Positions 1 through 49,269 of a stretch of 49,269 nt of DNA are shown here, piece by piece. Source of the DNA: Propionibacteriales bacterium (lineage in GTDB: Bacteria > Actinomycetota > Actinomycetes > Propionibacteriales > Nocardioidaceae); NCBI GenBank assembly GCA_009379735.1, contig WHTB01000003.1, positions 1 to 49,269 of the forward strand, given 5' to 3'. The translations under genes were made by a program, and so were the position numbers. The notes below the pieces were generated by a model, which worked only from the letters and a program-made list of their open reading frames with translations, did no database searches and was not told the origin of the DNA. Position 1 is the first letter of the stretch; the number at the start of each line of letters is the position of its first letter.

Positions 1-1
1 C

Positions 2-181
2 GACCTGCCAGACTCCGTGGGCTACGACATCTGGCTGGAGCCTGACCACCTCATCCGTCACGTTCGCTACGAGATCAACACCACGGGGTTCTCGTTCGAG
101 CAGAGCATGGACGGGTGGGGCCGGCAGCCCGCTGTGACCGCGCCGCCGAGTACGCCAGGAGAGGAATCGACGCTCGTCTAG
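2..181 (+). CDS. C-terminal end of a LppX/LprG-like lipoprotein (partial)
   Basis: This is an open frame running in from the window edge and ending at TAG 179-181, 59 residues visible. The pattern WLEPDHLIRHVRYEI, then DGWGRQPAVTAPP, resembles the C-terminal beta strands of mycobacterial LppX/LprA/LprG-type lipoproteins, which bind lipids at the cell envelope and typically end with a WG-P-V-APP segment. The N-terminus, including any lipobox, lies outside the window, so the family call rests on a short stretch. It stops 19 bases before the convergent methyltransferase ends. Confidence 0.5.
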   Translation, partial: DLPDSVGYDIWLEPDHLIRHVRYEINTTGFSFEQSMDGWGRQPAVTAPPSTPGEESTLV

Positions 182-200
182 CGGCCCTGCTGACCTGGCA

Positions 201-878
201 CTACGCGGAGGACGGAGCGGCGAACTCCGCTCGCCAACGCCGCACCGACCGCTGCTTGGCGTCTCGGATGTCCTCGATCCGCACCGGTTGGAGGCCTTCG
301 GTCGCGAACGCCTCGACGTCGGCGCGGGTCAGTGGCCACGGCGGACCCACCGGGATCTCGAGCTCGTCCCGAACGGCAGCGATCACGATCAGCGTGCCGC
401 CCGGCCGAACCAGCCGCGCGACCGCGGCGATCGCCGCGGGCCGCAACGACTCGGGCAGCGACTGGACCGTCAGGCTCTCCACCACAAGGTCGAACGCCGC
501 CCGCCACTCAGCGCGCGGATCCAGCAGGTCAGCGGTGACGTACTGCACTCCGGAGTCAGGAAACCGTCGATGCGCTGTCCGTACCCCTGCGGCTGACACG
601 TCGAACGCGACGGTGTCGAAGCCGAGCCCCTGGACGTACTCGGCGTCCTGCCCGAGGCCGCAGCCGACGATGAGCGCCCGACGCCCACGACCTTCGAGGT
701 GCTGCTCCTCGGCCCACTGCACGAGCAGATGGTGAGGCGCCCCACGGTCCCATGGCATGGTCAGCTCGCGGGCCTCCGCAGCGACATAGAGACGCTCGAA
801 CCAGCTGGTCGCGTCGTTGGCGGCCAGGGAGTCAGCGGCCAGCCGCCGAGCCCGCTCCTCGGAGTCTGTGTCAGCCAT
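201..878 (-). CDS. Class I SAM-dependent methyltransferase
   Basis: The 225-residue protein has the Rossmann motif I VGCGLGQDAEYV at about residues 71-82, an acidic motif II ending at Asp93 (AFD), and a late LVRPGGTLIVIAA strand, which is the class I methyltransferase fold. The segment SWFERLYVAAEA followed by MPWDRGAPH is typical of thiopurine-methyltransferase-like proteins, but the substrate is not apparent. The ATG at 878 is chosen because GGAGGCGAG lies directly upstream; the frame stays open for 35 more codons without a ribosome site. It is divergent from the FAD oxidase at 1043, with about 165 bases between them. Confidence 0.8.
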   Translation of the reverse strand: MADTDSEERARRLAADSLAANDATSWFERLYVAAEARELTMPWDRGAPHHLLVQWAEEQHLEGRGRRALIVGCGLGQDAEYVQGLGFDTVAFDVSAAGVRTAHRRFPDSGVQYVTADLLDPRAEWRAAFDLVVESLTVQSLPESLRPAAIAAVARLVRPGGTLIVIAAVRDELEIPVGPPWPLTRADVEAFATEGLQPVRIEDIRDAKQRSVRRWRAEFAAPSSA

Positions 879-1042
879 CTCGCCTCCGCTACCTGGGTCC
901 CACCGTACGAGTCCAGCGCACCGACCAGCGGGCGTCGGTCTCGAACTCCGCGCACCAAAATACAGTTGACCCGACCCCGGCACCCGTCCGAGGCTGGGTC
1001 GCAGACCGACAAGGGGAGATTTTCAATGGAGGGGAAACGCGA

Positions 1043-2422
1043 ATGACGTCCACGCCGGACACTGCAGTCGTCGATCGGCTCCGAGCGGAGCTCGACGGGC
1101 AGTTCGTCGGGCCCGGCGACGGTGAGTACGACGCCGCGCGGACCGTGTTCGTCGGTGGGATCGACCGCCGCCCGGCCGTCATCGTCCGGCCCACTGACGC
1201 CGACGGCGTCGCGCGCGTCGTGTCGGTCGCCCGCGACACCGGCCTCGACCTAGCCGTACGCAGCGGGGGCCACAGCGGTGCCGGGCACAGCGTCTGCGAA
1301 GGCGGGATCATGCTCGACCTGTCCCGGATGCGAGCCCTCGAGGTCGACGTCGAGGGGCATACGGCGTGGGCACAGACCGGCCTGACGGCCAGCGGGTACA
1401 CCACGGCCGTCGGCGAGCACGGCCTGGCGACGGGGTTCGGGGACACCGGGTCGGTCGGGATCGGCGGCATCACCCTCGGCGGTGGCGTCGGCTTCCTGTC
1501 CCGCAAGTACGGGCTGACCATCGACGACGTCCTCGCCGCGGAGGTCGTGACCGCCGACGGAACGCTGCTCCACGTCGACGCGGACAACGAGCCGGACCTG
1601 TTCTGGGCCCTCCGCGGGGGCGGCGGCAACTTCGGCGTGGTCACCCGGTTCCGCTATCGCCTCAACGAGGTCCCGACCGTCGTCGGCGGCATGCTGATGC
1701 TGCAGGCGTCGGCAGACGTGCTGACGAAGTTCCTGGCCGAGGCCGACGCGGCGCCGGACGAGCTCTCCACGATCGCGAACGTCATGCCGGTGCCGCCGAT
1801 ACCGTTCATCCCGGCCGAGCACCACGGGTCGCTGGTGCTCATGGCACTCGTCTGCTACGCCGGTCCGCCTGAGGACGGCGAGCGCGTCCTCGCACCGTTC
1901 CGCAGCCTCGCCACACCGCTGGTCGACATGGTCAAGCCGATGCCGTACCCCGCGATCTTCCTGCCGGAGGACCCGGACTACCACCCCACGGCGGTCGCGC
2001 GCACGTTGTACGTCAACGATGTCAGCACCGAAACCGCCGAGACCGTGATCGAGCGCATCCGGACCTCGGACGCGCCGATGCGGGTCGCCCAGCTGCGGAT
2101 GCTCGGCGGTGCGGTGGCCCGGGTCGCGCCCGACGCCACGGCGTACGCCCACCGGACGTCGCGGATCATGGCCAACGTCGCCGCCTTCTACACGGGCCCG
2201 GCGGACCTGGCCGAGCGTGAGGCCTGGGTCCTGGAGACCGCCGACCTGCTCCGCCAGGACGACGCCGGTGTCTACGTGAACTTCCTCGGCGCCGAAGGGC
2301 CGGAGCGGGTCCGTGCGGCGTACCCGGGCGCGACCTGGGACCGGCTCGTCGAGGTCAAACGTCGCTACGACCCCACCAACGTGTTCCGGCTCAACCAGAA
2401 CATCCCACCGGACGGCGCCTGA
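1043..2422 (+). CDS. FAD-dependent oxidase, berberine bridge enzyme-like
   Basis: The 459-residue protein has a PCMH-type FAD domain followed by a BBE C-terminal domain. RSGGHS carries the histidine (about residue 77) that links covalently to the 8-alpha position of FAD in this family. In GDTGSVGIGGITLGGG the usual cysteine for a second covalent link (G-x-C-P in bicovalent enzymes) is missing, so a monocovalent flavin as in 6-hydroxy-D-nicotine oxidase is expected. LRGGGGNFGVVT and the terminal YDPTNVFRLNQN are family hallmarks. ATG 1043 follows GGAGGGG with about 8 bases of spacing. Such enzymes oxidise alcohols, sugars or amines; the substrate is not predictable. A decayed fragment of a second copy lies near 9.3 kb. 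Confidence 0.85.
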   Translation: MTSTPDTAVVDRLRAELDGQFVGPGDGEYDAARTVFVGGIDRRPAVIVRPTDADGVARVVSVARDTGLDLAVRSGGHSGAGHSVCEGGIMLDLSRMRALEVDVEGHTAWAQTGLTASGYTTAVGEHGLATGFGDTGSVGIGGITLGGGVGFLSRKYGLTIDDVLAAEVVTADGTLLHVDADNEPDLFWALRGGGGNFGVVTRFRYRLNEVPTVVGGMLMLQASADVLTKFLAEADAAPDELSTIANVMPVPPIPFIPAEHHGSLVLMALVCYAGPPEDGERVLAPFRSLATPLVDMVKPMPYPAIFLPEDPDYHPTAVARTLYVNDVSTETAETVIERIRTSDAPMRVAQLRMLGGAVARVAPDATAYAHRTSRIMANVAAFYTGPADLAEREAWVLETADLLRQDDAGVYVNFLGAEGPERVRAAYPGATWDRLVEVKRRYDPTNVFRLNQNIPPDGA

Positions 2423-2511
2423 GCACCGAGCACATCTAGGTTGCGCCAGGAACGCCGCCATCGCCTCGGGCGCTGTCGGTACCTTGACGCACGCGACCGA
2501 CAGGGTGTGCG

Positions 2512-2735
2512 GTGCCAGGCCGGTTGCTCGACGTCAACGGGACTCGGCTGTTCGTGGACGTCCGCGGCGACGAGACCGCTCCTCCCCTGCTGTACATCCA
2601 CGGCGGCCCCGGTCAGGGCTGCTACGACTTCGTGCACTCGCAGGGCGACCGGCTCGCAAGGAGTCTCCGCATCATCGGCGTCGACCAGCGCGGCGTCCTT
2701 CGCTCCGACGATCTTCCGCCGGAGCCGGGACATCG
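2512..2735 (+). pseudogene. Truncated alpha/beta hydrolase (proline iminopeptidase-like) N-terminus
   Basis: From a GTG at 2512 the frame reads like the first 70-75 residues of a proline-iminopeptidase-type hydrolase: a VNGTRLFVDVRG opening, the oxyanion motif IHGGPGQG, then IIGVDQRGVLRSDDLPPEPG. Homology ends there. No nucleophile elbow, acid or histidine follows, and the continuing frame is simply antisense to the LuxR-type gene that ends at 2773. What remains is an N-terminal stump, probably from a deletion whose junction lies between about 2735 and 2772. Confidence 0.7.
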
Positions 2736-2772
2736 GGCCGGATACCCAGTCCGTCCTGCCCGGATGGGTGGA

Positions 2773-4401
2773 TCAGACCAGTCGGTGCTCGTAGGCGAAC
2801 GCCGCCGCCGCGGTCCGAGAGCCGACGTCGAGCTTGGTGAAGATGTTGGAGAGGTGTCGGGCGACGGTCTTGTCCGAGAGCACCAGGGTTGCGGCGATCT
2901 GCGGGTTGCTCTTGCCGGCCGCCACCAGCCGGAGCACCTCCACCTCGCGGGGGCTCAACCCGCCGGGTCTCTCCGCGGGTCCGAGGAGCGCGGCTGCCTC
3001 CCGCGCCGCGGAGGCGGCGCCCAGCTCGACGAAGACCTTCCGGGCCTCGGTCACCTCGGCCGTCGCGCTCTCCTCGTCCCCGATGAGTCGCAGCGCCCGT
3101 CCGACCAGCACCCGGCACCGCGACACCTCGTAGGTCACCGAGAGCGACGCCCACTCCCCGATCGCCAGCCGGGCCGCGACCAGGGCTGCGTCCGCGTCCG
3201 CGCGCACCAGCGCGACCCGGGCTGCGGCACCGCTCGTCGCTGCTCGAAGGGCGGCGCACCCGAACGACTCGGAGATCACGGCCAGCTCCTCGGCGAGCGC
3301 CGCGGCCTCGTCGTCAGCGCCGGCAGCCAGGAGCACTTCGACCGCTCCCGGGAGGAGCTGGCTGCGGTGGACCGGGTCGCCGGCCTCCCCGAGCGCCCTA
3401 CGTATCGCGGCCGCGGCCGGCTCGGTCCGGCCCTCTGCCGACCAGAGCAGGGCCCGACCGGGCTGCGCCTGGTTTCCGAACCGGACCGCCTCGTCGTACG
3501 CCTCCTGCGCCGCGGCGTACTCCCCCATCAGGCGGAGTACGTCACCACGCTCGGCGTGGGCGAGGCCGATGGCCGGGTCGCCGCCCGCGAGGGTGTACCG
3601 CTCGGCCGCGCGGGCGAGCTCCTCCAGGGCGTCCACGTAGGCACCGTGGAATCGCATCAGCTGGCCACGGTGGACCGCGCACTGCCCGGTGAACGCGACC
3701 AGCCCGGGCTGGTCGTCGCACCAGGTGGCCAGGGCGTGGGTCCACTCGCTGGCCCGGCCGAGATCCGAGACCTCCTGACAGGTCTCCACCGTCGAGCAGT
3801 AGACCCGCCCGGCGGCGATCGGCGACACCTCACCGGCCATCACCCCGACCATCGCCTCGTCCAGACGTTGCAGCCCCTCCGCGACCTGGCCGGAATAGAC
3901 CATCAACCGTCCCTCGGAGTGCACGCCCAGGGCCAGCAGGTCGGGGTCGCCGTACCGCCGCCCGTACTCGGTGATCTTCGGTGCGGTCGCAAACGCCTCG
4001 GCGAACTTGCCCTTGATCACGTGCCCGATGAGATTCACGTCGTACAGATAGCCGCGCTCCACCGCATCGTCGGGGACCTCGTCGAGGAGATGCTCCGCGC
4101 GGGCCTGCCAGCCGCCGCCGACGGCGACCTCGCCGCCCATCCACAGCGCGATGGTCAGTGAGCAGGCCGCCCGCACGGCCCCGAGCGTGTCGCCCTGGTC
4201 GAGGTACGTCTGGTAGGCCCGCTGAAGGGCCTGCACGCAGTCGTTGCGGTGGCCCAGGAGGTACGCCGTGGTCGCCAGCGCCATGAAGTCGTCGGGCATC
4301 AGCTCGGCATCGCCCAGGTCGGAGAGCGCGCGGTACGCCGCCACCCACTCGCGGCGCTCGTAGGCTTCGCGGGCCCGGTGAAGCTCGTCGACGATGCTCA
4401 T
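2773..4401 (-). CDS. LuxR-family transcriptional regulator with TPR-like N-terminus
   Basis: The 542-residue protein has an all-helical, alanine/leucine-rich N-terminal part of TPR-like repeats (about residues 5-460) and a C-terminal LuxR/FixJ helix-turn-helix (about 478-540) with [18 protein letters not shown], then [16 protein letters not shown]. It has no receiver or obvious ATPase domain, so it is neither a response regulator nor a full LAL/MalT protein. The TPR part probably senses a partner or ligand. ATG 4401 is preferred because GGGAG stands about 9 bases upstream; in-frame starts at 4407 and 4410 abut that site. It lies downstream of the five-gene run at 4.5-9.1 kb and could regulate it. 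A 30-base stretch of this gene (4160-4189) recurs exactly at 9856-9885. Confidence 0.85.
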
Positions 4402-4518
4402 CGGCATCACTCCCCTACCGGTCCACGATAGGGCCGGGACACCGCCTTCGGTGGCCCTTTCGGGCGACCAGGTCGGATCCGGCCGAGGCGGTCGCGCGTG
4501 CGTGGAACCGCCGGCGCC

Positions 4519-5202
4519 TCACCGCCCGGCACTCGCCGTCGCACGCTCACCACTTCGGGACGAGATCACCGCCGCCAGCGGCAGCAGCGCCAGCAGCGCC
4601 GCCGCGGGCTGCACGTAGAACTGAACCACCCCGATCGGGATCACCCGCGAGACCCCGAGGACGACCAGGGCGGTTGCGATCACCACGGCCTCGGTCCTCC
4701 CCATCGGTGCGGACCGCACGACAGCCACGGCGAACAGCGTCGTCCCGGCCGCGAACAGCAGGGATCCACTCAGCAGGACGGCAATGAACCACGGCTGGAG
4801 GGCATCCTGGGCCGCCGCGATGTCCGTGCCGTTCTCGTGCGCCGCCAGGGCGGAGAACTCCATGCCCGGCAGGACGGCGTACAGCGTGCTCCCGACCACC
4901 ACGAGCGCGAGACCCACCGCGCTCAACCAGCCGTCACCTCGCTCACGGAGATGGCTCCGGATCACGATGAAGGCGACGGCGATCGCGGCGGCGGCGACTG
5001 CCGCGGCCAGGTGGGACATCCCCCACCGGGTGACGTCCGCGGCCGTCCCCTCCGCGACCGCGTCGTTGTCCGGGAGCCGGCCGGGTAGGGGTGGGTGCCA
5101 GAGCAGCGCCCCCAGCAGCAGGATCGGTCCGGCCGCGACAGTTGCCGCGCCGACTTTCGACCCGGATCGGGTCGTGCTGCCGTCTCTCATCAGTGTCGAC
5201 AT
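4519..5202 (-). CDS. Six-helix membrane protein of unknown function
   Basis: The 227 residues show hydrophobic segments at about 17-35, 62-82, 93-113, 136-158, 170-188 and 194-214, suggesting a six-helix integral membrane protein. The long extracytoplasmic or cytoplasmic loops are short on conserved polar motifs, and no family is recognised with confidence. It is the last gene of a minus-strand run, 35 bases behind the flavin monooxygenase gene, and the ATG at 5202 has AGGAGG-like sequence (rc of 5209-5214) upstream. The 117 bases after it (4402-4518) hold the leader of the LuxR-type gene and no other recognised feature. Confidence 0.65.
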   Translation of the reverse strand: MSTLMRDGSTTRSGSKVGAATVAAGPILLLGALLWHPPLPGRLPDNDAVAEGTAADVTRWGMSHLAAAVAAAAIAVAFIVIRSHLRERGDGWLSAVGLALVVVGSTLYAVLPGMEFSALAAHENGTDIAAAQDALQPWFIAVLLSGSLLFAAGTTLFAVAVVRSAPMGRTEAVVIATALVVLGVSRVIPIGVVQFYVQPAAALLALLPLAAVISSRSGERATASAGR

Positions 5203-5237
5203 GACAACCTCCTGATCGGATAGGTGCTGCTGCGGTC

Positions 5238-6347
5238 TCAGGCCGCAGCAGGTTGATTCGTCCGCGTCCGGGCCGCGATCCGGCCGGCGACGTGCGCCGC
5301 GTCCCTACCGACGCCGGGCAGCACCTGCGAGGCGAGCGAGTACTGGACGTGCAGCCCGGCGAAGAAGAGCCCGGGCGCCTCGGTGACCTCGCCGCGGTAC
5401 TCCCGGGGCCAGCCCTGCTCGTCGAAGACCGGCAGCTCGATCCACTCGAAGTGCTGCTCGAAGCCGGTGCACCAGAGCACGGTGGCCACGTCCAGCACCC
5501 GGCCGTCGGTGAGCACCGGGCAGCCGTCGTCGGACACCCCGGTCACCCGCTGCTCGATCCAGGTCACCCCCCGCTCCGCAAGGTGCCGACGCCGGATCCG
5601 CACCATCGGCGACGCCGGGTGGGAGCCGCGCAGAGAGAACCTCAGCTTGCGACCGCGCGGATTGCGACGATTCAGGATGTGGCTCGCCACGAGGAGAAGC
5701 AGTGGTGTCAGCAGCCTGTCCGCGCGGCTACCCGGCAGGGTCGGCTCGTGCCCGAGGTCACGACCGCAGAGCGTCACCGGAACATGTGCCGCGAGTTCAT
5801 AGGCGATGTCGCAGCCGCTGGTCGATGCACCGACCACGAGCGTGGGTCCGTCGGCCAGCTGCACCGGGCGCTTGTACTCGCTGGAGTGGAGCTGCCGGAT
5901 CGACAGGTCGAACTCGCGCGCGATCTCGGGCAGGTGCGGGGTGCGGCCGCGGGTGCCGGTGGCGACCACGACGTTGTCGCAGCCGATCGTCTCGACCCCC
6001 AGCACGGCGGTGAACCCGCCGCCGAGCCGCGCAGGAAGCCGGTCGACCCGGGCCTGTAGCCGGACAGGCAAGCCCAGCGCGACGGCGTACGTCTCCAGGT
6101 AGTCAGCGACCTCGTCCTTGCCGGGGAACGACCACGGGTCACTGGGGAACGGCATCCCCGGGAGACCGTCGTACTTGGCCGGGGTGAAGAGCCGCAGCGA
6201 GTCCCAGTGGCAGCGCCAGTTGTCGCCGATCCGTTCGATCCCGTCGACGACCAGGCAGTCGCGACCGAGCTGCTTAGGGTGGTACGCCGTCGCGAGACCC
6301 GCCTGGCCGGCGCCGATGATCAGGGTCTCCACGTGCTGGGCGGACAT
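5238..6347 (-). CDS. Flavin-containing monooxygenase-like NAD(P)/FAD oxidoreductase (copy 1)
   Basis: The 369-residue protein has two dinucleotide-binding motifs: GAGQAGLATAY near the N-terminus (FAD) and VVGASTSGCDIAYELA mid-protein (NADPH). HSSEYKRP and VLWCTGFEQHFEW place it with CzcO-like FMO/Baeyer-Villiger relatives. The strict FxGxxxHxxx(F/Y) fingerprint is degenerate here, so oxygen insertion is likely but not assured. ATG 6347 follows a GGAG at suitable distance. It is a clear paralogue of the next gene upstream (6365-7471), sharing GAGQAGLAT, RIGD-WR and HSSEY blocks along the whole length, and so arose by tandem duplication. HPKQLG at 22-27 replaces the QLTQVG of its sister. Confidence 0.85.
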   Translation of the reverse strand: MSAQHVETLIIGAGQAGLATAYHPKQLGRDCLVVDGIERIGDNWRCHWDSLRLFTPAKYDGLPGMPFPSDPWSFPGKDEVADYLETYAVALGLPVRLQARVDRLPARLGGGFTAVLGVETIGCDNVVVATGTRGRTPHLPEIAREFDLSIRQLHSSEYKRPVQLADGPTLVVGASTSGCDIAYELAAHVPVTLCGRDLGHEPTLPGSRADRLLTPLLLLVASHILNRRNPRGRKLRFSLRGSHPASPMVRIRRRHLAERGVTWIEQRVTGVSDDGCPVLTDGRVLDVATVLWCTGFEQHFEWIELPVFDEQGWPREYRGEVTEAPGLFFAGLHVQYSLASQVLPGVGRDAAHVAGRIAARTRTNQPAAA

Positions 6348-6364
6348 GACAGGGGGCTCCGGGC

Positions 6365-7471
6365 TCAGGCGGCGGCGGGTAGCTTGGCCGCCGCCCGAGC
6401 CACAATCTTCTGGGCGACGTACGCCGCGTCCCTGCTGACCCCGTTCACCTCGCCCGAGGCGAAGGCGTACTGGAACGCCAGGCCACAGAAGAAGAGTCCG
6501 GGCACGCCGTCGACGACGCCGCGGTACTCGCATGGCCAGCCGTCCTCGATCTGCAGTGGCAGGTCGATCCAGTCGTACACCTGCCGGAAGCCCGTCGCCC
6601 AGAGCACGGTCGCGACGTCGAAGGTGCGACCGTCGGCGAGCTGCGGCAGCCCGTCATCCGAGACCCCGGCGACGTGATCTTCGATCCACTCGACTTCCCG
6701 CTCCTCCAGATGGTGACGCTTCACCCGCAGCTGCGGTGCGCCGTGGTGGCGAATCTTCTGCATCGTCTTGCGGCCCATCGGGGTGCGGCGGGTGAGCACG
6801 TGGTTGAAGACGAACTCGATGAACGGGAACGAGAGCCGCAGCGCCCGGCTTCCCCACTCGAGCGGAATCGCCCCACGGGCAGGTCCGACGAGTGTGGTCG
6901 GCCTGTCGGCTCCGAGCTCATAGGCGATGTCCAGCCCGCTGTGTGAGGCGCCGACGACCAGGACCGGACCGTCGGCCAGCTGACCTGGCCGTCGGTACTC
7001 GCTGGAGTGCATCTGCCGGATCTGGGGATCCAGCTGGTGCGCGAACGTCGGGATCTGTGCCGACCGCCCGAAGGTGCCGGTGGCGATCACCACGTTGTCG
7101 CAGGTGATCGGCTGGCCGTCGAGCGTCGCGGTGAAGCCGCCGCCCTCATCGTCCGCCGCGAGGTGATCGACCCGGGTCTGCAATCGGACCGGCAGGTCGA
7201 AAGTGACGGCGTACAGCTCGAGATAGTCCGCCATCTCGTCCTTGGTGGGGAAGCCCCACGGGTCGCCGGGGAACGGCAGCCCGTCGAGACTGTTCGCGTT
7301 CGCCGGGGTGAAGAGGGTGAGGCTGTCGTAGTGCCGGCGCCAGCTGTCGCCGATCCTGTCCAGGCAGTCGACGACCAGGAACTCGCGCCCGACCTGCGTG
7401 AGCTGGTAGCCGGTGGCCAGGCCGGCCTGGCCGGCGCCGATGATCAGGGTCTCGATGTGTTGGGTGGTCAT
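6365..7471 (-). CDS. Flavin-containing monooxygenase-like NAD(P)/FAD oxidoreductase (copy 2)
   Basis: The 368-residue protein is the paralogue of the gene at 5238-6347. The FAD motif IIGAGQAGLATGYQL lies at the N-terminus and the NADPH motif VVGASHSGLDIAYELG in the middle; MHSSEYRRP and VLWATGFRQVYDW are shared family blocks. It probably catalyses NADPH- and O2-dependent oxygenation of a small hydrophobic substrate. It starts 33 bases after the DUF998 gene ends and finishes 17 bases before copy 1, so all are likely on one transcript. Together with the alpha/beta hydrolase at the head of the run, the layout resembles oxygenase plus ester-hydrolase pairs of Baeyer-Villiger pathways (inference). 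Confidence 0.85.
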   Translation of the reverse strand: MTTQHIETLIIGAGQAGLATGYQLTQVGREFLVVDCLDRIGDSWRRHYDSLTLFTPANANSLDGLPFPGDPWGFPTKDEMADYLELYAVTFDLPVRLQTRVDHLAADDEGGGFTATLDGQPITCDNVVIATGTFGRSAQIPTFAHQLDPQIRQMHSSEYRRPGQLADGPVLVVGASHSGLDIAYELGADRPTTLVGPARGAIPLEWGSRALRLSFPFIEFVFNHVLTRRTPMGRKTMQKIRHHGAPQLRVKRHHLEEREVEWIEDHVAGVSDDGLPQLADGRTFDVATVLWATGFRQVYDWIDLPLQIEDGWPCEYRGVVDGVPGLFFCGLAFQYAFASGEVNGVSRDAAYVAQKIVARAAAKLPAAA

Positions 7472-7504
7472 GACTCTCTCCTTGGGGTTCGAATAACCGG
7501 GTTG

Positions 7505-8116
7505 TCAGATCGCGCCCGCGGGCAGGGCGATGCCGAGCACCACGACCCAGAGCAGGCAGACGTAGATGAGGGTTCGTTGGACCAGGCCGGTGCTGGCCGA
7601 GTCGGTCCGGTAGGCGTTGATGGTCACGGCAACGAGGACGGCGCCGACGACGACGGTCGCCACCGTGTAGAACCGCCACAGCCCGTCCAGCTGCGCCGCC
7701 ACTGCCACGAGTGCGGCCAGCAGAGCCAGGAAGATCAGTGGGCCGATGACGTCGTGCAGCTTGGCGTGCAGGGTCTCCGGGCGTCCGCCGGTGATCGAGG
7801 CGCCGGGTGGGTAGCCGCGGACCGGGTCCGGGACGAAGAGCCCGGAGGCCAGGAAGCCCGCCGCCGCGACCCCAAGGAGCGCCGCGCCCAGCAACGTGTC
7901 CAAGGTCCGGTGGATCCCGATCGCGAAGCCGGCCATGCCGACCGCGATCACGACGAAGTTGGCCCGCTGGATCCAGCCCCGCTCACCCAGCTCGAGCTCG
8001 CTACCGGTGTGGTAGCCGGCGTCGTACCCCGGCCGGCGGGTTCCCTCCACCGTCACCACGAGCACAAAGATCGCGACGGTGGCTGGCCCGAGGAACAGCA
8101 GCAGATCAGTGCTCAT
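7505..8116 (-). CDS. DUF998-family membrane protein
   Basis: The 203-residue protein has six predicted membrane helices (about 4-22, 52-70, 74-95, 122-141, 149-168 and 180-200). The loop after the first helix carries GYDAGYHTGSE, then LELGERGWIQ, which matches the conserved loop of DUF998 proteins. Its function is unknown. Its ATG overlaps the TGA of the upstream hydrolase by four bases (ATGA at 8113-8116), so translational coupling is likely and a functional link to the hydrolase is reasonable. Confidence 0.8.
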   Translation of the reverse strand: MSTDLLLFLGPATVAIFVLVVTVEGTRRPGYDAGYHTGSELELGERGWIQRANFVVIAVGMAGFAIGIHRTLDTLLGAALLGVAAAGFLASGLFVPDPVRGYPPGASITGGRPETLHAKLHDVIGPLIFLALLAALVAVAAQLDGLWRFYTVATVVVGAVLVAVTINAYRTDSASTGLVQRTLIYVCLLWVVVLGIALPAGAI

Positions 8117-9087
8117 CGCCGGCCTCCACCCGCGTGCGTGTCGAGGAACTCCCCGGTCAGCCCGGCGACCAGGTCGGCGTGGTGGAACCAGGGGGCGTGC
8201 CCGCCGGGCACCGCGTGGAAGTCGACCTCCGGAATCAGCTCGGTGGCCCGCCGGCCGGTCTCCACGGAGCCGAACGGATCCTGCTCGCCCCAGATCAAGC
8301 GCACCGGGTGGCGGATCTGCCGGAGCTGGTCGGCGGTGAGCTCCACCTCTGGTCGCAGCCGGGTCCAGCGCATCACCGCGCGCATCAGGCCGAGCATGCT
8401 GGCGGAGTACGTCGGGATCCGTTGGGCCGCGACCAACACGTCCCGGATCTCGGCGAGCCCGTTCGGATCCTCACCGACCGCCCGGAGCATCTGCTCCACG
8501 CCCTTCGCGGACGGCTTGGGGAGCGAGACCAGCGCGCGGCCGAGACCAGGGACGGAGGCGAGCCGCATCGGGGCCGGTGCCGTGGTGCCGAGGATGTGCG
8601 CGGGGCAGCCGATCATCACCTCGGAGCGGATCCGGCCGGGCTGGTCGGCGGAGAGCCAGGTGCTCCAGCGAGCGCCCATCGAGTTGCTGACGACCTGGCA
8701 GTCGTCCAGGCCGAGCGCCTCGAGGACGCCACCGAGGAAGGCGACGGCGGTACGCCGGAGCGTGGTGTGGTGGTAGCGGACCGGGTCGGTGAGTCCGAAC
8801 CCGGGGAGCTCGATCGCGTAGAGGGTGTGGCCGGGGAGCTTCGCCATCAAGGGTGCCCAGAAGGCGGCCGGGACCGTCCCGCCGATCACCATCGGCAGCG
8901 GTGGTCCCTCCCCCGCGACGAGCACCTGGGCACAGCCACCGATCGTCGGCATCACGAACCGGTGCTCCGCCTTCACCCGGTAGCGGTCGAAGACCTGCTG
9001 CTGGGCGTCGAGGAAGCCGGCGACGGCCCGGGCGGTGGCGTCGGCCGGCCCGGCGCTCCGGTTTCGGGTGGTCCTGATCTTGCTCAT
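8113..9087 (-). CDS. Alpha/beta-fold hydrolase
   Basis: The 324-residue protein of alpha/beta hydrolase fold has a nucleophile elbow VSNSMGA (Ser136), an acid in WGEQD (Asp270) and a catalytic histidine in GGHAPW (His297). The elbow is S-N-S-M-G rather than the textbook G-x-S-x-G, as seen in many C-C hydrolase and haloperoxidase-like members. It is likely an esterase or lactonase in the cytosol. The ATG at 9087 begins the compact protein; the frame stays open further but without a plausible ribosome site. It heads the minus-strand run with DUF998, two FMOs and a small membrane protein. Confidence 0.8.
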   Translation of the reverse strand: MSKIRTTRNRSAGPADATARAVAGFLDAQQQVFDRYRVKAEHRFVMPTIGGCAQVLVAGEGPPLPMVIGGTVPAAFWAPLMAKLPGHTLYAIELPGFGLTDPVRYHHTTLRRTAVAFLGGVLEALGLDDCQVVSNSMGARWSTWLSADQPGRIRSEVMIGCPAHILGTTAPAPMRLASVPGLGRALVSLPKPSAKGVEQMLRAVGEDPNGLAEIRDVLVAAQRIPTYSASMLGLMRAVMRWTRLRPEVELTADQLRQIRHPVRLIWGEQDPFGSVETGRRATELIPEVDFHAVPGGHAPWFHHADLVAGLTGEFLDTHAGGGRR

Positions 9088-9289
9088 GCCGACGACGCTA
9101 GGCGCGGGGTCGCACCGTGCGCGTCGGGCTGAATACCCAACAGGCCGAGTGGGCGGGATGGGCAAATTCGTGTAGTCACCGAGGCCGACCGAGACACCCA
9201 CCCGCGACCATCAACCACTCGATCTCAGGGTTCCACGGCCGATCTCGGAGTGCTTGAGAGCTCAGTTTCTGCCGAACCGCTGCACCGGC

Positions 9290-9336
9290 GCGGCCGCCGG
9301 CGGCGGCAACTTCGGTGTGGTGACCGAGCTCGAGTT
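9290..9336 (+). pseudogene. Short fragment of a second BBE-type FAD oxidase
   Basis: About 16 codons read AAAGGGNFGVVTELEL, the G-G-G-N-F-G-V-V-T signature of berberine-bridge-type oxidases that is also present at 1615-1650 in the intact oxidase. Nothing else of the enzyme is recognisable on either side, and it abuts the broken end of a methyltransferase on the other strand. It is a recombination scar rather than a gene. The 200 bases between it and the hydrolase start at 9087 hold no gene I recognise, only the leader of that hydrolase. Confidence 0.6.
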
Positions 9337-9687
9337 GACCCCGATCGCGGAGAGGACGACGTCGAACACCTCTGCCGCGTACGGCAACTCCTCGGCGTCC
9401 CCTACCCGAAGGTCGACGTCGAGTCCCTCTGCGGCCGCGCGCGCCCGCGCGGTGTCGATCAGCGCGGGCACGTAGTCGACGCCGCTCGCCGTGCAGAGCC
9501 GACGCGCCGCTGAGAGCGCGACGTGACCCGTTCCGGTCGCCACGTCCAGCACCCGCGCGCCCTGGCGCAACTGCACGGCCTCGCACAACGCGTCTCCCAA
9601 AGGAGATGTGAACCAGGCGATGCGGCCGTAGTCGCCGCTGGCCCAGGTCGCCTGCTGGCCCTGCTTGATCGTCGCCAGATCAGTCAT
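9337..9687 (-). pseudogene. Methyltransferase, N-terminal half only
   Basis: From ATG 9687 the frame reads as the first 115 or so residues of an UbiE/MenG-type class I methyltransferase: KQGQQATWASGDY, motif I VLDVATGTGHVALSAARR, an acidic turn ASGVDYVPALI, and LRVGDAEELPYAAEVFDVVL followed by SAIGV. The protein then runs into unrelated sequence that is antisense to the FAD-oxidase fragment (SSSVTTPKLPPP), losing the C-terminal half. The gene is therefore truncated by fusion at about 9337. The frame remains open to 9262, so a chimeric protein could be made but is unlikely to be active. Confidence 0.75.
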
Positions 9688-9692
9688 CGTGA

Positions 9693-9850
9693 TCACTTCG
9701 TCACCGGCCCTCTGCGGGCCACGTAGTAGTTGTTGATCGGGTCGTCGTCGACCTCGCGCACCTCGATCTCGGCGAAGCCCGCGTCGTCGAGCATCACGAA
9801 CTCGGCGTTGACCAGCCCCCACCGCTCCGCCTCGGCCCGGGCTTCATCGG
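9693..9850 (-). pseudogene. Methyltransferase, C-terminal fragment
   Basis: The last 50 or so codons before the stop at 9693-9695 read EARAEAERWG, then GFAEIEVREVDDDPINNYYV, which is a typical end of a small SAM-dependent methyltransferase (an aromatic-lipid or UbiE-like type). The upstream part of this frame is not methyltransferase. Only five bases separate this stop from the ATG of the next methyltransferase fragment (9687), so two adjacent methyltransferase genes have been reduced to one tail and one head. Confidence 0.6.
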
Positions 9851-9905
9851 CCAGCGAGCAGGCCGCCCGCACGGCCCCGAGCGTGCCGACGGTGGCGAGG
9901 TACAC
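9851..9905 (-). pseudogene. Fragment of a LuxR/TPR regulator paralogue
   Basis: The translated segment [18 protein letters not shown] matches [18 protein letters not shown] of the regulator at 2773-4401, and the underlying DNA is identical for 30 bases (9856-9885 versus 4160-4189). The fragment is fused in frame to the methyltransferase tail. The 160 bases beyond it, up to 10065, remain open (about 55 codons) but resemble nothing I recognise. Confidence 0.6.
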
Positions 9906-10065
9906 ACGTTTCAACGATCCGGGCACTTCGCGTACCACAAAGAAGCTGAGGAGTATGGCCGGGTCGTGAGCGATTCGTGGCGGAGCACCAACACTGAGCC
10001 ATTGCCGGACCGCGAGCGCAGCGAGTTCGTGCAGGAAACGTGACGCGATCTGCCAGGCTGGGCCG

Positions 10066-10539
10066 GTGCTCATCACCAACCACGTGCTGGCCGGCGCCGC
10101 TCTCGGGCTGCTCGTCGACCACCCGGGTACGGCCCTGGCGGTGGGGCTGGCGTCGCACTTCGCGCTGGACGCCGTACCTCACTTCGGGGTTCCCCGCGAG
10201 CATCTGATGAGGGTCGCGGTGCCCGACGGCCTGGTCGGGCTGGCGACCATCGCGGTCATCGCCCGGCACACACCGGCCCACCGCCGGCTGCCCGTACTCG
10301 CGGGAATACTCGGCTCCTGCCTGCCCGACCTGGACAAGCCGGGTCGGCAGTTCTTCGACCGCTCGCCGTTCCCCGACTGGTTCGACCGCTTCCACGGCGG
10401 GATCCAGCATGAGTCGGCCCGCCGACTGCCGCTGGAGGTCGGTGCGGGCCTCGCACTGGGCGTACTCCTGCGCCGGTCGCTCCAGCGTGCTGACGGACCG
10501 CTCCCTAGAGTGTTCACATGGCCGACGGGGAGCAGCTGA
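10066..10539 (+). CDS. Small membrane protein, metal-dependent-hydrolase-like
   Basis: The 157-residue protein starts at GTG 10066. The N-terminal TNHVLAGAALGLL and SHFALDAVPHFG resemble the start of YdjM/DUF457-like membrane hydrolases, whose conserved histidines and aspartates (H-x-x-x-G and D-x-x-P-H) lie at the membrane face. Two or three hydrophobic segments are visible (about 7-30, 48-65 and 75-88). No catalytic role can be stated. Its end overlaps the following GrpB-GNAT gene by 22 bases, so the two are probably co-transcribed. The ribosome site is weak. Confidence 0.6.
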   Translation: MLITNHVLAGAALGLLVDHPGTALAVGLASHFALDAVPHFGVPREHLMRVAVPDGLVGLATIAVIARHTPAHRRLPVLAGILGSCLPDLDKPGRQFFDRSPFPDWFDRFHGGIQHESARRLPLEVGAGLALGVLLRRSLQRADGPLPRVFTWPTGSS

Positions 10540-11594
10540 GCGAGGAGCTCGACCGCGTGCTGGTCGGCGGGCTGCAGCCGACGAAAGTGGAGCTGGTGGC
10601 GTACGACCCGGCCTGGGCCGACCGCTTCGCAGCCGAGCGCGAGCGCGTCGAGGTAGCCCTCGGCGACCGCGCGACGGCGGTGCACCACATCGGGTCGACC
10701 GCGGTACCGGGCCTCGCCGCCAAGGACCGCGTCGACGTGTGTCTGGAAGTCGCCGACCCCGACCACGAGGCCGCCTACCTGGCCGACCTCGTCGACGCCG
10801 GCTATGCGCTGCGCGTCGTCGAGCCCGGCCACCGGTGCCTCGTCCGCGCCGTGCCGGCGACCAACCTGCACGTGTACGCCGCCGGGGCCGACGAGGTCCG
10901 CCGGTACCTGCGCTTCCGCGACCAGCTGCGTCGTGACCCGGCCGACCGCGCGCGTTACGAGGACCTCAAGCGGTCGCTCGCCGACCGCGAGTGGCCCGAC
11001 GTGAACTACTACGCCGAGGCAAAGGGAGAGCTGATCCGGGAGATCCTCGGCCGGGCGGGCGAGGTCCGCATCGAACGGCTGACCGCCCCGGACCAGCTCG
11101 AAGCCTCCGCCCGGTCCGACCTGGTCGACTGCTGGGTGGCGGTGACCAACGCGGGCGGCGCGGTCGGCTTCCCACACCCACCGGTGACCCACGCCGACGT
11201 ACACCCGGCGGTGAAGTCGCTCGCCGGCGAGCTCAGTGCCCGCACCTGCATCCTCTTCCGCGCGACGCAGGACGAGACGCTCCTCGGCTGGGTCGTCCTG
11301 AGCCGCGCGGACTCGCCGCTGGTCGGGCACTGGGGTTTGGTCCAGCGGCTCCAGACGGACCCGCGGCACCGGGGTCGCGGCATCGGCGCAGCCCTCATGC
11401 AGGCGGCCGAGCAGTACGCGCGCGACGAGCTCGGTCTCGAACAGCTGCACATCACCGTGCGCGCCGGCCTCGGGCTCGAGGACTACTACGCCCGGCTCGG
11501 CTGGCGGGAGGTCGGCCGCTGGCCGAGCGCGCTTCGCCTCGGCCCGGACGACGTGCGCGACGAGGTGCTGATGTTCCGGAGCCTCGACACGTGA
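10518..11594 (+). CDS. GrpB-domain / GNAT acetyltransferase fusion protein
   Basis: The 358-residue protein has two domains. Residues about 20-175 are a GrpB/UPF0157 domain, a nucleotidyltransferase-fold family, shown by VAYDPAWADRF, HHIGSTAVPGLAAKDRVDV and NLHVYAAG. Residues about 185-355 are a GNAT domain with the acetyl-CoA loop HRGRGIGAALMQAAEQYA and DYYARLGWREVGRW. GNAT proteins transfer acetyl groups from acetyl-CoA to amines; the GrpB role is unsettled. The fusion may join recognition of a nucleotide-like or small-molecule target with acetylation, but no substrate can be named. It ends 39 bases before the long hairpin at 11633. Confidence 0.8.
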   Translation: MADGEQLSEELDRVLVGGLQPTKVELVAYDPAWADRFAAERERVEVALGDRATAVHHIGSTAVPGLAAKDRVDVCLEVADPDHEAAYLADLVDAGYALRVVEPGHRCLVRAVPATNLHVYAAGADEVRRYLRFRDQLRRDPADRARYEDLKRSLADREWPDVNYYAEAKGELIREILGRAGEVRIERLTAPDQLEASARSDLVDCWVAVTNAGGAVGFPHPPVTHADVHPAVKSLAGELSARTCILFRATQDETLLGWVVLSRADSPLVGHWGLVQRLQTDPRHRGRGIGAALMQAAEQYARDELGLEQLHITVRAGLGLEDYYARLGWREVGRWPSALRLGPDDVRDEVLMFRSLDT

Positions 11595-11632
11595 GGGTCT
11601 CGGGTGGGTGGGCCTTGGGGCCGGCCGCCGTC

Positions 11633-11688
11633 GACTGGCGCGTTGCGTAGGGACAAATCGGACGCCGGGCCTAGGTAACGCGCCAGTC
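11633..11688. terminator. Long imperfect hairpin between convergent genes
   Basis: Arms of 12 perfectly complementary bases (11633-11644 and 11677-11688, GACTGGCGCGTT and its complement) continue inward through a G-T and a C-G pair, one mismatch, and four more pairs (11648-11651 with 11670-11673), closing an 18-base loop. It sits between the GrpB-GNAT stop (11594) and the nucleotidyltransferase stop (11687), so it can serve as a bidirectional terminator. There is no T-run, which is usual in high-GC actinobacteria. Its length and arm identity also fit a mobile intergenic palindrome. Confidence 0.65.
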
Positions 11689-12439
11689 AACGAGGTCCTC
11701 GGACAGCGGACCGCACCCACCCGCGCGCCACCCACCCACGCACCACCCTGTCGCGGTACGACAACGGCTGCGGATCACCGTCGCGCCGGGCCCGCACGTC
11801 GTCGACGACCCACGCCGGCACGCCGAGGTCACCCAGCCGCGCGATCGCCTCGGCCTTGGTGATCAGCCCGCCGTCCTCCAGCGTCGCCAGCGACCGGCAG
11901 ACCGCCAGCAGCGACAGGTCCACCCAGAAGTCACGCACCCACAGCCACGGCCGGCGAGTCAGCCCGAGCCAGTAGCCGTCCAGCTCGGCGCGCACGAACC
12001 GCGCCAGCTCAGCCGGGCTCACGGCTGGCAGCACCGACGCGACCGGCGGCCCGGCCAGCACCACGCCGCCCCGCTGCAGCTCGGCCCGGGTGACCGGGCT
12101 GACCCGACGCCGGTGGAAGGCCTGGTGCGTCCAGGTGGGATGCGGCCTCGGCAGGTCACCGACGGTCGCGACCGGGACGTACGCGCAGTGCAACCCCGAC
12201 CCGAGCCGGTGCGCATCGACCAGCCGGCGGTGCAACGGCACCAGCTCGTCCTCGTCGACCGGCCGCTCGACGACCGCCACCAGGTCGAGGTCGCTGATGC
12301 CGATCCGGAAGTCGCCCATCGCCAACGAGCCGTGGACGTACAGCCCGACCAGCCCACCGGCCGCGCCCAGCGACGTAGCGAACTCGTCGAGCAGGTCGGC
12401 CACCTCGGCAGGCACAGTCACCCGCCCATCTTCGGGCAT
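11687..12439 (-). CDS. Nucleotidyltransferase, aminoglycoside adenylyltransferase-like
   Basis: The 250-residue protein has an N-terminal nucleotidyltransferase active site VHGSLAMGDFR, then GISDLDLVAVV, the G-S...D-x-D pattern that binds two metal ions, followed by a helical C-terminal domain containing WLWVRDFWVDLSLLAVCRS, as in AadA/DUF4111-type proteins. It probably transfers AMP to a small molecule. A resistance role is possible but not shown; AadA proteins are about 260 residues and the family is broad. The start is uncertain: ATG 12439 has no clear ribosome site, and in-frame GTG codons at 12421 and 12415 are alternatives. Confidence 0.7.
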   Translation of the reverse strand: MPEDGRVTVPAEVADLLDEFATSLGAAGGLVGLYVHGSLAMGDFRIGISDLDLVAVVERPVDEDELVPLHRRLVDAHRLGSGLHCAYVPVATVGDLPRPHPTWTHQAFHRRRVSPVTRAELQRGGVVLAGPPVASVLPAVSPAELARFVRAELDGYWLGLTRRPWLWVRDFWVDLSLLAVCRSLATLEDGGLITKAEAIARLGDLGVPAWVVDDVRARRDGDPQPLSYRDRVVRGWVARGWVRSAVRGPR

Positions 12440-12579
12440 CCGGCGCCGTCGCCGTCAGCGCTGGACTCCTCCCACCCGGCATCACCTGGCAGACTCGACC
12501 ACTGACCCCACCGCGAGGCCACGCACCACCTTGGCTGCGTAGGGCCGCGCTGGTGCCACCCGCCGAATCGGAGGACCGG

Positions 12580-13440
12580 TTGAAAGACGCCACCGCAATA
12601 GATGTGCACGTCCACATCCATGACGCGCGGGCCCGGGCCCTCCAGGGCCCCGAGGCGCAGCGCCGGTTCGAGGAGAAGGCTCGCTACTTCAAGCGGGAGC
12701 CCAAGCACGTATCGGTCGACGAGCAGGCGGAGCAGTACCGCGGACGCACCATGATGGCTGTCTTGATGAACAGCTCGGACGAGTCCATCACAGGCCAGAA
12801 GGCCGTCCCCAACGACTTCGTCGCCGAGACCGTCGAGCGACACCCCGACGTCTTCATGGGGATGGGCGCCATCGACCCCTGGCAAGGGGAGCTCGCTCGC
12901 CAGGAGATCCGCCGGATCAAGGAGCTCGGGCTGCATGGCATCGGAGAGCTCAACCCTGCCCGACAGCACTTCTTCCCGAACGACACGCGCTTCTACCCCC
13001 TCTGGGAGGAGGCGCAGGCGCAAGGTCTGCCCATCCTCTTCCACAGTGGGTACGCGGCCGCCGGCTCCGGCACACCGGGGGGCGGCGGCGTCAAGCTGAA
13101 GTACTGCCAGCCGATGCTGCTCGACGATGTCGCGGCGGACTTCCCCGACCTCAAGATCATCTGCGCGCACCCATCGTGGCCCTGGACCGCCGAGAGCCTC
13201 GCGATCGCCCGGCACAAGCCGAACTTCTACGTCGACCTCTCCGGCTGGGCGCCGAAGTACTTCCCCGAGGAGCTCGTCACCCAGATCAACAGCATGATCC
13301 CGGACAAGGCCCTGTTCGGCTCTGACGCTCCTTCGCTCCCGCTGGACCGCTGGCTGGCGGAGTTCGAGGAGCTGCCGATCAAGCCCGAGGTGCGAACGAA
13401 GATCATGCTGGAGAACGCCAAGCGGCTCTTCGGCCTCTAG
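12580..13440 (+). CDS. Amidohydrolase-2 family protein (LigW/LigJ/ACMSD type)
   Basis: The 286-residue TIM-barrel metal enzyme shows IDVHVHIHD (the H-x-H pair on strand 1), ILFHSGYA (His on strand 5), IICAHPSWPW (His on strand 6) and FGSDAPSLPL (Asp on strand 8). This mononuclear site is typical of ACMSD, 5-carboxyvanillate decarboxylase (LigW), OMA hydratase (LigJ) and related non-hydrolytic members. The TTG at 12580 is chosen as start because GGAGG (12570-12574) lies five bases upstream; a GTG at 12553 is the alternative. It converges on the aromatic-type operon, so a decarboxylase or hydratase role in that pathway is plausible. Confidence 0.75.
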   Translation: MKDATAIDVHVHIHDARARALQGPEAQRRFEEKARYFKREPKHVSVDEQAEQYRGRTMMAVLMNSSDESITGQKAVPNDFVAETVERHPDVFMGMGAIDPWQGELARQEIRRIKELGLHGIGELNPARQHFFPNDTRFYPLWEEAQAQGLPILFHSGYAAAGSGTPGGGGVKLKYCQPMLLDDVAADFPDLKIICAHPSWPWTAESLAIARHKPNFYVDLSGWAPKYFPEELVTQINSMIPDKALFGSDAPSLPLDRWLAEFEELPIKPEVRTKIMLENAKRLFGL

Positions 13441-13486
13441 GACCGCTGCACCCACCTGGCGTGGCGCTGCCGAGAACTCGCGCGCG

Positions 13487-14713
13487 TCAGGGGTCGGGGC
13501 GGGGACGGCCGGAGCGCAAAGCCAGCAGGTCGCGACGCGTCCACAGCGCCATCGCCGCCATCGCCGCGCCGGATATCGGGAAGGCCAGGGCGGTTCCCGC
13601 CGCGGTCGCCAGCGACCCGAAGATCAGGGGCTGCAGCAGCTGTGCGAGACGGCTCGAAGCAGCCCGCAGACCCATCACGAGTCCCCGGTTCGACTCGGCA
13701 CTGTGCTCACCCAAGAGCTGCATCGCCACTGGCGGGTTCGAGCCGTAGCCCGCGCCCGTGACCACCGCGGCCACCGCCAGCAGCGCGGGATGCAGCAGCC
13801 AGGGTGTGAGGCTGATCCCGACCACGCCGACGATGGTGCCGAGCAAGAGCACCGCACCGGGCCCGATTCGACGCAACAGCACCGGCAGACTCAGCCGTAC
13901 GCCGAGGGACGCCACCCCCATGATCGACAGCAGCACGCCGATGAAGGGCACCGCGACGCCACCGTCCTGAAGCACCAGCGGGTAGAAGGTGTTCTTGATC
14001 GAGATGATGTACATCGCCACGAAGCTCGACAGCAGCACACTGCGGATCGCCGGCTGCACCGCGGTGTGCCAGGCGTCGCGGCCGAGACCGCCCCCTCGGG
14101 TGCGGAGGCCCGCGGGCTTGGCCGGCGCAAACCACATCGCGACGAGCATCGCCGCCGCCAGTGCGCCGTAGGCGAAGGCGAGGCCCGCGAACCCGACACG
14201 GTCGTAGACGAGCCCTCCCATCGTCGGGCCGACCGCGATCCCCAGACCCCACGCGAACGAGAACAACGACAGCTGCTTCGCCAGCGCGTCGCCGGTGCCT
14301 GCGTGGCTCGCCAACGTCTGCACGGACAACCACACGCCCAGCTCGACCACGCCGTTGACCATCTGCAGGACGAACAGCTGGGGGATCGTGTCGGCGAGCG
14401 CGTAGGCACCACCGAGGCCGACCATCGCGACGAGCGAGCCGTACAACACCCGGGTGCTGCCCAAACGGTCGATGGCGCGTCCACCGGGGATCGCGAGGAA
14501 GAGCGCAAAGAACGCGTAAGAAGCCGCGACCAACCCGACCTCCTGGGCCGACGCGCCGAGGGCGTCGAGCCGCACGACCACGAACGGCCGGAGCGAGTGC
14601 GACGCGATCCAGTACAGCAGCGCCACCAGCGAGACGATCGCCCAACGGCTCGCGAAGGTGCGCCGCCACGTTGCGGCGGACGCACCCGAGTCTTCGTCGT
14701 CCGCCGTCTTCAA
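13487..14713 (-). CDS. Major facilitator superfamily transporter
   Basis: The 408-residue protein has about 12 hydrophobic helices. PGGRAIDRLGSTRVLYGS after helix 2 is a relaxed MFS motif A, and a duplicated 6+6 layout is visible around a central loop containing RTRGGGLGRD. Substrate is unknown; it may import or export a pathway compound. The proposed start is a TTG (14713-14711) that overlaps the TGA of the upstream binding-protein gene, giving TTGA coupling; the frame is open further upstream but only as antisense-like sequence within that gene. It is the last gene of the minus-strand operon, 46 bases from the convergent amidohydrolase. Confidence 0.75.
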   Translation of the reverse strand: MKTADDEDSGASAATWRRTFASRWAIVSLVALLYWIASHSLRPFVVVRLDALGASAQEVGLVAASYAFFALFLAIPGGRAIDRLGSTRVLYGSLVAMVGLGGAYALADTIPQLFVLQMVNGVVELGVWLSVQTLASHAGTGDALAKQLSLFSFAWGLGIAVGPTMGGLVYDRVGFAGLAFAYGALAAAMLVAMWFAPAKPAGLRTRGGGLGRDAWHTAVQPAIRSVLLSSFVAMYIISIKNTFYPLVLQDGGVAVPFIGVLLSIMGVASLGVRLSLPVLLRRIGPGAVLLLGTIVGVVGISLTPWLLHPALLAVAAVVTGAGYGSNPPVAMQLLGEHSAESNRGLVMGLRAASSRLAQLLQPLIFGSLATAAGTALAFPISGAAMAAMALWTRRDLLALRSGRPRPDP

Positions 14714-15615
14714 CGCGTGCTGCGGCGATGCGCCGCCAGTGCCTTCCTCATGGCCGCGGCGTCGAAGTAGTCGGTCGGCCGACTGCCCGTGTACTCCGCA
14801 CGCAGCGAGGCCGTCGCGGCAAGGCTGTCCTCGACGTCCTCGACCGTCGAGATCGTGCCGGTCCGGCTGCCCTTCTCGACGTCCAGCAACCGGCGTGCGT
14901 GGTCCTCGTCGATCCCGCGGCCCTCCGCGACGACCTTCACGACTTCCTCGTGGTGGGCCGGGCACTGTGTCCACTTCGCCGCCGCGAACAAGGCGGTCGC
15001 GTAGCCATGCAGCGCTTCCTCGTTGCGCACTGCCCAGGAGTACGTCGCGGCCGCAGTGACTCCAGCGTGCGTAGGGAAGTATTCCCGCGTGTCCGCCAAG
15101 ATGTGGAAGCCGTCGTCGAGCGCAGTGGCCTCATGGTGATGGCTCAGCAGCCCGGCGTTGATCTCCCCACGCTGCAGCCCGTGCAGCCGGTACACGGTCG
15201 CGCCGAGCGGGATGACCTCGTAGTCACCCTGTCCCAGCCCGTGCCGGCGCAGCAGCTCGTACAGCACGAACGCATAGCCAGAGTCTGGCGCGTCCACGCC
15301 CACCGGCCCTCCACGCAGGTCCTCCCAGTCATTGACGTGCTGCTGCACGATCAGCTTCTGCGCCATGCCCCGGTCGATCACCAGAAAGATGAACAGGTCG
15401 GTACCGCCGAAGGCGCGGAACCTCATCACGTTATCGGCATTGGTGTGGGCGAGGTCCCACTGTCCCGCGAGCATCCCTTCCATCTGCGTCCGGGAGCCCG
15501 TGGCGTCCTCGACGTCCAGAGCAAGCCCCACCTCCTCCAGATATCCGCGGTGCTGGGCGGCGAGCAGGGCGCTCGGCCGGGAGAAGGTCGTCAGTCGAAG
15601 TGTCCGCGTCATCAA
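14710..15615 (-). CDS. NMT1/THI5-like periplasmic-binding-fold protein without signal peptide
   Basis: The 301-residue protein begins TRTLRLTTFSRPSALLAAQ, with RGYLEEVGLALDVE and LAGQWDLAHTNADNV, the layout of SsuA/TauA/NMT1-type binding proteins. The first strand starts within five residues of the start, so there is no signal peptide or lipobox, and no upstream in-frame start could add one. It is therefore predicted to be cytosolic, like THI5-type or 4,5-dihydroxyphthalate-decarboxylase-type members of this fold, rather than a conventional transport receptor. It overlaps the dehydrogenase stop by four bases and the MFS start by four, so all three are coupled. Confidence 0.75.
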   Translation of the reverse strand: MMTRTLRLTTFSRPSALLAAQHRGYLEEVGLALDVEDATGSRTQMEGMLAGQWDLAHTNADNVMRFRAFGGTDLFIFLVIDRGMAQKLIVQQHVNDWEDLRGGPVGVDAPDSGYAFVLYELLRRHGLGQGDYEVIPLGATVYRLHGLQRGEINAGLLSHHHEATALDDGFHILADTREYFPTHAGVTAAATYSWAVRNEEALHGYATALFAAAKWTQCPAHHEEVVKVVAEGRGIDEDHARRLLDVEKGSRTGTISTVEDVEDSLAATASLRAEYTGSRPTDYFDAAAMRKALAAHRRSTR

Positions 15616-16667
15616 GACACTCCTCGCGGTGCCGTCGGGTCCAGCACCACCTTGCCGACCAAGCCGCCCTTCTCGAACAGCCGGTGCGCGTCGGCGGCCG
15701 CGTCCAGCGGCATGATCCGGTCGATCACGGCGTGGAGCTTGCCTTGCGCCGCGGCCTCGAGCGCGCTGGCGACGTCCCGCTTGGACGCACCGGCGCCGCC
15801 GATGATCCTGAGCCGGCGGCCGTACAGCCGGCGGACGTCAAGTTCCACCGTGCCGCCGCCATGAGCCCCGGCAGTCACGAGCCGGCCGCCGTGCGCCAGC
15901 GAGGCGAACGCCTTCGGCCACACGACGGGGTCGCTGATGTTCTCGAACACGACATCGACGCCGCGCCCGTCGGTGATCCGCTCGACCCTCGCACTGAGGT
16001 CATCGGCGCGGTAGTTGACGCCGTGGTCCGCGCCGTTGGCCAGCGCCGACTCGACCCGCGCGTCCGCTCCGGCACCGGCAATGACCGACGCACCCAGCAG
16101 CTTGGCCACCTGCACACCGGCGGCACCCAGCCCGCCGGCGGCGCCCATCACGAGCACCCACTCACCTGAGCCGACCTCGGCCAGGTTGCGCAGCAGGTTG
16201 AACGCGGTCGGGGCGTGCCGCAGAATCACCGCGGCGTCCGCGAACCCGAGCTCGTCCGGCACCTGCACGACGTTCTTGGCGGGGGCGGAGACGTACTCCG
16301 CGTAGCCGCCCCACCGGTGCACGCCGATATGGCGTGAGTTCGGGCACTGCTCCTCGCGGCCGGAGGTGCAGAAAGCACACTTCCCGCAACGGATGTGCGG
16401 AATGACGGCCACCCGGTCACCCACCCGGGCCGACTCGACGTCGGCGGCCGCGGTCACGACCACACCCGCTGGGTCGACGCCGAGGACGTGCGGAAGGGTC
16501 GTGCCTCGTGTAGTGCCGTCCGCGCGCACCTTCAGGTCCAGCGACCGGTTGACCGTCACTGCGTGCACCTTGACGACGACCTCGCCGGGAGCCGGGGTGG
16601 GGTCGGGCACCTCTTCGACCTGCAGGACCTCCGGTCCGCCGAACTCCCGGACGACGACGGCCCGCAT
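15612..16667 (-). CDS. Zinc-type alcohol dehydrogenase / quinone oxidoreductase-like (MDR) protein
   Basis: The 351-residue medium-chain dehydrogenase/reductase has a GroES-like N-domain with four cysteines of the structural zinc (about Cys94, 97, 100 and 108 in CGKCAFCTSGREEQC), and a Rossmann domain with GAAGGLGAAGVQVAKLLGA. The ligands of the catalytic zinc are absent: NRSLDL replaces the usual C-x-x-D region and LGVDPAG replaces LGHE-xG. It should therefore reduce or oxidise enones, quinones or enoyl-type substrates with NAD(P)H without a catalytic metal. Its ATG shares one base with the TGA of the ABC ATPase gene (TGATG). Confidence 0.8.
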   Translation of the reverse strand: MRAVVVREFGGPEVLQVEEVPDPTPAPGEVVVKVHAVTVNRSLDLKVRADGTTRGTTLPHVLGVDPAGVVVTAAADVESARVGDRVAVIPHIRCGKCAFCTSGREEQCPNSRHIGVHRWGGYAEYVSAPAKNVVQVPDELGFADAAVILRHAPTAFNLLRNLAEVGSGEWVLVMGAAGGLGAAGVQVAKLLGASVIAGAGADARVESALANGADHGVNYRADDLSARVERITDGRGVDVVFENISDPVVWPKAFASLAHGGRLVTAGAHGGGTVELDVRRLYGRRLRIIGGAGASKRDVASALEAAAQGKLHAVIDRIMPLDAAADAHRLFEKGGLVGKVVLDPTAPRGVS

Positions 16668-17803
16668 CAGGCGCTCCGCTCGGCGACCGCGGCCTCGTCG
16701 CTGCTCGTACCCGCGATCGGTCCCGTGTCGTCCTCGGGGAGCAGGTAACAGCAGTTCGCCGGCACCTGGACGTGGACCCGCTGGCCCTCGGAGGGGCGCT
16801 GGCGCCGGGGCACGTGGGTACGCAGCCGCTGCCCGTTGACGTCGACGATGCACTCCCAGAAGCTGCCGAGGTAGATCGCCGACACCACCGTGCCGAGCCA
16901 GACGTTGGTCTGACCGACCTGGTCCTCACCCACGAAGTGCAGGTCCTCGAGGCGGACGAGGATGCTGCACGTCGCCGGCGGCTGCCCCGCGTGATCGATC
17001 GTGATCGCGCCGAGCGCCGACTCGCCGACCCATCTGCCGTCCACCACGCGGAGCTTCGTCACGTCCACGACGTTCGCCATGCCGATGAACTCGGCCACCG
17101 AGCGGGAGGCCGGACGGGAGTAGATGCGCTCCGGCTCACCGAAGTCGACGATCTGCCCCTGAGACATGATGGCCACGTAGTCGGAGATGGCCAGCGCCTC
17201 CGACTGGTCATGGGTTACGTACAGAGTCGTGATGCCGAGAGACTGCTGCAACTCGCGGATCTCCTTACGCATCTGATCGCGCAGCTTCGCGTCGAGGTTC
17301 GACAGCGGCTCGTCGAGCAGCAGCACCTCGGGCTGACCGACGAGCGCGCGGGCGAGGGCCACCCGCTGCTGCTGGCCACCCGACAGGTTCGGCGCGCGGC
17401 GGTCGGCGAGGTGGTCCAGGCCGACCAGCTCCAAGACCCGCATGCTGCGCTCGCGGAGCGTCGCCTTATCCACGTTCCCCTTCAGCGGGTACGCGACGTT
17501 GTCGAACACCGTCATGTGCGGCCAGATGGCGTACGACTGGAAGACCATGCCGACCTGGCGCTGGTTCGGCCGGAGGTTGATCCTCTGCCGAGCGGAGTAG
17601 ACCACCTTCTCGCCCACCGTGATCGTCCCCCCTTCCGGCTTCTCGAGCCCCGCGATCGAGCGCATCGTCGTCGTCTTGCCGCAGCCGGATGGTCCCAGCA
17701 GGGTCAGCACCGACCCGGCCGGCACTGCGAAGCTGATCTCGTCCACGGCGCGGACGCTGCCGCCGGCGAATGACTTGAGCAGGTCGGTCACTTCGATCGT
17801 CAT
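16667..17803 (-). CDS. ABC transporter ATP-binding protein, FbpC/PotA type
   Basis: The 378-residue ATPase has Walker A GPSGCGKTT (37-45), Q-loop VFQSYAIWP, signature LSGGQQQRVALARAL, Walker B VLLLDEPLSNLD and the switch YVTHDQSEAL, followed by a C-terminal TOBE-like domain (about 240-365) typical of the iron/spermidine/phosphonate subfamily. It powers the fused permease encoded immediately upstream (49 bases apart), with the tandem binding proteins as receptors. Cytosolic face of the membrane. Confidence 0.9.
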   Translation of the reverse strand: MTIEVTDLLKSFAGGSVRAVDEISFAVPAGSVLTLLGPSGCGKTTTMRSIAGLEKPEGGTITVGEKVVYSARQRINLRPNQRQVGMVFQSYAIWPHMTVFDNVAYPLKGNVDKATLRERSMRVLELVGLDHLADRRAPNLSGGQQQRVALARALVGQPEVLLLDEPLSNLDAKLRDQMRKEIRELQQSLGITTLYVTHDQSEALAISDYVAIMSQGQIVDFGEPERIYSRPASRSVAEFIGMANVVDVTKLRVVDGRWVGESALGAITIDHAGQPPATCSILVRLEDLHFVGEDQVGQTNVWLGTVVSAIYLGSFWECIVDVNGQRLRTHVPRRQRPSEGQRVHVQVPANCCYLLPEDDTGPIAGTSSDEAAVAERSA

Positions 17804-17852
17804 CGTGCGCTCCTCACAGGTATCGGACCGATCTCGGACGCCCGGACCGGAC

Positions 17853-19655
17853 TCACTGCTCTTCCTTGACGCCGTACCGGTTGCTGATCACTCGCGCAAT
17901 GATGGAGAAGAAGGCCAGCGCCAGAACGACGAGGATTCCGAAGGCCGAGAGGAGGCCGTAGCTGCCGTTCTCCCAGATGTCGAAGACCGCCACGCCGATC
18001 GGCTCGTTGCCGTACGAGTAGACGAGGAGCGAGGCGGAGAGCTCGCGGTAGGCGTGCACCAGCACGAAGATGAAGGCGGCGAGCATGCCCGGCCGAAGCA
18101 GCGGCATGGTGACGGTGCGGAACGACCGCCACCAGCTGGCGCCGGCGACCTCCGCCGCCTCGTGTAGCTCGTCGCTCACCTGGGTCATCGACGCGGACAT
18201 GATCCGCAGCGCGACGGCGGTGAAGCGGGCGACGTAGAGCAGGAAGAGGATCCAGATCGTCCCGTAGACCGGGATCGGGACGGACAGGTAGAGCCACAGG
18301 AAGGCCACACCCATCGCCACCGCGGGAATCGCGATGGGGGCGAACGACAGGTGGTCCAGCCACATCCGGCCAGGGATACTTGTCTTCACCGTGATCCACG
18401 CGACGACGGTCATCAGCAGGACGACCACCGCCGCCGAGGCGATCCCGAGGAACGTCGAGTTGACGAAGGCCCGCTGGACCAGGTCGCTGTCGAGGACGGC
18501 GCGGTAGTTGTCCCAGGAGAGTAGGGCGAAGCCGTCGGCGGTGATTGGCTGGAACCCGCGGGAGGGCGGGTAGAAGCTGGCCCACACCAAGATGATCATC
18601 GGCAGGCCGAGCGAGAAGAGGCAGATCAGCAGCGAGCCCGCAAGGGTTCCCCACTTCATCGCGCCGAGGTCGGTGCGGCGGGGGCGGAAGGCCTTGCCGG
18701 TGACGACGGCGAAGGCGTCGGCGTGGCGCGTCATGTGGTTGTAGAGCCAGAGCAGGCAGGAGCAGAACGCCAGGATCAGCACCGCAAAGACGGCCGCCAC
18801 GCCGAAGTCGGTGGGAGTCGTCGAGGTCTGCCGCCAGATCTCGACGACGAAGGTGAACTTCTGCGCCGGGATGCCGATGAGGGCCGGCGTCTCGAAGGTC
18901 TCGATACCGCGGATGAGCAGCAGGATGAGCGTGGCGAGGATCGCCGGCCGAATCAGCGGCAGGGTGATCCGCCCTGTCGTTCGCAGCAGCCCCTTGCCCG
19001 CGACCAGCGACGCCTCCTCCAGCGACGGGTCCATCGAACGCAGCGCAGCGCTCATGAGCAGGAACACCAGGGGCAGGATGTCCATGGTCTCGACCCAGAT
19101 CATCCCGGCCATCGAATAGATGTTCAGCGGCGCTTCCTGGAGCCCGAACAGCGCCTGCAGCCAGCGGTTCAGCGTGCCGATGTTCGGGCTGGCCAGGAAG
19201 ATCCAGGAGATGGTGGTGAGGATGCCCGGCAGGATCAGCCGAAGCACCATCATCAGCGTGATGAATCCGCGCAGCGGGGTATTCGTCCGTTCGCACACCC
19301 ACGCGAGGTACGTGCCGAGGATGAACGCGAGGACCGTCGTCCCGGTCGCGAAGACGAAGGTGTCCCACAGCACGCCCGTCAGGCGGCCGCCATCGAACGC
19401 CCGGGCGAAGTTGTCCAGGGTAAAGGAGGATGGGGAGAAGAATTCGTCCGAGCCGGGGCGGGCGCTGCTCACCGAGCCCCACAGCAGGATGATCAGCGGG
19501 ATCGCGATCTCCCACACGAGGATTGCCGCGACGGCGAGGAAGACGAACGTTCGGGGATCGCGCGGAACCCACCGCCGGCGCCGCCCCTGCTCCGGCGGCT
19601 CGACCGGTGACCGCAACGCGGCCACCTGTTCGGGACTTTCCACTGGCGTCGTCAC
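17853..19655 (-). CDS. ABC transporter permease, fused FbpB-type (two membrane domains)
   Basis: The 600-residue protein has two BPD_transp_1 domains in tandem, each with about six helices and an EAA loop: LEEASLVAGKGLLRTTGRIT in the first half and LHEAAEVAGASWWRSFRTVT in the second. This FbpB/ThiP-like fusion supplies the whole transmembrane channel. The GTG at 19655 is chosen because GAGGTGG stands seven to eight bases upstream; a longer in-frame extension to 19778 is mostly low-complexity and would overlap the binding-protein gene. It uses the adjacent ATPase and the two SBPs upstream. Confidence 0.85.
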   Translation of the reverse strand: MTTPVESPEQVAALRSPVEPPEQGRRRRWVPRDPRTFVFLAVAAILVWEIAIPLIILLWGSVSSARPGSDEFFSPSSFTLDNFARAFDGGRLTGVLWDTFVFATGTTVLAFILGTYLAWVCERTNTPLRGFITLMMVLRLILPGILTTISWIFLASPNIGTLNRWLQALFGLQEAPLNIYSMAGMIWVETMDILPLVFLLMSAALRSMDPSLEEASLVAGKGLLRTTGRITLPLIRPAILATLILLLIRGIETFETPALIGIPAQKFTFVVEIWRQTSTTPTDFGVAAVFAVLILAFCSCLLWLYNHMTRHADAFAVVTGKAFRPRRTDLGAMKWGTLAGSLLICLFSLGLPMIILVWASFYPPSRGFQPITADGFALLSWDNYRAVLDSDLVQRAFVNSTFLGIASAAVVVLLMTVVAWITVKTSIPGRMWLDHLSFAPIAIPAVAMGVAFLWLYLSVPIPVYGTIWILFLLYVARFTAVALRIMSASMTQVSDELHEAAEVAGASWWRSFRTVTMPLLRPGMLAAFIFVLVHAYRELSASLLVYSYGNEPIGVAVFDIWENGSYGLLSAFGILVVLALAFFSIIARVISNRYGVKEEQ

Positions 19656-19705
19656 ACGTGCCACCTCGGTCGTCGAAGCGCGGTTGCGGGAGTAGCGGAG
19701 AGACG

Positions 19706-19737
19706 GTGGCGCCGGCCACCGGAAGGGTCGGCGCCAC
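19706..19737 (-). other. Stem-loop between binding protein and permease genes
   Basis: Arms GTGGCGCCG (19706-19714) and CGGCGCCAC (19729-19737) pair perfectly around a 14-base loop. It lies 24 bases after the stop of the second binding-protein gene and about 50 before the permease start. There is no T-run. A hairpin here can act as a 3' stability element or attenuator that keeps binding protein expression above permease expression. Confidence 0.6.
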
Positions 19738-19761
19738 GACTTTGCCCGGGGATGCGCCGGC

Positions 19762-20874
19762 TTACAGAGCCGGAGCACCGCCGCCGAGGAACAGATCGGC
19801 GAAGATCTTGAAGCCCTCGTCGAAGTTGGCCTCCTCGGGGCCGAGCACCGTGACCTCCGCGCCCTCCATGAGCTCGGCGTACGGCTGTTCCTGGGTGGTC
19901 AGCGTGCCGGGCTTGTTCTGGTCCAGGAACACCTGCTGACCCTCGGCCGTCAGGAAGAACTCCATCAGCAGCCGGGCAGCGTTCGGGTGCGGAGAATCGG
20001 CGAAGATGCTGGCCATGTCGAGGACGACGGGCAGCGGGGCGGGGCTCGGCCGTTGTCCACGGATCGGCGCACCCTGCTGCTCGAACTCCCAGATCCGGTG
20101 GCCGTAGCCGTCGAGCATCACCGGGAACTCACCGGAGGCGAGCAGCTCGGTGCGGTTGGTCGATCCGCGAACCAGCCGGGGCTCGTTGCCGGCGAGGCAC
20201 TCGAGGAACTTCATGCCGTCCTCCTCGCCCATGCCGGAGAGGATCCCCGTGGCCCACTCCCCGCCTTCCTGGTCAATTGCAAGCTTGCCGCGCCAGTCCT
20301 CGTCGCAGTAGCCCATCCAGTCCTCGGGCAGGTCACTTTCCTCGGCCAGGGTGGTGTTGAAGGCGGGATGAAAGGTGAGGGTGCCGACCGCGATGTACGG
20401 GCCGTCCATCTTGAACTCCTCGATCACGTCCGCCTCGTTGACGGGTCGGTACTCCTCGAGCGCACCGGCGGCGTCGAGCGCGGCCTGGTCACCGGCTCCG
20501 CCGCCGTAGACGTCGCCCCTCACGTTGCCGGACTCGGACTCGAGCAGGGCGCGCTCCAGAATCGTGCCGCTGGTTGCGCTCACCGGCTCGAACTCGATGT
20601 CGGGGTAGGCGGCGTTCCAGGCATCGACGATCGCCTGGAGCTCCTCGTCGCCCGCGGACTGGTAGTAGGTGACCGTGCCTTCCTCGATGGCCGCCTCTTC
20701 GAGGCGGGTGAGATAGTCCTCCCGGCTCTCGCCGTCCATCTGGACGACGACGCCGTTCTCCGCGCCCTCGCCGGTGGCTGAACCTCCCCCGTTGGACTCG
20801 TCACCGCCACAGGCAACCAACAGACCGCCCGCCACTACCACGGCGGGGAATATCAGGAACTTGCGTGCTCTCAT
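19762..20874 (-). CDS. ABC transporter substrate-binding lipoprotein, FbpA type (copy 2)
   Basis: The 370-residue protein starts with a lipoprotein signal peptide: MRARK, a hydrophobic stretch, then the lipobox LLVACGG. The mature part has YYQSAGDEELQAIVDAWN and a central WRGKLAIDQEGGEW, an AfuA/FbpA-like class I or II binding fold. ATG 20874 is preceded by GGAGG. The ligand is unknown; family members bind ferric iron, thiamine, phosphonates or carboxylates, and the genetic context suggests an organic acid. It is roughly 60 percent identical by eye to copy 1 upstream, with shared blocks NEPRLVRG, NRTELLASGE and PHPNAARLL. Confidence 0.85.
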   Translation of the reverse strand: MRARKFLIFPAVVVAGGLLVACGGDESNGGGSATGEGAENGVVVQMDGESREDYLTRLEEAAIEEGTVTYYQSAGDEELQAIVDAWNAAYPDIEFEPVSATSGTILERALLESESGNVRGDVYGGGAGDQAALDAAGALEEYRPVNEADVIEEFKMDGPYIAVGTLTFHPAFNTTLAEESDLPEDWMGYCDEDWRGKLAIDQEGGEWATGILSGMGEEDGMKFLECLAGNEPRLVRGSTNRTELLASGEFPVMLDGYGHRIWEFEQQGAPIRGQRPSPAPLPVVLDMASIFADSPHPNAARLLMEFFLTAEGQQVFLDQNKPGTLTTQEQPYAELMEGAEVTVLGPEEANFDEGFKIFADLFLGGGAPAL

Positions 20875-20975
20875 CTCGCGGTCCTCCAGCAGTTTCGTGG
20901 AACCTTGGAACGACTCGTTGCCGCCGCGGGCTCGCCCGCCACGCGGCACATCCCGATGTCGATGGCTGCACCTCC

Positions 20976-22076
20976 CTAGTTGAAGGTGTCATTGAAGATG
21001 CGGAACGCCGCGTCGAAGTCGGTGTCGCGGGGCCCGAGGAACACGACCTCAGCGCCCTCCACCAGGTCGCGATTCACCTGCCCCTGCTCGTCCTCAGCGA
21101 GCACCCCGGCCTTGTTCCGGTCGAGCCACACCTGCTGGCCTTCCGGCGTCAGGAAGAACTCCGCCAGCAGGCGGGCCGCGTTCGGATGCGGCGCATCCTT
21201 GAAGATCATTTCGAACTGGGGCAGGGCCGGCAGCGGAGAAGGGCTCGGCCGCTGCGCACGGATCGGCGCACCCTCCTGTTCGTACTCCAAGATGCTGTGG
21301 CCGTAGCCGTCGAGCATGACCGGATACTCACCGGAGGCGAGGAGCTCGGTGCGGTTGCTCGTCCCGCGAACCAGGCGCGGCTCGTTGGCGGCGAGGCACT
21401 CGAGGAAGGCCGTGCCCTTCTCTTCGCCCATACCGGCGAGGAGCCCAGCAGCCCAGTCCGCGCCTTCCGGGTCGATCGCGACCTTGCCCTTCCACTTTGG
21501 ATCGCAGTAGCCCGTCCAGTCGTCGGGGAGTTCGTCCTCGTCGACCAGGTCGGTGTTGAACGCCGGGTGGTAGGTGAGGTAGCTCGCGAATACGTACGAG
21601 TCGTCCGGCTTGAACTCCTCGGCGACGTCCTCCGTGTTGATCGGTCGGTAGTCGTCCTGTGCACCGGCTGCTTCGAGCAAGGCGAGGTCGGCGGATGACG
21701 CGTGGTAGACATCGCCTTGCACCCGGCCGGTTTCGGCTTCGAGCAGGGCCCGTTCGAGGAGCGTGCCGGCGCTGGCGCTCACTGGCTCCAGCTCGATCCC
21801 GGGGTACGCCTCGTTCCAGTTCTCAATGATCACATCGGTCTCGGAGGTATTGGCGGATGTGTAGTACGCGACGGCGCCCTCCTCCTGGGCCGCCTTGTAG
21901 AGGCGGTCGAGATAGTCCGCTCGGCTCTCGCCATTCGTATGGACGACGACTCCGTCCGCCATGCCTTCACCGCCACCTTGGCCGTCGGCGCTGGTCTCTC
22001 CACCTCCGCCGCAGGCGGCCACCAGCCCGCCGATCAGCACGATGGCGAGGAACAGCTCGAACCTTCGCTGACCCAT
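20976..22076 (-). CDS. ABC transporter substrate-binding lipoprotein, FbpA type (copy 1)
   Basis: The 366-residue protein has a lipoprotein signal (MGQRRFELFLAIVLIGG, lipobox VAACGGG) and the same AfuA/FbpA-like fold as its downstream neighbour: YYTSANTSETDVIIENWN, WKGKVAIDPEGADW and DGYGHSILEYEQEGAP. ATG 22076 follows GGAGGT at seven to eight bases. The leader of copy 2 (20875-20905) resembles that of copy 1 (22077-22105), so the duplication included upstream sequence. Divergence is strongest in the segments after FNT and near the C-terminus, consistent with changed ligand specificity (inference). Confidence 0.85.
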   Translation of the reverse strand: MGQRRFELFLAIVLIGGLVAACGGGGETSADGQGGGEGMADGVVVHTNGESRADYLDRLYKAAQEEGAVAYYTSANTSETDVIIENWNEAYPGIELEPVSASAGTLLERALLEAETGRVQGDVYHASSADLALLEAAGAQDDYRPINTEDVAEEFKPDDSYVFASYLTYHPAFNTDLVDEDELPDDWTGYCDPKWKGKVAIDPEGADWAAGLLAGMGEEKGTAFLECLAANEPRLVRGTSNRTELLASGEYPVMLDGYGHSILEYEQEGAPIRAQRPSPSPLPALPQFEMIFKDAPHPNAARLLAEFFLTPEGQQVWLDRNKAGVLAEDEQGQVNRDLVEGAEVVFLGPRDTDFDAAFRIFNDTFN

Positions 22077-22140
22077 ATCGCGACCTCCAAGCTTTCGTGG
22101 TGCTGGTCCTACCGCCGGTGTTGGTGATCTCCCGCGACCC

Positions 22141-23262
22141 CTAGTTGCCGCCCAACGCAGGCACCTCCATCGATCCGGCGTCGAGATCCCCCGCGAAGGA
22201 GATCGCGCCGCGGGGAACGAGAAACCGCTCGCCGGCCGGCCCGATGGCTTCTCTGAGCAATCCGGTCTCCCGCACGTGCGGGTCGGTGACCACCTCGTCG
22301 ATCGTGTAGAGGGGTGCCGCCGGGACATCTGCCTCGAACAGCAGCTCGAGCCAGCGATCCCGCGGCTGGGTGGCGAAGGCCGCCTCGAGCTCGGCGCGAA
22401 GCTCGTCGAAGTGCTCCAGCCGTGCCGGGTAAGCGCCGAAGCGCGGATCCTCGCGAAGGTCCGCTCTGCCGACGACGTCGGTGAGTCGGACCCAGAACTT
22501 CTCCGGCGACGACAGGTGCACCGCGAGCGGACGACCGTCACCGGCACGGAACGCGAGCGAGTGTGAGCGTCGACCGCGGGAGAACGGCGTCTCGAGCTCC
22601 CCGGACTCGCCAAAGTTCGCCACTGTCGTGCCGAGCAGGTTCAGCGACGAGGCGAGCATGCTGACGTCGAAGCGTCGTGGAGTGCCCTCACCTCGGGCGA
22701 CGCCGACCAGCCCGGCGACAACCGCCAGCGCGCCGTTGAGACCGCCCACGGTGTCCGACATGGCCGGCCCGACCGCGCGCGGCTCGGCGATCGGGGACAG
22801 GAGGCTCCACAAACCGCTGAGCGCCTGCACGATGGCGTCGTAGGCGGGACGCTTCGCGTACGGGCCGGTGGGGCCGAAGCCGGTGACGGTGCAGTACACG
22901 ATGTCGGGGTTGCGTTCTCGCACAGCGGCCTCACCGATGCCGAACCGGTCGAGCGTCCCCGGCCGGAAGTTCTCGATCAGGGCGTCCGCGTCACTGGTCA
23001 GATCGAGGTATGCCGCCTGTCCCTCGGGGTCGCGCAGGTCCATCGTCACGCTGCGCTTTCCGTAGTTCAGAGCCGCGAACTGCGGGCGCGTTCGCCTGCG
23101 CTGGCTCGTGCCGCCCCAGCGGCGGAAGGCGTCACCGCTGCCGAGCGCCTCGACCTTCACGACGTTCGCACCGAGCTGTCCCAGCAACAGGCCCGCATAG
23201 GGTCCGCTGATGTACGAGGCGCACTCGATCACGGTGACGCCGGCGAGCGGACCTCCTGGCAT
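22141..23262 (-). CDS. CaiB/BaiF-type CoA-transferase (second of cluster)
   Basis: The 373-residue class III CoA-transferase has an N-terminal VIECASYISGPYAGLLLGQL, LGANVVKVE, YGKRSVTMDLRDPEGQ, LIENFRPGTLDRFG and the catalytic region PAYDAIVQALSG, whose aspartate forms the mixed anhydride in this family. It moves CoA between acyl-CoA donors and a carboxylic acid, activating a substrate or recycling CoA. ATG 23262 follows GGAGG at 10 bases. It lies 26 bases after the LigA-like gene, and 64 bases before the first binding protein, linking catabolic and transport halves of the operon. Confidence 0.9.
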   Translation of the reverse strand: MPGGPLAGVTVIECASYISGPYAGLLLGQLGANVVKVEALGSGDAFRRWGGTSQRRRTRPQFAALNYGKRSVTMDLRDPEGQAAYLDLTSDADALIENFRPGTLDRFGIGEAAVRERNPDIVYCTVTGFGPTGPYAKRPAYDAIVQALSGLWSLLSPIAEPRAVGPAMSDTVGGLNGALAVVAGLVGVARGEGTPRRFDVSMLASSLNLLGTTVANFGESGELETPFSRGRRSHSLAFRAGDGRPLAVHLSSPEKFWVRLTDVVGRADLREDPRFGAYPARLEHFDELRAELEAAFATQPRDRWLELLFEADVPAAPLYTIDEVVTDPHVRETGLLREAIGPAGERFLVPRGAISFAGDLDAGSMEVPALGGN

Positions 23263-23288
23263 GGTTTGGATACCTCCGATCGTGCGGT

Positions 23289-23690
23289 CTAGTAGCGGAA
23301 GTCGGGCCGACCGTGCGCCAGGATTCGCTCCCGGTAGTACGCCATCGGCTTGCGGTTCTCGGCCCGGGCACCTTCGGGCTCCTCGGTGACGACGAACTCG
23401 CCCGACGCGAGCTTCTCCTCGATGACCGGCAGCATGAGCGTCCACAGGACGAAGGGGTGCGCCCCGTCCCGGTAGAGCGTGGTGAAGTCGTAGGTCTTGA
23501 GCGCGGTGCGGGTGGCCTCGTCGGGGGTCTCGACGGCCGACTGCTCGTTCTCATTGTCGAGCAGGCGGCTCATGCGCTCGTCGAAGTACCAGTCGACGTA
23601 GCCGTCCGGGTCGTCGATGTACCGGCGCACGAACTGCTCGTTGCGGTCGGTGTCGTACAGGAACTTGTTGACGGCGTAGTGGTCGATCAT
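23289..23690 (-). CDS. LigA-like small subunit of an extradiol dioxygenase
   Basis: The 133-residue protein resembles the alpha subunit (LigA) of protocatechuate 4,5-dioxygenase: YAVNKFLYDTDRNEQFVRRY followed by DPDGYVDWY, and LKTYDFTTLYRDGAHPFVLW matching the LigA region where residues close over the active site. In LigAB the alpha subunit caps the catalytic beta subunit. ATG 23690 overlaps the stop of the LigB-like gene by four bases (ATGA) and has GGAGGTGG upstream. The charged C-terminal tail after EEPEGARAENR is extra relative to LigA as I remember it. Confidence 0.8.
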   Translation of the reverse strand: MIDHYAVNKFLYDTDRNEQFVRRYIDDPDGYVDWYFDERMSRLLDNENEQSAVETPDEATRTALKTYDFTTLYRDGAHPFVLWTLMLPVIEEKLASGEFVVTEEPEGARAENRKPMAYYRERILAHGRPDFRY

Positions 23691-24544
23691 CCCGCCACCT
23701 CCGACTCGTAGATGAAGCACGGAGCGGGCGATCCGCGCCGCTTCATCGCCTCTGCATGGATCAATGTCATGTCCTCGTGCAGCGCAGCCATGGTCAGCAT
23801 GTTCAGGAACTGGAAGGACGTGTTGCCGTGCGTCATCAGGCGCTCGTACGTCGACTCAGCCGTCAGCGACTCGAAGTCGCGGCCGGTCAACCAGTCCATC
23901 GCCAAGGAGTCGAACTCGGGGTCGACGGAGTAGGGCATCATCTGCTCGGGACCGCCGACCTCCAGTGACAGGTTGCCGCTGACGACGACCGCGACCCGGT
24001 CCACAGCGTTGGACCCCTCGATCGCGTTGCGCAGCGCCGTGCCGAGGTCCACGAATCGCTGGCCGGTCGGGATAGGCGGTGCGCCGCAGTTGGTGAGTAC
24101 CGGCACGACGGGGATCTCGAACGAGGGCTGGCTGATCAGGGTCGGGACCACGCAGGCGTGGTCGAGCCGCATCTCGTCAGAGAACGCGAAGTCGAAGCCG
24201 TTCTCGAACCCAGCCTCGATCATGTCGGTCGCGAGCTGCCGGTTGCCGCCCAGCTCGATCCGCGGCAGGTCGAACTCCCTCGTCTCGTTGTAGAAGGTTC
24301 CTTGGTAGGTCTTCATCCGGCCGACCAGGAACTGCGGCATGTTGTTGTGGAAGAACTGGTGGAAGTGGTCGCTGGCGACGATCACCACGACGTCCGGATT
24401 GGTGCTGCGAAACGACTCCTGCACGCGTGCGGACCAGCCCAACAGGTTCCTGGCGTCCTCGGTGAGCTCGGCCTCCGGTTTTGACGTCTTCGCGTAGTAC
24501 CACGGGTGATGGGTGGTACCGATCATCGTCACGATCTTTGCCAT
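23687..24544 (-). CDS. LigB-like catalytic subunit, class III extradiol dioxygenase with altered active site
   Basis: The 285-residue protein has the LigB fold: TTHHP (His12), VIVASDHFHQFF (His60) and MRLDHACVVPT align with the metal-binding histidines and surrounding structure of Sphingobium LigB (His12, His61). However, by my alignment VSGNLSLEVGGPE replaces WGTGGMSHQLQGP, so the catalytic base His195 becomes Leu, and GNTSFQFLNML replaces GSEGVELVMWL, so the iron ligand Glu242 becomes Gln. Either the substrate and mechanism differ, or other residues serve. ATG 24544 follows GGAGG. It overlaps the LigA-like gene and shares the operon with CoA-transferases and the thiolase-DUF35 pair. Confidence 0.75.
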   Translation of the reverse strand: MAKIVTMIGTTHHPWYYAKTSKPEAELTEDARNLLGWSARVQESFRSTNPDVVVIVASDHFHQFFHNNMPQFLVGRMKTYQGTFYNETREFDLPRIELGGNRQLATDMIEAGFENGFDFAFSDEMRLDHACVVPTLISQPSFEIPVVPVLTNCGAPPIPTGQRFVDLGTALRNAIEGSNAVDRVAVVVSGNLSLEVGGPEQMMPYSVDPEFDSLAMDWLTGRDFESLTAESTYERLMTHGNTSFQFLNMLTMAALHEDMTLIHAEAMKRRGSPAPCFIYESEVAG

Positions 24545-24572
24545 GCTTCCTCCGAGCAATGGGTTGCGAGCG

Positions 24573-25046
24573 CTACACCGCTCTGGTCGACGGGGTACGC
24601 GAGTTCTCTCGCGGTCGGAATGCGTGCAAGGTGACGCCCGCCGGGAAGTCGAGGAACACGACCTCGACGGGCATGCCCACCCGTACGTCGCCGGGCTCAC
24701 GGTCGACGATGTTCGTGATCAGCCGCGGACCTTGCTCGAGCTCGACGACCCCCACGACGTAGGGAAGCTGTTCGGCGAGCTCGGGAGCGTAGGCGCGGCG
24801 GTACACCGTGAACGTGTACAGCTCGCCGCGGCCTGAAACCGGTTCCCACGCGAAGTCCTCGCTCCAGCAGTGCTGGCAGTGGTTGCTCGGCGGGAACCAG
24901 AACCGACCGCATGATCTGCATCGCTGGATCACCAGCTCATGCCGTGCGCAGGCGTCCCAGAACGGCTGCGACTCGGGAGTCGGCTGCGGAACGACCCGCA
25001 GCGGGTGGTCCGCTTCGGTGGTGGCGCCCTGGGTCGGCCCGCTCAT
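24573..25046 (-). CDS. DUF35 zinc-ribbon/OB-fold partner of the thiolase-like protein
   Basis: The 157-residue protein has a rubredoxin-like zinc ribbon (CRSCGRFWFPP and HCQHCWSEDFAW) followed by an OB fold with GRGELYTFTVYRR and VGVVELEQGPRLITN, the ChsH2/DUF35 layout. Such proteins bind CoA thioesters and pair with thiolase-like subunits. ATG 25046 shares one base with the thiolase stop (TGATG) and has GGAGGG upstream, so the pair is translationally coupled, arguing for a heteromeric complex. Confidence 0.85.
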   Translation of the reverse strand: MSGPTQGATTEADHPLRVVPQPTPESQPFWDACARHELVIQRCRSCGRFWFPPSNHCQHCWSEDFAWEPVSGRGELYTFTVYRRAYAPELAEQLPYVVGVVELEQGPRLITNIVDREPGDVRVGMPVEVVFLDFPAGVTLHAFRPRENSRTPSTRAV

Positions 25047-26206
25047 CAGCCACCCTCCAAGATCAAGGTCGTGTGACACACCGTGTTGCCGCCGTGCCCG
25101 CTGACCAACGCCAGTCGGGCGTCGGGAACCTGTCGCTCCGCCGGATACTCATGCCGCAGCTGGCGGACGGCTTCGACCACCTGCAGCATGCCTTCGACAT
25201 GTCCCTCGGAAAGCTGCCCGCCGGACGTGTTGGTCGGAATCGCGCCGTCGAGCCCGAGTGCACCGGAGGCGACGAGCTCGCCACCTTCACCCTTCTCGCA
25301 GAAGCCGTAGTCCTCGAGCTGCGCGAGGACCATGTAGGTGAAGCAGTCGTACAGCTGCGCCGTGTCGATATCCGATGGCGAGACGTCGGCGATTCGGTAG
25401 GCCCGCTCACCGCTGGCCCTGGCGGCCGTCTGAACCATGTGGTCATCGATGGTCCAGCCCCGGAGGTTGTTGTGGCTGCCGAAGCCCCGCACGACCACCG
25501 GCGGGTGTGGAAGGTCCTTGGCACGCGCGGTTTCGGTAACCACGACCGCGCCGGCACCGTCGGTGCGCAGCGAACAGTCGTAGATGCCGAACGGTTCGGC
25601 GACCAGCGGCCCGTCCAGGTACTCCTCCATGGTCAGCGGCGACTGCATCTGCGCGTGTGGGTTGCGGGTTGCGTGCTCACGCACAGACACCGCGACGTGG
25701 CCGAGCTGTTCCTTGGTGGTGCCGTACATCGCCATGTGGCGTTGCGCGCCGAGGGCGTGGGTCGCCGGCTCGCCGAAGTACCCGAACGAGTCGCGCCACT
25801 CGCGCGTTCGGTTGTGGGTGGACTGGTTCATCCGGGCCTTGCGGCTGCCCGAGCGACGGGTCCGAGACCACGAGTTCCGCGCATAGCCGCAAAGCACAGT
25901 GGTGGCGAGTCCTGCTTCGATCGCCAGCGACGCGAGGACCACAGCCAAGGCCTGGCTCGCTCCCCCGTTGCCAAGGCTGGTGCTGAAGGCCGCGTTGAGC
26001 CCCAGTCGCTCGCCGACCTGCTGCTGGAAGCAGTACTCGTCATCGGGCCCGCGCACGATGACGCCGTCGATGCTGGCAGGCGTCAGGCCCGCGTCGGCAA
26101 CTGCAGCCACCGAAGCGTCGGCCATCAGTCCGATCGCAGTGGAGCCAGGGACTTCCCCGAGCTGCGAATGCGCGGCCCCGACGATCGCAACGCTTCTTTG
26201 GTACAT
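25046..26206 (-). CDS. Thiolase-like (SCP2/Ltp2-type) protein lacking the nucleophilic cysteine
   Basis: The 386-residue thiolase-fold protein has IDGVIVRGPDDEY, FGYFGEPATHALGAQRH, LYDCFTYMVLAQLEDYGFC, then CEKGEGGELV and LSEGHVEG. The position usually occupied by the acyl-accepting cysteine reads STSLGNGGASQALAVV, with no Cys, as in Ltp2-type aldolases rather than true thiolases. With its DUF35 partner downstream it most likely performs retro-aldol cleavage of a beta-hydroxyacyl-CoA, releasing a shorter acyl-CoA (family knowledge from steroid side-chain Ltp2-DUF35). ATG 26206 follows GGGAGG. It lies 14 bases after the first CoA-transferase gene. Confidence 0.8.
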   Translation of the reverse strand: MYQRSVAIVGAAHSQLGEVPGSTAIGLMADASVAAVADAGLTPASIDGVIVRGPDDEYCFQQQVGERLGLNAAFSTSLGNGGASQALAVVLASLAIEAGLATTVLCGYARNSWSRTRRSGSRKARMNQSTHNRTREWRDSFGYFGEPATHALGAQRHMAMYGTTKEQLGHVAVSVREHATRNPHAQMQSPLTMEEYLDGPLVAEPFGIYDCSLRTDGAGAVVVTETARAKDLPHPPVVVRGFGSHNNLRGWTIDDHMVQTAARASGERAYRIADVSPSDIDTAQLYDCFTYMVLAQLEDYGFCEKGEGGELVASGALGLDGAIPTNTSGGQLSEGHVEGMLQVVEAVRQLRHEYPAERQVPDARLALVSGHGGNTVCHTTLILEGG

Positions 26207-26220
26207 CGATCCTCCCTCGC

Positions 26221-27405
26221 TCAGCGAGCCGGTGTCGTGGCACCGTCGGGTGTGGTGGTGGGCAGGTAGCCCTCGGGGAAACCGAGCTCGGCGAGGATGT
26301 TCTTGGTGTCGTCCCCCGCGATCGGCGCGGGTCCCAGCCGCGTCGGTGTGCCGTGCAGGTTCACGCCACTGCCCAGGAGCTGCATGCGTCCCGCCGAGGG
26401 GTGCTCGACCTCTTTCACCAGGCCGAGATGGCGGATCTGCTCGTCCTCGACGACGTCGGCGAGGGTATTGAGCGGACCGGCGGGGACATCTGCGTCCCGG
26501 AGCCGCTTGAGCCACGTCGCGCGCGACCCAGTCGCGAACGTCTCGTCCAGGAGTGCCTGGATGTCTTCGCGGTGGGCGACTCGCTGGCCCCGATCGGTGA
26601 AGCGCTGGTCGTCGGCGAGGTCGGTGCGGTCGATGGCTTGCAGCAGCGACCGCCAGAACTTGTCCGGCGACGAAAGGTGAACAACGAAAGGTGCCCCCGC
26701 CTCGTCACGCACGGCGTAGACCTGTGCCGTACGCGCCCGTGTCCGGCGCGTCGGCGGCTGCCCGCCGTCATGCAGGTACCGCGCCATGTTCTCGGCCAGG
26801 AACGTCGTCGAGGACTGCAGCAACGAGGTGTCGACTCGCTGACCCTCACCCGTCCGGGAGCGCGCGGCGAAGGCCGCCAGCACACCGTACGCAGCGAACA
26901 GGCCCGCGAGGTGGTCCGACAGCGAGATCCCCATCGGCTGAGGGTTGTCGAGGTCGGTCAGCAGGCTCATCAGGCCGCTCATCGCCTGGCCGACGGTGTC
27001 GTAGCCGGGGCGCTGGTGGTCTGGCCCGCTCAGGCCGAAGCCCGTGATGGAGCAGTAGATGAGGCCGGGGTTGTCGGCCTTGACCTGCTCGTAGCCGAGG
27101 CCGAGCCGCTCCATCGCGCCCGGGCGCGAGTTCTCCAGCAGGATGTCGGCGTCAGCGACGAGGGACCGTGCGACCTCCAGCCCGCGGTCCGACTTGAGGT
27201 CGGCGAGGATGCTGCGCTTGCTGCGGTTCAGCGAGCAGAACATGCTGCTGTAGTTGCCGCTGGCCCACCCCCGGTAGGGGTCGCCCCGCGGAGGCTCCTC
27301 CACCTTGATCACCTCCGCACCGAGGTCGGAGAGCAGCGCGCCGGCGTACGGACCAGCTACATAGCTGGCGAACTCCACGACCTGCACTCCCTCGAGCGCG
27401 GTCAC
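26221..27405 (-). CDS. CaiB/BaiF-type CoA-transferase (first of cluster)
   Basis: The 394-residue class III CoA-transferase has VVEFASYVAGPYAGALLSDL, LGAEVIKVEEPPRGDPYR, LLENSRPGAMERLG and the catalytic region PGYDTVGQAMSG. It starts at GTG 27405 with GAGGCG upstream. As first gene after the LysR gene it probably attaches CoA to the incoming acid for the thiolase-like step. It differs from the second CoA-transferase in length and in the catalytic neighbourhood, so the two may act on different acids. Confidence 0.9.
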   Translation of the reverse strand: MTALEGVQVVEFASYVAGPYAGALLSDLGAEVIKVEEPPRGDPYRGWASGNYSSMFCSLNRSKRSILADLKSDRGLEVARSLVADADILLENSRPGAMERLGLGYEQVKADNPGLIYCSITGFGLSGPDHQRPGYDTVGQAMSGLMSLLTDLDNPQPMGISLSDHLAGLFAAYGVLAAFAARSRTGEGQRVDTSLLQSSTTFLAENMARYLHDGGQPPTRRTRARTAQVYAVRDEAGAPFVVHLSSPDKFWRSLLQAIDRTDLADDQRFTDRGQRVAHREDIQALLDETFATGSRATWLKRLRDADVPAGPLNTLADVVEDEQIRHLGLVKEVEHPSAGRMQLLGSGVNLHGTPTRLGPAPIAGDDTKNILAELGFPEGYLPTTTPDGATTPAR

Positions 27406-27557
27406 GCGTGGCGCCTCGCTGAGAGGACGGGTGCTCCGCCTTGCGCACTGGGCCGTCCCACGTCATACCTTCCTCTTCGGGCTTCCGCCCGCGGATCGAC
27501 TGTGGACGTGTCAGGTACTCGACAGCTGGGCTGCCGCCCGCCCCGGAGCGGTTCGTT

Positions 27558-27574
27558 CCCGACTCACTGTCGGG
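27558..27574 (-). terminator. Short hairpin after the LysR gene
   Basis: CCCGAC (27558-27563) and GTCGGG (27569-27574) form a six-pair stem with a five-base loop, 70 bases beyond the LysR stop. It may end the LysR transcript before the structural operon. The stem is short and no T-run follows, so support is modest. Confidence 0.35.
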
Positions 27575-27579
27575 GCGGG

Positions 27580-27621
27580 GTTGTTGGACTAACGTTTGCA
27601 CGTCGTAATGGTCTGAACAAC
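27580..27621. promoter_or_regulatory. Candidate LysR-regulator binding site
   Basis: An imperfect inverted repeat GTTGTTGGAC (27580-27589) and GTCTGAACAAC (27611-27621) flanks a 21-base AT-richer core between the LysR stop and the start of the CoA-transferase gene. The spacing is in the range of the 50-60 base area occupied by LysR-type tetramers. It lies 175 bases upstream of the first structural gene. Position and symmetry are visible; binding is inferred. Confidence 0.45.
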
Positions 27622-27643
27622 ATGCAGTTTCTCGAAGACGGGT

Positions 27644-28591
27644 TCAGGAACTCTTGATGCCTGCTCCGGTCGACTGCTCGGTGGCCGGCTGGTCGGATCC
27701 GCCGCAGAGTTGGCGGATCAGGCAGACGAACGACTCAGCCACCGGCGACAACGGCGTCCTCGGCAATGACGTCAAGAACACGGTCCGGTTCGGCTCGAAC
27801 CCCTCCACCGAGCGACGCACCAGGACGCCGCTCGCGACCTCGTCCGCGACCGTCGTGCGCGGCAGGACCGCAACGCCCTGCCCAGCCAGCGCTTCCGCCT
27901 TGATCGCCTCCGTACTACCGAGCTCGACGATGGTCGGGGTCACGCCCGCCTGCTCCAACAGCCGCATGACTCGCTCGTGGCCGAGAACGGGGGGCTCCCG
28001 CAGCAGCAGGACGTGAGGTGCGAGGCTCGCGGTAGTCAGCCGGGTCTCGCCGGCCAGCGGGTGTTCGGGTGACAGCGCGACGACCAGCGGCTCTTCGAAC
28101 AAGGGCTTGACGTCGAGCGGCCAGTCGGGGCCGACGCGCCCGACCAGCGCAAACTCCGCGCGCTCTTCCATAACCTCGGTCTTGGCCTGCTGACTGCTGG
28201 CCATGATGTGGTACGAGACGTCCACCTTGGGATAGGCGCGTTCGAAGGACTGCAGAACGGGGCGGACGGCGCCTGCGCCGATCGTGCGGCTGGTCGCGAA
28301 TCGCAGCGTCCCAGACTCGAGAGCACTCAGCTCAGTGAGCTGACGCTCGACCGCGTCGAGACCTTCGAGCAGTGCCAGGGCCTGGTTGTACAACACCGTG
28401 CCAGCAGCGGTTGGCACCGTTCGTCGCGGACCGCGGACCAGGAGTGGCGTGCGAAAGCGTCGCTCGAGCTCGTGAATCTGCATCGACACCGACGAGGGAG
28501 CCACCCTCAGCTCCTCGGCGGCGCGGGCCATGCTGGAGAACTGCACGACCTTACAGAAGACTTCGAGCTGGTGGATACTCGGACGCTTCAT
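27644..28591 (-). CDS. LysR-family transcriptional regulator
   Basis: The 315-residue protein has an N-terminal winged helix (residues about 5-64) reading LEVFCKVVQFSSMARAAEEL, VAPSSVSMQIHELERRF, and a type-2 periplasmic-binding effector domain from about 92 on (GTLRFATSRTIGAGAVRPVL). LysR regulators bind a pathway intermediate and activate adjacent genes. It lies upstream of and in the same direction as the CoA-transferase operon, with 238 bases between, where a candidate binding site is found at 27580-27621. ATG 28591 follows GAGGGT. The effector may be an aromatic acid or CoA-linked metabolite (inference). Confidence 0.9.
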   Translation of the reverse strand: MKRPSIHQLEVFCKVVQFSSMARAAEELRVAPSSVSMQIHELERRFRTPLLVRGPRRTVPTAAGTVLYNQALALLEGLDAVERQLTELSALESGTLRFATSRTIGAGAVRPVLQSFERAYPKVDVSYHIMASSQQAKTEVMEERAEFALVGRVGPDWPLDVKPLFEEPLVVALSPEHPLAGETRLTTASLAPHVLLLREPPVLGHERVMRLLEQAGVTPTIVELGSTEAIKAEALAGQGVAVLPRTTVADEVASGVLVRRSVEGFEPNRTVFLTSLPRTPLSPVAESFVCLIRQLCGGSDQPATEQSTGAGIKSS

Positions 28592-28768
28592 CCGACACCC
28601 TCACCGGGCGCAGCGCGGTCGGCCGAACCCTCGGGCATTCGGCTCGGTGACGTCGTCATGTCCGAACGAGGTCGAGCGTGCTAGGCCGAACACGGGCAAA
28701 GTAACCGATTTGACGGTGCAGCTCAAGAGCCGTGGCATTACGGCGCACCACCCGGCAGCGGCTGACGG

Positions 28769-29599
28769 TTACGGGGCGACGAGCCACCTGTCGAGCCAGC
28801 CAAGTGCCGTGTCCCACGCCTCCCGGGCGGCAGCGGCGTTGTACCGATCCGGGTTGGAGTCGTTGTGAAAGGCGTGCTGAGCGCCGTCGATAACGAGGGA
28901 CTCGAATGTCTTCCCATGCAGCGTCATCGCCTTCTGGATCTCGGGCAGCTGTGACGTGATCCGCTCGTCGAGCTCGCCGTAGACCGCCAGCACAGGGGCC
29001 TGGATCCCAGGGACCGCGTCCAGGTCAGGGTTCGGCCCGTAGAAGGGAACACCCACGCTCAACCGGGGCTCCTTCGTCAGTAGACGCCAGGCGATGCCGC
29101 CGCCATAGCAGAATCCGATGACTCCCAACCGCTCCGAAACGACATAGTCGAGCTCCGCGAGCTGCTCAAGGACACCGCGAAGATCCGCAACGAGGTCGTC
29201 GCCATCTATTCCGCCCAGCGCCGCTGTAACCTCGCTGGGGTCCTCGAATGAGCCCGTCCCCCCGACCCGCGCCAGAAGGTCGGGCGCGCACGCGACATAC
29301 CCGTGCCGCGCCAGTCGCCGCGCGACATTCTCGATGTAGGGGACCAGCCCCTTATTCTCATGGATCACCAGCACCGCAGGGGCTCGCCCACCACCCGATG
29401 GACGGGCGACATAAGCCGCTTGGTCGACCCCCGAGCCGGTGAGCTCCATCCGCGCGACAGCGATGTCGGTGTCAGCCACGTACACGTCGGAATCGCCTGG
29501 ATAGCCGTTGGCTGACCCGCTCGCCGCCACCCCAGAGACCGCGTACCCCAGCTCCTCCTCCTCGACCAGCTCGGACTCGAGGTAGGCCCGCAGATCCAT
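28769..29599 (-). CDS. Dienelactone hydrolase family protein
   Basis: The 276-residue alpha/beta hydrolase has the family triad Cys164 (GFCYGGG), Asp211 (YGELDE) and His242 (GAQHAFHND), plus Glu81 in VIHENKGL that interacts with the cysteine in dienelactone hydrolases. Dienelactone hydrolases open the lactone ring in chloroaromatic catabolism, but the wider family includes other carboxylester hydrolases. ATG 29599 follows GAGAGGGA. It runs in the same direction as the LysR gene, 178 bases ahead of it, and could act with the aromatic-type pathway. The N-terminal 60 residues form an extra segment before the core. Confidence 0.8.
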   Translation of the reverse strand: MDLRAYLESELVEEEELGYAVSGVAASGSANGYPGDSDVYVADTDIAVARMELTGSGVDQAAYVARPSGGGRAPAVLVIHENKGLVPYIENVARRLARHGYVACAPDLLARVGGTGSFEDPSEVTAALGGIDGDDLVADLRGVLEQLAELDYVVSERLGVIGFCYGGGIAWRLLTKEPRLSVGVPFYGPNPDLDAVPGIQAPVLAVYGELDERITSQLPEIQKAMTLHGKTFESLVIDGAQHAFHNDSNPDRYNAAAAREAWDTALGWLDRWLVAP

Positions 29600-29777
29600 C
29601 ACGTTCCCTCTCTTTCCAGTCCACGACACGTTGCCCCGCATACTGCCGCGCGAAGACGCCCATTCCTTGCGTCGCACGTCGGGCGTGCTGGTGACAGTAC
29701 TGCTCGCCGTCGACCTCGGCGTCTACCCGGGCCAACCCACGCACGTAACCGGCTGGTCTTCTGCCACCCTGATCTCC

Positions 29778-30530
29778 ATGGCAGACAAGACACGACGCGT
29801 CGCCCTCGTCACCGGCGCCTCGCGCGGCCTCGGCGCCGCCATCGCCGAGCGACTGGGCACCGACGGGTACGCCGTCGCCGTCAACTACGCCCGGTCCGAG
29901 CAGGGCGCCCGAGCCGTCGTCGACCGGATCGGCGCGGCCGGCGGCCGGGCGGCGGCGTTCCGGGCCGACGTCACCGACGAGTCCGGTGTGACGGCGCTGG
30001 TCGAAGCTGTCCGCGGCGAGCTCGGCCCGGTCGACACGCTGGTTCTCAACGCGACCGGACCGCAGCCCACGACCGCAGCCGCCGACCTCGACTGGCAGGT
30101 GCTGCTCGACCAGCTGAGCTTCTTCGTCAAGAGCCCGGTCCTGCTGCTGGCCGCGGTGCTGCCCGACATGGTCGCTGCGGGCCGCGGCCGGGTCATCCAC
30201 ATCGGCTCCGACGTCATCGAGCGCCTCCCGATCGGCAACTCCGCGTACGCCGCGGCCAAGTACGCCCAGCTCGGCCTGGCCCGGATCTGGGCCAAAGAGC
30301 TCGCACCCCTCGGCATCACCGTCAACACCGTGGCGCCGGGCTGGGTCCCGGTCGAGCGGCACGCCGCCGCCGACCCCGCGCTCCTGCAGCGGTACGTCGA
30401 CGGCGTGCCGGCCGGTCGCTTCGGCACGCCGGAGGAGATCGCCGCCGCCGTCTCGTTCCTGGCCGGCGACGACAGCGCGTTCGTGGTCGGTGCCCGGCTG
30501 ACCGTGAACGGCGGCAGCACGGTGGGCTGA
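29778..30530 (+). CDS. Short-chain dehydrogenase/reductase
   Basis: The 250-residue classical SDR has the cofactor motif TGASRGLG (12-19), LVLNATG (Asn91), HIGSD with catalytic Ser144 and YAAAK with Tyr157 and Lys161, and ends with the usual VNGGS. The residue pattern NYARSE after strand 2 fits NADP(H). It oxidises or reduces an alcohol/ketone of unknown identity. ATG 29778 begins the core; no clear ribosome site is seen, so a leaderless transcript is possible. It is divergent from the dienelactone hydrolase, and the MerB-like gene follows 16 bases after. Confidence 0.85.
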   Translation: MADKTRRVALVTGASRGLGAAIAERLGTDGYAVAVNYARSEQGARAVVDRIGAAGGRAAAFRADVTDESGVTALVEAVRGELGPVDTLVLNATGPQPTTAAADLDWQVLLDQLSFFVKSPVLLLAAVLPDMVAAGRGRVIHIGSDVIERLPIGNSAYAAAKYAQLGLARIWAKELAPLGITVNTVAPGWVPVERHAAADPALLQRYVDGVPAGRFGTPEEIAAAVSFLAGDDSAFVVGARLTVNGGSTVG

Positions 30531-30546
30531 CGGGCACCATAGACGG

Positions 30547-31212
30547 ATGGACCTCGAAGACCTCCGGCTGGCCGTCTACCGCACCTTCGCGGCGACCGGC
30601 CGCGCACCCACGAATGGCGAGCTCGCCGCCACCACCGGCACCGACGACGCGCAGGTCAGGGCCGGACTACGCGCACTCGCCGCCGCCCGCCACCTCGCGC
30701 TGGACGCCGACGACAGCATCCTGATGGCGCACCCGTTCGCCTCCGTACCACTGGGCTTCTCGGTGATGGGCCACCGCACCCTGTGGTGGGGAGGCTGCGC
30801 CTGGGACTCCTTCGCGCTCCCCCACCTCGTCACTGACGAGCCGGACGTCCTGGTCGCCACCCGATGCCCCGCCTGCGACCGACCGCACGCCTGGGTGGTG
30901 GGCCGCGCCGCCCCACCGAAGGGCGACCAGGTCGCGCACTTCCTGATCCCGGCCGACCACATCTGGGACGACGTCGTGCACACCTGCGGCCACCAGCGGC
31001 TGTTCTGCTCCGAGACGTGCGTCGACGACTGGCTCGCGGCCACCGGCAACGAGCGTGGGTACGTAATGGACCTCCGCACCCTCTGGCGGCTCGCCGAGCA
31101 CTGGTACGACGGCCGGCTCGACCGGGGCTACGTACGCCGCGACACGTCCGAGTCCGCCGCCTACCTGCGCGAGGTCGGGCTGCGCGGACCGTTCTGGGGT
31201 CTCTCGGACTGA
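30547..31212 (+). CDS. MerB-like organomercurial lyase family protein
   Basis: The 221-residue protein resembles MerB, which cleaves carbon-mercury bonds with two cysteines and one aspartate. WGGCAWDSFALP supplies Cys84 and Asp87 in the C-x-x-D arrangement, and HTCGHQRLFC supplies Cys147; the 63-residue spacing between the two cysteines equals that of MerB Cys96 and Cys159. An extra CPAC pair (107/110) with two further cysteines after FCSETC (154/158) could bind a metal ion and is unlike classical MerB. An N-terminal helical domain (1-50) resembles a winged helix, as in MerB. No merA, merR or merT is seen nearby, so mercury resistance is not established; many actinobacterial homologues lack a mer operon. 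Confidence 0.75.
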   Translation: MDLEDLRLAVYRTFAATGRAPTNGELAATTGTDDAQVRAGLRALAAARHLALDADDSILMAHPFASVPLGFSVMGHRTLWWGGCAWDSFALPHLVTDEPDVLVATRCPACDRPHAWVVGRAAPPKGDQVAHFLIPADHIWDDVVHTCGHQRLFCSETCVDDWLAATGNERGYVMDLRTLWRLAEHWYDGRLDRGYVRRDTSESAAYLREVGLRGPFWGLSD

Positions 31213-31225
31213 GGCACTGCGTGCC

Positions 31226-31279
31226 GAACGGTGACAGCGGTCGCTGTCCGGTGCCGTTCACGGGGGCGGGCAAGCCCCC
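31226..31279. terminator. Two hairpins between convergent genes
   Basis: The first hairpin (31226-31259) has GAACGG/CCGTTC outer arms and GACAGCG/CGCTGTC inner arms, with a bulge. The second (31262-31279) pairs GGGGGC with GCCCCC around a six-base loop. They fill the space between the MerB-like stop (31212) and the PhyH stop (31283) and probably end both transcripts. Confidence 0.65.
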
Positions 31280-31282
31280 CGA

Positions 31283-32428
31283 TCAGTGGGTGCGGCGGCG
31301 ATCGGAGTACGCCGTCAGCGCAGAACGCAGGACGGACGGGTCCCAGCCTTCCTCGACGGCCTGCCACACCAGCGCGGCCTGACTGGTCGGGGCCGGTCCG
31401 TCGACCGGCTGGTCACGGTCGAGATTGGTCGGGAAGGCATAGCCCTCGGCGGACGCCGCCACGACGTTGCGCAGAGCATCGTCGGCGGTGCCGGCCGTCC
31501 GCATCTCCAGCAGCGTCGGGAAGAGCGCGTTGCACATGCTCTCCCGGTCCACGCTCTCCATCGCCCGGCCGAAGGCGGACGAGATCTGCAGCAGGTTCGC
31601 CATCCGGCGGACATCGGCCGATCGGTTGTGGCCGGCCGCGTGGAACAGTGCCGGGTTGAAGAACACGGCGTCGCCCTTCGCCAACGGGAGCTGCACGTAG
31701 TTGGACTCGAAGTGATCGCCGAACTCGGCACGCCGCCAGGCCAGGTAGCCCGGCAGGTACTTGTGCGAGTGGGGCAGGTACTTCGTCGGCCCGGTCTCCA
31801 CCGGCATGTCGCCATGCGCCACCGCACCCTGCAGCGTCAGCACGGGCGACAGCCGGTGCACATGCGTCGGGTACTGCTCGACCCGTTCGTTGGCCATGAA
31901 CCCGAGGTGGTAGTCGCGATGCACGGTCTGCGCCACTCCGCCGGGGTTGACGACGTTGACCTGCGACGTGACCTGGTAGCCCGGTCCCAGCCACGCCAGC
32001 GAGACAAGGGCGAGCATGTCGTTGGCGTAGTAGGCGGCGAACGCCTCGGGCTCGCGCAGCGCCAGCTTCTCCAGCGCGTTCCAGACCCGGTCGTTGGCGC
32101 CCGGCTTGGCGAAGTGATCGCCGGCCGACTCGCCGCTCGCATGCTGCGTCGAGATCATCGCGTTGAACGCGTCCGTGGCCCGGTCGACGACGCCCGGGTC
32201 GGCGAAGGCGCCACGGAGTACGACGATGCCGGGGCCGTCCATCAGGGCACGCGCCAGCTCGGCCTGTCCACGCGTCGACACGCTCTCCGACCGCAGCCGG
32301 TCGCTGTCGTACATGAGGACGTTCTGCTCGACAGATGTCGCGAGCGGATAGTCGGCCACGTCGGTGACCTCGTCGACAACCTCGCGGAGGTCGTCGAGGT
32401 GACAGTCGTCCTCTGCCAGCCGGCTCAT
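31283..32428 (-). CDS. PhyH-type Fe(II)/2-oxoglutarate-dependent oxygenase
   Basis: The 381-residue protein has the PhyH fold: TVHRDYHLG supplies the H-x-D pair (about His170, Asp172) and the region FHAAGHNRS supplies the distal histidine (about 263 or 267) of the iron site, followed by an arginine able to bind 2-oxoglutarate. It hydroxylates or oxidatively demethylates a small molecule. It is the last gene of the inositol operon and overlaps the upstream sugar-isomerase gene by four bases, so it belongs to that transcript. Known inositol pathways do not include such an oxygenase. A plausible role is oxidative removal of a methyl group from O-methylinositols (inference). Confidence 0.75.
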   Translation of the reverse strand: MSRLAEDDCHLDDLREVVDEVTDVADYPLATSVEQNVLMYDSDRLRSESVSTRGQAELARALMDGPGIVVLRGAFADPGVVDRATDAFNAMISTQHASGESAGDHFAKPGANDRVWNALEKLALREPEAFAAYYANDMLALVSLAWLGPGYQVTSQVNVVNPGGVAQTVHRDYHLGFMANERVEQYPTHVHRLSPVLTLQGAVAHGDMPVETGPTKYLPHSHKYLPGYLAWRRAEFGDHFESNYVQLPLAKGDAVFFNPALFHAAGHNRSADVRRMANLLQISSAFGRAMESVDRESMCNALFPTLLEMRTAGTADDALRNVVAASAEGYAFPTNLDRDQPVDGPAPTSQAALVWQAVEEGWDPSVLRSALTAYSDRRRTH

Positions 32429-33417
32429 CGACCCGCCGCCGCGAGCAGCGTCTCGGCGGCGCTGCGCAGTCCCTCCAGCTGGTCGAGCTCCTGGTCCTCG
32501 TGCTCGATGTTGACGGCCATGTCCGGGTCGACCTTCTCCAACGCACGCAGGAACTCGCCCCACCAGGCGACGTCGTGCCCGCGGCCGACGGCGACGAAGT
32601 CCCACGACGCGTTCTCCGGCCAGCGGCTGAGCGTGTAGCGACCACCGAGCGAGAGTGCGTCGGCGTCGGAAGGGAGGACTCGCCCGAACCGGTCGTCCAG
32701 CACCCCGTTGACCTTCGCCGCCTCGTTGATCCGGGTGTCCTTGGCCGCCGCGTTGTAGACCAGGTCACCGAGCGAGTTGACCGCGAGGACCGGGTCGATC
32801 CCCTGCCAGAACAGGTGGCTCGGGTCCATCTCGGCGCCGACGTGCGTCGCGTTGATCTCGGTGGCCAGGCGCTCCATCGTGGACGGGTTGTAGACGAGGT
32901 TGTGCGGGTGCATCTCGATGCAGACCTTGACATCCGCGTCGCTGGCCCGGGCCTGGATGTCCTTCCAGTACGGGATGGCGACCTCGTTCCACTGGTAGTC
33001 CCGGGCGTCGAGCGACGCGCTCTCCCATGGCAGCACCGTCCATGACGGCAGGGTGGCGCCGCTGTTCGTGCCCGGCAGGCCGGACATCGTCACGACCCGC
33101 TTCACGCCGAGCAGCGCAGCGATCTCGATCGCCTCCCGGACGTCGTTCGAGTGCTTCTCCCGGACCTCCGGGTCCGGGTGCAACGGGTTGCCGTTGCAGT
33201 TCAACGCAGTGAGCGTCACGCCCGCCGAGGTGAACACGTCGAGGTACTCGTCGCGCGTGTCCTTGCTCGCGCGCACCTGCTCGATCGGCAGGTGCGCCGC
33301 CGGCAGGAAGCCACCGGAGTTGATCTCCGCGCTGTCCAGGCCGAGGTCGCGCAGCGTTTGCACCGCTTCGGCGACGGGCTTGTCGTGCAGGCAGGCGGTG
33401 TAGGCACCAAGCTTCAT
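32425..33417 (-). CDS. TIM-barrel sugar phosphate isomerase/epimerase
   Basis: The 330-residue xylose-isomerase-like TIM barrel starts GAYTACLHDKPVAEAVQTL, then AEINSGGFLPAAHLP, TLTALNCNGNPLHPD, CIEMHPHNLVYNP, and AEMDPSHLFWQG, all matching IolE/IolH/IolI-type and OxiE-like enzymes. Metal ligands are expected among Glu, Asp and His of the EMHPH and EMDPSH blocks. It probably epimerises or isomerises an inosose-type intermediate. It is 39 bases after the Gfo/Idh gene and overlaps PhyH by four. Confidence 0.8.
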   Translation of the reverse strand: MKLGAYTACLHDKPVAEAVQTLRDLGLDSAEINSGGFLPAAHLPIEQVRASKDTRDEYLDVFTSAGVTLTALNCNGNPLHPDPEVREKHSNDVREAIEIAALLGVKRVVTMSGLPGTNSGATLPSWTVLPWESASLDARDYQWNEVAIPYWKDIQARASDADVKVCIEMHPHNLVYNPSTMERLATEINATHVGAEMDPSHLFWQGIDPVLAVNSLGDLVYNAAAKDTRINEAAKVNGVLDDRFGRVLPSDADALSLGGRYTLSRWPENASWDFVAVGRGHDVAWWGEFLRALEKVDPDMAVNIEHEDQELDQLEGLRSAAETLLAAAGR

Positions 33418-33456
33418 GATGGTCGAACCTTTCGGAATGGGTGCGCCGTACGCGGC

Positions 33457-34632
33457 TCAGACGACGACGTCGGCGCCACCGGACTCGGCGGAGTCGACGA
33501 CGGCCCTGAGCAGTCGGATGTTGTGCAGGCCGTGCTCGAACGACGGTGTCCGAGGGAGTTGGTCGAGGCCGGCGACCTGCTCGAGGAAGGCCCGGGCCTG
33601 CCAGACGAACAGGTCGTTCTGGCCGTAGTTGACGCTGTCGAAGTCCATCGCGAGGCCGCCGGCGACGTACGGGTGGGCGGGACCCACCAGCACCTGCCGG
33701 AACCCGTTGACGGCGTGCGCCGAGGACCCGTCGACGAGGCCGAACTCGCCGGCTCGGGCCAGGTCGAAGGTTGCGGCACCCGACTGGGTGAACAGCTCGA
33801 AGCCGAGCGAGTTCGGCAGGCCGTAGGCGACCCGGGACGCGGACAACGTGCCGGTCGCTCCGGACGCAAACGTTGCCGTGAACGTCACCAGGTCCTCGTT
33901 CTCGACCGGCTCCATGACATCGCTCACCGCCGTCGCGGCGTGCCCCACAGCAGTGCCGAGCGGCAGCGCCCGCTCGGTGATCACCGTCGACAGGACTGCC
34001 CCGCGCACCGAACGCACCGGCCCGCAGACGAACTCGGCGAGGTCGATCAGGTGGCTGCCGATGTCGGACAACGCACCCGAGCCGGCGCCGCCCCTGTACC
34101 GCCAGCTCATCGGGCCGTGCGGGTCGACGCCGTAGTCGCACCAGTAGTGGCCGTTGAAATGTACCGGGCTCCCGATACTCCCCTCCTCGACCAGCTGCCG
34201 GATCGCGGCGATCGCCGGCGACCGGTGGAAGGTGAAGCCCACAGCCGTCTCCACTGCCAACGACTTCGCCGCCGCCACCATCGCCTCGGCGTCCTCGATG
34301 CTCGGCGCCAGCGGCTTCTCGCACAGGACGTGCTTGCCGGCCGCGAGCAGACCTTCGACGATCTCGCGGTGCAGCGGGTTCGCGACCACGACACTCACGA
34401 CGTCGATGTCCGGAGCGTCGGCGATCGCCTGCCAGCTGGTCTCTGCCCGCTGGTAGCCGAATCGTCGGGCGGCATCGGTGGCGAAGTCGGTATTGACGTC
34501 GGCGACCGCGACCAGCCGGATGTCGGGCAAGCCCGGTCCGTACACGGTTGTCGCACCGCGATATCCAGCGGCGTGGGCACGGCCGGCCATGCCGGCGCCG
34601 ATGACAGCGACCCCAAGTGACGACGATGCCAT
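33457..34632 (-). CDS. Gfo/Idh/MocA-family dehydrogenase
   Basis: The 391-residue NAD(P)-dependent oxidoreductase has the N-terminal VIGAGMAGRAHAAGY, VVVANPLHREIVEGLLAAGK, VLCEKPLAPS (with the catalytic lysine in EKP) and the long beta-sheet domain with DIGSHLIDLAEF, whose histidine is part of the active site. It oxidises a sugar or cyclitol hydroxyl. It starts one base before the upstream isomerase ends. With the genes at 35499 and 47379 it makes three dehydrogenases in one operon, which suggests several inositol isomers or derivatives as substrates. Confidence 0.85.
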   Translation of the reverse strand: MASSSLGVAVIGAGMAGRAHAAGYRGATTVYGPGLPDIRLVAVADVNTDFATDAARRFGYQRAETSWQAIADAPDIDVVSVVVANPLHREIVEGLLAAGKHVLCEKPLAPSIEDAEAMVAAAKSLAVETAVGFTFHRSPAIAAIRQLVEEGSIGSPVHFNGHYWCDYGVDPHGPMSWRYRGGAGSGALSDIGSHLIDLAEFVCGPVRSVRGAVLSTVITERALPLGTAVGHAATAVSDVMEPVENEDLVTFTATFASGATGTLSASRVAYGLPNSLGFELFTQSGAATFDLARAGEFGLVDGSSAHAVNGFRQVLVGPAHPYVAGGLAMDFDSVNYGQNDLFVWQARAFLEQVAGLDQLPRTPSFEHGLHNIRLLRAVVDSAESGGADVVV

Positions 34633-34633
34633 G

Positions 34634-35491
34634 TCAGCCCCAGTCGCTCGAGTGCTTCTGGATCTGCTCCAGGTTGAAGCGCGCCGACTCCTCGGCTCGC
34701 TCCTCCCAGGCGAAGACGCAGACCGTCATGATGCCGTCGAAGCCAAGGCGCCCGAGAGTCGAGAAGAACTCGTCCCACTTGACCTCGCCCTGGCCGATGT
34801 CGAGGTGCTGGTGCACGCGCGCGGTCGAGCCGGGCGGGTTGACGATGTAGCGCAGGCCGGACGAGCCGCGGTGGTCGAAGCTGTCGGCGACGTGCAGGTG
34901 GGTCAGCAGCTCACCGGCGTACTCCATGATCTCCGTCATGTTGCCGCCCTGGTGGAACGTGTGCGGTGCGCAGTAGAGGAACGATACGTTCGGCGAGTTG
35001 ATCCCGCGCACCATGTCGATGGCGACCTTCCCGTCCTCGACGAAGTCGTCGGGATGCGGCTCGAGCCTGAGGTGCACACCCTCACGTTCGAAGACCGGCA
35101 GCAGCTCCTCCATCGACTTCCAGAACTGTCCTTCGCTGAGGCTCGCCTGCTCGGGGCGTCCGTTGAACTCGGAGTTCATGGTGTCGCAGCCGAGCTCGAC
35201 GGTGATCTCGATGGCCCGCTTCCAGTAGCGCACCGCCGCCTGGCGTTCGTCCTCGTCCGGCCCTGACCACCGGTAGAGCGGCAGGTTCGAGGCCACCGAT
35301 ACCCCGGCGGCGTCGAGCGCCTTCTTGAAGTCCTGGACCTTCTGCCGGTCGGCCCGCGGGTGCAGGAAGAACGGCATGAAGTCCTCGCGCGGCGAGAGCT
35401 CGATGTGCTCGTAACCGAGATCTGCGACTACGCCGGGCAGCTCCAGCAGCGGCACGCTGCGCAGCATGTAGGGGTCGAGGGCAACCTTCAC
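34634..35491 (-). CDS. TIM-barrel sugar phosphate isomerase/epimerase (second copy)
   Basis: The 285-residue xylose-isomerase-like barrel reads VALDPYMLRSVPLLELPGVV, IELSPREDFMPFFLHPRADR, LRLEPHPDDFVEDG and THLHVADSFDH, in line with a metal site built from E-x-H-x-x-D-F and later histidines. It starts at GTG 35491 with AGGGAAG upstream, seven bases after the dehydrogenase stop. A role in converting a keto-inositol is inferred from the operon, not from a specific motif. Confidence 0.8.
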   Translation of the reverse strand: MKVALDPYMLRSVPLLELPGVVADLGYEHIELSPREDFMPFFLHPRADRQKVQDFKKALDAAGVSVASNLPLYRWSGPDEDERQAAVRYWKRAIEITVELGCDTMNSEFNGRPEQASLSEGQFWKSMEELLPVFEREGVHLRLEPHPDDFVEDGKVAIDMVRGINSPNVSFLYCAPHTFHQGGNMTEIMEYAGELLTHLHVADSFDHRGSSGLRYIVNPPGSTARVHQHLDIGQGEVKWDEFFSTLGRLGFDGIMTVCVFAWEERAEESARFNLEQIQKHSSDWG

Positions 35492-35498
35492 GTCGAGC

Positions 35499-36506
35499 TC
35501 ACTTCCCTGCGTAGAAGGACGGTCGGTCGACCAGCTCGACAGCGACCCGCGCACCCTCGGCACGCGCTCGCAGCCCGGCCTCGGCGACCGCCGTCGCGGC
35601 GTAGCCGTCCCACGCGCTCGCGCCATGGAACTCGCCGCTCGCCAGGCTGTCGACCCACGCCTGGAGCTCCGCCTGGTAGGCCGACCCGAACCGCACCCGC
35701 CAGTCAGGGGGTACGACCGTGGTGCGCCCGCCGCGACGGGTCACGGCACCGAGCGTGGGAGTGTCCATCGACGCGACCCCCTCGGAGCCCACCAGCTCGC
35801 AGCGCACGTCGTAGCCGTACTGCGCATGGATGAACGACTCCACGGTGACGAGCACGCCCGATGCCATCTCGAACACCACCAGCTGCGGGTCCTGCGCCGA
35901 CCCCGCCTTCGGCGACGGCTTGCCGGCCAGCACCGTGACGGTGGCGATCTCGTCACCCAACAGCCAACGAGACGTGTCGACCTCATGCACGACCGAGTCG
36001 GTCAGCGCCAGGTCGCTGGTGAACCAGTCAGGCGCCGTCGGGTTGCGGTGTAGGCAGTGCAGCATCAGCGCCTCACCGATGTCCCCGCTGTCGAGCGCGG
36101 CCTTCACCTCGACGTACGCCGCGTCGTACCGGCGCATGAAGCCGAGCTGCACCAGCTGCCGACCCGCCGCCACCTCGGCCTCGATCACCTTCAGGCACTC
36201 GGCCGTGGTGGGCGCCAGCGGCTTCTCGCACAGCACCGGCTTGCCGGCGTCGATACAGGCCAGCACCTGCTCGGCGTGCAGCTCACCCGGCGACGCGATC
36301 AGGACCGCGTCGACCTCGGGGTCGTTGATCACGTCGCCGTCGGTTGCATGGGCGACGGCACCCACCCCGGACGCCACCTCCTTGGCACGCTCGGTCGCCA
36401 CGTCGAACACCGCGACGACGTCCGCGCCCGACACCTGCGACGCGATCCGGTTGGCGTGATCGGTCCCGATGTTGCCGGTACCGATCACTCCGACTCTGAA
36501 GACCAC
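35499..36506 (-). CDS. Gfo/Idh/MocA-family inositol dehydrogenase
   Basis: The 335-residue IolG-like protein has GVIGTGNIGTDHANRI, VFDVATERAKEVA, LIASPGELHAEQVLACIDAG, VLCEKPLAPT, GFMRRYDAAYVEVKAAL and VVHEVDTSRWLLG, the whole IolG signature set, and it oxidises myo-inositol (or an isomer) to an inosose with NAD. It starts at GTG 36506 with AGGGAAAT before it. It is the closest to textbook inositol 2-dehydrogenase of the three dehydrogenases, though the iolG at 47379 is similar, so the isomer each uses is open. Confidence 0.85.
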   Translation of the reverse strand: MVFRVGVIGTGNIGTDHANRIASQVSGADVVAVFDVATERAKEVASGVGAVAHATDGDVINDPEVDAVLIASPGELHAEQVLACIDAGKPVLCEKPLAPTTAECLKVIEAEVAAGRQLVQLGFMRRYDAAYVEVKAALDSGDIGEALMLHCLHRNPTAPDWFTSDLALTDSVVHEVDTSRWLLGDEIATVTVLAGKPSPKAGSAQDPQLVVFEMASGVLVTVESFIHAQYGYDVRCELVGSEGVASMDTPTLGAVTRRGGRTTVVPPDWRVRFGSAYQAELQAWVDSLASGEFHGASAWDGYAATAVAEAGLRARAEGARVAVELVDRPSFYAGK

Positions 36507-36533
36507 TTGAATTTCCCTTGCCTCGTAATGAAG

Positions 36534-37349
<816 letters not shown>

Positions 37350-37354
37350 GGTCG

Positions 37355-38404
37355 TCAACTCCTCGAAGCCCGGTTGCGGACCCATAGGTTGGTCACGGTC
37401 GCGAGCAGCAGCATGACGCCGAGGAAGAACTTCACCCAGTCGGGGTTCCATCCGGCGTAGACGATGCCCTTCTCGGTCATGCCGTAGATGAACGCGCCGA
37501 TCGCGGCACCGATCGCCGTGCCGTAACCACCGGTCAGCAGGCAGCCGCCGATGACGGCCGCGATGATGAAGATGAACTCGTTGCCCACGCCCTCACCGGA
37601 CTGCACCGAGTTGAACGTGAACAGCAGGTGCATGCCCGCGAACCACGCCAGGAAGCCGACGCCCATGAACAGGCCGATCTTGGTCTTCACCACGGGTACG
37701 CCGACGGCGCGGGCACTCTCCGCGTCGCCGCCGACGGCGTAGATCCAGTTGCCGACCTTGGTGCGCAGCAGCAGCCAGGTCGCGATCGCGACGAAGACCA
37801 GCCACCACACGATGGAGATGCGGAAGGTGGTGCCGGCGATCGAGAAGTCGGAGGCGAAGATCGCGTCCGCCAGCCCGAAGCCGTCCATGTCGGAGATGTT
37901 GCGGCTCGCGACCTGACCAGTGAGCAGCTTTGTGACCGCCAGGTTGGCGCCCTGCAGCATCAGGAAGGTGCCGAGCGTGATCAGGAAGCTCGGAATCTTC
38001 GTCTTCATCACCAGGTAGCCGTTGAAGAATCCGATCGCGAGCGCGACGGCCAGCGCGACGAAGATTCCCACCCACACGTTGGTGCTGAACTCGTAGCTGA
38101 ACAGCGATGCCGTGAGCGCCGACGTGGTCACCGCGACACCGGCGGACAGGTCGAACTCACCGCCGATCATCAGCAGCGCCACCCCGACCGCCATGATGCC
38201 GATCGTGGAGGAGGAGTACATGATCGTCGAGAAGGCGTCGAGGCTGCGGAACGGGTCCGCCACGGCGAAGAAGAAGACGTAGATGCCGATGGCGCCGACC
38301 AACGCACCCAGCTCAGGGCGCAGCAGCAGCTTCTGCAGCGGAGAGGTCTTCGTGACCCGCTCGTCGGCGAGCGGGGTTTCGGTAGCGACAGGTGACTCAC
38401 TCAT
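37355..38404 (-). CDS. Sugar (inositol) ABC transporter permease, CUT2 type
   Basis: The 349-residue protein has about 9-10 hydrophobic helices and the RbsC/FrcB pattern GGEFDLSAGVAVTTSAL, GFFNGYLVMKTKIPSFLITL, GTFLMLQGANLAVT and an AVGGDAESARAVGVPV loop that contacts the ATPase. ATG 38404 follows GGGAGACACC. It forms the homodimeric membrane channel for the sugar-binding protein encoded upstream. Confidence 0.9.
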   Translation of the reverse strand: MSESPVATETPLADERVTKTSPLQKLLLRPELGALVGAIGIYVFFFAVADPFRSLDAFSTIMYSSSTIGIMAVGVALLMIGGEFDLSAGVAVTTSALTASLFSYEFSTNVWVGIFVALAVALAIGFFNGYLVMKTKIPSFLITLGTFLMLQGANLAVTKLLTGQVASRNISDMDGFGLADAIFASDFSIAGTTFRISIVWWLVFVAIATWLLLRTKVGNWIYAVGGDAESARAVGVPVVKTKIGLFMGVGFLAWFAGMHLLFTFNSVQSGEGVGNEFIFIIAAVIGGCLLTGGYGTAIGAAIGAFIYGMTEKGIVYAGWNPDWVKFFLGVMLLLATVTNLWVRNRASRS

Positions 38405-38434
38405 GGTGTCTCCCAATGTCCAGCGGACGAGGCC

Positions 38435-38458
38435 GGGGAGCCGGGGTGCCGGCTCCCC
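38435..38458 (-). other. Perfect stem-loop between binding protein and permease genes
   Basis: GGGGAGCCGG (38435-38444) and CCGGCTCCCC (38449-38458) pair perfectly around a four-base loop, seven bases after the binding-protein stop. In many transporter operons a hairpin here protects the binding-protein mRNA and lets it be made in excess. No T-run follows, so attenuation, rather than full termination, is expected. Confidence 0.7.
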
Positions 38459-38465
38459 GAGCGCT

Positions 38466-39467
38466 CTACCGGGTGCCGCGCTTGGCGTACTCGGCGACCG
38501 TGTCGATGTTCTCCTGGTCGATGAACGACGGTCCCGTGAGCACGGCCTCGCCGCCGCCGATGATGTTGCCGTTGGTCAGGTAGAGCCACAGTGAGTCGAT
38601 CGCCTCGTACCCCTGCAGGTACGGCTGCTGGTCGATCGCCCACTGCACGTCACCGGCCTCGATCGCGGCGACCAGGTCGGCGTTGGTGTCGAAGGTGACG
38701 ACCTGGGCCGAGCTGCCGGCTCCCTCGACCGACTGCACCGCGGCGAGGGCGAACGGCGCACCGAGCGTGACCACCCGGTCGATGGTCTTGTCCTGCGCCA
38801 GCTTTGCCTCGATGTTCGAGCCCACCGATGGCATGTCGCGCCCGTTGACGTAGAGCTTCTGGGTCTTTCCGGAGAACGTCTCCTCCACGCCGGCGCAGCG
38901 CGCTTCGAGCTGCACCTGACCCTGCTCCTGGATGACGCACATGGCATTCTTGGCGCCCTCCTCGTTCAGGCGCTCGCCCACCGCCTGGCCGGCGACCGTC
39001 TCGTCCTGGCCGAAGTACATCAGCGCGCCGGTGTCCTCCCAGCTGTCGACGCCGGCGTTGAACTCGACGACCGGGATCCCGGCCTCGACCGCCTTCTGGA
39101 CTACCGGCCCGAGCGCGTCGGGATTGGACAGGGTCGTCGCGATCGCGTCGACGTCACTGTCGATCGCGGTCTGGATGAGGCTGGCCTGCTTCGGCGCCTG
39201 TGGGTCGTTGGAGTAGATCAGCTCGACGTTGTCCTTCGCCGCGGCCGCCTCGGCACCCTTGCGGATCAGGTCCCAGAAGGTGTCGCCCGGCGCCTCGTGC
39301 GTGATCATCGCGATCTTGACGCGAGGAGTGTCGGCAACTGCGGCGTTGTTGCCGCCGGAGGCCTTCTCCTCCTCCTGCTTGCCGCCGGAGCCGCTGCAGG
39401 CCGCGAGGCCTAAGACAGCCACGGCGGCGAGAGCGACGAGTGCGCTGCTCGTGCGCGTGTTCTTCAT
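38466..39467 (-). CDS. Sugar ABC transporter substrate-binding lipoprotein (inositol type)
   Basis: The 333-residue RbsB-type binding protein has a lipoprotein signal (MKNTRTSSALVALAAVAVLG, lipobox LAACSG) and the periplasmic-binding core VKIAMITHEAPGDTFWDLIR, with NGRDMPSVGSNIEAKL and VVTFDTNADLVAAIEAGDV. It is an outer-face receptor for inositol or other cyclitol by context. ATG 39467 follows AGGAAAGG and overlaps the stop of iolE by four bases. Confidence 0.9.
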   Translation of the reverse strand: MKNTRTSSALVALAAVAVLGLAACSGSGGKQEEEKASGGNNAAVADTPRVKIAMITHEAPGDTFWDLIRKGAEAAAAKDNVELIYSNDPQAPKQASLIQTAIDSDVDAIATTLSNPDALGPVVQKAVEAGIPVVEFNAGVDSWEDTGALMYFGQDETVAGQAVGERLNEEGAKNAMCVIQEQGQVQLEARCAGVEETFSGKTQKLYVNGRDMPSVGSNIEAKLAQDKTIDRVVTLGAPFALAAVQSVEGAGSSAQVVTFDTNADLVAAIEAGDVQWAIDQQPYLQGYEAIDSLWLYLTNGNIIGGGEAVLTGPSFIDQENIDTVAEYAKRGTR

Positions 39468-40417
39468 GGTGTACTGCCTTTCCTAGGTGACCGGGTTTGG
39501 TCAGGAGTACGACGCCCGGGCCCGAGCCCGCACCGTCCGAGGTACTGGCGGGTCCGGGTGGCGATGGGGAGGGGAGCATCTGCCGTGCAGGGGTAGAGGT
39601 CCTGCTCGACGATCGCGAAGAGGTCCGCGTCGAGGCGTGCCAGGGACTCGATCAGCGGCTCCAGGGCGGGTTCGCCGTTCGGCGGCTCGACCATGGCGCC
39701 GAGCGCGACCGCCTCGGCGAAGCACAGCTGTTCGTCGTCGACCCGTCGCACGATGTCGGGGTCGACCTGCTTGAGATGCACGTAGCCGATCCGGTCGGGG
39801 TAGCGCTGGATCAGCTCGAGGTTGTCGCCGCCGCAGTACGCGATGTGCCCGGTGTCGAGGCACAGCGCGACGCTCTCCGGGTCGGTGGCGGTGAGGAACC
39901 GTTCGACCCGTTCCTGGGTGTCGACGTGGCTGTCGGCGTGCGGGTGGAACACCAGTGAGACGTCGAACTCCGCCGAGATCACCTCGCCCAGCTCGGACAT
40001 CCCGCTGCAGAGGTCGTCCCACTGCGCCGGCTCGAGGTCGACCGGCTGGTTGATCGTGCCGTCGAGGTCGGCGTAGCCCTCCGGCAGCAGCACCAGGTGC
40101 TTGGCGCCGAGTGCGGTCAGCAGCCGCGCCTCCTGCCGGCAGTCCTCGACGGCCTGCTTCAGCGCCTCCGCACCGCGATGCAGTCCGGCGACCACCGCTC
40201 CCCCGGACAGCCGCAGACCGCGCTGGCCGAGCTCGTCAGCGAGCCGGTCGGCATCGGTCGGCAGATAGCCGTACGGCCCCAGCTCGATCCACTCGTACCC
40301 GGACTCGACGACCTCGTCGAGGAACTGCTGCCACGGTACCTGCGCGGGGTCGTCGGCGAACCACACGCCCCAGGAGTCGGGCGCGGTGCCCAACCGGATG
40401 CGGTGCTGCGTCGTCAT
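39464..40417 (-). CDS. iolE: Inosose dehydratase IolE
   Basis: The 317-residue TIM barrel begins LGTAPDSWGVWFADDPAQVP, the hallmark of actinobacterial IolE, which dehydrates 2-keto-myo-inositol to 3D-trihydroxycyclohexane-dione. LVFHPHADSHVDTQ and LCLDTGHIAYCGGD hold expected metal ligands. GGAGACGCG precedes ATG 40417. A related barrel at 46507 is divergent (APISWGVCEVPGWGHQ) and may use another inosose. Confidence 0.85.
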   Translation of the reverse strand: MTTQHRIRLGTAPDSWGVWFADDPAQVPWQQFLDEVVESGYEWIELGPYGYLPTDADRLADELGQRGLRLSGGAVVAGLHRGAEALKQAVEDCRQEARLLTALGAKHLVLLPEGYADLDGTINQPVDLEPAQWDDLCSGMSELGEVISAEFDVSLVFHPHADSHVDTQERVERFLTATDPESVALCLDTGHIAYCGGDNLELIQRYPDRIGYVHLKQVDPDIVRRVDDEQLCFAEAVALGAMVEPPNGEPALEPLIESLARLDADLFAIVEQDLYPCTADAPLPIATRTRQYLGRCGLGPGRRTPDQTRSPRKGSTP

Positions 40418-40429
40418 CGCGTCTCCTGG

Positions 40430-41926
40430 TCAGTGAGCGGTCGGGAAGTGGAAGCTGGACGCGACGGGGTGCTCGACCTGCGGCCACCGCGACGTGACTA
40501 CCTTGGCCCGGGTGTAGAAGGACACGCCTTCCGGGCCGTGGATGTGCTTGTCTCCGAACAGCGAGTCCTTCCAGCCGCCGAACGAGTAGTAGGCCATCGG
40601 CACCGGGATCGGCACGTTGATTCCGATCATGCCGACGTGCACGCCGCGCTGGAAGCGACGCGCCGCCTCGCCGCTGGAGGTAAAGATCGCCGTGCCGTTG
40701 CCATACGGGTTGGCATTGACCAGCTCGATCGCCTCGTCGACGGTCTCGACCCGCAGCACCGACAGCACCGGACCGAAGACCTCCTCGGAGTAGACGTCCA
40801 TCTCCGGGGTCACCTCGTCGACCACGGTCGGGCCGACGAAGAAGCCCTGCTCGAAGCCGGGTACGACGAGGGACCGGCCGTCGACCGTCACCCGTCCGCC
40901 CTGCTTCTCACCGGCGTCGATCAGGCCGATGATGCGGTCGCGTGCCTCCGGCGTGACGACGGGGCCCATCTCGCTCTTCGCGTCCCGGCCGGAGCCCACT
41001 ACAACCTCGTTGGCCTTGGCGTTGACGGCCTCGACGATCGCGTCACCGGCCTCCCCGACGGCGACCGCGGCCGAGATCGCCATGCACCGCTCCCCCGCCG
41101 AGCCAAAGGCCGCGGAGACCAGATGGTTGGCGGCGAAGTCGAGGTCCGCGTCCGGCAGGATGACCGCGTGATTCTTGGCGCCGCCGAGCGCCTGCACCCG
41201 CTTGCCGGTGGCGTTGGCTCGCTCGTGGATGTACTTCGCGATCGGCGTCGACCCGACGAACGAGATCGCCTGCACGTCCGGGTGGTCCAGCAGCGCATCG
41301 ACCGACTCCTTGTCCCCGTGTACGACGTTGAAGACGCCCTCCGGCAGACCCGCCTCCGCCCACAGCTCCGCGACCCGTACTGACGCCGACGGGTCCCGCT
41401 CGCTCGGCTTCAGGACGAACGCGTTGCCGCACGCGATGGCGACCGGGTGCATCCACATCGGCACCATGACCGGGAAGTTGAACGGCGTGATCCCGGCGAC
41501 GACGCCGAGCGGCTCGCGGAACGAGTAGACGTCGACGCCCCTCGACACCTGGTCGGAGTAGTCGCCCTTGAGCAGCTGCGGGATGCCGCAGGCGAACTCC
41601 ACGACCTCGAGCCCGCGCTGCACCTCCCCCTTGGCGTCCGACACGACCTTGCCGTGCTCGTCGCTGACGATCTCGGCCAGTTCGTCGACGTGTGCGTTGA
41701 CCAGCTCACGGAACGCGAACAGCACCTTGCTGCGCTGGCTCAGGGACGACTGTGACCACGACTCGAAGGCCGTCTTCGCGGCGCGGACGGCGGTGTCCAC
41801 GTCGGAGGTGCTCGCGAGCGTGACCTCGGCCTGCGTCTCGCCGGTGGCGGGGTTCCACACGGTGCTGCGGCGGGCCGACTCTCCGGCGGTGGTCTGGCCG
41901 CCGATCCAGTGCTGGATGGTTCTCAT
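40430..41926 (-). CDS. iolA: Methylmalonate-semialdehyde dehydrogenase IolA/MmsA
   Basis: The 498-residue aldehyde dehydrogenase family member has GVVAGITPFNFPVMVPMWMH, FVGSTPIAKYIHERA, and the catalytic cysteine in SAGERCMAISAAV. It is CoA-dependent and turns malonic or methylmalonic semialdehyde to acetyl-CoA or propionyl-CoA plus CO2, the last step of inositol breakdown. The active Cys sits in the ERCM motif shared by MmsA rather than the GQ-C of general aldehyde dehydrogenases. ATG 41926 follows AAAGGA, 20 bases after iolD. Confidence 0.95.
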   Translation of the reverse strand: MRTIQHWIGGQTTAGESARRSTVWNPATGETQAEVTLASTSDVDTAVRAAKTAFESWSQSSLSQRSKVLFAFRELVNAHVDELAEIVSDEHGKVVSDAKGEVQRGLEVVEFACGIPQLLKGDYSDQVSRGVDVYSFREPLGVVAGITPFNFPVMVPMWMHPVAIACGNAFVLKPSERDPSASVRVAELWAEAGLPEGVFNVVHGDKESVDALLDHPDVQAISFVGSTPIAKYIHERANATGKRVQALGGAKNHAVILPDADLDFAANHLVSAAFGSAGERCMAISAAVAVGEAGDAIVEAVNAKANEVVVGSGRDAKSEMGPVVTPEARDRIIGLIDAGEKQGGRVTVDGRSLVVPGFEQGFFVGPTVVDEVTPEMDVYSEEVFGPVLSVLRVETVDEAIELVNANPYGNGTAIFTSSGEAARRFQRGVHVGMIGINVPIPVPMAYYSFGGWKDSLFGDKHIHGPEGVSFYTRAKVVTSRWPQVEHPVASSFHFPTAH

Positions 41927-41946
41927 CGGGTGCGTTCCTTTGGGTT

Positions 41947-43818
<1,872 letters not shown>

Positions 43819-44694
43819 CTACGCCCCCTTCTCCGACGTCGTGGTCAGCGGCAGCCGCGGATCCACCGCTTGCTCGGCCCAGGTGTCCCGCACCCAGCCG
43901 TGCGCGGGGTCGTCGCAGATCAGCCAGGCGCGCTCCGAGCCCGGTCCGGCCATCACGTTGAGGTAGTAGAGGTCGTAGCCCGGCGTGGCCATCGACGGTC
44001 CGTGCCACCCGTGCGGGATCGTCACGACGTCGCCGCTGCGCACCTCGGCCAGCAGGTCCTCGGGGCGGTCGGCCGTGCCGTACACCCGCTGGTAGCCGAC
44101 GCCCCGGCCCGCGGGTCCCGCGCCGACCTCGAAGTAGTAGATCTCCTCCAGCACGCTCTCCTCGCCGGCGCGGTCCTCGTCGTGCTTGTGAGGTGGGTAC
44201 GACGACCAGTTGCCGGCCGGTGTCAGCACCTCGACGGCGATCAGCTTGTCGGCCTCGAACGCCCCGGCGGCGGCGAAGTTGTTGACCTGCCGGCTGCACG
44301 ATCCCGCGCCCCGGGTCTCGACCGGCACGTCCTCGGCCGCGCCGTACCGGGCCGCCAGCCGGCGGGAGCAGCGCGCCGACGGCAGCGCGAACCTGCCGCC
44401 ACCGGCGGACGAGATGGTGACCGTGGAATCCCTTGGCACGTAGGCAAAGTCGGTGACCCGGCTGAACACACTCTCCCGGCCCTGTAGCTCGAAGGTCTCG
44501 CCGTCACAGGCGACCGCGCAGCCGCCGGCCAGCGGGAGGACGACCATCTCCTCCTCACCCGTGTCCACAGTGCGGGTGCCGACCGGCGCCAACGTGAGGA
44601 CCCGCAGCCCGGCGTAGTCCCAGCCGGCGTCGGCGGGCAACACGCTGAGGTCACCCTCCCGCGCCACGATGTGCATCGCCTTGCCGTCGCTCAC
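43819..44694 (-). CDS. iolB: 5-deoxy-glucuronate isomerase IolB
   Basis: The 291-residue cupin protein has the two-barrel fold of IolB. SSYPPHKHDEDRAGEESVLE supplies the metal-binding histidines, and IYYFEVGAGPAGRGVGYQRV, IPHGWHGPSMATPG and YYLNVMAGP are family blocks. It isomerises 5-deoxyglucuronic acid to 2-deoxy-5-keto-gluconic acid. It overlaps the aldolase-like gene by four bases and abuts iolD. Confidence 0.95.
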   Translation of the reverse strand: MSDGKAMHIVAREGDLSVLPADAGWDYAGLRVLTLAPVGTRTVDTGEEEMVVLPLAGGCAVACDGETFELQGRESVFSRVTDFAYVPRDSTVTISSAGGGRFALPSARCSRRLAARYGAAEDVPVETRGAGSCSRQVNNFAAAGAFEADKLIAVEVLTPAGNWSSYPPHKHDEDRAGEESVLEEIYYFEVGAGPAGRGVGYQRVYGTADRPEDLLAEVRSGDVVTIPHGWHGPSMATPGYDLYYLNVMAGPGSERAWLICDDPAHGWVRDTWAEQAVDPRLPLTTTSEKGA

Positions 44695-45566
44695 AGCAAC
44701 CCCACCGTCCGGTCGACCGCGGCGGCGACGTCACCGTCGGGCGGGTAGAGCAGCGCGCGGCCGACGACCATCCCCTGCACCGTCGGCAGCTTGAGCGCGC
44801 GCTGCCAGCGGTCGATGGTGTCCTCCTCGTCCACACTCGCCTCGCCACCGAGCAGCAGCACCGGCAGCGAGGACGCACCGGCGACGATCTCCATATCGTC
44901 CACGACCGGCAGCTTGAGCCAGGTGTATGCCGACGTCGTGCCCAGTGCGGCGGCCACGGTCACCGAGCGCACCACCGACTCGGTGGTCAGGTCGTTGCGG
45001 ACGCGGCCGTCGGCCCGATGCGAGATGAACGGCTCGACCATCGCCATCAGCCCGTAGCCGGCCAGGTCGGTGACGGCGTGGGCGCAGGCCTGCAGGGTCT
45101 GCACGGTGGCCGGGTCGTCGGGGTCGATGCGACACAGCATCTTGCCGCCGTCGAGGCCGGCCGCGGCGATGCTCGCCGCGTCGTACGCCGTGAAGCGGTC
45201 GTCGATCTCGAACGCCGTACCCACCAGCCCGCCGCGGTTCATCGAGCCGATGACCACCTTGTCGTCGAGCGCGCCGAGCAGCAGCAGGTCCTCGATCAGG
45301 TCGGGCGTGCCGAGGAAGCCGTCGACACCGGGGCGGGCCAGCGCGACCTGCAGCCGGCGCAGCAGCTCGGCGCGGTCCGCCATCGCCAGCGGGTCGTCAC
45401 CGACGCGCAGCGCTCCGCGGGCGGGGTGGTCGGCAGCGATCAGCATCAGCCGACCGGACTCGCCCAGCAGGTCGGACCGCCGACGCCGGTGGTCGGCGGC
45501 CGCGGTGATGTCGTGCGGGCGCCGTGCCCGGGTGGTCGCGATCGTGCGGATGTCGTCAGCGGTCAT
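44691..45566 (-). CDS. Cgl0159-type aldolase-like (beta/alpha)8 protein
   Basis: The 291-residue TIM barrel reads LIAADHPARGALRVGDDP, GFLGTPDLIEDLLLLGAL, DGGKMLCRIDPDD, LMAMVEPFISHR and TAYTWLKLPVV-like AYTWLKLPVVDDME, resembling actinobacterial proteins annotated as deoxyribose-phosphate-aldolase-like and named for Corynebacterium Cgl0159. In inositol clusters of this type it most likely cleaves 2-deoxy-5-keto-gluconate-6-phosphate (the IolJ step) because no other aldolase is present; this is inference. The lysines in KMLC and LKLP are candidate Schiff-base residues. It overlaps iolC and iolB by four bases each. Confidence 0.75.
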   Translation of the reverse strand: MTADDIRTIATTRARRPHDITAAADHRRRRSDLLGESGRLMLIAADHPARGALRVGDDPLAMADRAELLRRLQVALARPGVDGFLGTPDLIEDLLLLGALDDKVVIGSMNRGGLVGTAFEIDDRFTAYDAASIAAAGLDGGKMLCRIDPDDPATVQTLQACAHAVTDLAGYGLMAMVEPFISHRADGRVRNDLTTESVVRSVTVAAALGTTSAYTWLKLPVVDDMEIVAGASSLPVLLLGGEASVDEEDTIDRWQRALKLPTVQGMVVGRALLYPPDGDVAAAVDRTVGLL

Positions 45567-46510
45567 CGGTGCTCCTTCAGCTTGGCGTCGACCTGGACGG
45601 AGGTCGGCATGGCGTCGGAGCAGGACAGCTCACCGGCGACGATCGCGCCGGCGGCGTTGGCGAACCGGATGGTGCGTTCGGTGTCCCAGCCCGAGAGCAG
45701 GCCGTGGCAGAGGGCGCCACCGAAGGCGTCGCCCGCACCCAGCCCGTTGACGACGTCGACCGGCGCCGGCGGCACCTCGACGCTGCCGTGGTCGTCGACC
45801 GCCAGCACGCCCTTGGGCCCCTGCTTCACCACCGCCAGGTCGACGCCGCGCTCGCGCAGGGCCGCGGCGGCGCGAGCCGGCTCGGTCTCGCCGACCGCGA
45901 CCTCGCACTCCTCACGGTTCCCCACCGCGACGGTCACGTACTGCAGCGCCTCCTGGACGGCGCCCGTCGCCTCTTCGGGGTGCGGCCAGAACGTCGGCCG
46001 GTAGTCGAGGTCGAGGATCGTGAAACCCCGCCTGTCGCGTGCCTCCAGCGCCGCCAGCGTGGCGCTGCGGCTCGGCTGCTGTGACAGCCCGGTAACCGTC
46101 GCCCAGAAGATGTCGGCCGAGCGGATCGCGTCGAGGTCGAGCTCGGCCGGGTAGATCTCCAGGTCGGGCGCCTTCGGCTCACGGTAGAAGTAAAGCGGGA
46201 AGTCGTCCGGCGGGAAGATCTCGCAGAACGTGACCGGGGTCGGCAGCTCCGCGACCTCGGAGACGAACACGTCGGACACGTCGTACCCCTTGAGCGCGCG
46301 CCGCACGAACCGGCCGAACGGGTCGTCGCCGACCCGCGTGATGATCGCGCTGCGTCGGCCGTGCCGGGCGGCGGCGACCGCGACGTTAGTGGGGCTGCCG
46401 CCCAGGAACTTGGCGAAGCTGACGACGTCCTCGAGGCCGACGCCGATCTGCTCGGGGTAGATGTCGACGCCGGTGCGACCGATGGTCAGGACCTCCCAGT
46501 GGTCGGTCAT
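45563..46510 (-). CDS. iolC: 5-dehydro-2-deoxygluconokinase IolC
   Basis: The 315-residue PfkB-family kinase has an N-terminal TIGRTGVDIYPEQIGVGLED, FLGGSPTNVAVAAARHG, and the C-terminal catalytic motif NGLGAGDAFGGAL with the base Asp in GAGD. It phosphorylates 2-deoxy-5-keto-gluconate at the 6 position. Four-base overlaps join it to both neighbours. Confidence 0.95.
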   Translation of the reverse strand: MTDHWEVLTIGRTGVDIYPEQIGVGLEDVVSFAKFLGGSPTNVAVAAARHGRRSAIITRVGDDPFGRFVRRALKGYDVSDVFVSEVAELPTPVTFCEIFPPDDFPLYFYREPKAPDLEIYPAELDLDAIRSADIFWATVTGLSQQPSRSATLAALEARDRRGFTILDLDYRPTFWPHPEEATGAVQEALQYVTVAVGNREECEVAVGETEPARAAAALRERGVDLAVVKQGPKGVLAVDDHGSVEVPPAPVDVVNGLGAGDAFGGALCHGLLSGWDTERTIRFANAAGAIVAGELSCSDAMPTSVQVDAKLKEHR

Positions 46511-47382
46511 GCGGCCAGCTTCCCGAGGAACTCGAGGCTGGCGCGTACGTCGGCGATCGGCCCCTCGTCAGGCGCCGGCTCGGTGTCGAGCATGGCGTCC
46601 TGCTCCATGACGTACCAGCCGCGATAGCCGCTGCCTTCGAGGTACGTGATGATCGCCGCGATGTCGATGTCGCCGGAGCCGAGTGGGTGGTAGACGCCGC
46701 GCCGGACGGCCTCGGTGTAGCCGACCTCACCACGCTGCACCCGCCCGGCCAGCGCCGCGTCGACGTCCTTGAGGTGCGTGTGCGCGATGCGGTCGGGGAC
46801 CTGGCGAGCGAGGTCGACCGGGTCGGTGCCGCCGATCAGCAGATGGCCCGTGTCGAGGCACAGCGGCACGTCGCTGCCGGCCAGGACGCGGTCGACCTCG
46901 TCGCGGCGCTGGACCATCGTGCCGACGTGCGGGTGCAGGGTGGCGGTCACCCCGCGCTCGGCGGCGATGTCCCTGATCCGGTCCAGGCTGTCGAGCAGCG
47001 CCGCCCACTGGCCCTCGTCGAGCGTCGGCCGCTCGTCGTACCCGTCGCGCCCGGTGGCGGCGGCGAGCACGAGGATGGTGGCGCCGGCGGCGGTGAGGTG
47101 CTGCAGCGCGGGCTCGATCGCGGGCAGCGGGTCGCCGTCGTGGAGTACGACGGGCACGAACCCGCCGACCGCGTTCAGGTCGTACGACCTGAGCAGCGCC
47201 GCGGCCGCCTCCGGGTCGACGGGCAAGAAGCCGTCCGGGCCGAGCTCGGTGGCGGCGATGCCGAGCTCGTGCATCTGACCGAGGACGGTCCGGGGCGGCA
47301 GCTGGTGGCCCCAGCCGGGGACCTCGCAGACGCCCCAGGAGATGGGGGCGGCGGCAATGCGGTCGGCCGCCGAACCGCTCAC
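46507..47382 (-). CDS. IolE/IolH-like TIM-barrel protein
   Basis: The 291-residue xylose-isomerase-like barrel begins AAAPISWGVCEVPGWGHQ, then ATELGPDGFLPVDPE, VTATLHPHVGTMVQRRDEVD, LCLDTGHLLIGGTDPVDLAR and HTHLKDVDAALA. The layout and metal residues match inosose dehydratases, but the APISWGV opening sets it apart from the iolE at 39464. It may act on a different inosose (scyllo or D-chiro) or isomerise it. It overlaps iolG by four bases. Confidence 0.8.
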   Translation of the reverse strand: MSGSAADRIAAAPISWGVCEVPGWGHQLPPRTVLGQMHELGIAATELGPDGFLPVDPEAAAALLRSYDLNAVGGFVPVVLHDGDPLPAIEPALQHLTAAGATILVLAAATGRDGYDERPTLDEGQWAALLDSLDRIRDIAAERGVTATLHPHVGTMVQRRDEVDRVLAGSDVPLCLDTGHLLIGGTDPVDLARQVPDRIAHTHLKDVDAALAGRVQRGEVGYTEAVRRGVYHPLGSGDIDIAAIITYLEGSGYRGWYVMEQDAMLDTEPAPDEGPIADVRASLEFLGKLAA

Positions 47383-48380
47383 TTGCTCACCTCCGCGACC
47401 TCGACCCGGCGCCCCTCACGCATGGACAGGTCGGCGGCCTCGGCGATGCAGAGGGCGGCGAGCGCCTCGTCCACCGTGCACGGGCTGGGCGTCGTGCCCT
47501 TGGCGACCTCGATGAACGCGTTGACCTCCGCCAGGTAGGCCGGGGTGAACCGTACCCAGAAGTTGGGCCAGGGATCGCCGGCGGGCAGGGTGGCGCCGTC
47601 CTCGGCGGAGACCAGCGGGGTGCGCTCGTCGAGACCCACGGCGTACGTCGCCTTGGTGCCGGCCAGCTCCATGCGTACATCGTGGCCGCCGCCGTTGTAG
47701 CGGGAGCCCTGGAGCGTCACCAGCGTGCCGTCGTCCAGCGTCAGCAGCGCTGCGGTGTTGTCGACGTCGTCGGACTCTCGGAAGAACGCGGCCCCCCGGT
47801 TGGCGCCGCGCGCGGTCACGTCGACGACCTCGCGACCCGTGACCCAGCGGAGGATGTCGAAGTCGTGGATGTGGCAGTCGCGGTACATGCCGCCGCTGCG
47901 GGGGAGATAGTCGGGGTGCGGCGGCTCCTGGTCGGCGGTCACGAGATGCACCCGGTGCAGGTCGCCGATCGTGCCGTCCGCCAGCGCCTGCTTGGCGGTG
48001 CGATAGCCGTGGTCGAAGCGACGTTGGAAGCCGATCTGGACCGGCACCCCGGCCGCCTCGACCTCCGTCAGCACGCGCCGCGACTGGGTGATGTCGAGGG
48101 CCACCGGCTTCTCGCAGAAGGTGGGCAGCCCGGCCCGTACGCCCGCGGTGATCAGGTCGGCGTGAGCGTCCGTCGCGGTCGCGATAACCACGGCGTCGAC
48201 GCCGCTGGTGAAGACCTCCTCGACCGCGTCGACACTCTCGCAGCCGAGCCGTTGCGCCGCCTCGTGCGCCCGGGCCGGGATGGCGTCGGCCAGAACGAGG
48301 CTCTCGACGTCAGGGTGCTGCCGCACGACGGTCGCATGGTTGCTACCGATCCGGCCGAGGCCCAGGACTCCGATGCGCAT
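47379..48380 (-). CDS. iolG: Inositol 2-dehydrogenase IolG (first gene of operon)
   Basis: The 333-residue Gfo/Idh/MocA protein has IGVLGLGRIGSNHATVVRQ, VVIATATDAHADLITAGVRA, TFCEKPVALD (catalytic Lys), GFQRRFDHGYRTAKQAL and DCHIHDFDILRWVTG with the active-site Asp and His. It oxidises myo-inositol to 2-keto-myo-inositol with NAD. ATG 48380 is used although the best GGGAGG lies 14 bases upstream; a TTG at 48416 is the in-frame alternative. Its leader contains the operator shared with iolR. Confidence 0.85.
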   Translation of the reverse strand: MRIGVLGLGRIGSNHATVVRQHPDVESLVLADAIPARAHEAAQRLGCESVDAVEEVFTSGVDAVVIATATDAHADLITAGVRAGLPTFCEKPVALDITQSRRVLTEVEAAGVPVQIGFQRRFDHGYRTAKQALADGTIGDLHRVHLVTADQEPPHPDYLPRSGGMYRDCHIHDFDILRWVTGREVVDVTARGANRGAAFFRESDDVDNTAALLTLDDGTLVTLQGSRYNGGGHDVRMELAGTKATYAVGLDERTPLVSAEDGATLPAGDPWPNFWVRFTPAYLAEVNAFIEVAKGTTPSPCTVDEALAALCIAEAADLSMREGRRVEVAEVSK

Positions 48381-48420
48381 GCCTGCAGTGTTGTCCTCCC
48401 GATCGTCCGTCGTCAAGACT

Positions 48421-48449
48421 TTGTCCTTACATTCTATCTTTCTGACAAT
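48421..48449. promoter_or_regulatory. Divergent promoter and IolR-like operator
   Basis: TGTCCTTACA (48422-48431) differs at one position from the Corynebacterium glutamicum IolR consensus KGWCHTRACA as I recall it, and the related CTTTCTGACA (48438-48447) matches seven of ten. TTGTC (48421-48425) and GACAA (48444-48448) form an inverted repeat. On the minus strand a TAGAAT -10 (48431-48436) overlaps the first site; on the plus strand TTGTCC (48421) and GACAAT (48444-48449) form a 17-base-spaced promoter for iolR. One repressor here could block both directions. Confidence 0.65.
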
Positions 48450-48466
48450 CGGTGTACGGTTTGGCA

Positions 48467-49210
48467 GTGGCCTCCACCCCGTTCTCGATCTCGGTCGATC
48501 GGCGCTCGCCGGTCCCGCTGTACTTCCAGGTGTCGCACCAGATCGAGGAAGCCATCGAGGCCGGCACGTTGGAGCCCGGCCACAAGCTCGACAACGAGAT
48601 CGCGCTCGCCGACCGGCTCGGGCTGTCGCGCCCGACCATGCGGCGCGCGATCCAGGAGCTGGTCAGCAAGGGGCTGCTGGTGCGCAAACGCGGCGTCGGC
48701 ACCCAGGTCGTGCATGGCCGGGTCCGCCGCGAGGTCGAGCTGACCAGCCTGTACGACGACCTGGAGCGGACCGGCCAGAAGCCACGGACCCAGGTGCTGG
48801 TCAACGCGGTCGAGCCGGCGCCGTTGGAGGTCGCGGACGAGCTCGGCCTGGCGGCCGACACCCCGGTGCTGCGGATCGAGCGGCTACGGCTCGCCCGTGG
48901 CGAGCCGCTCGCCGTACTCCGCAACTGGCTGCCCCAGTCGGTGCTCTCCCCCACCGACGCCGAGCTCGAGCAGCACGGCCTCTACCAGATGATCCGCGCC
49001 AGCGGGACGCACATGCGCATCGCCCGCCAGCGGATCGGCGCACGCGGCGCGACGTCGGCGGAGGCGAAGCTGCTCGGCGAACGGAAGAACGCGCCGCTGC
49101 TGACCATGCAGCGGACGACGTACAACGACTCGGGCAACGCCGTCGAGTTCGGCAACCATGTCTACCGGGCCGAGACCTACTCCTTCGAGGTCACCCTGGT
49201 CGAGCGCTGA
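48467..49210 (+). CDS. iolR: GntR-family (HutC/UTRA) repressor of the inositol operon, IolR-like
   Basis: The 247-residue protein has an N-terminal winged helix (SPVPLYFQVSHQIEEAIEAG, LADRLGLSRPTMRRAIQELV, GLLVRKRGVGTQVV) and a C-terminal UTRA effector domain (about 85-245) ending with NHVYRAETYSFEVTLVER. It divergently faces the inositol operon and presumably represses it until an inositol-derived metabolite binds. The GTG at 48467 is preferred as start; an in-frame GTG at 48452 and TTG at 48461 are alternatives, and none has a strong ribosome site, so a nearly leaderless transcript from the predicted promoter is possible. Confidence 0.85.
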   Translation: MASTPFSISVDRRSPVPLYFQVSHQIEEAIEAGTLEPGHKLDNEIALADRLGLSRPTMRRAIQELVSKGLLVRKRGVGTQVVHGRVRREVELTSLYDDLERTGQKPRTQVLVNAVEPAPLEVADELGLAADTPVLRIERLRLARGEPLAVLRNWLPQSVLSPTDAELEQHGLYQMIRASGTHMRIARQRIGARGATSAEAKLLGERKNAPLLTMQRTTYNDSGNAVEFGNHVYRAETYSFEVTLVER

Positions 49211-49243
49211 CACCCGGCTCCCTCCTCTCCCCCGCTGCTCCCT

Positions 49244-49267
49244 GAACGGCACGGGCCCGTGCCGTTC
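49244..49267 (+). terminator. Perfect palindromic terminator after iolR
   Basis: A 24-base perfect palindrome (arms GAACGGCACGGG and its complement) begins 34 bases after the iolR stop. In practice the centre will leave a small loop. Without a T-run it fits the hairpin terminators seen in high-GC actinobacteria. The window ends two bases later. Confidence 0.75.
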
Positions 49268-49269
49268 CC

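Follow-up and report, generated by a model that had tools for sequence, protein, structure and literature searches.

A predicted Fe(II)/2-oxoglutarate oxygenase family tied to inositol catabolism in Actinomycetota and Pseudomonadota, with O-demethylation of plant methylinositols as its possible role

The canonical iol clusters (IolCatGC) of Bacillus subtilis, Sinorhizobium meliloti and Corynebacterium glutamicum combine the iolA, B, C, D, E and G functions with an aldolase and an ABC transporter, and in B. subtilis the ketone formed from D-chiro-inositol is isomerised by IolI (PMC9603128). A large survey of iol clusters mentions no dioxygenase (PMC9430895). According to Bahar 1998, as cited in PMC5789663, rhizobia are thought to use the ferredoxin oxygenase MocDEF on an O-methyl-inosamine before the Iol pathway. 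Apart from this MocDEF model, no bacterial enzyme opening methylinositols to catabolism was named in the literature searched, nor was any PhyH protein linked to inositol or pinitol in a search that left most subscription journals outside its scope.

The window analysed here, i.e. the whole stretch of 49,269 nt from contig WHTB01000003.1 in whose positions all coordinates are given, contains an inositol operon in which the same iolA, B, C, D, E and G functions, aldolase and ABC transporter were recognised by profile matches. This operon is a same-strand (-) run of about 16 genes, from 48416 down to 31283, separated by overlaps or by gaps below about 50 bp, with phyH as its last gene. Curated cut-offs were exceeded by iolC, iolD and the CoA-acylating methylmalonate-semialdehyde dehydrogenase (iolA). 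The features are as follows.

48452..49210 (+): GntR/UTRA regulator, divergent from the operon (PF07702, PF00392)
47379..48416 (-): iolG2, inositol 2-dehydrogenase-like, first gene of the operon (TIGR04380, 293 bits, cut-off 355)
46507..47382 (-): second IolE-like TIM-barrel protein (TIGR04379, 163 bits, below cut-off)
45563..46510 (-): iolC, 5-dehydro-2-deoxygluconokinase (TIGR04382, 382 bits, above cut-off)
44691..45566 (-): Cgl0159-type aldolase, putative IolJ role (PF22649, 413 bits)
43819..44694 (-): iolB (PF04962 KduI/IolB, 286 bits)
41947..43818 (-): iolD, trihydroxycyclohexane-1,2-dione acylhydrolase (TIGR04377, 938 bits, above cut-off)
40430..41926 (-): iolA, CoA-acylating methylmalonate-semialdehyde dehydrogenase (TIGR01722, 733 bits, above cut-off)
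39464..40417 (-): IolE-like inosose dehydratase (TIGR04379, 161 bits, below cut-off)
38466..39467 (-): substrate-binding protein (SBP), inositol/rhizopine type (NF052284 rhizopine SBP, 166 bits, below the cut-off of 420)
37355..38416 (-): ABC transporter permease, ribose/CUT2 type (PF02653, 200 bits)
36534..37451 (-): ABC transporter ATPase, sugar type (PF00005)
35499..36506 (-): iolG1, dehydrogenase of the B. subtilis myo/D-chiro-inositol type (NF052679, 365 bits, cut-off 540)
34634..35626 (-): isoC, AP_endonuc_2 isomerase-like protein (PF01261, 170 bits), IolI/IolO-type candidate
33457..34632 (-): LgdA/scyllo-inositol-dehydrogenase-like Gfo/Idh/MocA oxidoreductase (NF052479, 266 bits, below the cut-off of 650)
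32425..33417 (-): isoD, AP_endonuc_2 TIM barrel, sugar isomerase/epimerase-like (best PDB match 2zds)
31283..32428 (-): phyH, predicted Fe(II)/2-oxoglutarate oxygenase of the PhyH superfamily, 381 aa
31218..31262 (no strand assigned): hairpin, possible terminator, between the convergent ends of phyH and a MerB-like gene

In comparisons with solved structures, the SBP matched 4ru1 (E 5e-123), reportedly solved with myo-inositol, iolG1 matched 3mz0, an "inositol 2-dehydrogenase/D-chiro-inositol 3-dehydrogenase" (E 1e-93), and the product of 33457-34632 matched the scyllo-inositol/L-glucose dehydrogenase 5ya8 (E 2e-67) and 6a3f (E 6e-70). The isoC gene, which comes after iolG1 in the operon and probably starts nearer 35.5 kb, gave 47 bits with the IolO model NF041099, below its cut-off, and E 3e-6 with TM0416 (2zvr). 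The divergent GntR/UTRA gene is likely to regulate the operon.

The initial annotation had described the last gene as encoding a PhyH-type protein with an intact HxD...H site, and this was indeed recovered: PF05721 (PhyH) matched its product with 115 bits (E 6e-33, cut-off 22) along profile positions 5-213 of 213, i.e. the full domain. The metal site reads H170-R-D172 ... H263, and R275, the 2-oxoglutarate arginine, lies 12 residues past H263, as in PhyH enzymes; H170, D172, H263 and R275 are invariant in an alignment of 54 phyH-family sequences. The same annotation had placed this oxygenase gene at the end of the inositol operon, overlapping an isomerase gene. It is the 3'-most gene of the run, and its start ATG at 32428 shares ATGA with the TGA of isoD, by which the two genes are, as read from the sequence, translationally coupled; "isomerase" is a fold-level label for isoD, as this gene gave no NCBIfam equivalog match. 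Downstream, the stretch 31205-31285 folds at -37.6 kcal/mol (z about -2), and the hairpin within it, which lacks a U-tract and was not called by the terminator scan, is a weak candidate for a terminator. The convergent gene beyond it, at 30547-31212 (+), is MerB-like (alkylmercury lyase, PF03243, 68 bits) and is preceded by a short-chain dehydrogenase (SDR) gene at 29631-30530. Elsewhere in the window, a second catabolic neighbourhood (22141-28591) holds genes for two family III CoA-transferases (22141, 26221), for an extradiol dioxygenase of the LigB type (23687-24700) and for a regulator of the LysR family (27644). An ABC importer of an iron/polyamine-like class occupies 16667-22613 (-); it comprises a tandem pair of solute-binding proteins (SBP_bac_1/6), a fused permease and a TOBE-domain ATPase.

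An AF2 model of the phyH product, of moderate quality (pTM 0.77, mean pLDDT 68, core partly below 50), confirms the predicted double-stranded beta-helix of the PhyH type. Its structural neighbours include FtmOx1 (Z 18.8, 270 aligned residues, 3.7 A) and KanJ (Z 16.9, 18% identity). With fungal meroterpenoid/alkaloid oxygenases and KanJ as nearest folds at similar Z, and with low confidence in the model core, these neighbours give no pointer to the substrate.

The phyH gene belongs to a family clearly set apart from other PhyH proteins. In a sample of 293 genomes of the order, searched at E<=1e-10 with the window PhyH, 36 genomes were positive, with full-length matches at nearly always 59-69% identity (51% in one), and no other PhyH protein passed this threshold. 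At class level, 38 of 394 sampled genomes were positive (53-69% identity), and at phylum level 9 of 296. Named genomes yielded at least 587 confirmed phyH loci; the 80 of these that were listed were mostly from Streptomyces, together with Geodermatophilus, Blastococcus, Arthrobacter and Anaeromyxobacter oryzae (67% identity). On plasmids, 48 records matched (47 at <60% identity, 47 covering >=80% of the query), from Rhizobium, Sinorhizobium, Shinella, Caballeronia, Pantoea, roseobacters and others. The family is thus hosted by Nocardioides-like genomes, Kribbella, Streptomyces, Geodermatophilaceae, rhizobia, Pantoea, Caballeronia, roseobacters and Anaeromyxobacter. Identity within it is mostly 47-70%, followed by a gap to every other PhyH, and about 90 positions are near-invariant among 54 family sequences. 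On this evidence the family is discrete and orthologous, and, because of this gap and these near-invariant positions, the alignments suggest one function common to the whole of it. Degraded copies were also seen: phyH is apparently frameshifted in a Kribbella-like genome (G002:C1:5949131-5950247) and reduced to a fragment in another such genome (G034:C1:3527414-3527665), so that phyH is in some cases lost from genomes that retain iolD. An ortholog 61.5% identical was found on an unannotated, UNVERIFIED 16-kb "Bacteriophage sp." scaffold from human faeces (L169, MT835877.1), which is probably a bacterial contig filed as phage.

The association of this family with inositol catabolism was evaluated using iolD, scored by TIGR04377, as a marker. 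In the order sample, iolD was present in 36 of 36 phyH+ genomes vs 101 of 257 phyH- genomes (Fisher p 8e-14, a value inflated by phylogenetic relatedness), and 28 of the 36 phyH copies lay <=20 kb from iolD, where 0.28 would be expected by chance; the possibility, raised in the initial annotation, that PhyH occurs only here by chance does not survive these counts. iolD was likewise present in nine further genomes, traced from their phyH loci and with Anaeromyxobacter and Geodermatophilaceae among them (eight above cut-off, one as a partial match); the phyH of Anaeromyxobacter oryzae stands alone about 250 kb from it. Among the 96 loci in which a phyH ORF was called, 63 had core iol enzyme or inositol-type ABC genes flanking phyH, although flanks were often shortened by contig ends in this count, and such genes were likewise nearby in 11 of 20 clusters formed at 80% identity. 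In Paracoccus, Marinovum, Pantoea, Shinella and Tsukamurella, phyH lies inside inositol clusters. The bacteria in which the family recurs next to inositol genes come from soil or live in association with plants. No inositol genes were found within 12 kb of phyH in Caballeronia (L156, L165), Ruegeria (L154), or the R. tumorigenes, Ciceribacter and S. meliloti copies. The other PhyH genes of the window's own genome (contigs C68 and C480) had no iol matches in the flanks available.

These data support a tie between the phyH family and inositol/cyclitol catabolism. The role at the pathway entrance that had been ascribed to phyH is well supported by orthologs that lie within or adjoin the iol clusters of numerous genera from two phyla, together with the iolD co-occurrence, and the enzyme would act, by this genomic evidence, no later than the first step that dehydrogenates a cyclitol.

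In 69 of 96 loci, a divergent LacI-type regulator with a periplasmic-binding domain is found directly upstream of phyH, and a same-strand dehydrogenase directly downstream, again in 69 of 96, being an SDR in 47 cases, a Gfo/Idh/MocA protein in 21 and LgdA-like in 1. The phyH-linked SDR belongs to subfamily PRK06198. The LacI-phyH-SDR unit was found in S. meliloti Ak57 pSymB, Rhizobium tumorigenes, Ciceribacter, Thioclava, where it adjoins iolE-D-C, and Tsukamurella, and Agrobacterium has LacI-phyH-Gfo; the unit thus spans Actinomycetota and Pseudomonadota. The window is a variant, in which phyH has lost, or never had, its LacI and SDR partners; its place is beside the LgdA-like dehydrogenase and the isomerase-like gene. 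The order phyH-lgdA-isoD is kept in locus L051, and one or both of lgdA and isoD occur close to phyH in L098, L120 and L136. The window SDR at 29631-30530 was considered as the missing partner; at only 32% identity to the phyH-linked SDR, it is suggested to be a non-ortholog. Taken together, genome comparison indicates a widespread oxygenase family with clear limits, which belongs to inositol catabolism and in most cases comes with a regulator and a dehydrogenase of its own.

Since inositol catabolism as described so far runs without an oxygenase, the substrate must differ from inositol in a feature that takes an oxygenase to remove or supply: an O-methyl substituent, a hydroxyl that is absent, or an amine. 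The leading hypothesis, which offers the best chemical and ecological fit and to which we give about even odds (probability about 0.5), is that phyH encodes a cytosolic Fe(II)/2-oxoglutarate oxygenase that would feed the inositol pathway by demethylating O-methylinositols. The inositol-type ABC transporter of the operon would import pinitol (3-O-methyl-D-chiro-inositol) or ononitol, PhyH would consume O2 and 2-oxoglutarate to hydroxylate the carbon of the O-methyl group, and the resulting hemiacetal would collapse to formaldehyde and free inositol (e.g. D-chiro-inositol from pinitol). IolG1, being of the myo/D-chiro type, or a sibling of this dehydrogenase would then oxidise the free, often D-chiro-, inositol, and an AP_endonuc_2 protein would isomerise the oxidised product to 2-keto-myo-inositol, which would enter IolE-D-B-C-J-A, while formaldehyde would be left to the general formaldehyde dehydrogenase of the cell. 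O-Methylinositols are the commonest modified inositols in plants. Demethylation is favoured, on indirect grounds, because of this abundance, pinitol being the most concentrated component measured in Mimosa root exudate (145 uM vs 0.73 uM for inositol), an exudate that induced iolA, B and C in two rhizobia (PMC5789663), and because pinitol and ononitol accumulate in legume nodules (PMC8730688). It is further favoured because D-chiro-inositol, the product from pinitol, would suit IolG1, whose nearest relative is a dual dehydrogenase, and the adjoining AP_endonuc_2 gene, because the dedicated dehydrogenase of 69 of 96 loci fits a freed cyclitol other than myo-inositol, and because rhizobia are thought, in the cited account of Bahar, to use the unrelated MocDEF on O-methyl-inosamine. 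Counting against demethylation are the absence of the usual LacI and SDR partners from the window, the occurrence of phyH in marine roseobacters (Ruegeria TM1040), where a plant methylinositol is a less obvious substrate, and the operon SBP, which is nearest to inositol-type SBPs and whose binding of methylinositol is putative.

Formaldehyde genes, expected to bear on this reaction, were evaluated by scoring the mycothiol-dependent formaldehyde dehydrogenase with TIGR03451 in 73 phyH+ genomes. It was above cut-off, as a housekeeping gene, in 65 of the 73, and within 20 kb of phyH in 2 of 73, about as expected by chance and with no enrichment; it was absent above cut-off from the window's own genome, a draft of 483 contigs. 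The only copy of one genome (G163) and a second copy in Blastococcus (G924, locus L168; G924:C73:71860-72933) each lie about 11 kb from phyH. Clustering of formaldehyde genes, promising in these two genomes, was thus dropped as support for demethylation, no excess being seen across the 73.

The same genomic evidence would also accommodate ring C-H hydroxylation of a deoxy-inositol (quercitols, viburnitol), giving inositol without formaldehyde, with entry of the product via the partner dehydrogenase. Direct C-H hydroxylation is the commonest reaction of the PhyH superfamily, and formaldehyde genes are not clustered with phyH, both in line with such a reaction. Deoxy-inositols are, however, taxonomically narrower in plants than O-methylinositols, whereas the phyH family is very widespread, and we consider this reaction unlikely. 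A slightly less improbable proposal, though still an unlikely one, is a different methylated or modified sugar (a methyl hexose, or an anhydro-sugar route with the LgdA-like dehydrogenase), the inositol link then reflecting only shared dehydrogenases, isomerases and transporter. The LgdA-like dehydrogenase and isomerase genes adjoining phyH in the window and L051, and the Caballeronia and Ruegeria copies devoid of nearby inositol genes, would agree with it, but iolD co-occurrence is complete in the genomes searched, and the lgdA-like partner is conserved within one branch only while the iol link extends beyond.

Oxidative deamination/demethylation of an aminocyclitol (scyllo-inosamine, 3-O-methyl-scyllo-inosamine), yielding the inosose directly as KanJ acts on kanamycin B, appears quite improbable. 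KanJ-KanK is an oxygenase-dehydrogenase pair, which phyH and its dehydrogenase partner would parallel, KanJ is among the structural neighbours, and the rhizopine SBP model gives a match, under its cut-off, to the SBP of the operon. FtmOx1 and PrhA are, however, at least as close as KanJ, which makes the fold non-specific, no aminotransferase or amine-specific gene recurs among the identified neighbour clusters, and rhizopines are rare, being made by few rhizobia (PMC10107442), while the phyH family is common in Streptomyces. Finally, a general-purpose or biosynthetic PhyH may have landed in the operon as a chance neighbour, PhyH genes being plentiful in actinomycetes, where a Kribbella-like genome has 6-17 of them at E<=1e-8. 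An internal control, composed of 12 phyH+ genomes with 92 PhyH genes at that threshold, speaks clearly against it: 12 of 12 family members lay <=20 kb from iolD, against 0 of 80 other PhyH genes. As the linkage is moreover conserved across two phyla, chance location was rejected on the linkage and iolD co-occurrence statistics, and its probability is close to nil. Demethylation of O-methylinositols keeps its place as the leading reading. Its extension to a widespread, previously unrecognised route of Actinomycetota and Pseudomonadota, in which a single 2-oxoglutarate oxygenase would bring plant O-methylinositols into inositol catabolism, is a shade more tentative.

Found in hundreds of soil genomes and on rhizobial megaplasmids, a conserved candidate with a dedicated regulator and dehydrogenase would fill the methylinositol gap and offer a usable marker gene for studies of rhizosphere competition. 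If the hypothesis is true, phyH would represent a new family of non-heme-iron O-demethylases and the missing step in the turnover of a major solute of root exudates and nodules.

Compared with known systems, the phyH family shares its Pfam domain, HxD...H motif, 2-oxoglutarate arginine and fold with the PhyH superfamily (phytanoyl-CoA dioxygenase, SnoK/SnoN, KanJ, TlxJ, FtmOx1, SptF), but it stands separate, at about 12-22% identity to solved members in structural alignments, with about 380-400 aa and extra N- and C-terminal helices; no characterised member of the family was found. KanJ shares the fold and was absent from the phmmer list obtained with the phyH query at E<=1. The likeness to MocDEF is one of outline, in that an oxygenase would act on an O-methylated cyclitol before the Iol pathway takes over (PMC5789663, PMC10107442). 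MocDEF is, however, a multi-gene ferredoxin oxygenase, whereas phyH encodes one Fe/2-oxoglutarate protein with a PhyH domain only, and Pfam/NCBIfam profiles detected no Rieske or ferredoxin gene in the window operon, which sets it outside the MocDEF type; MocDEF may be regarded, at most, as a functional analogue of phyH. By contrast with the canonical inositol pathway, which has no oxygenase, the operon of the window includes one.
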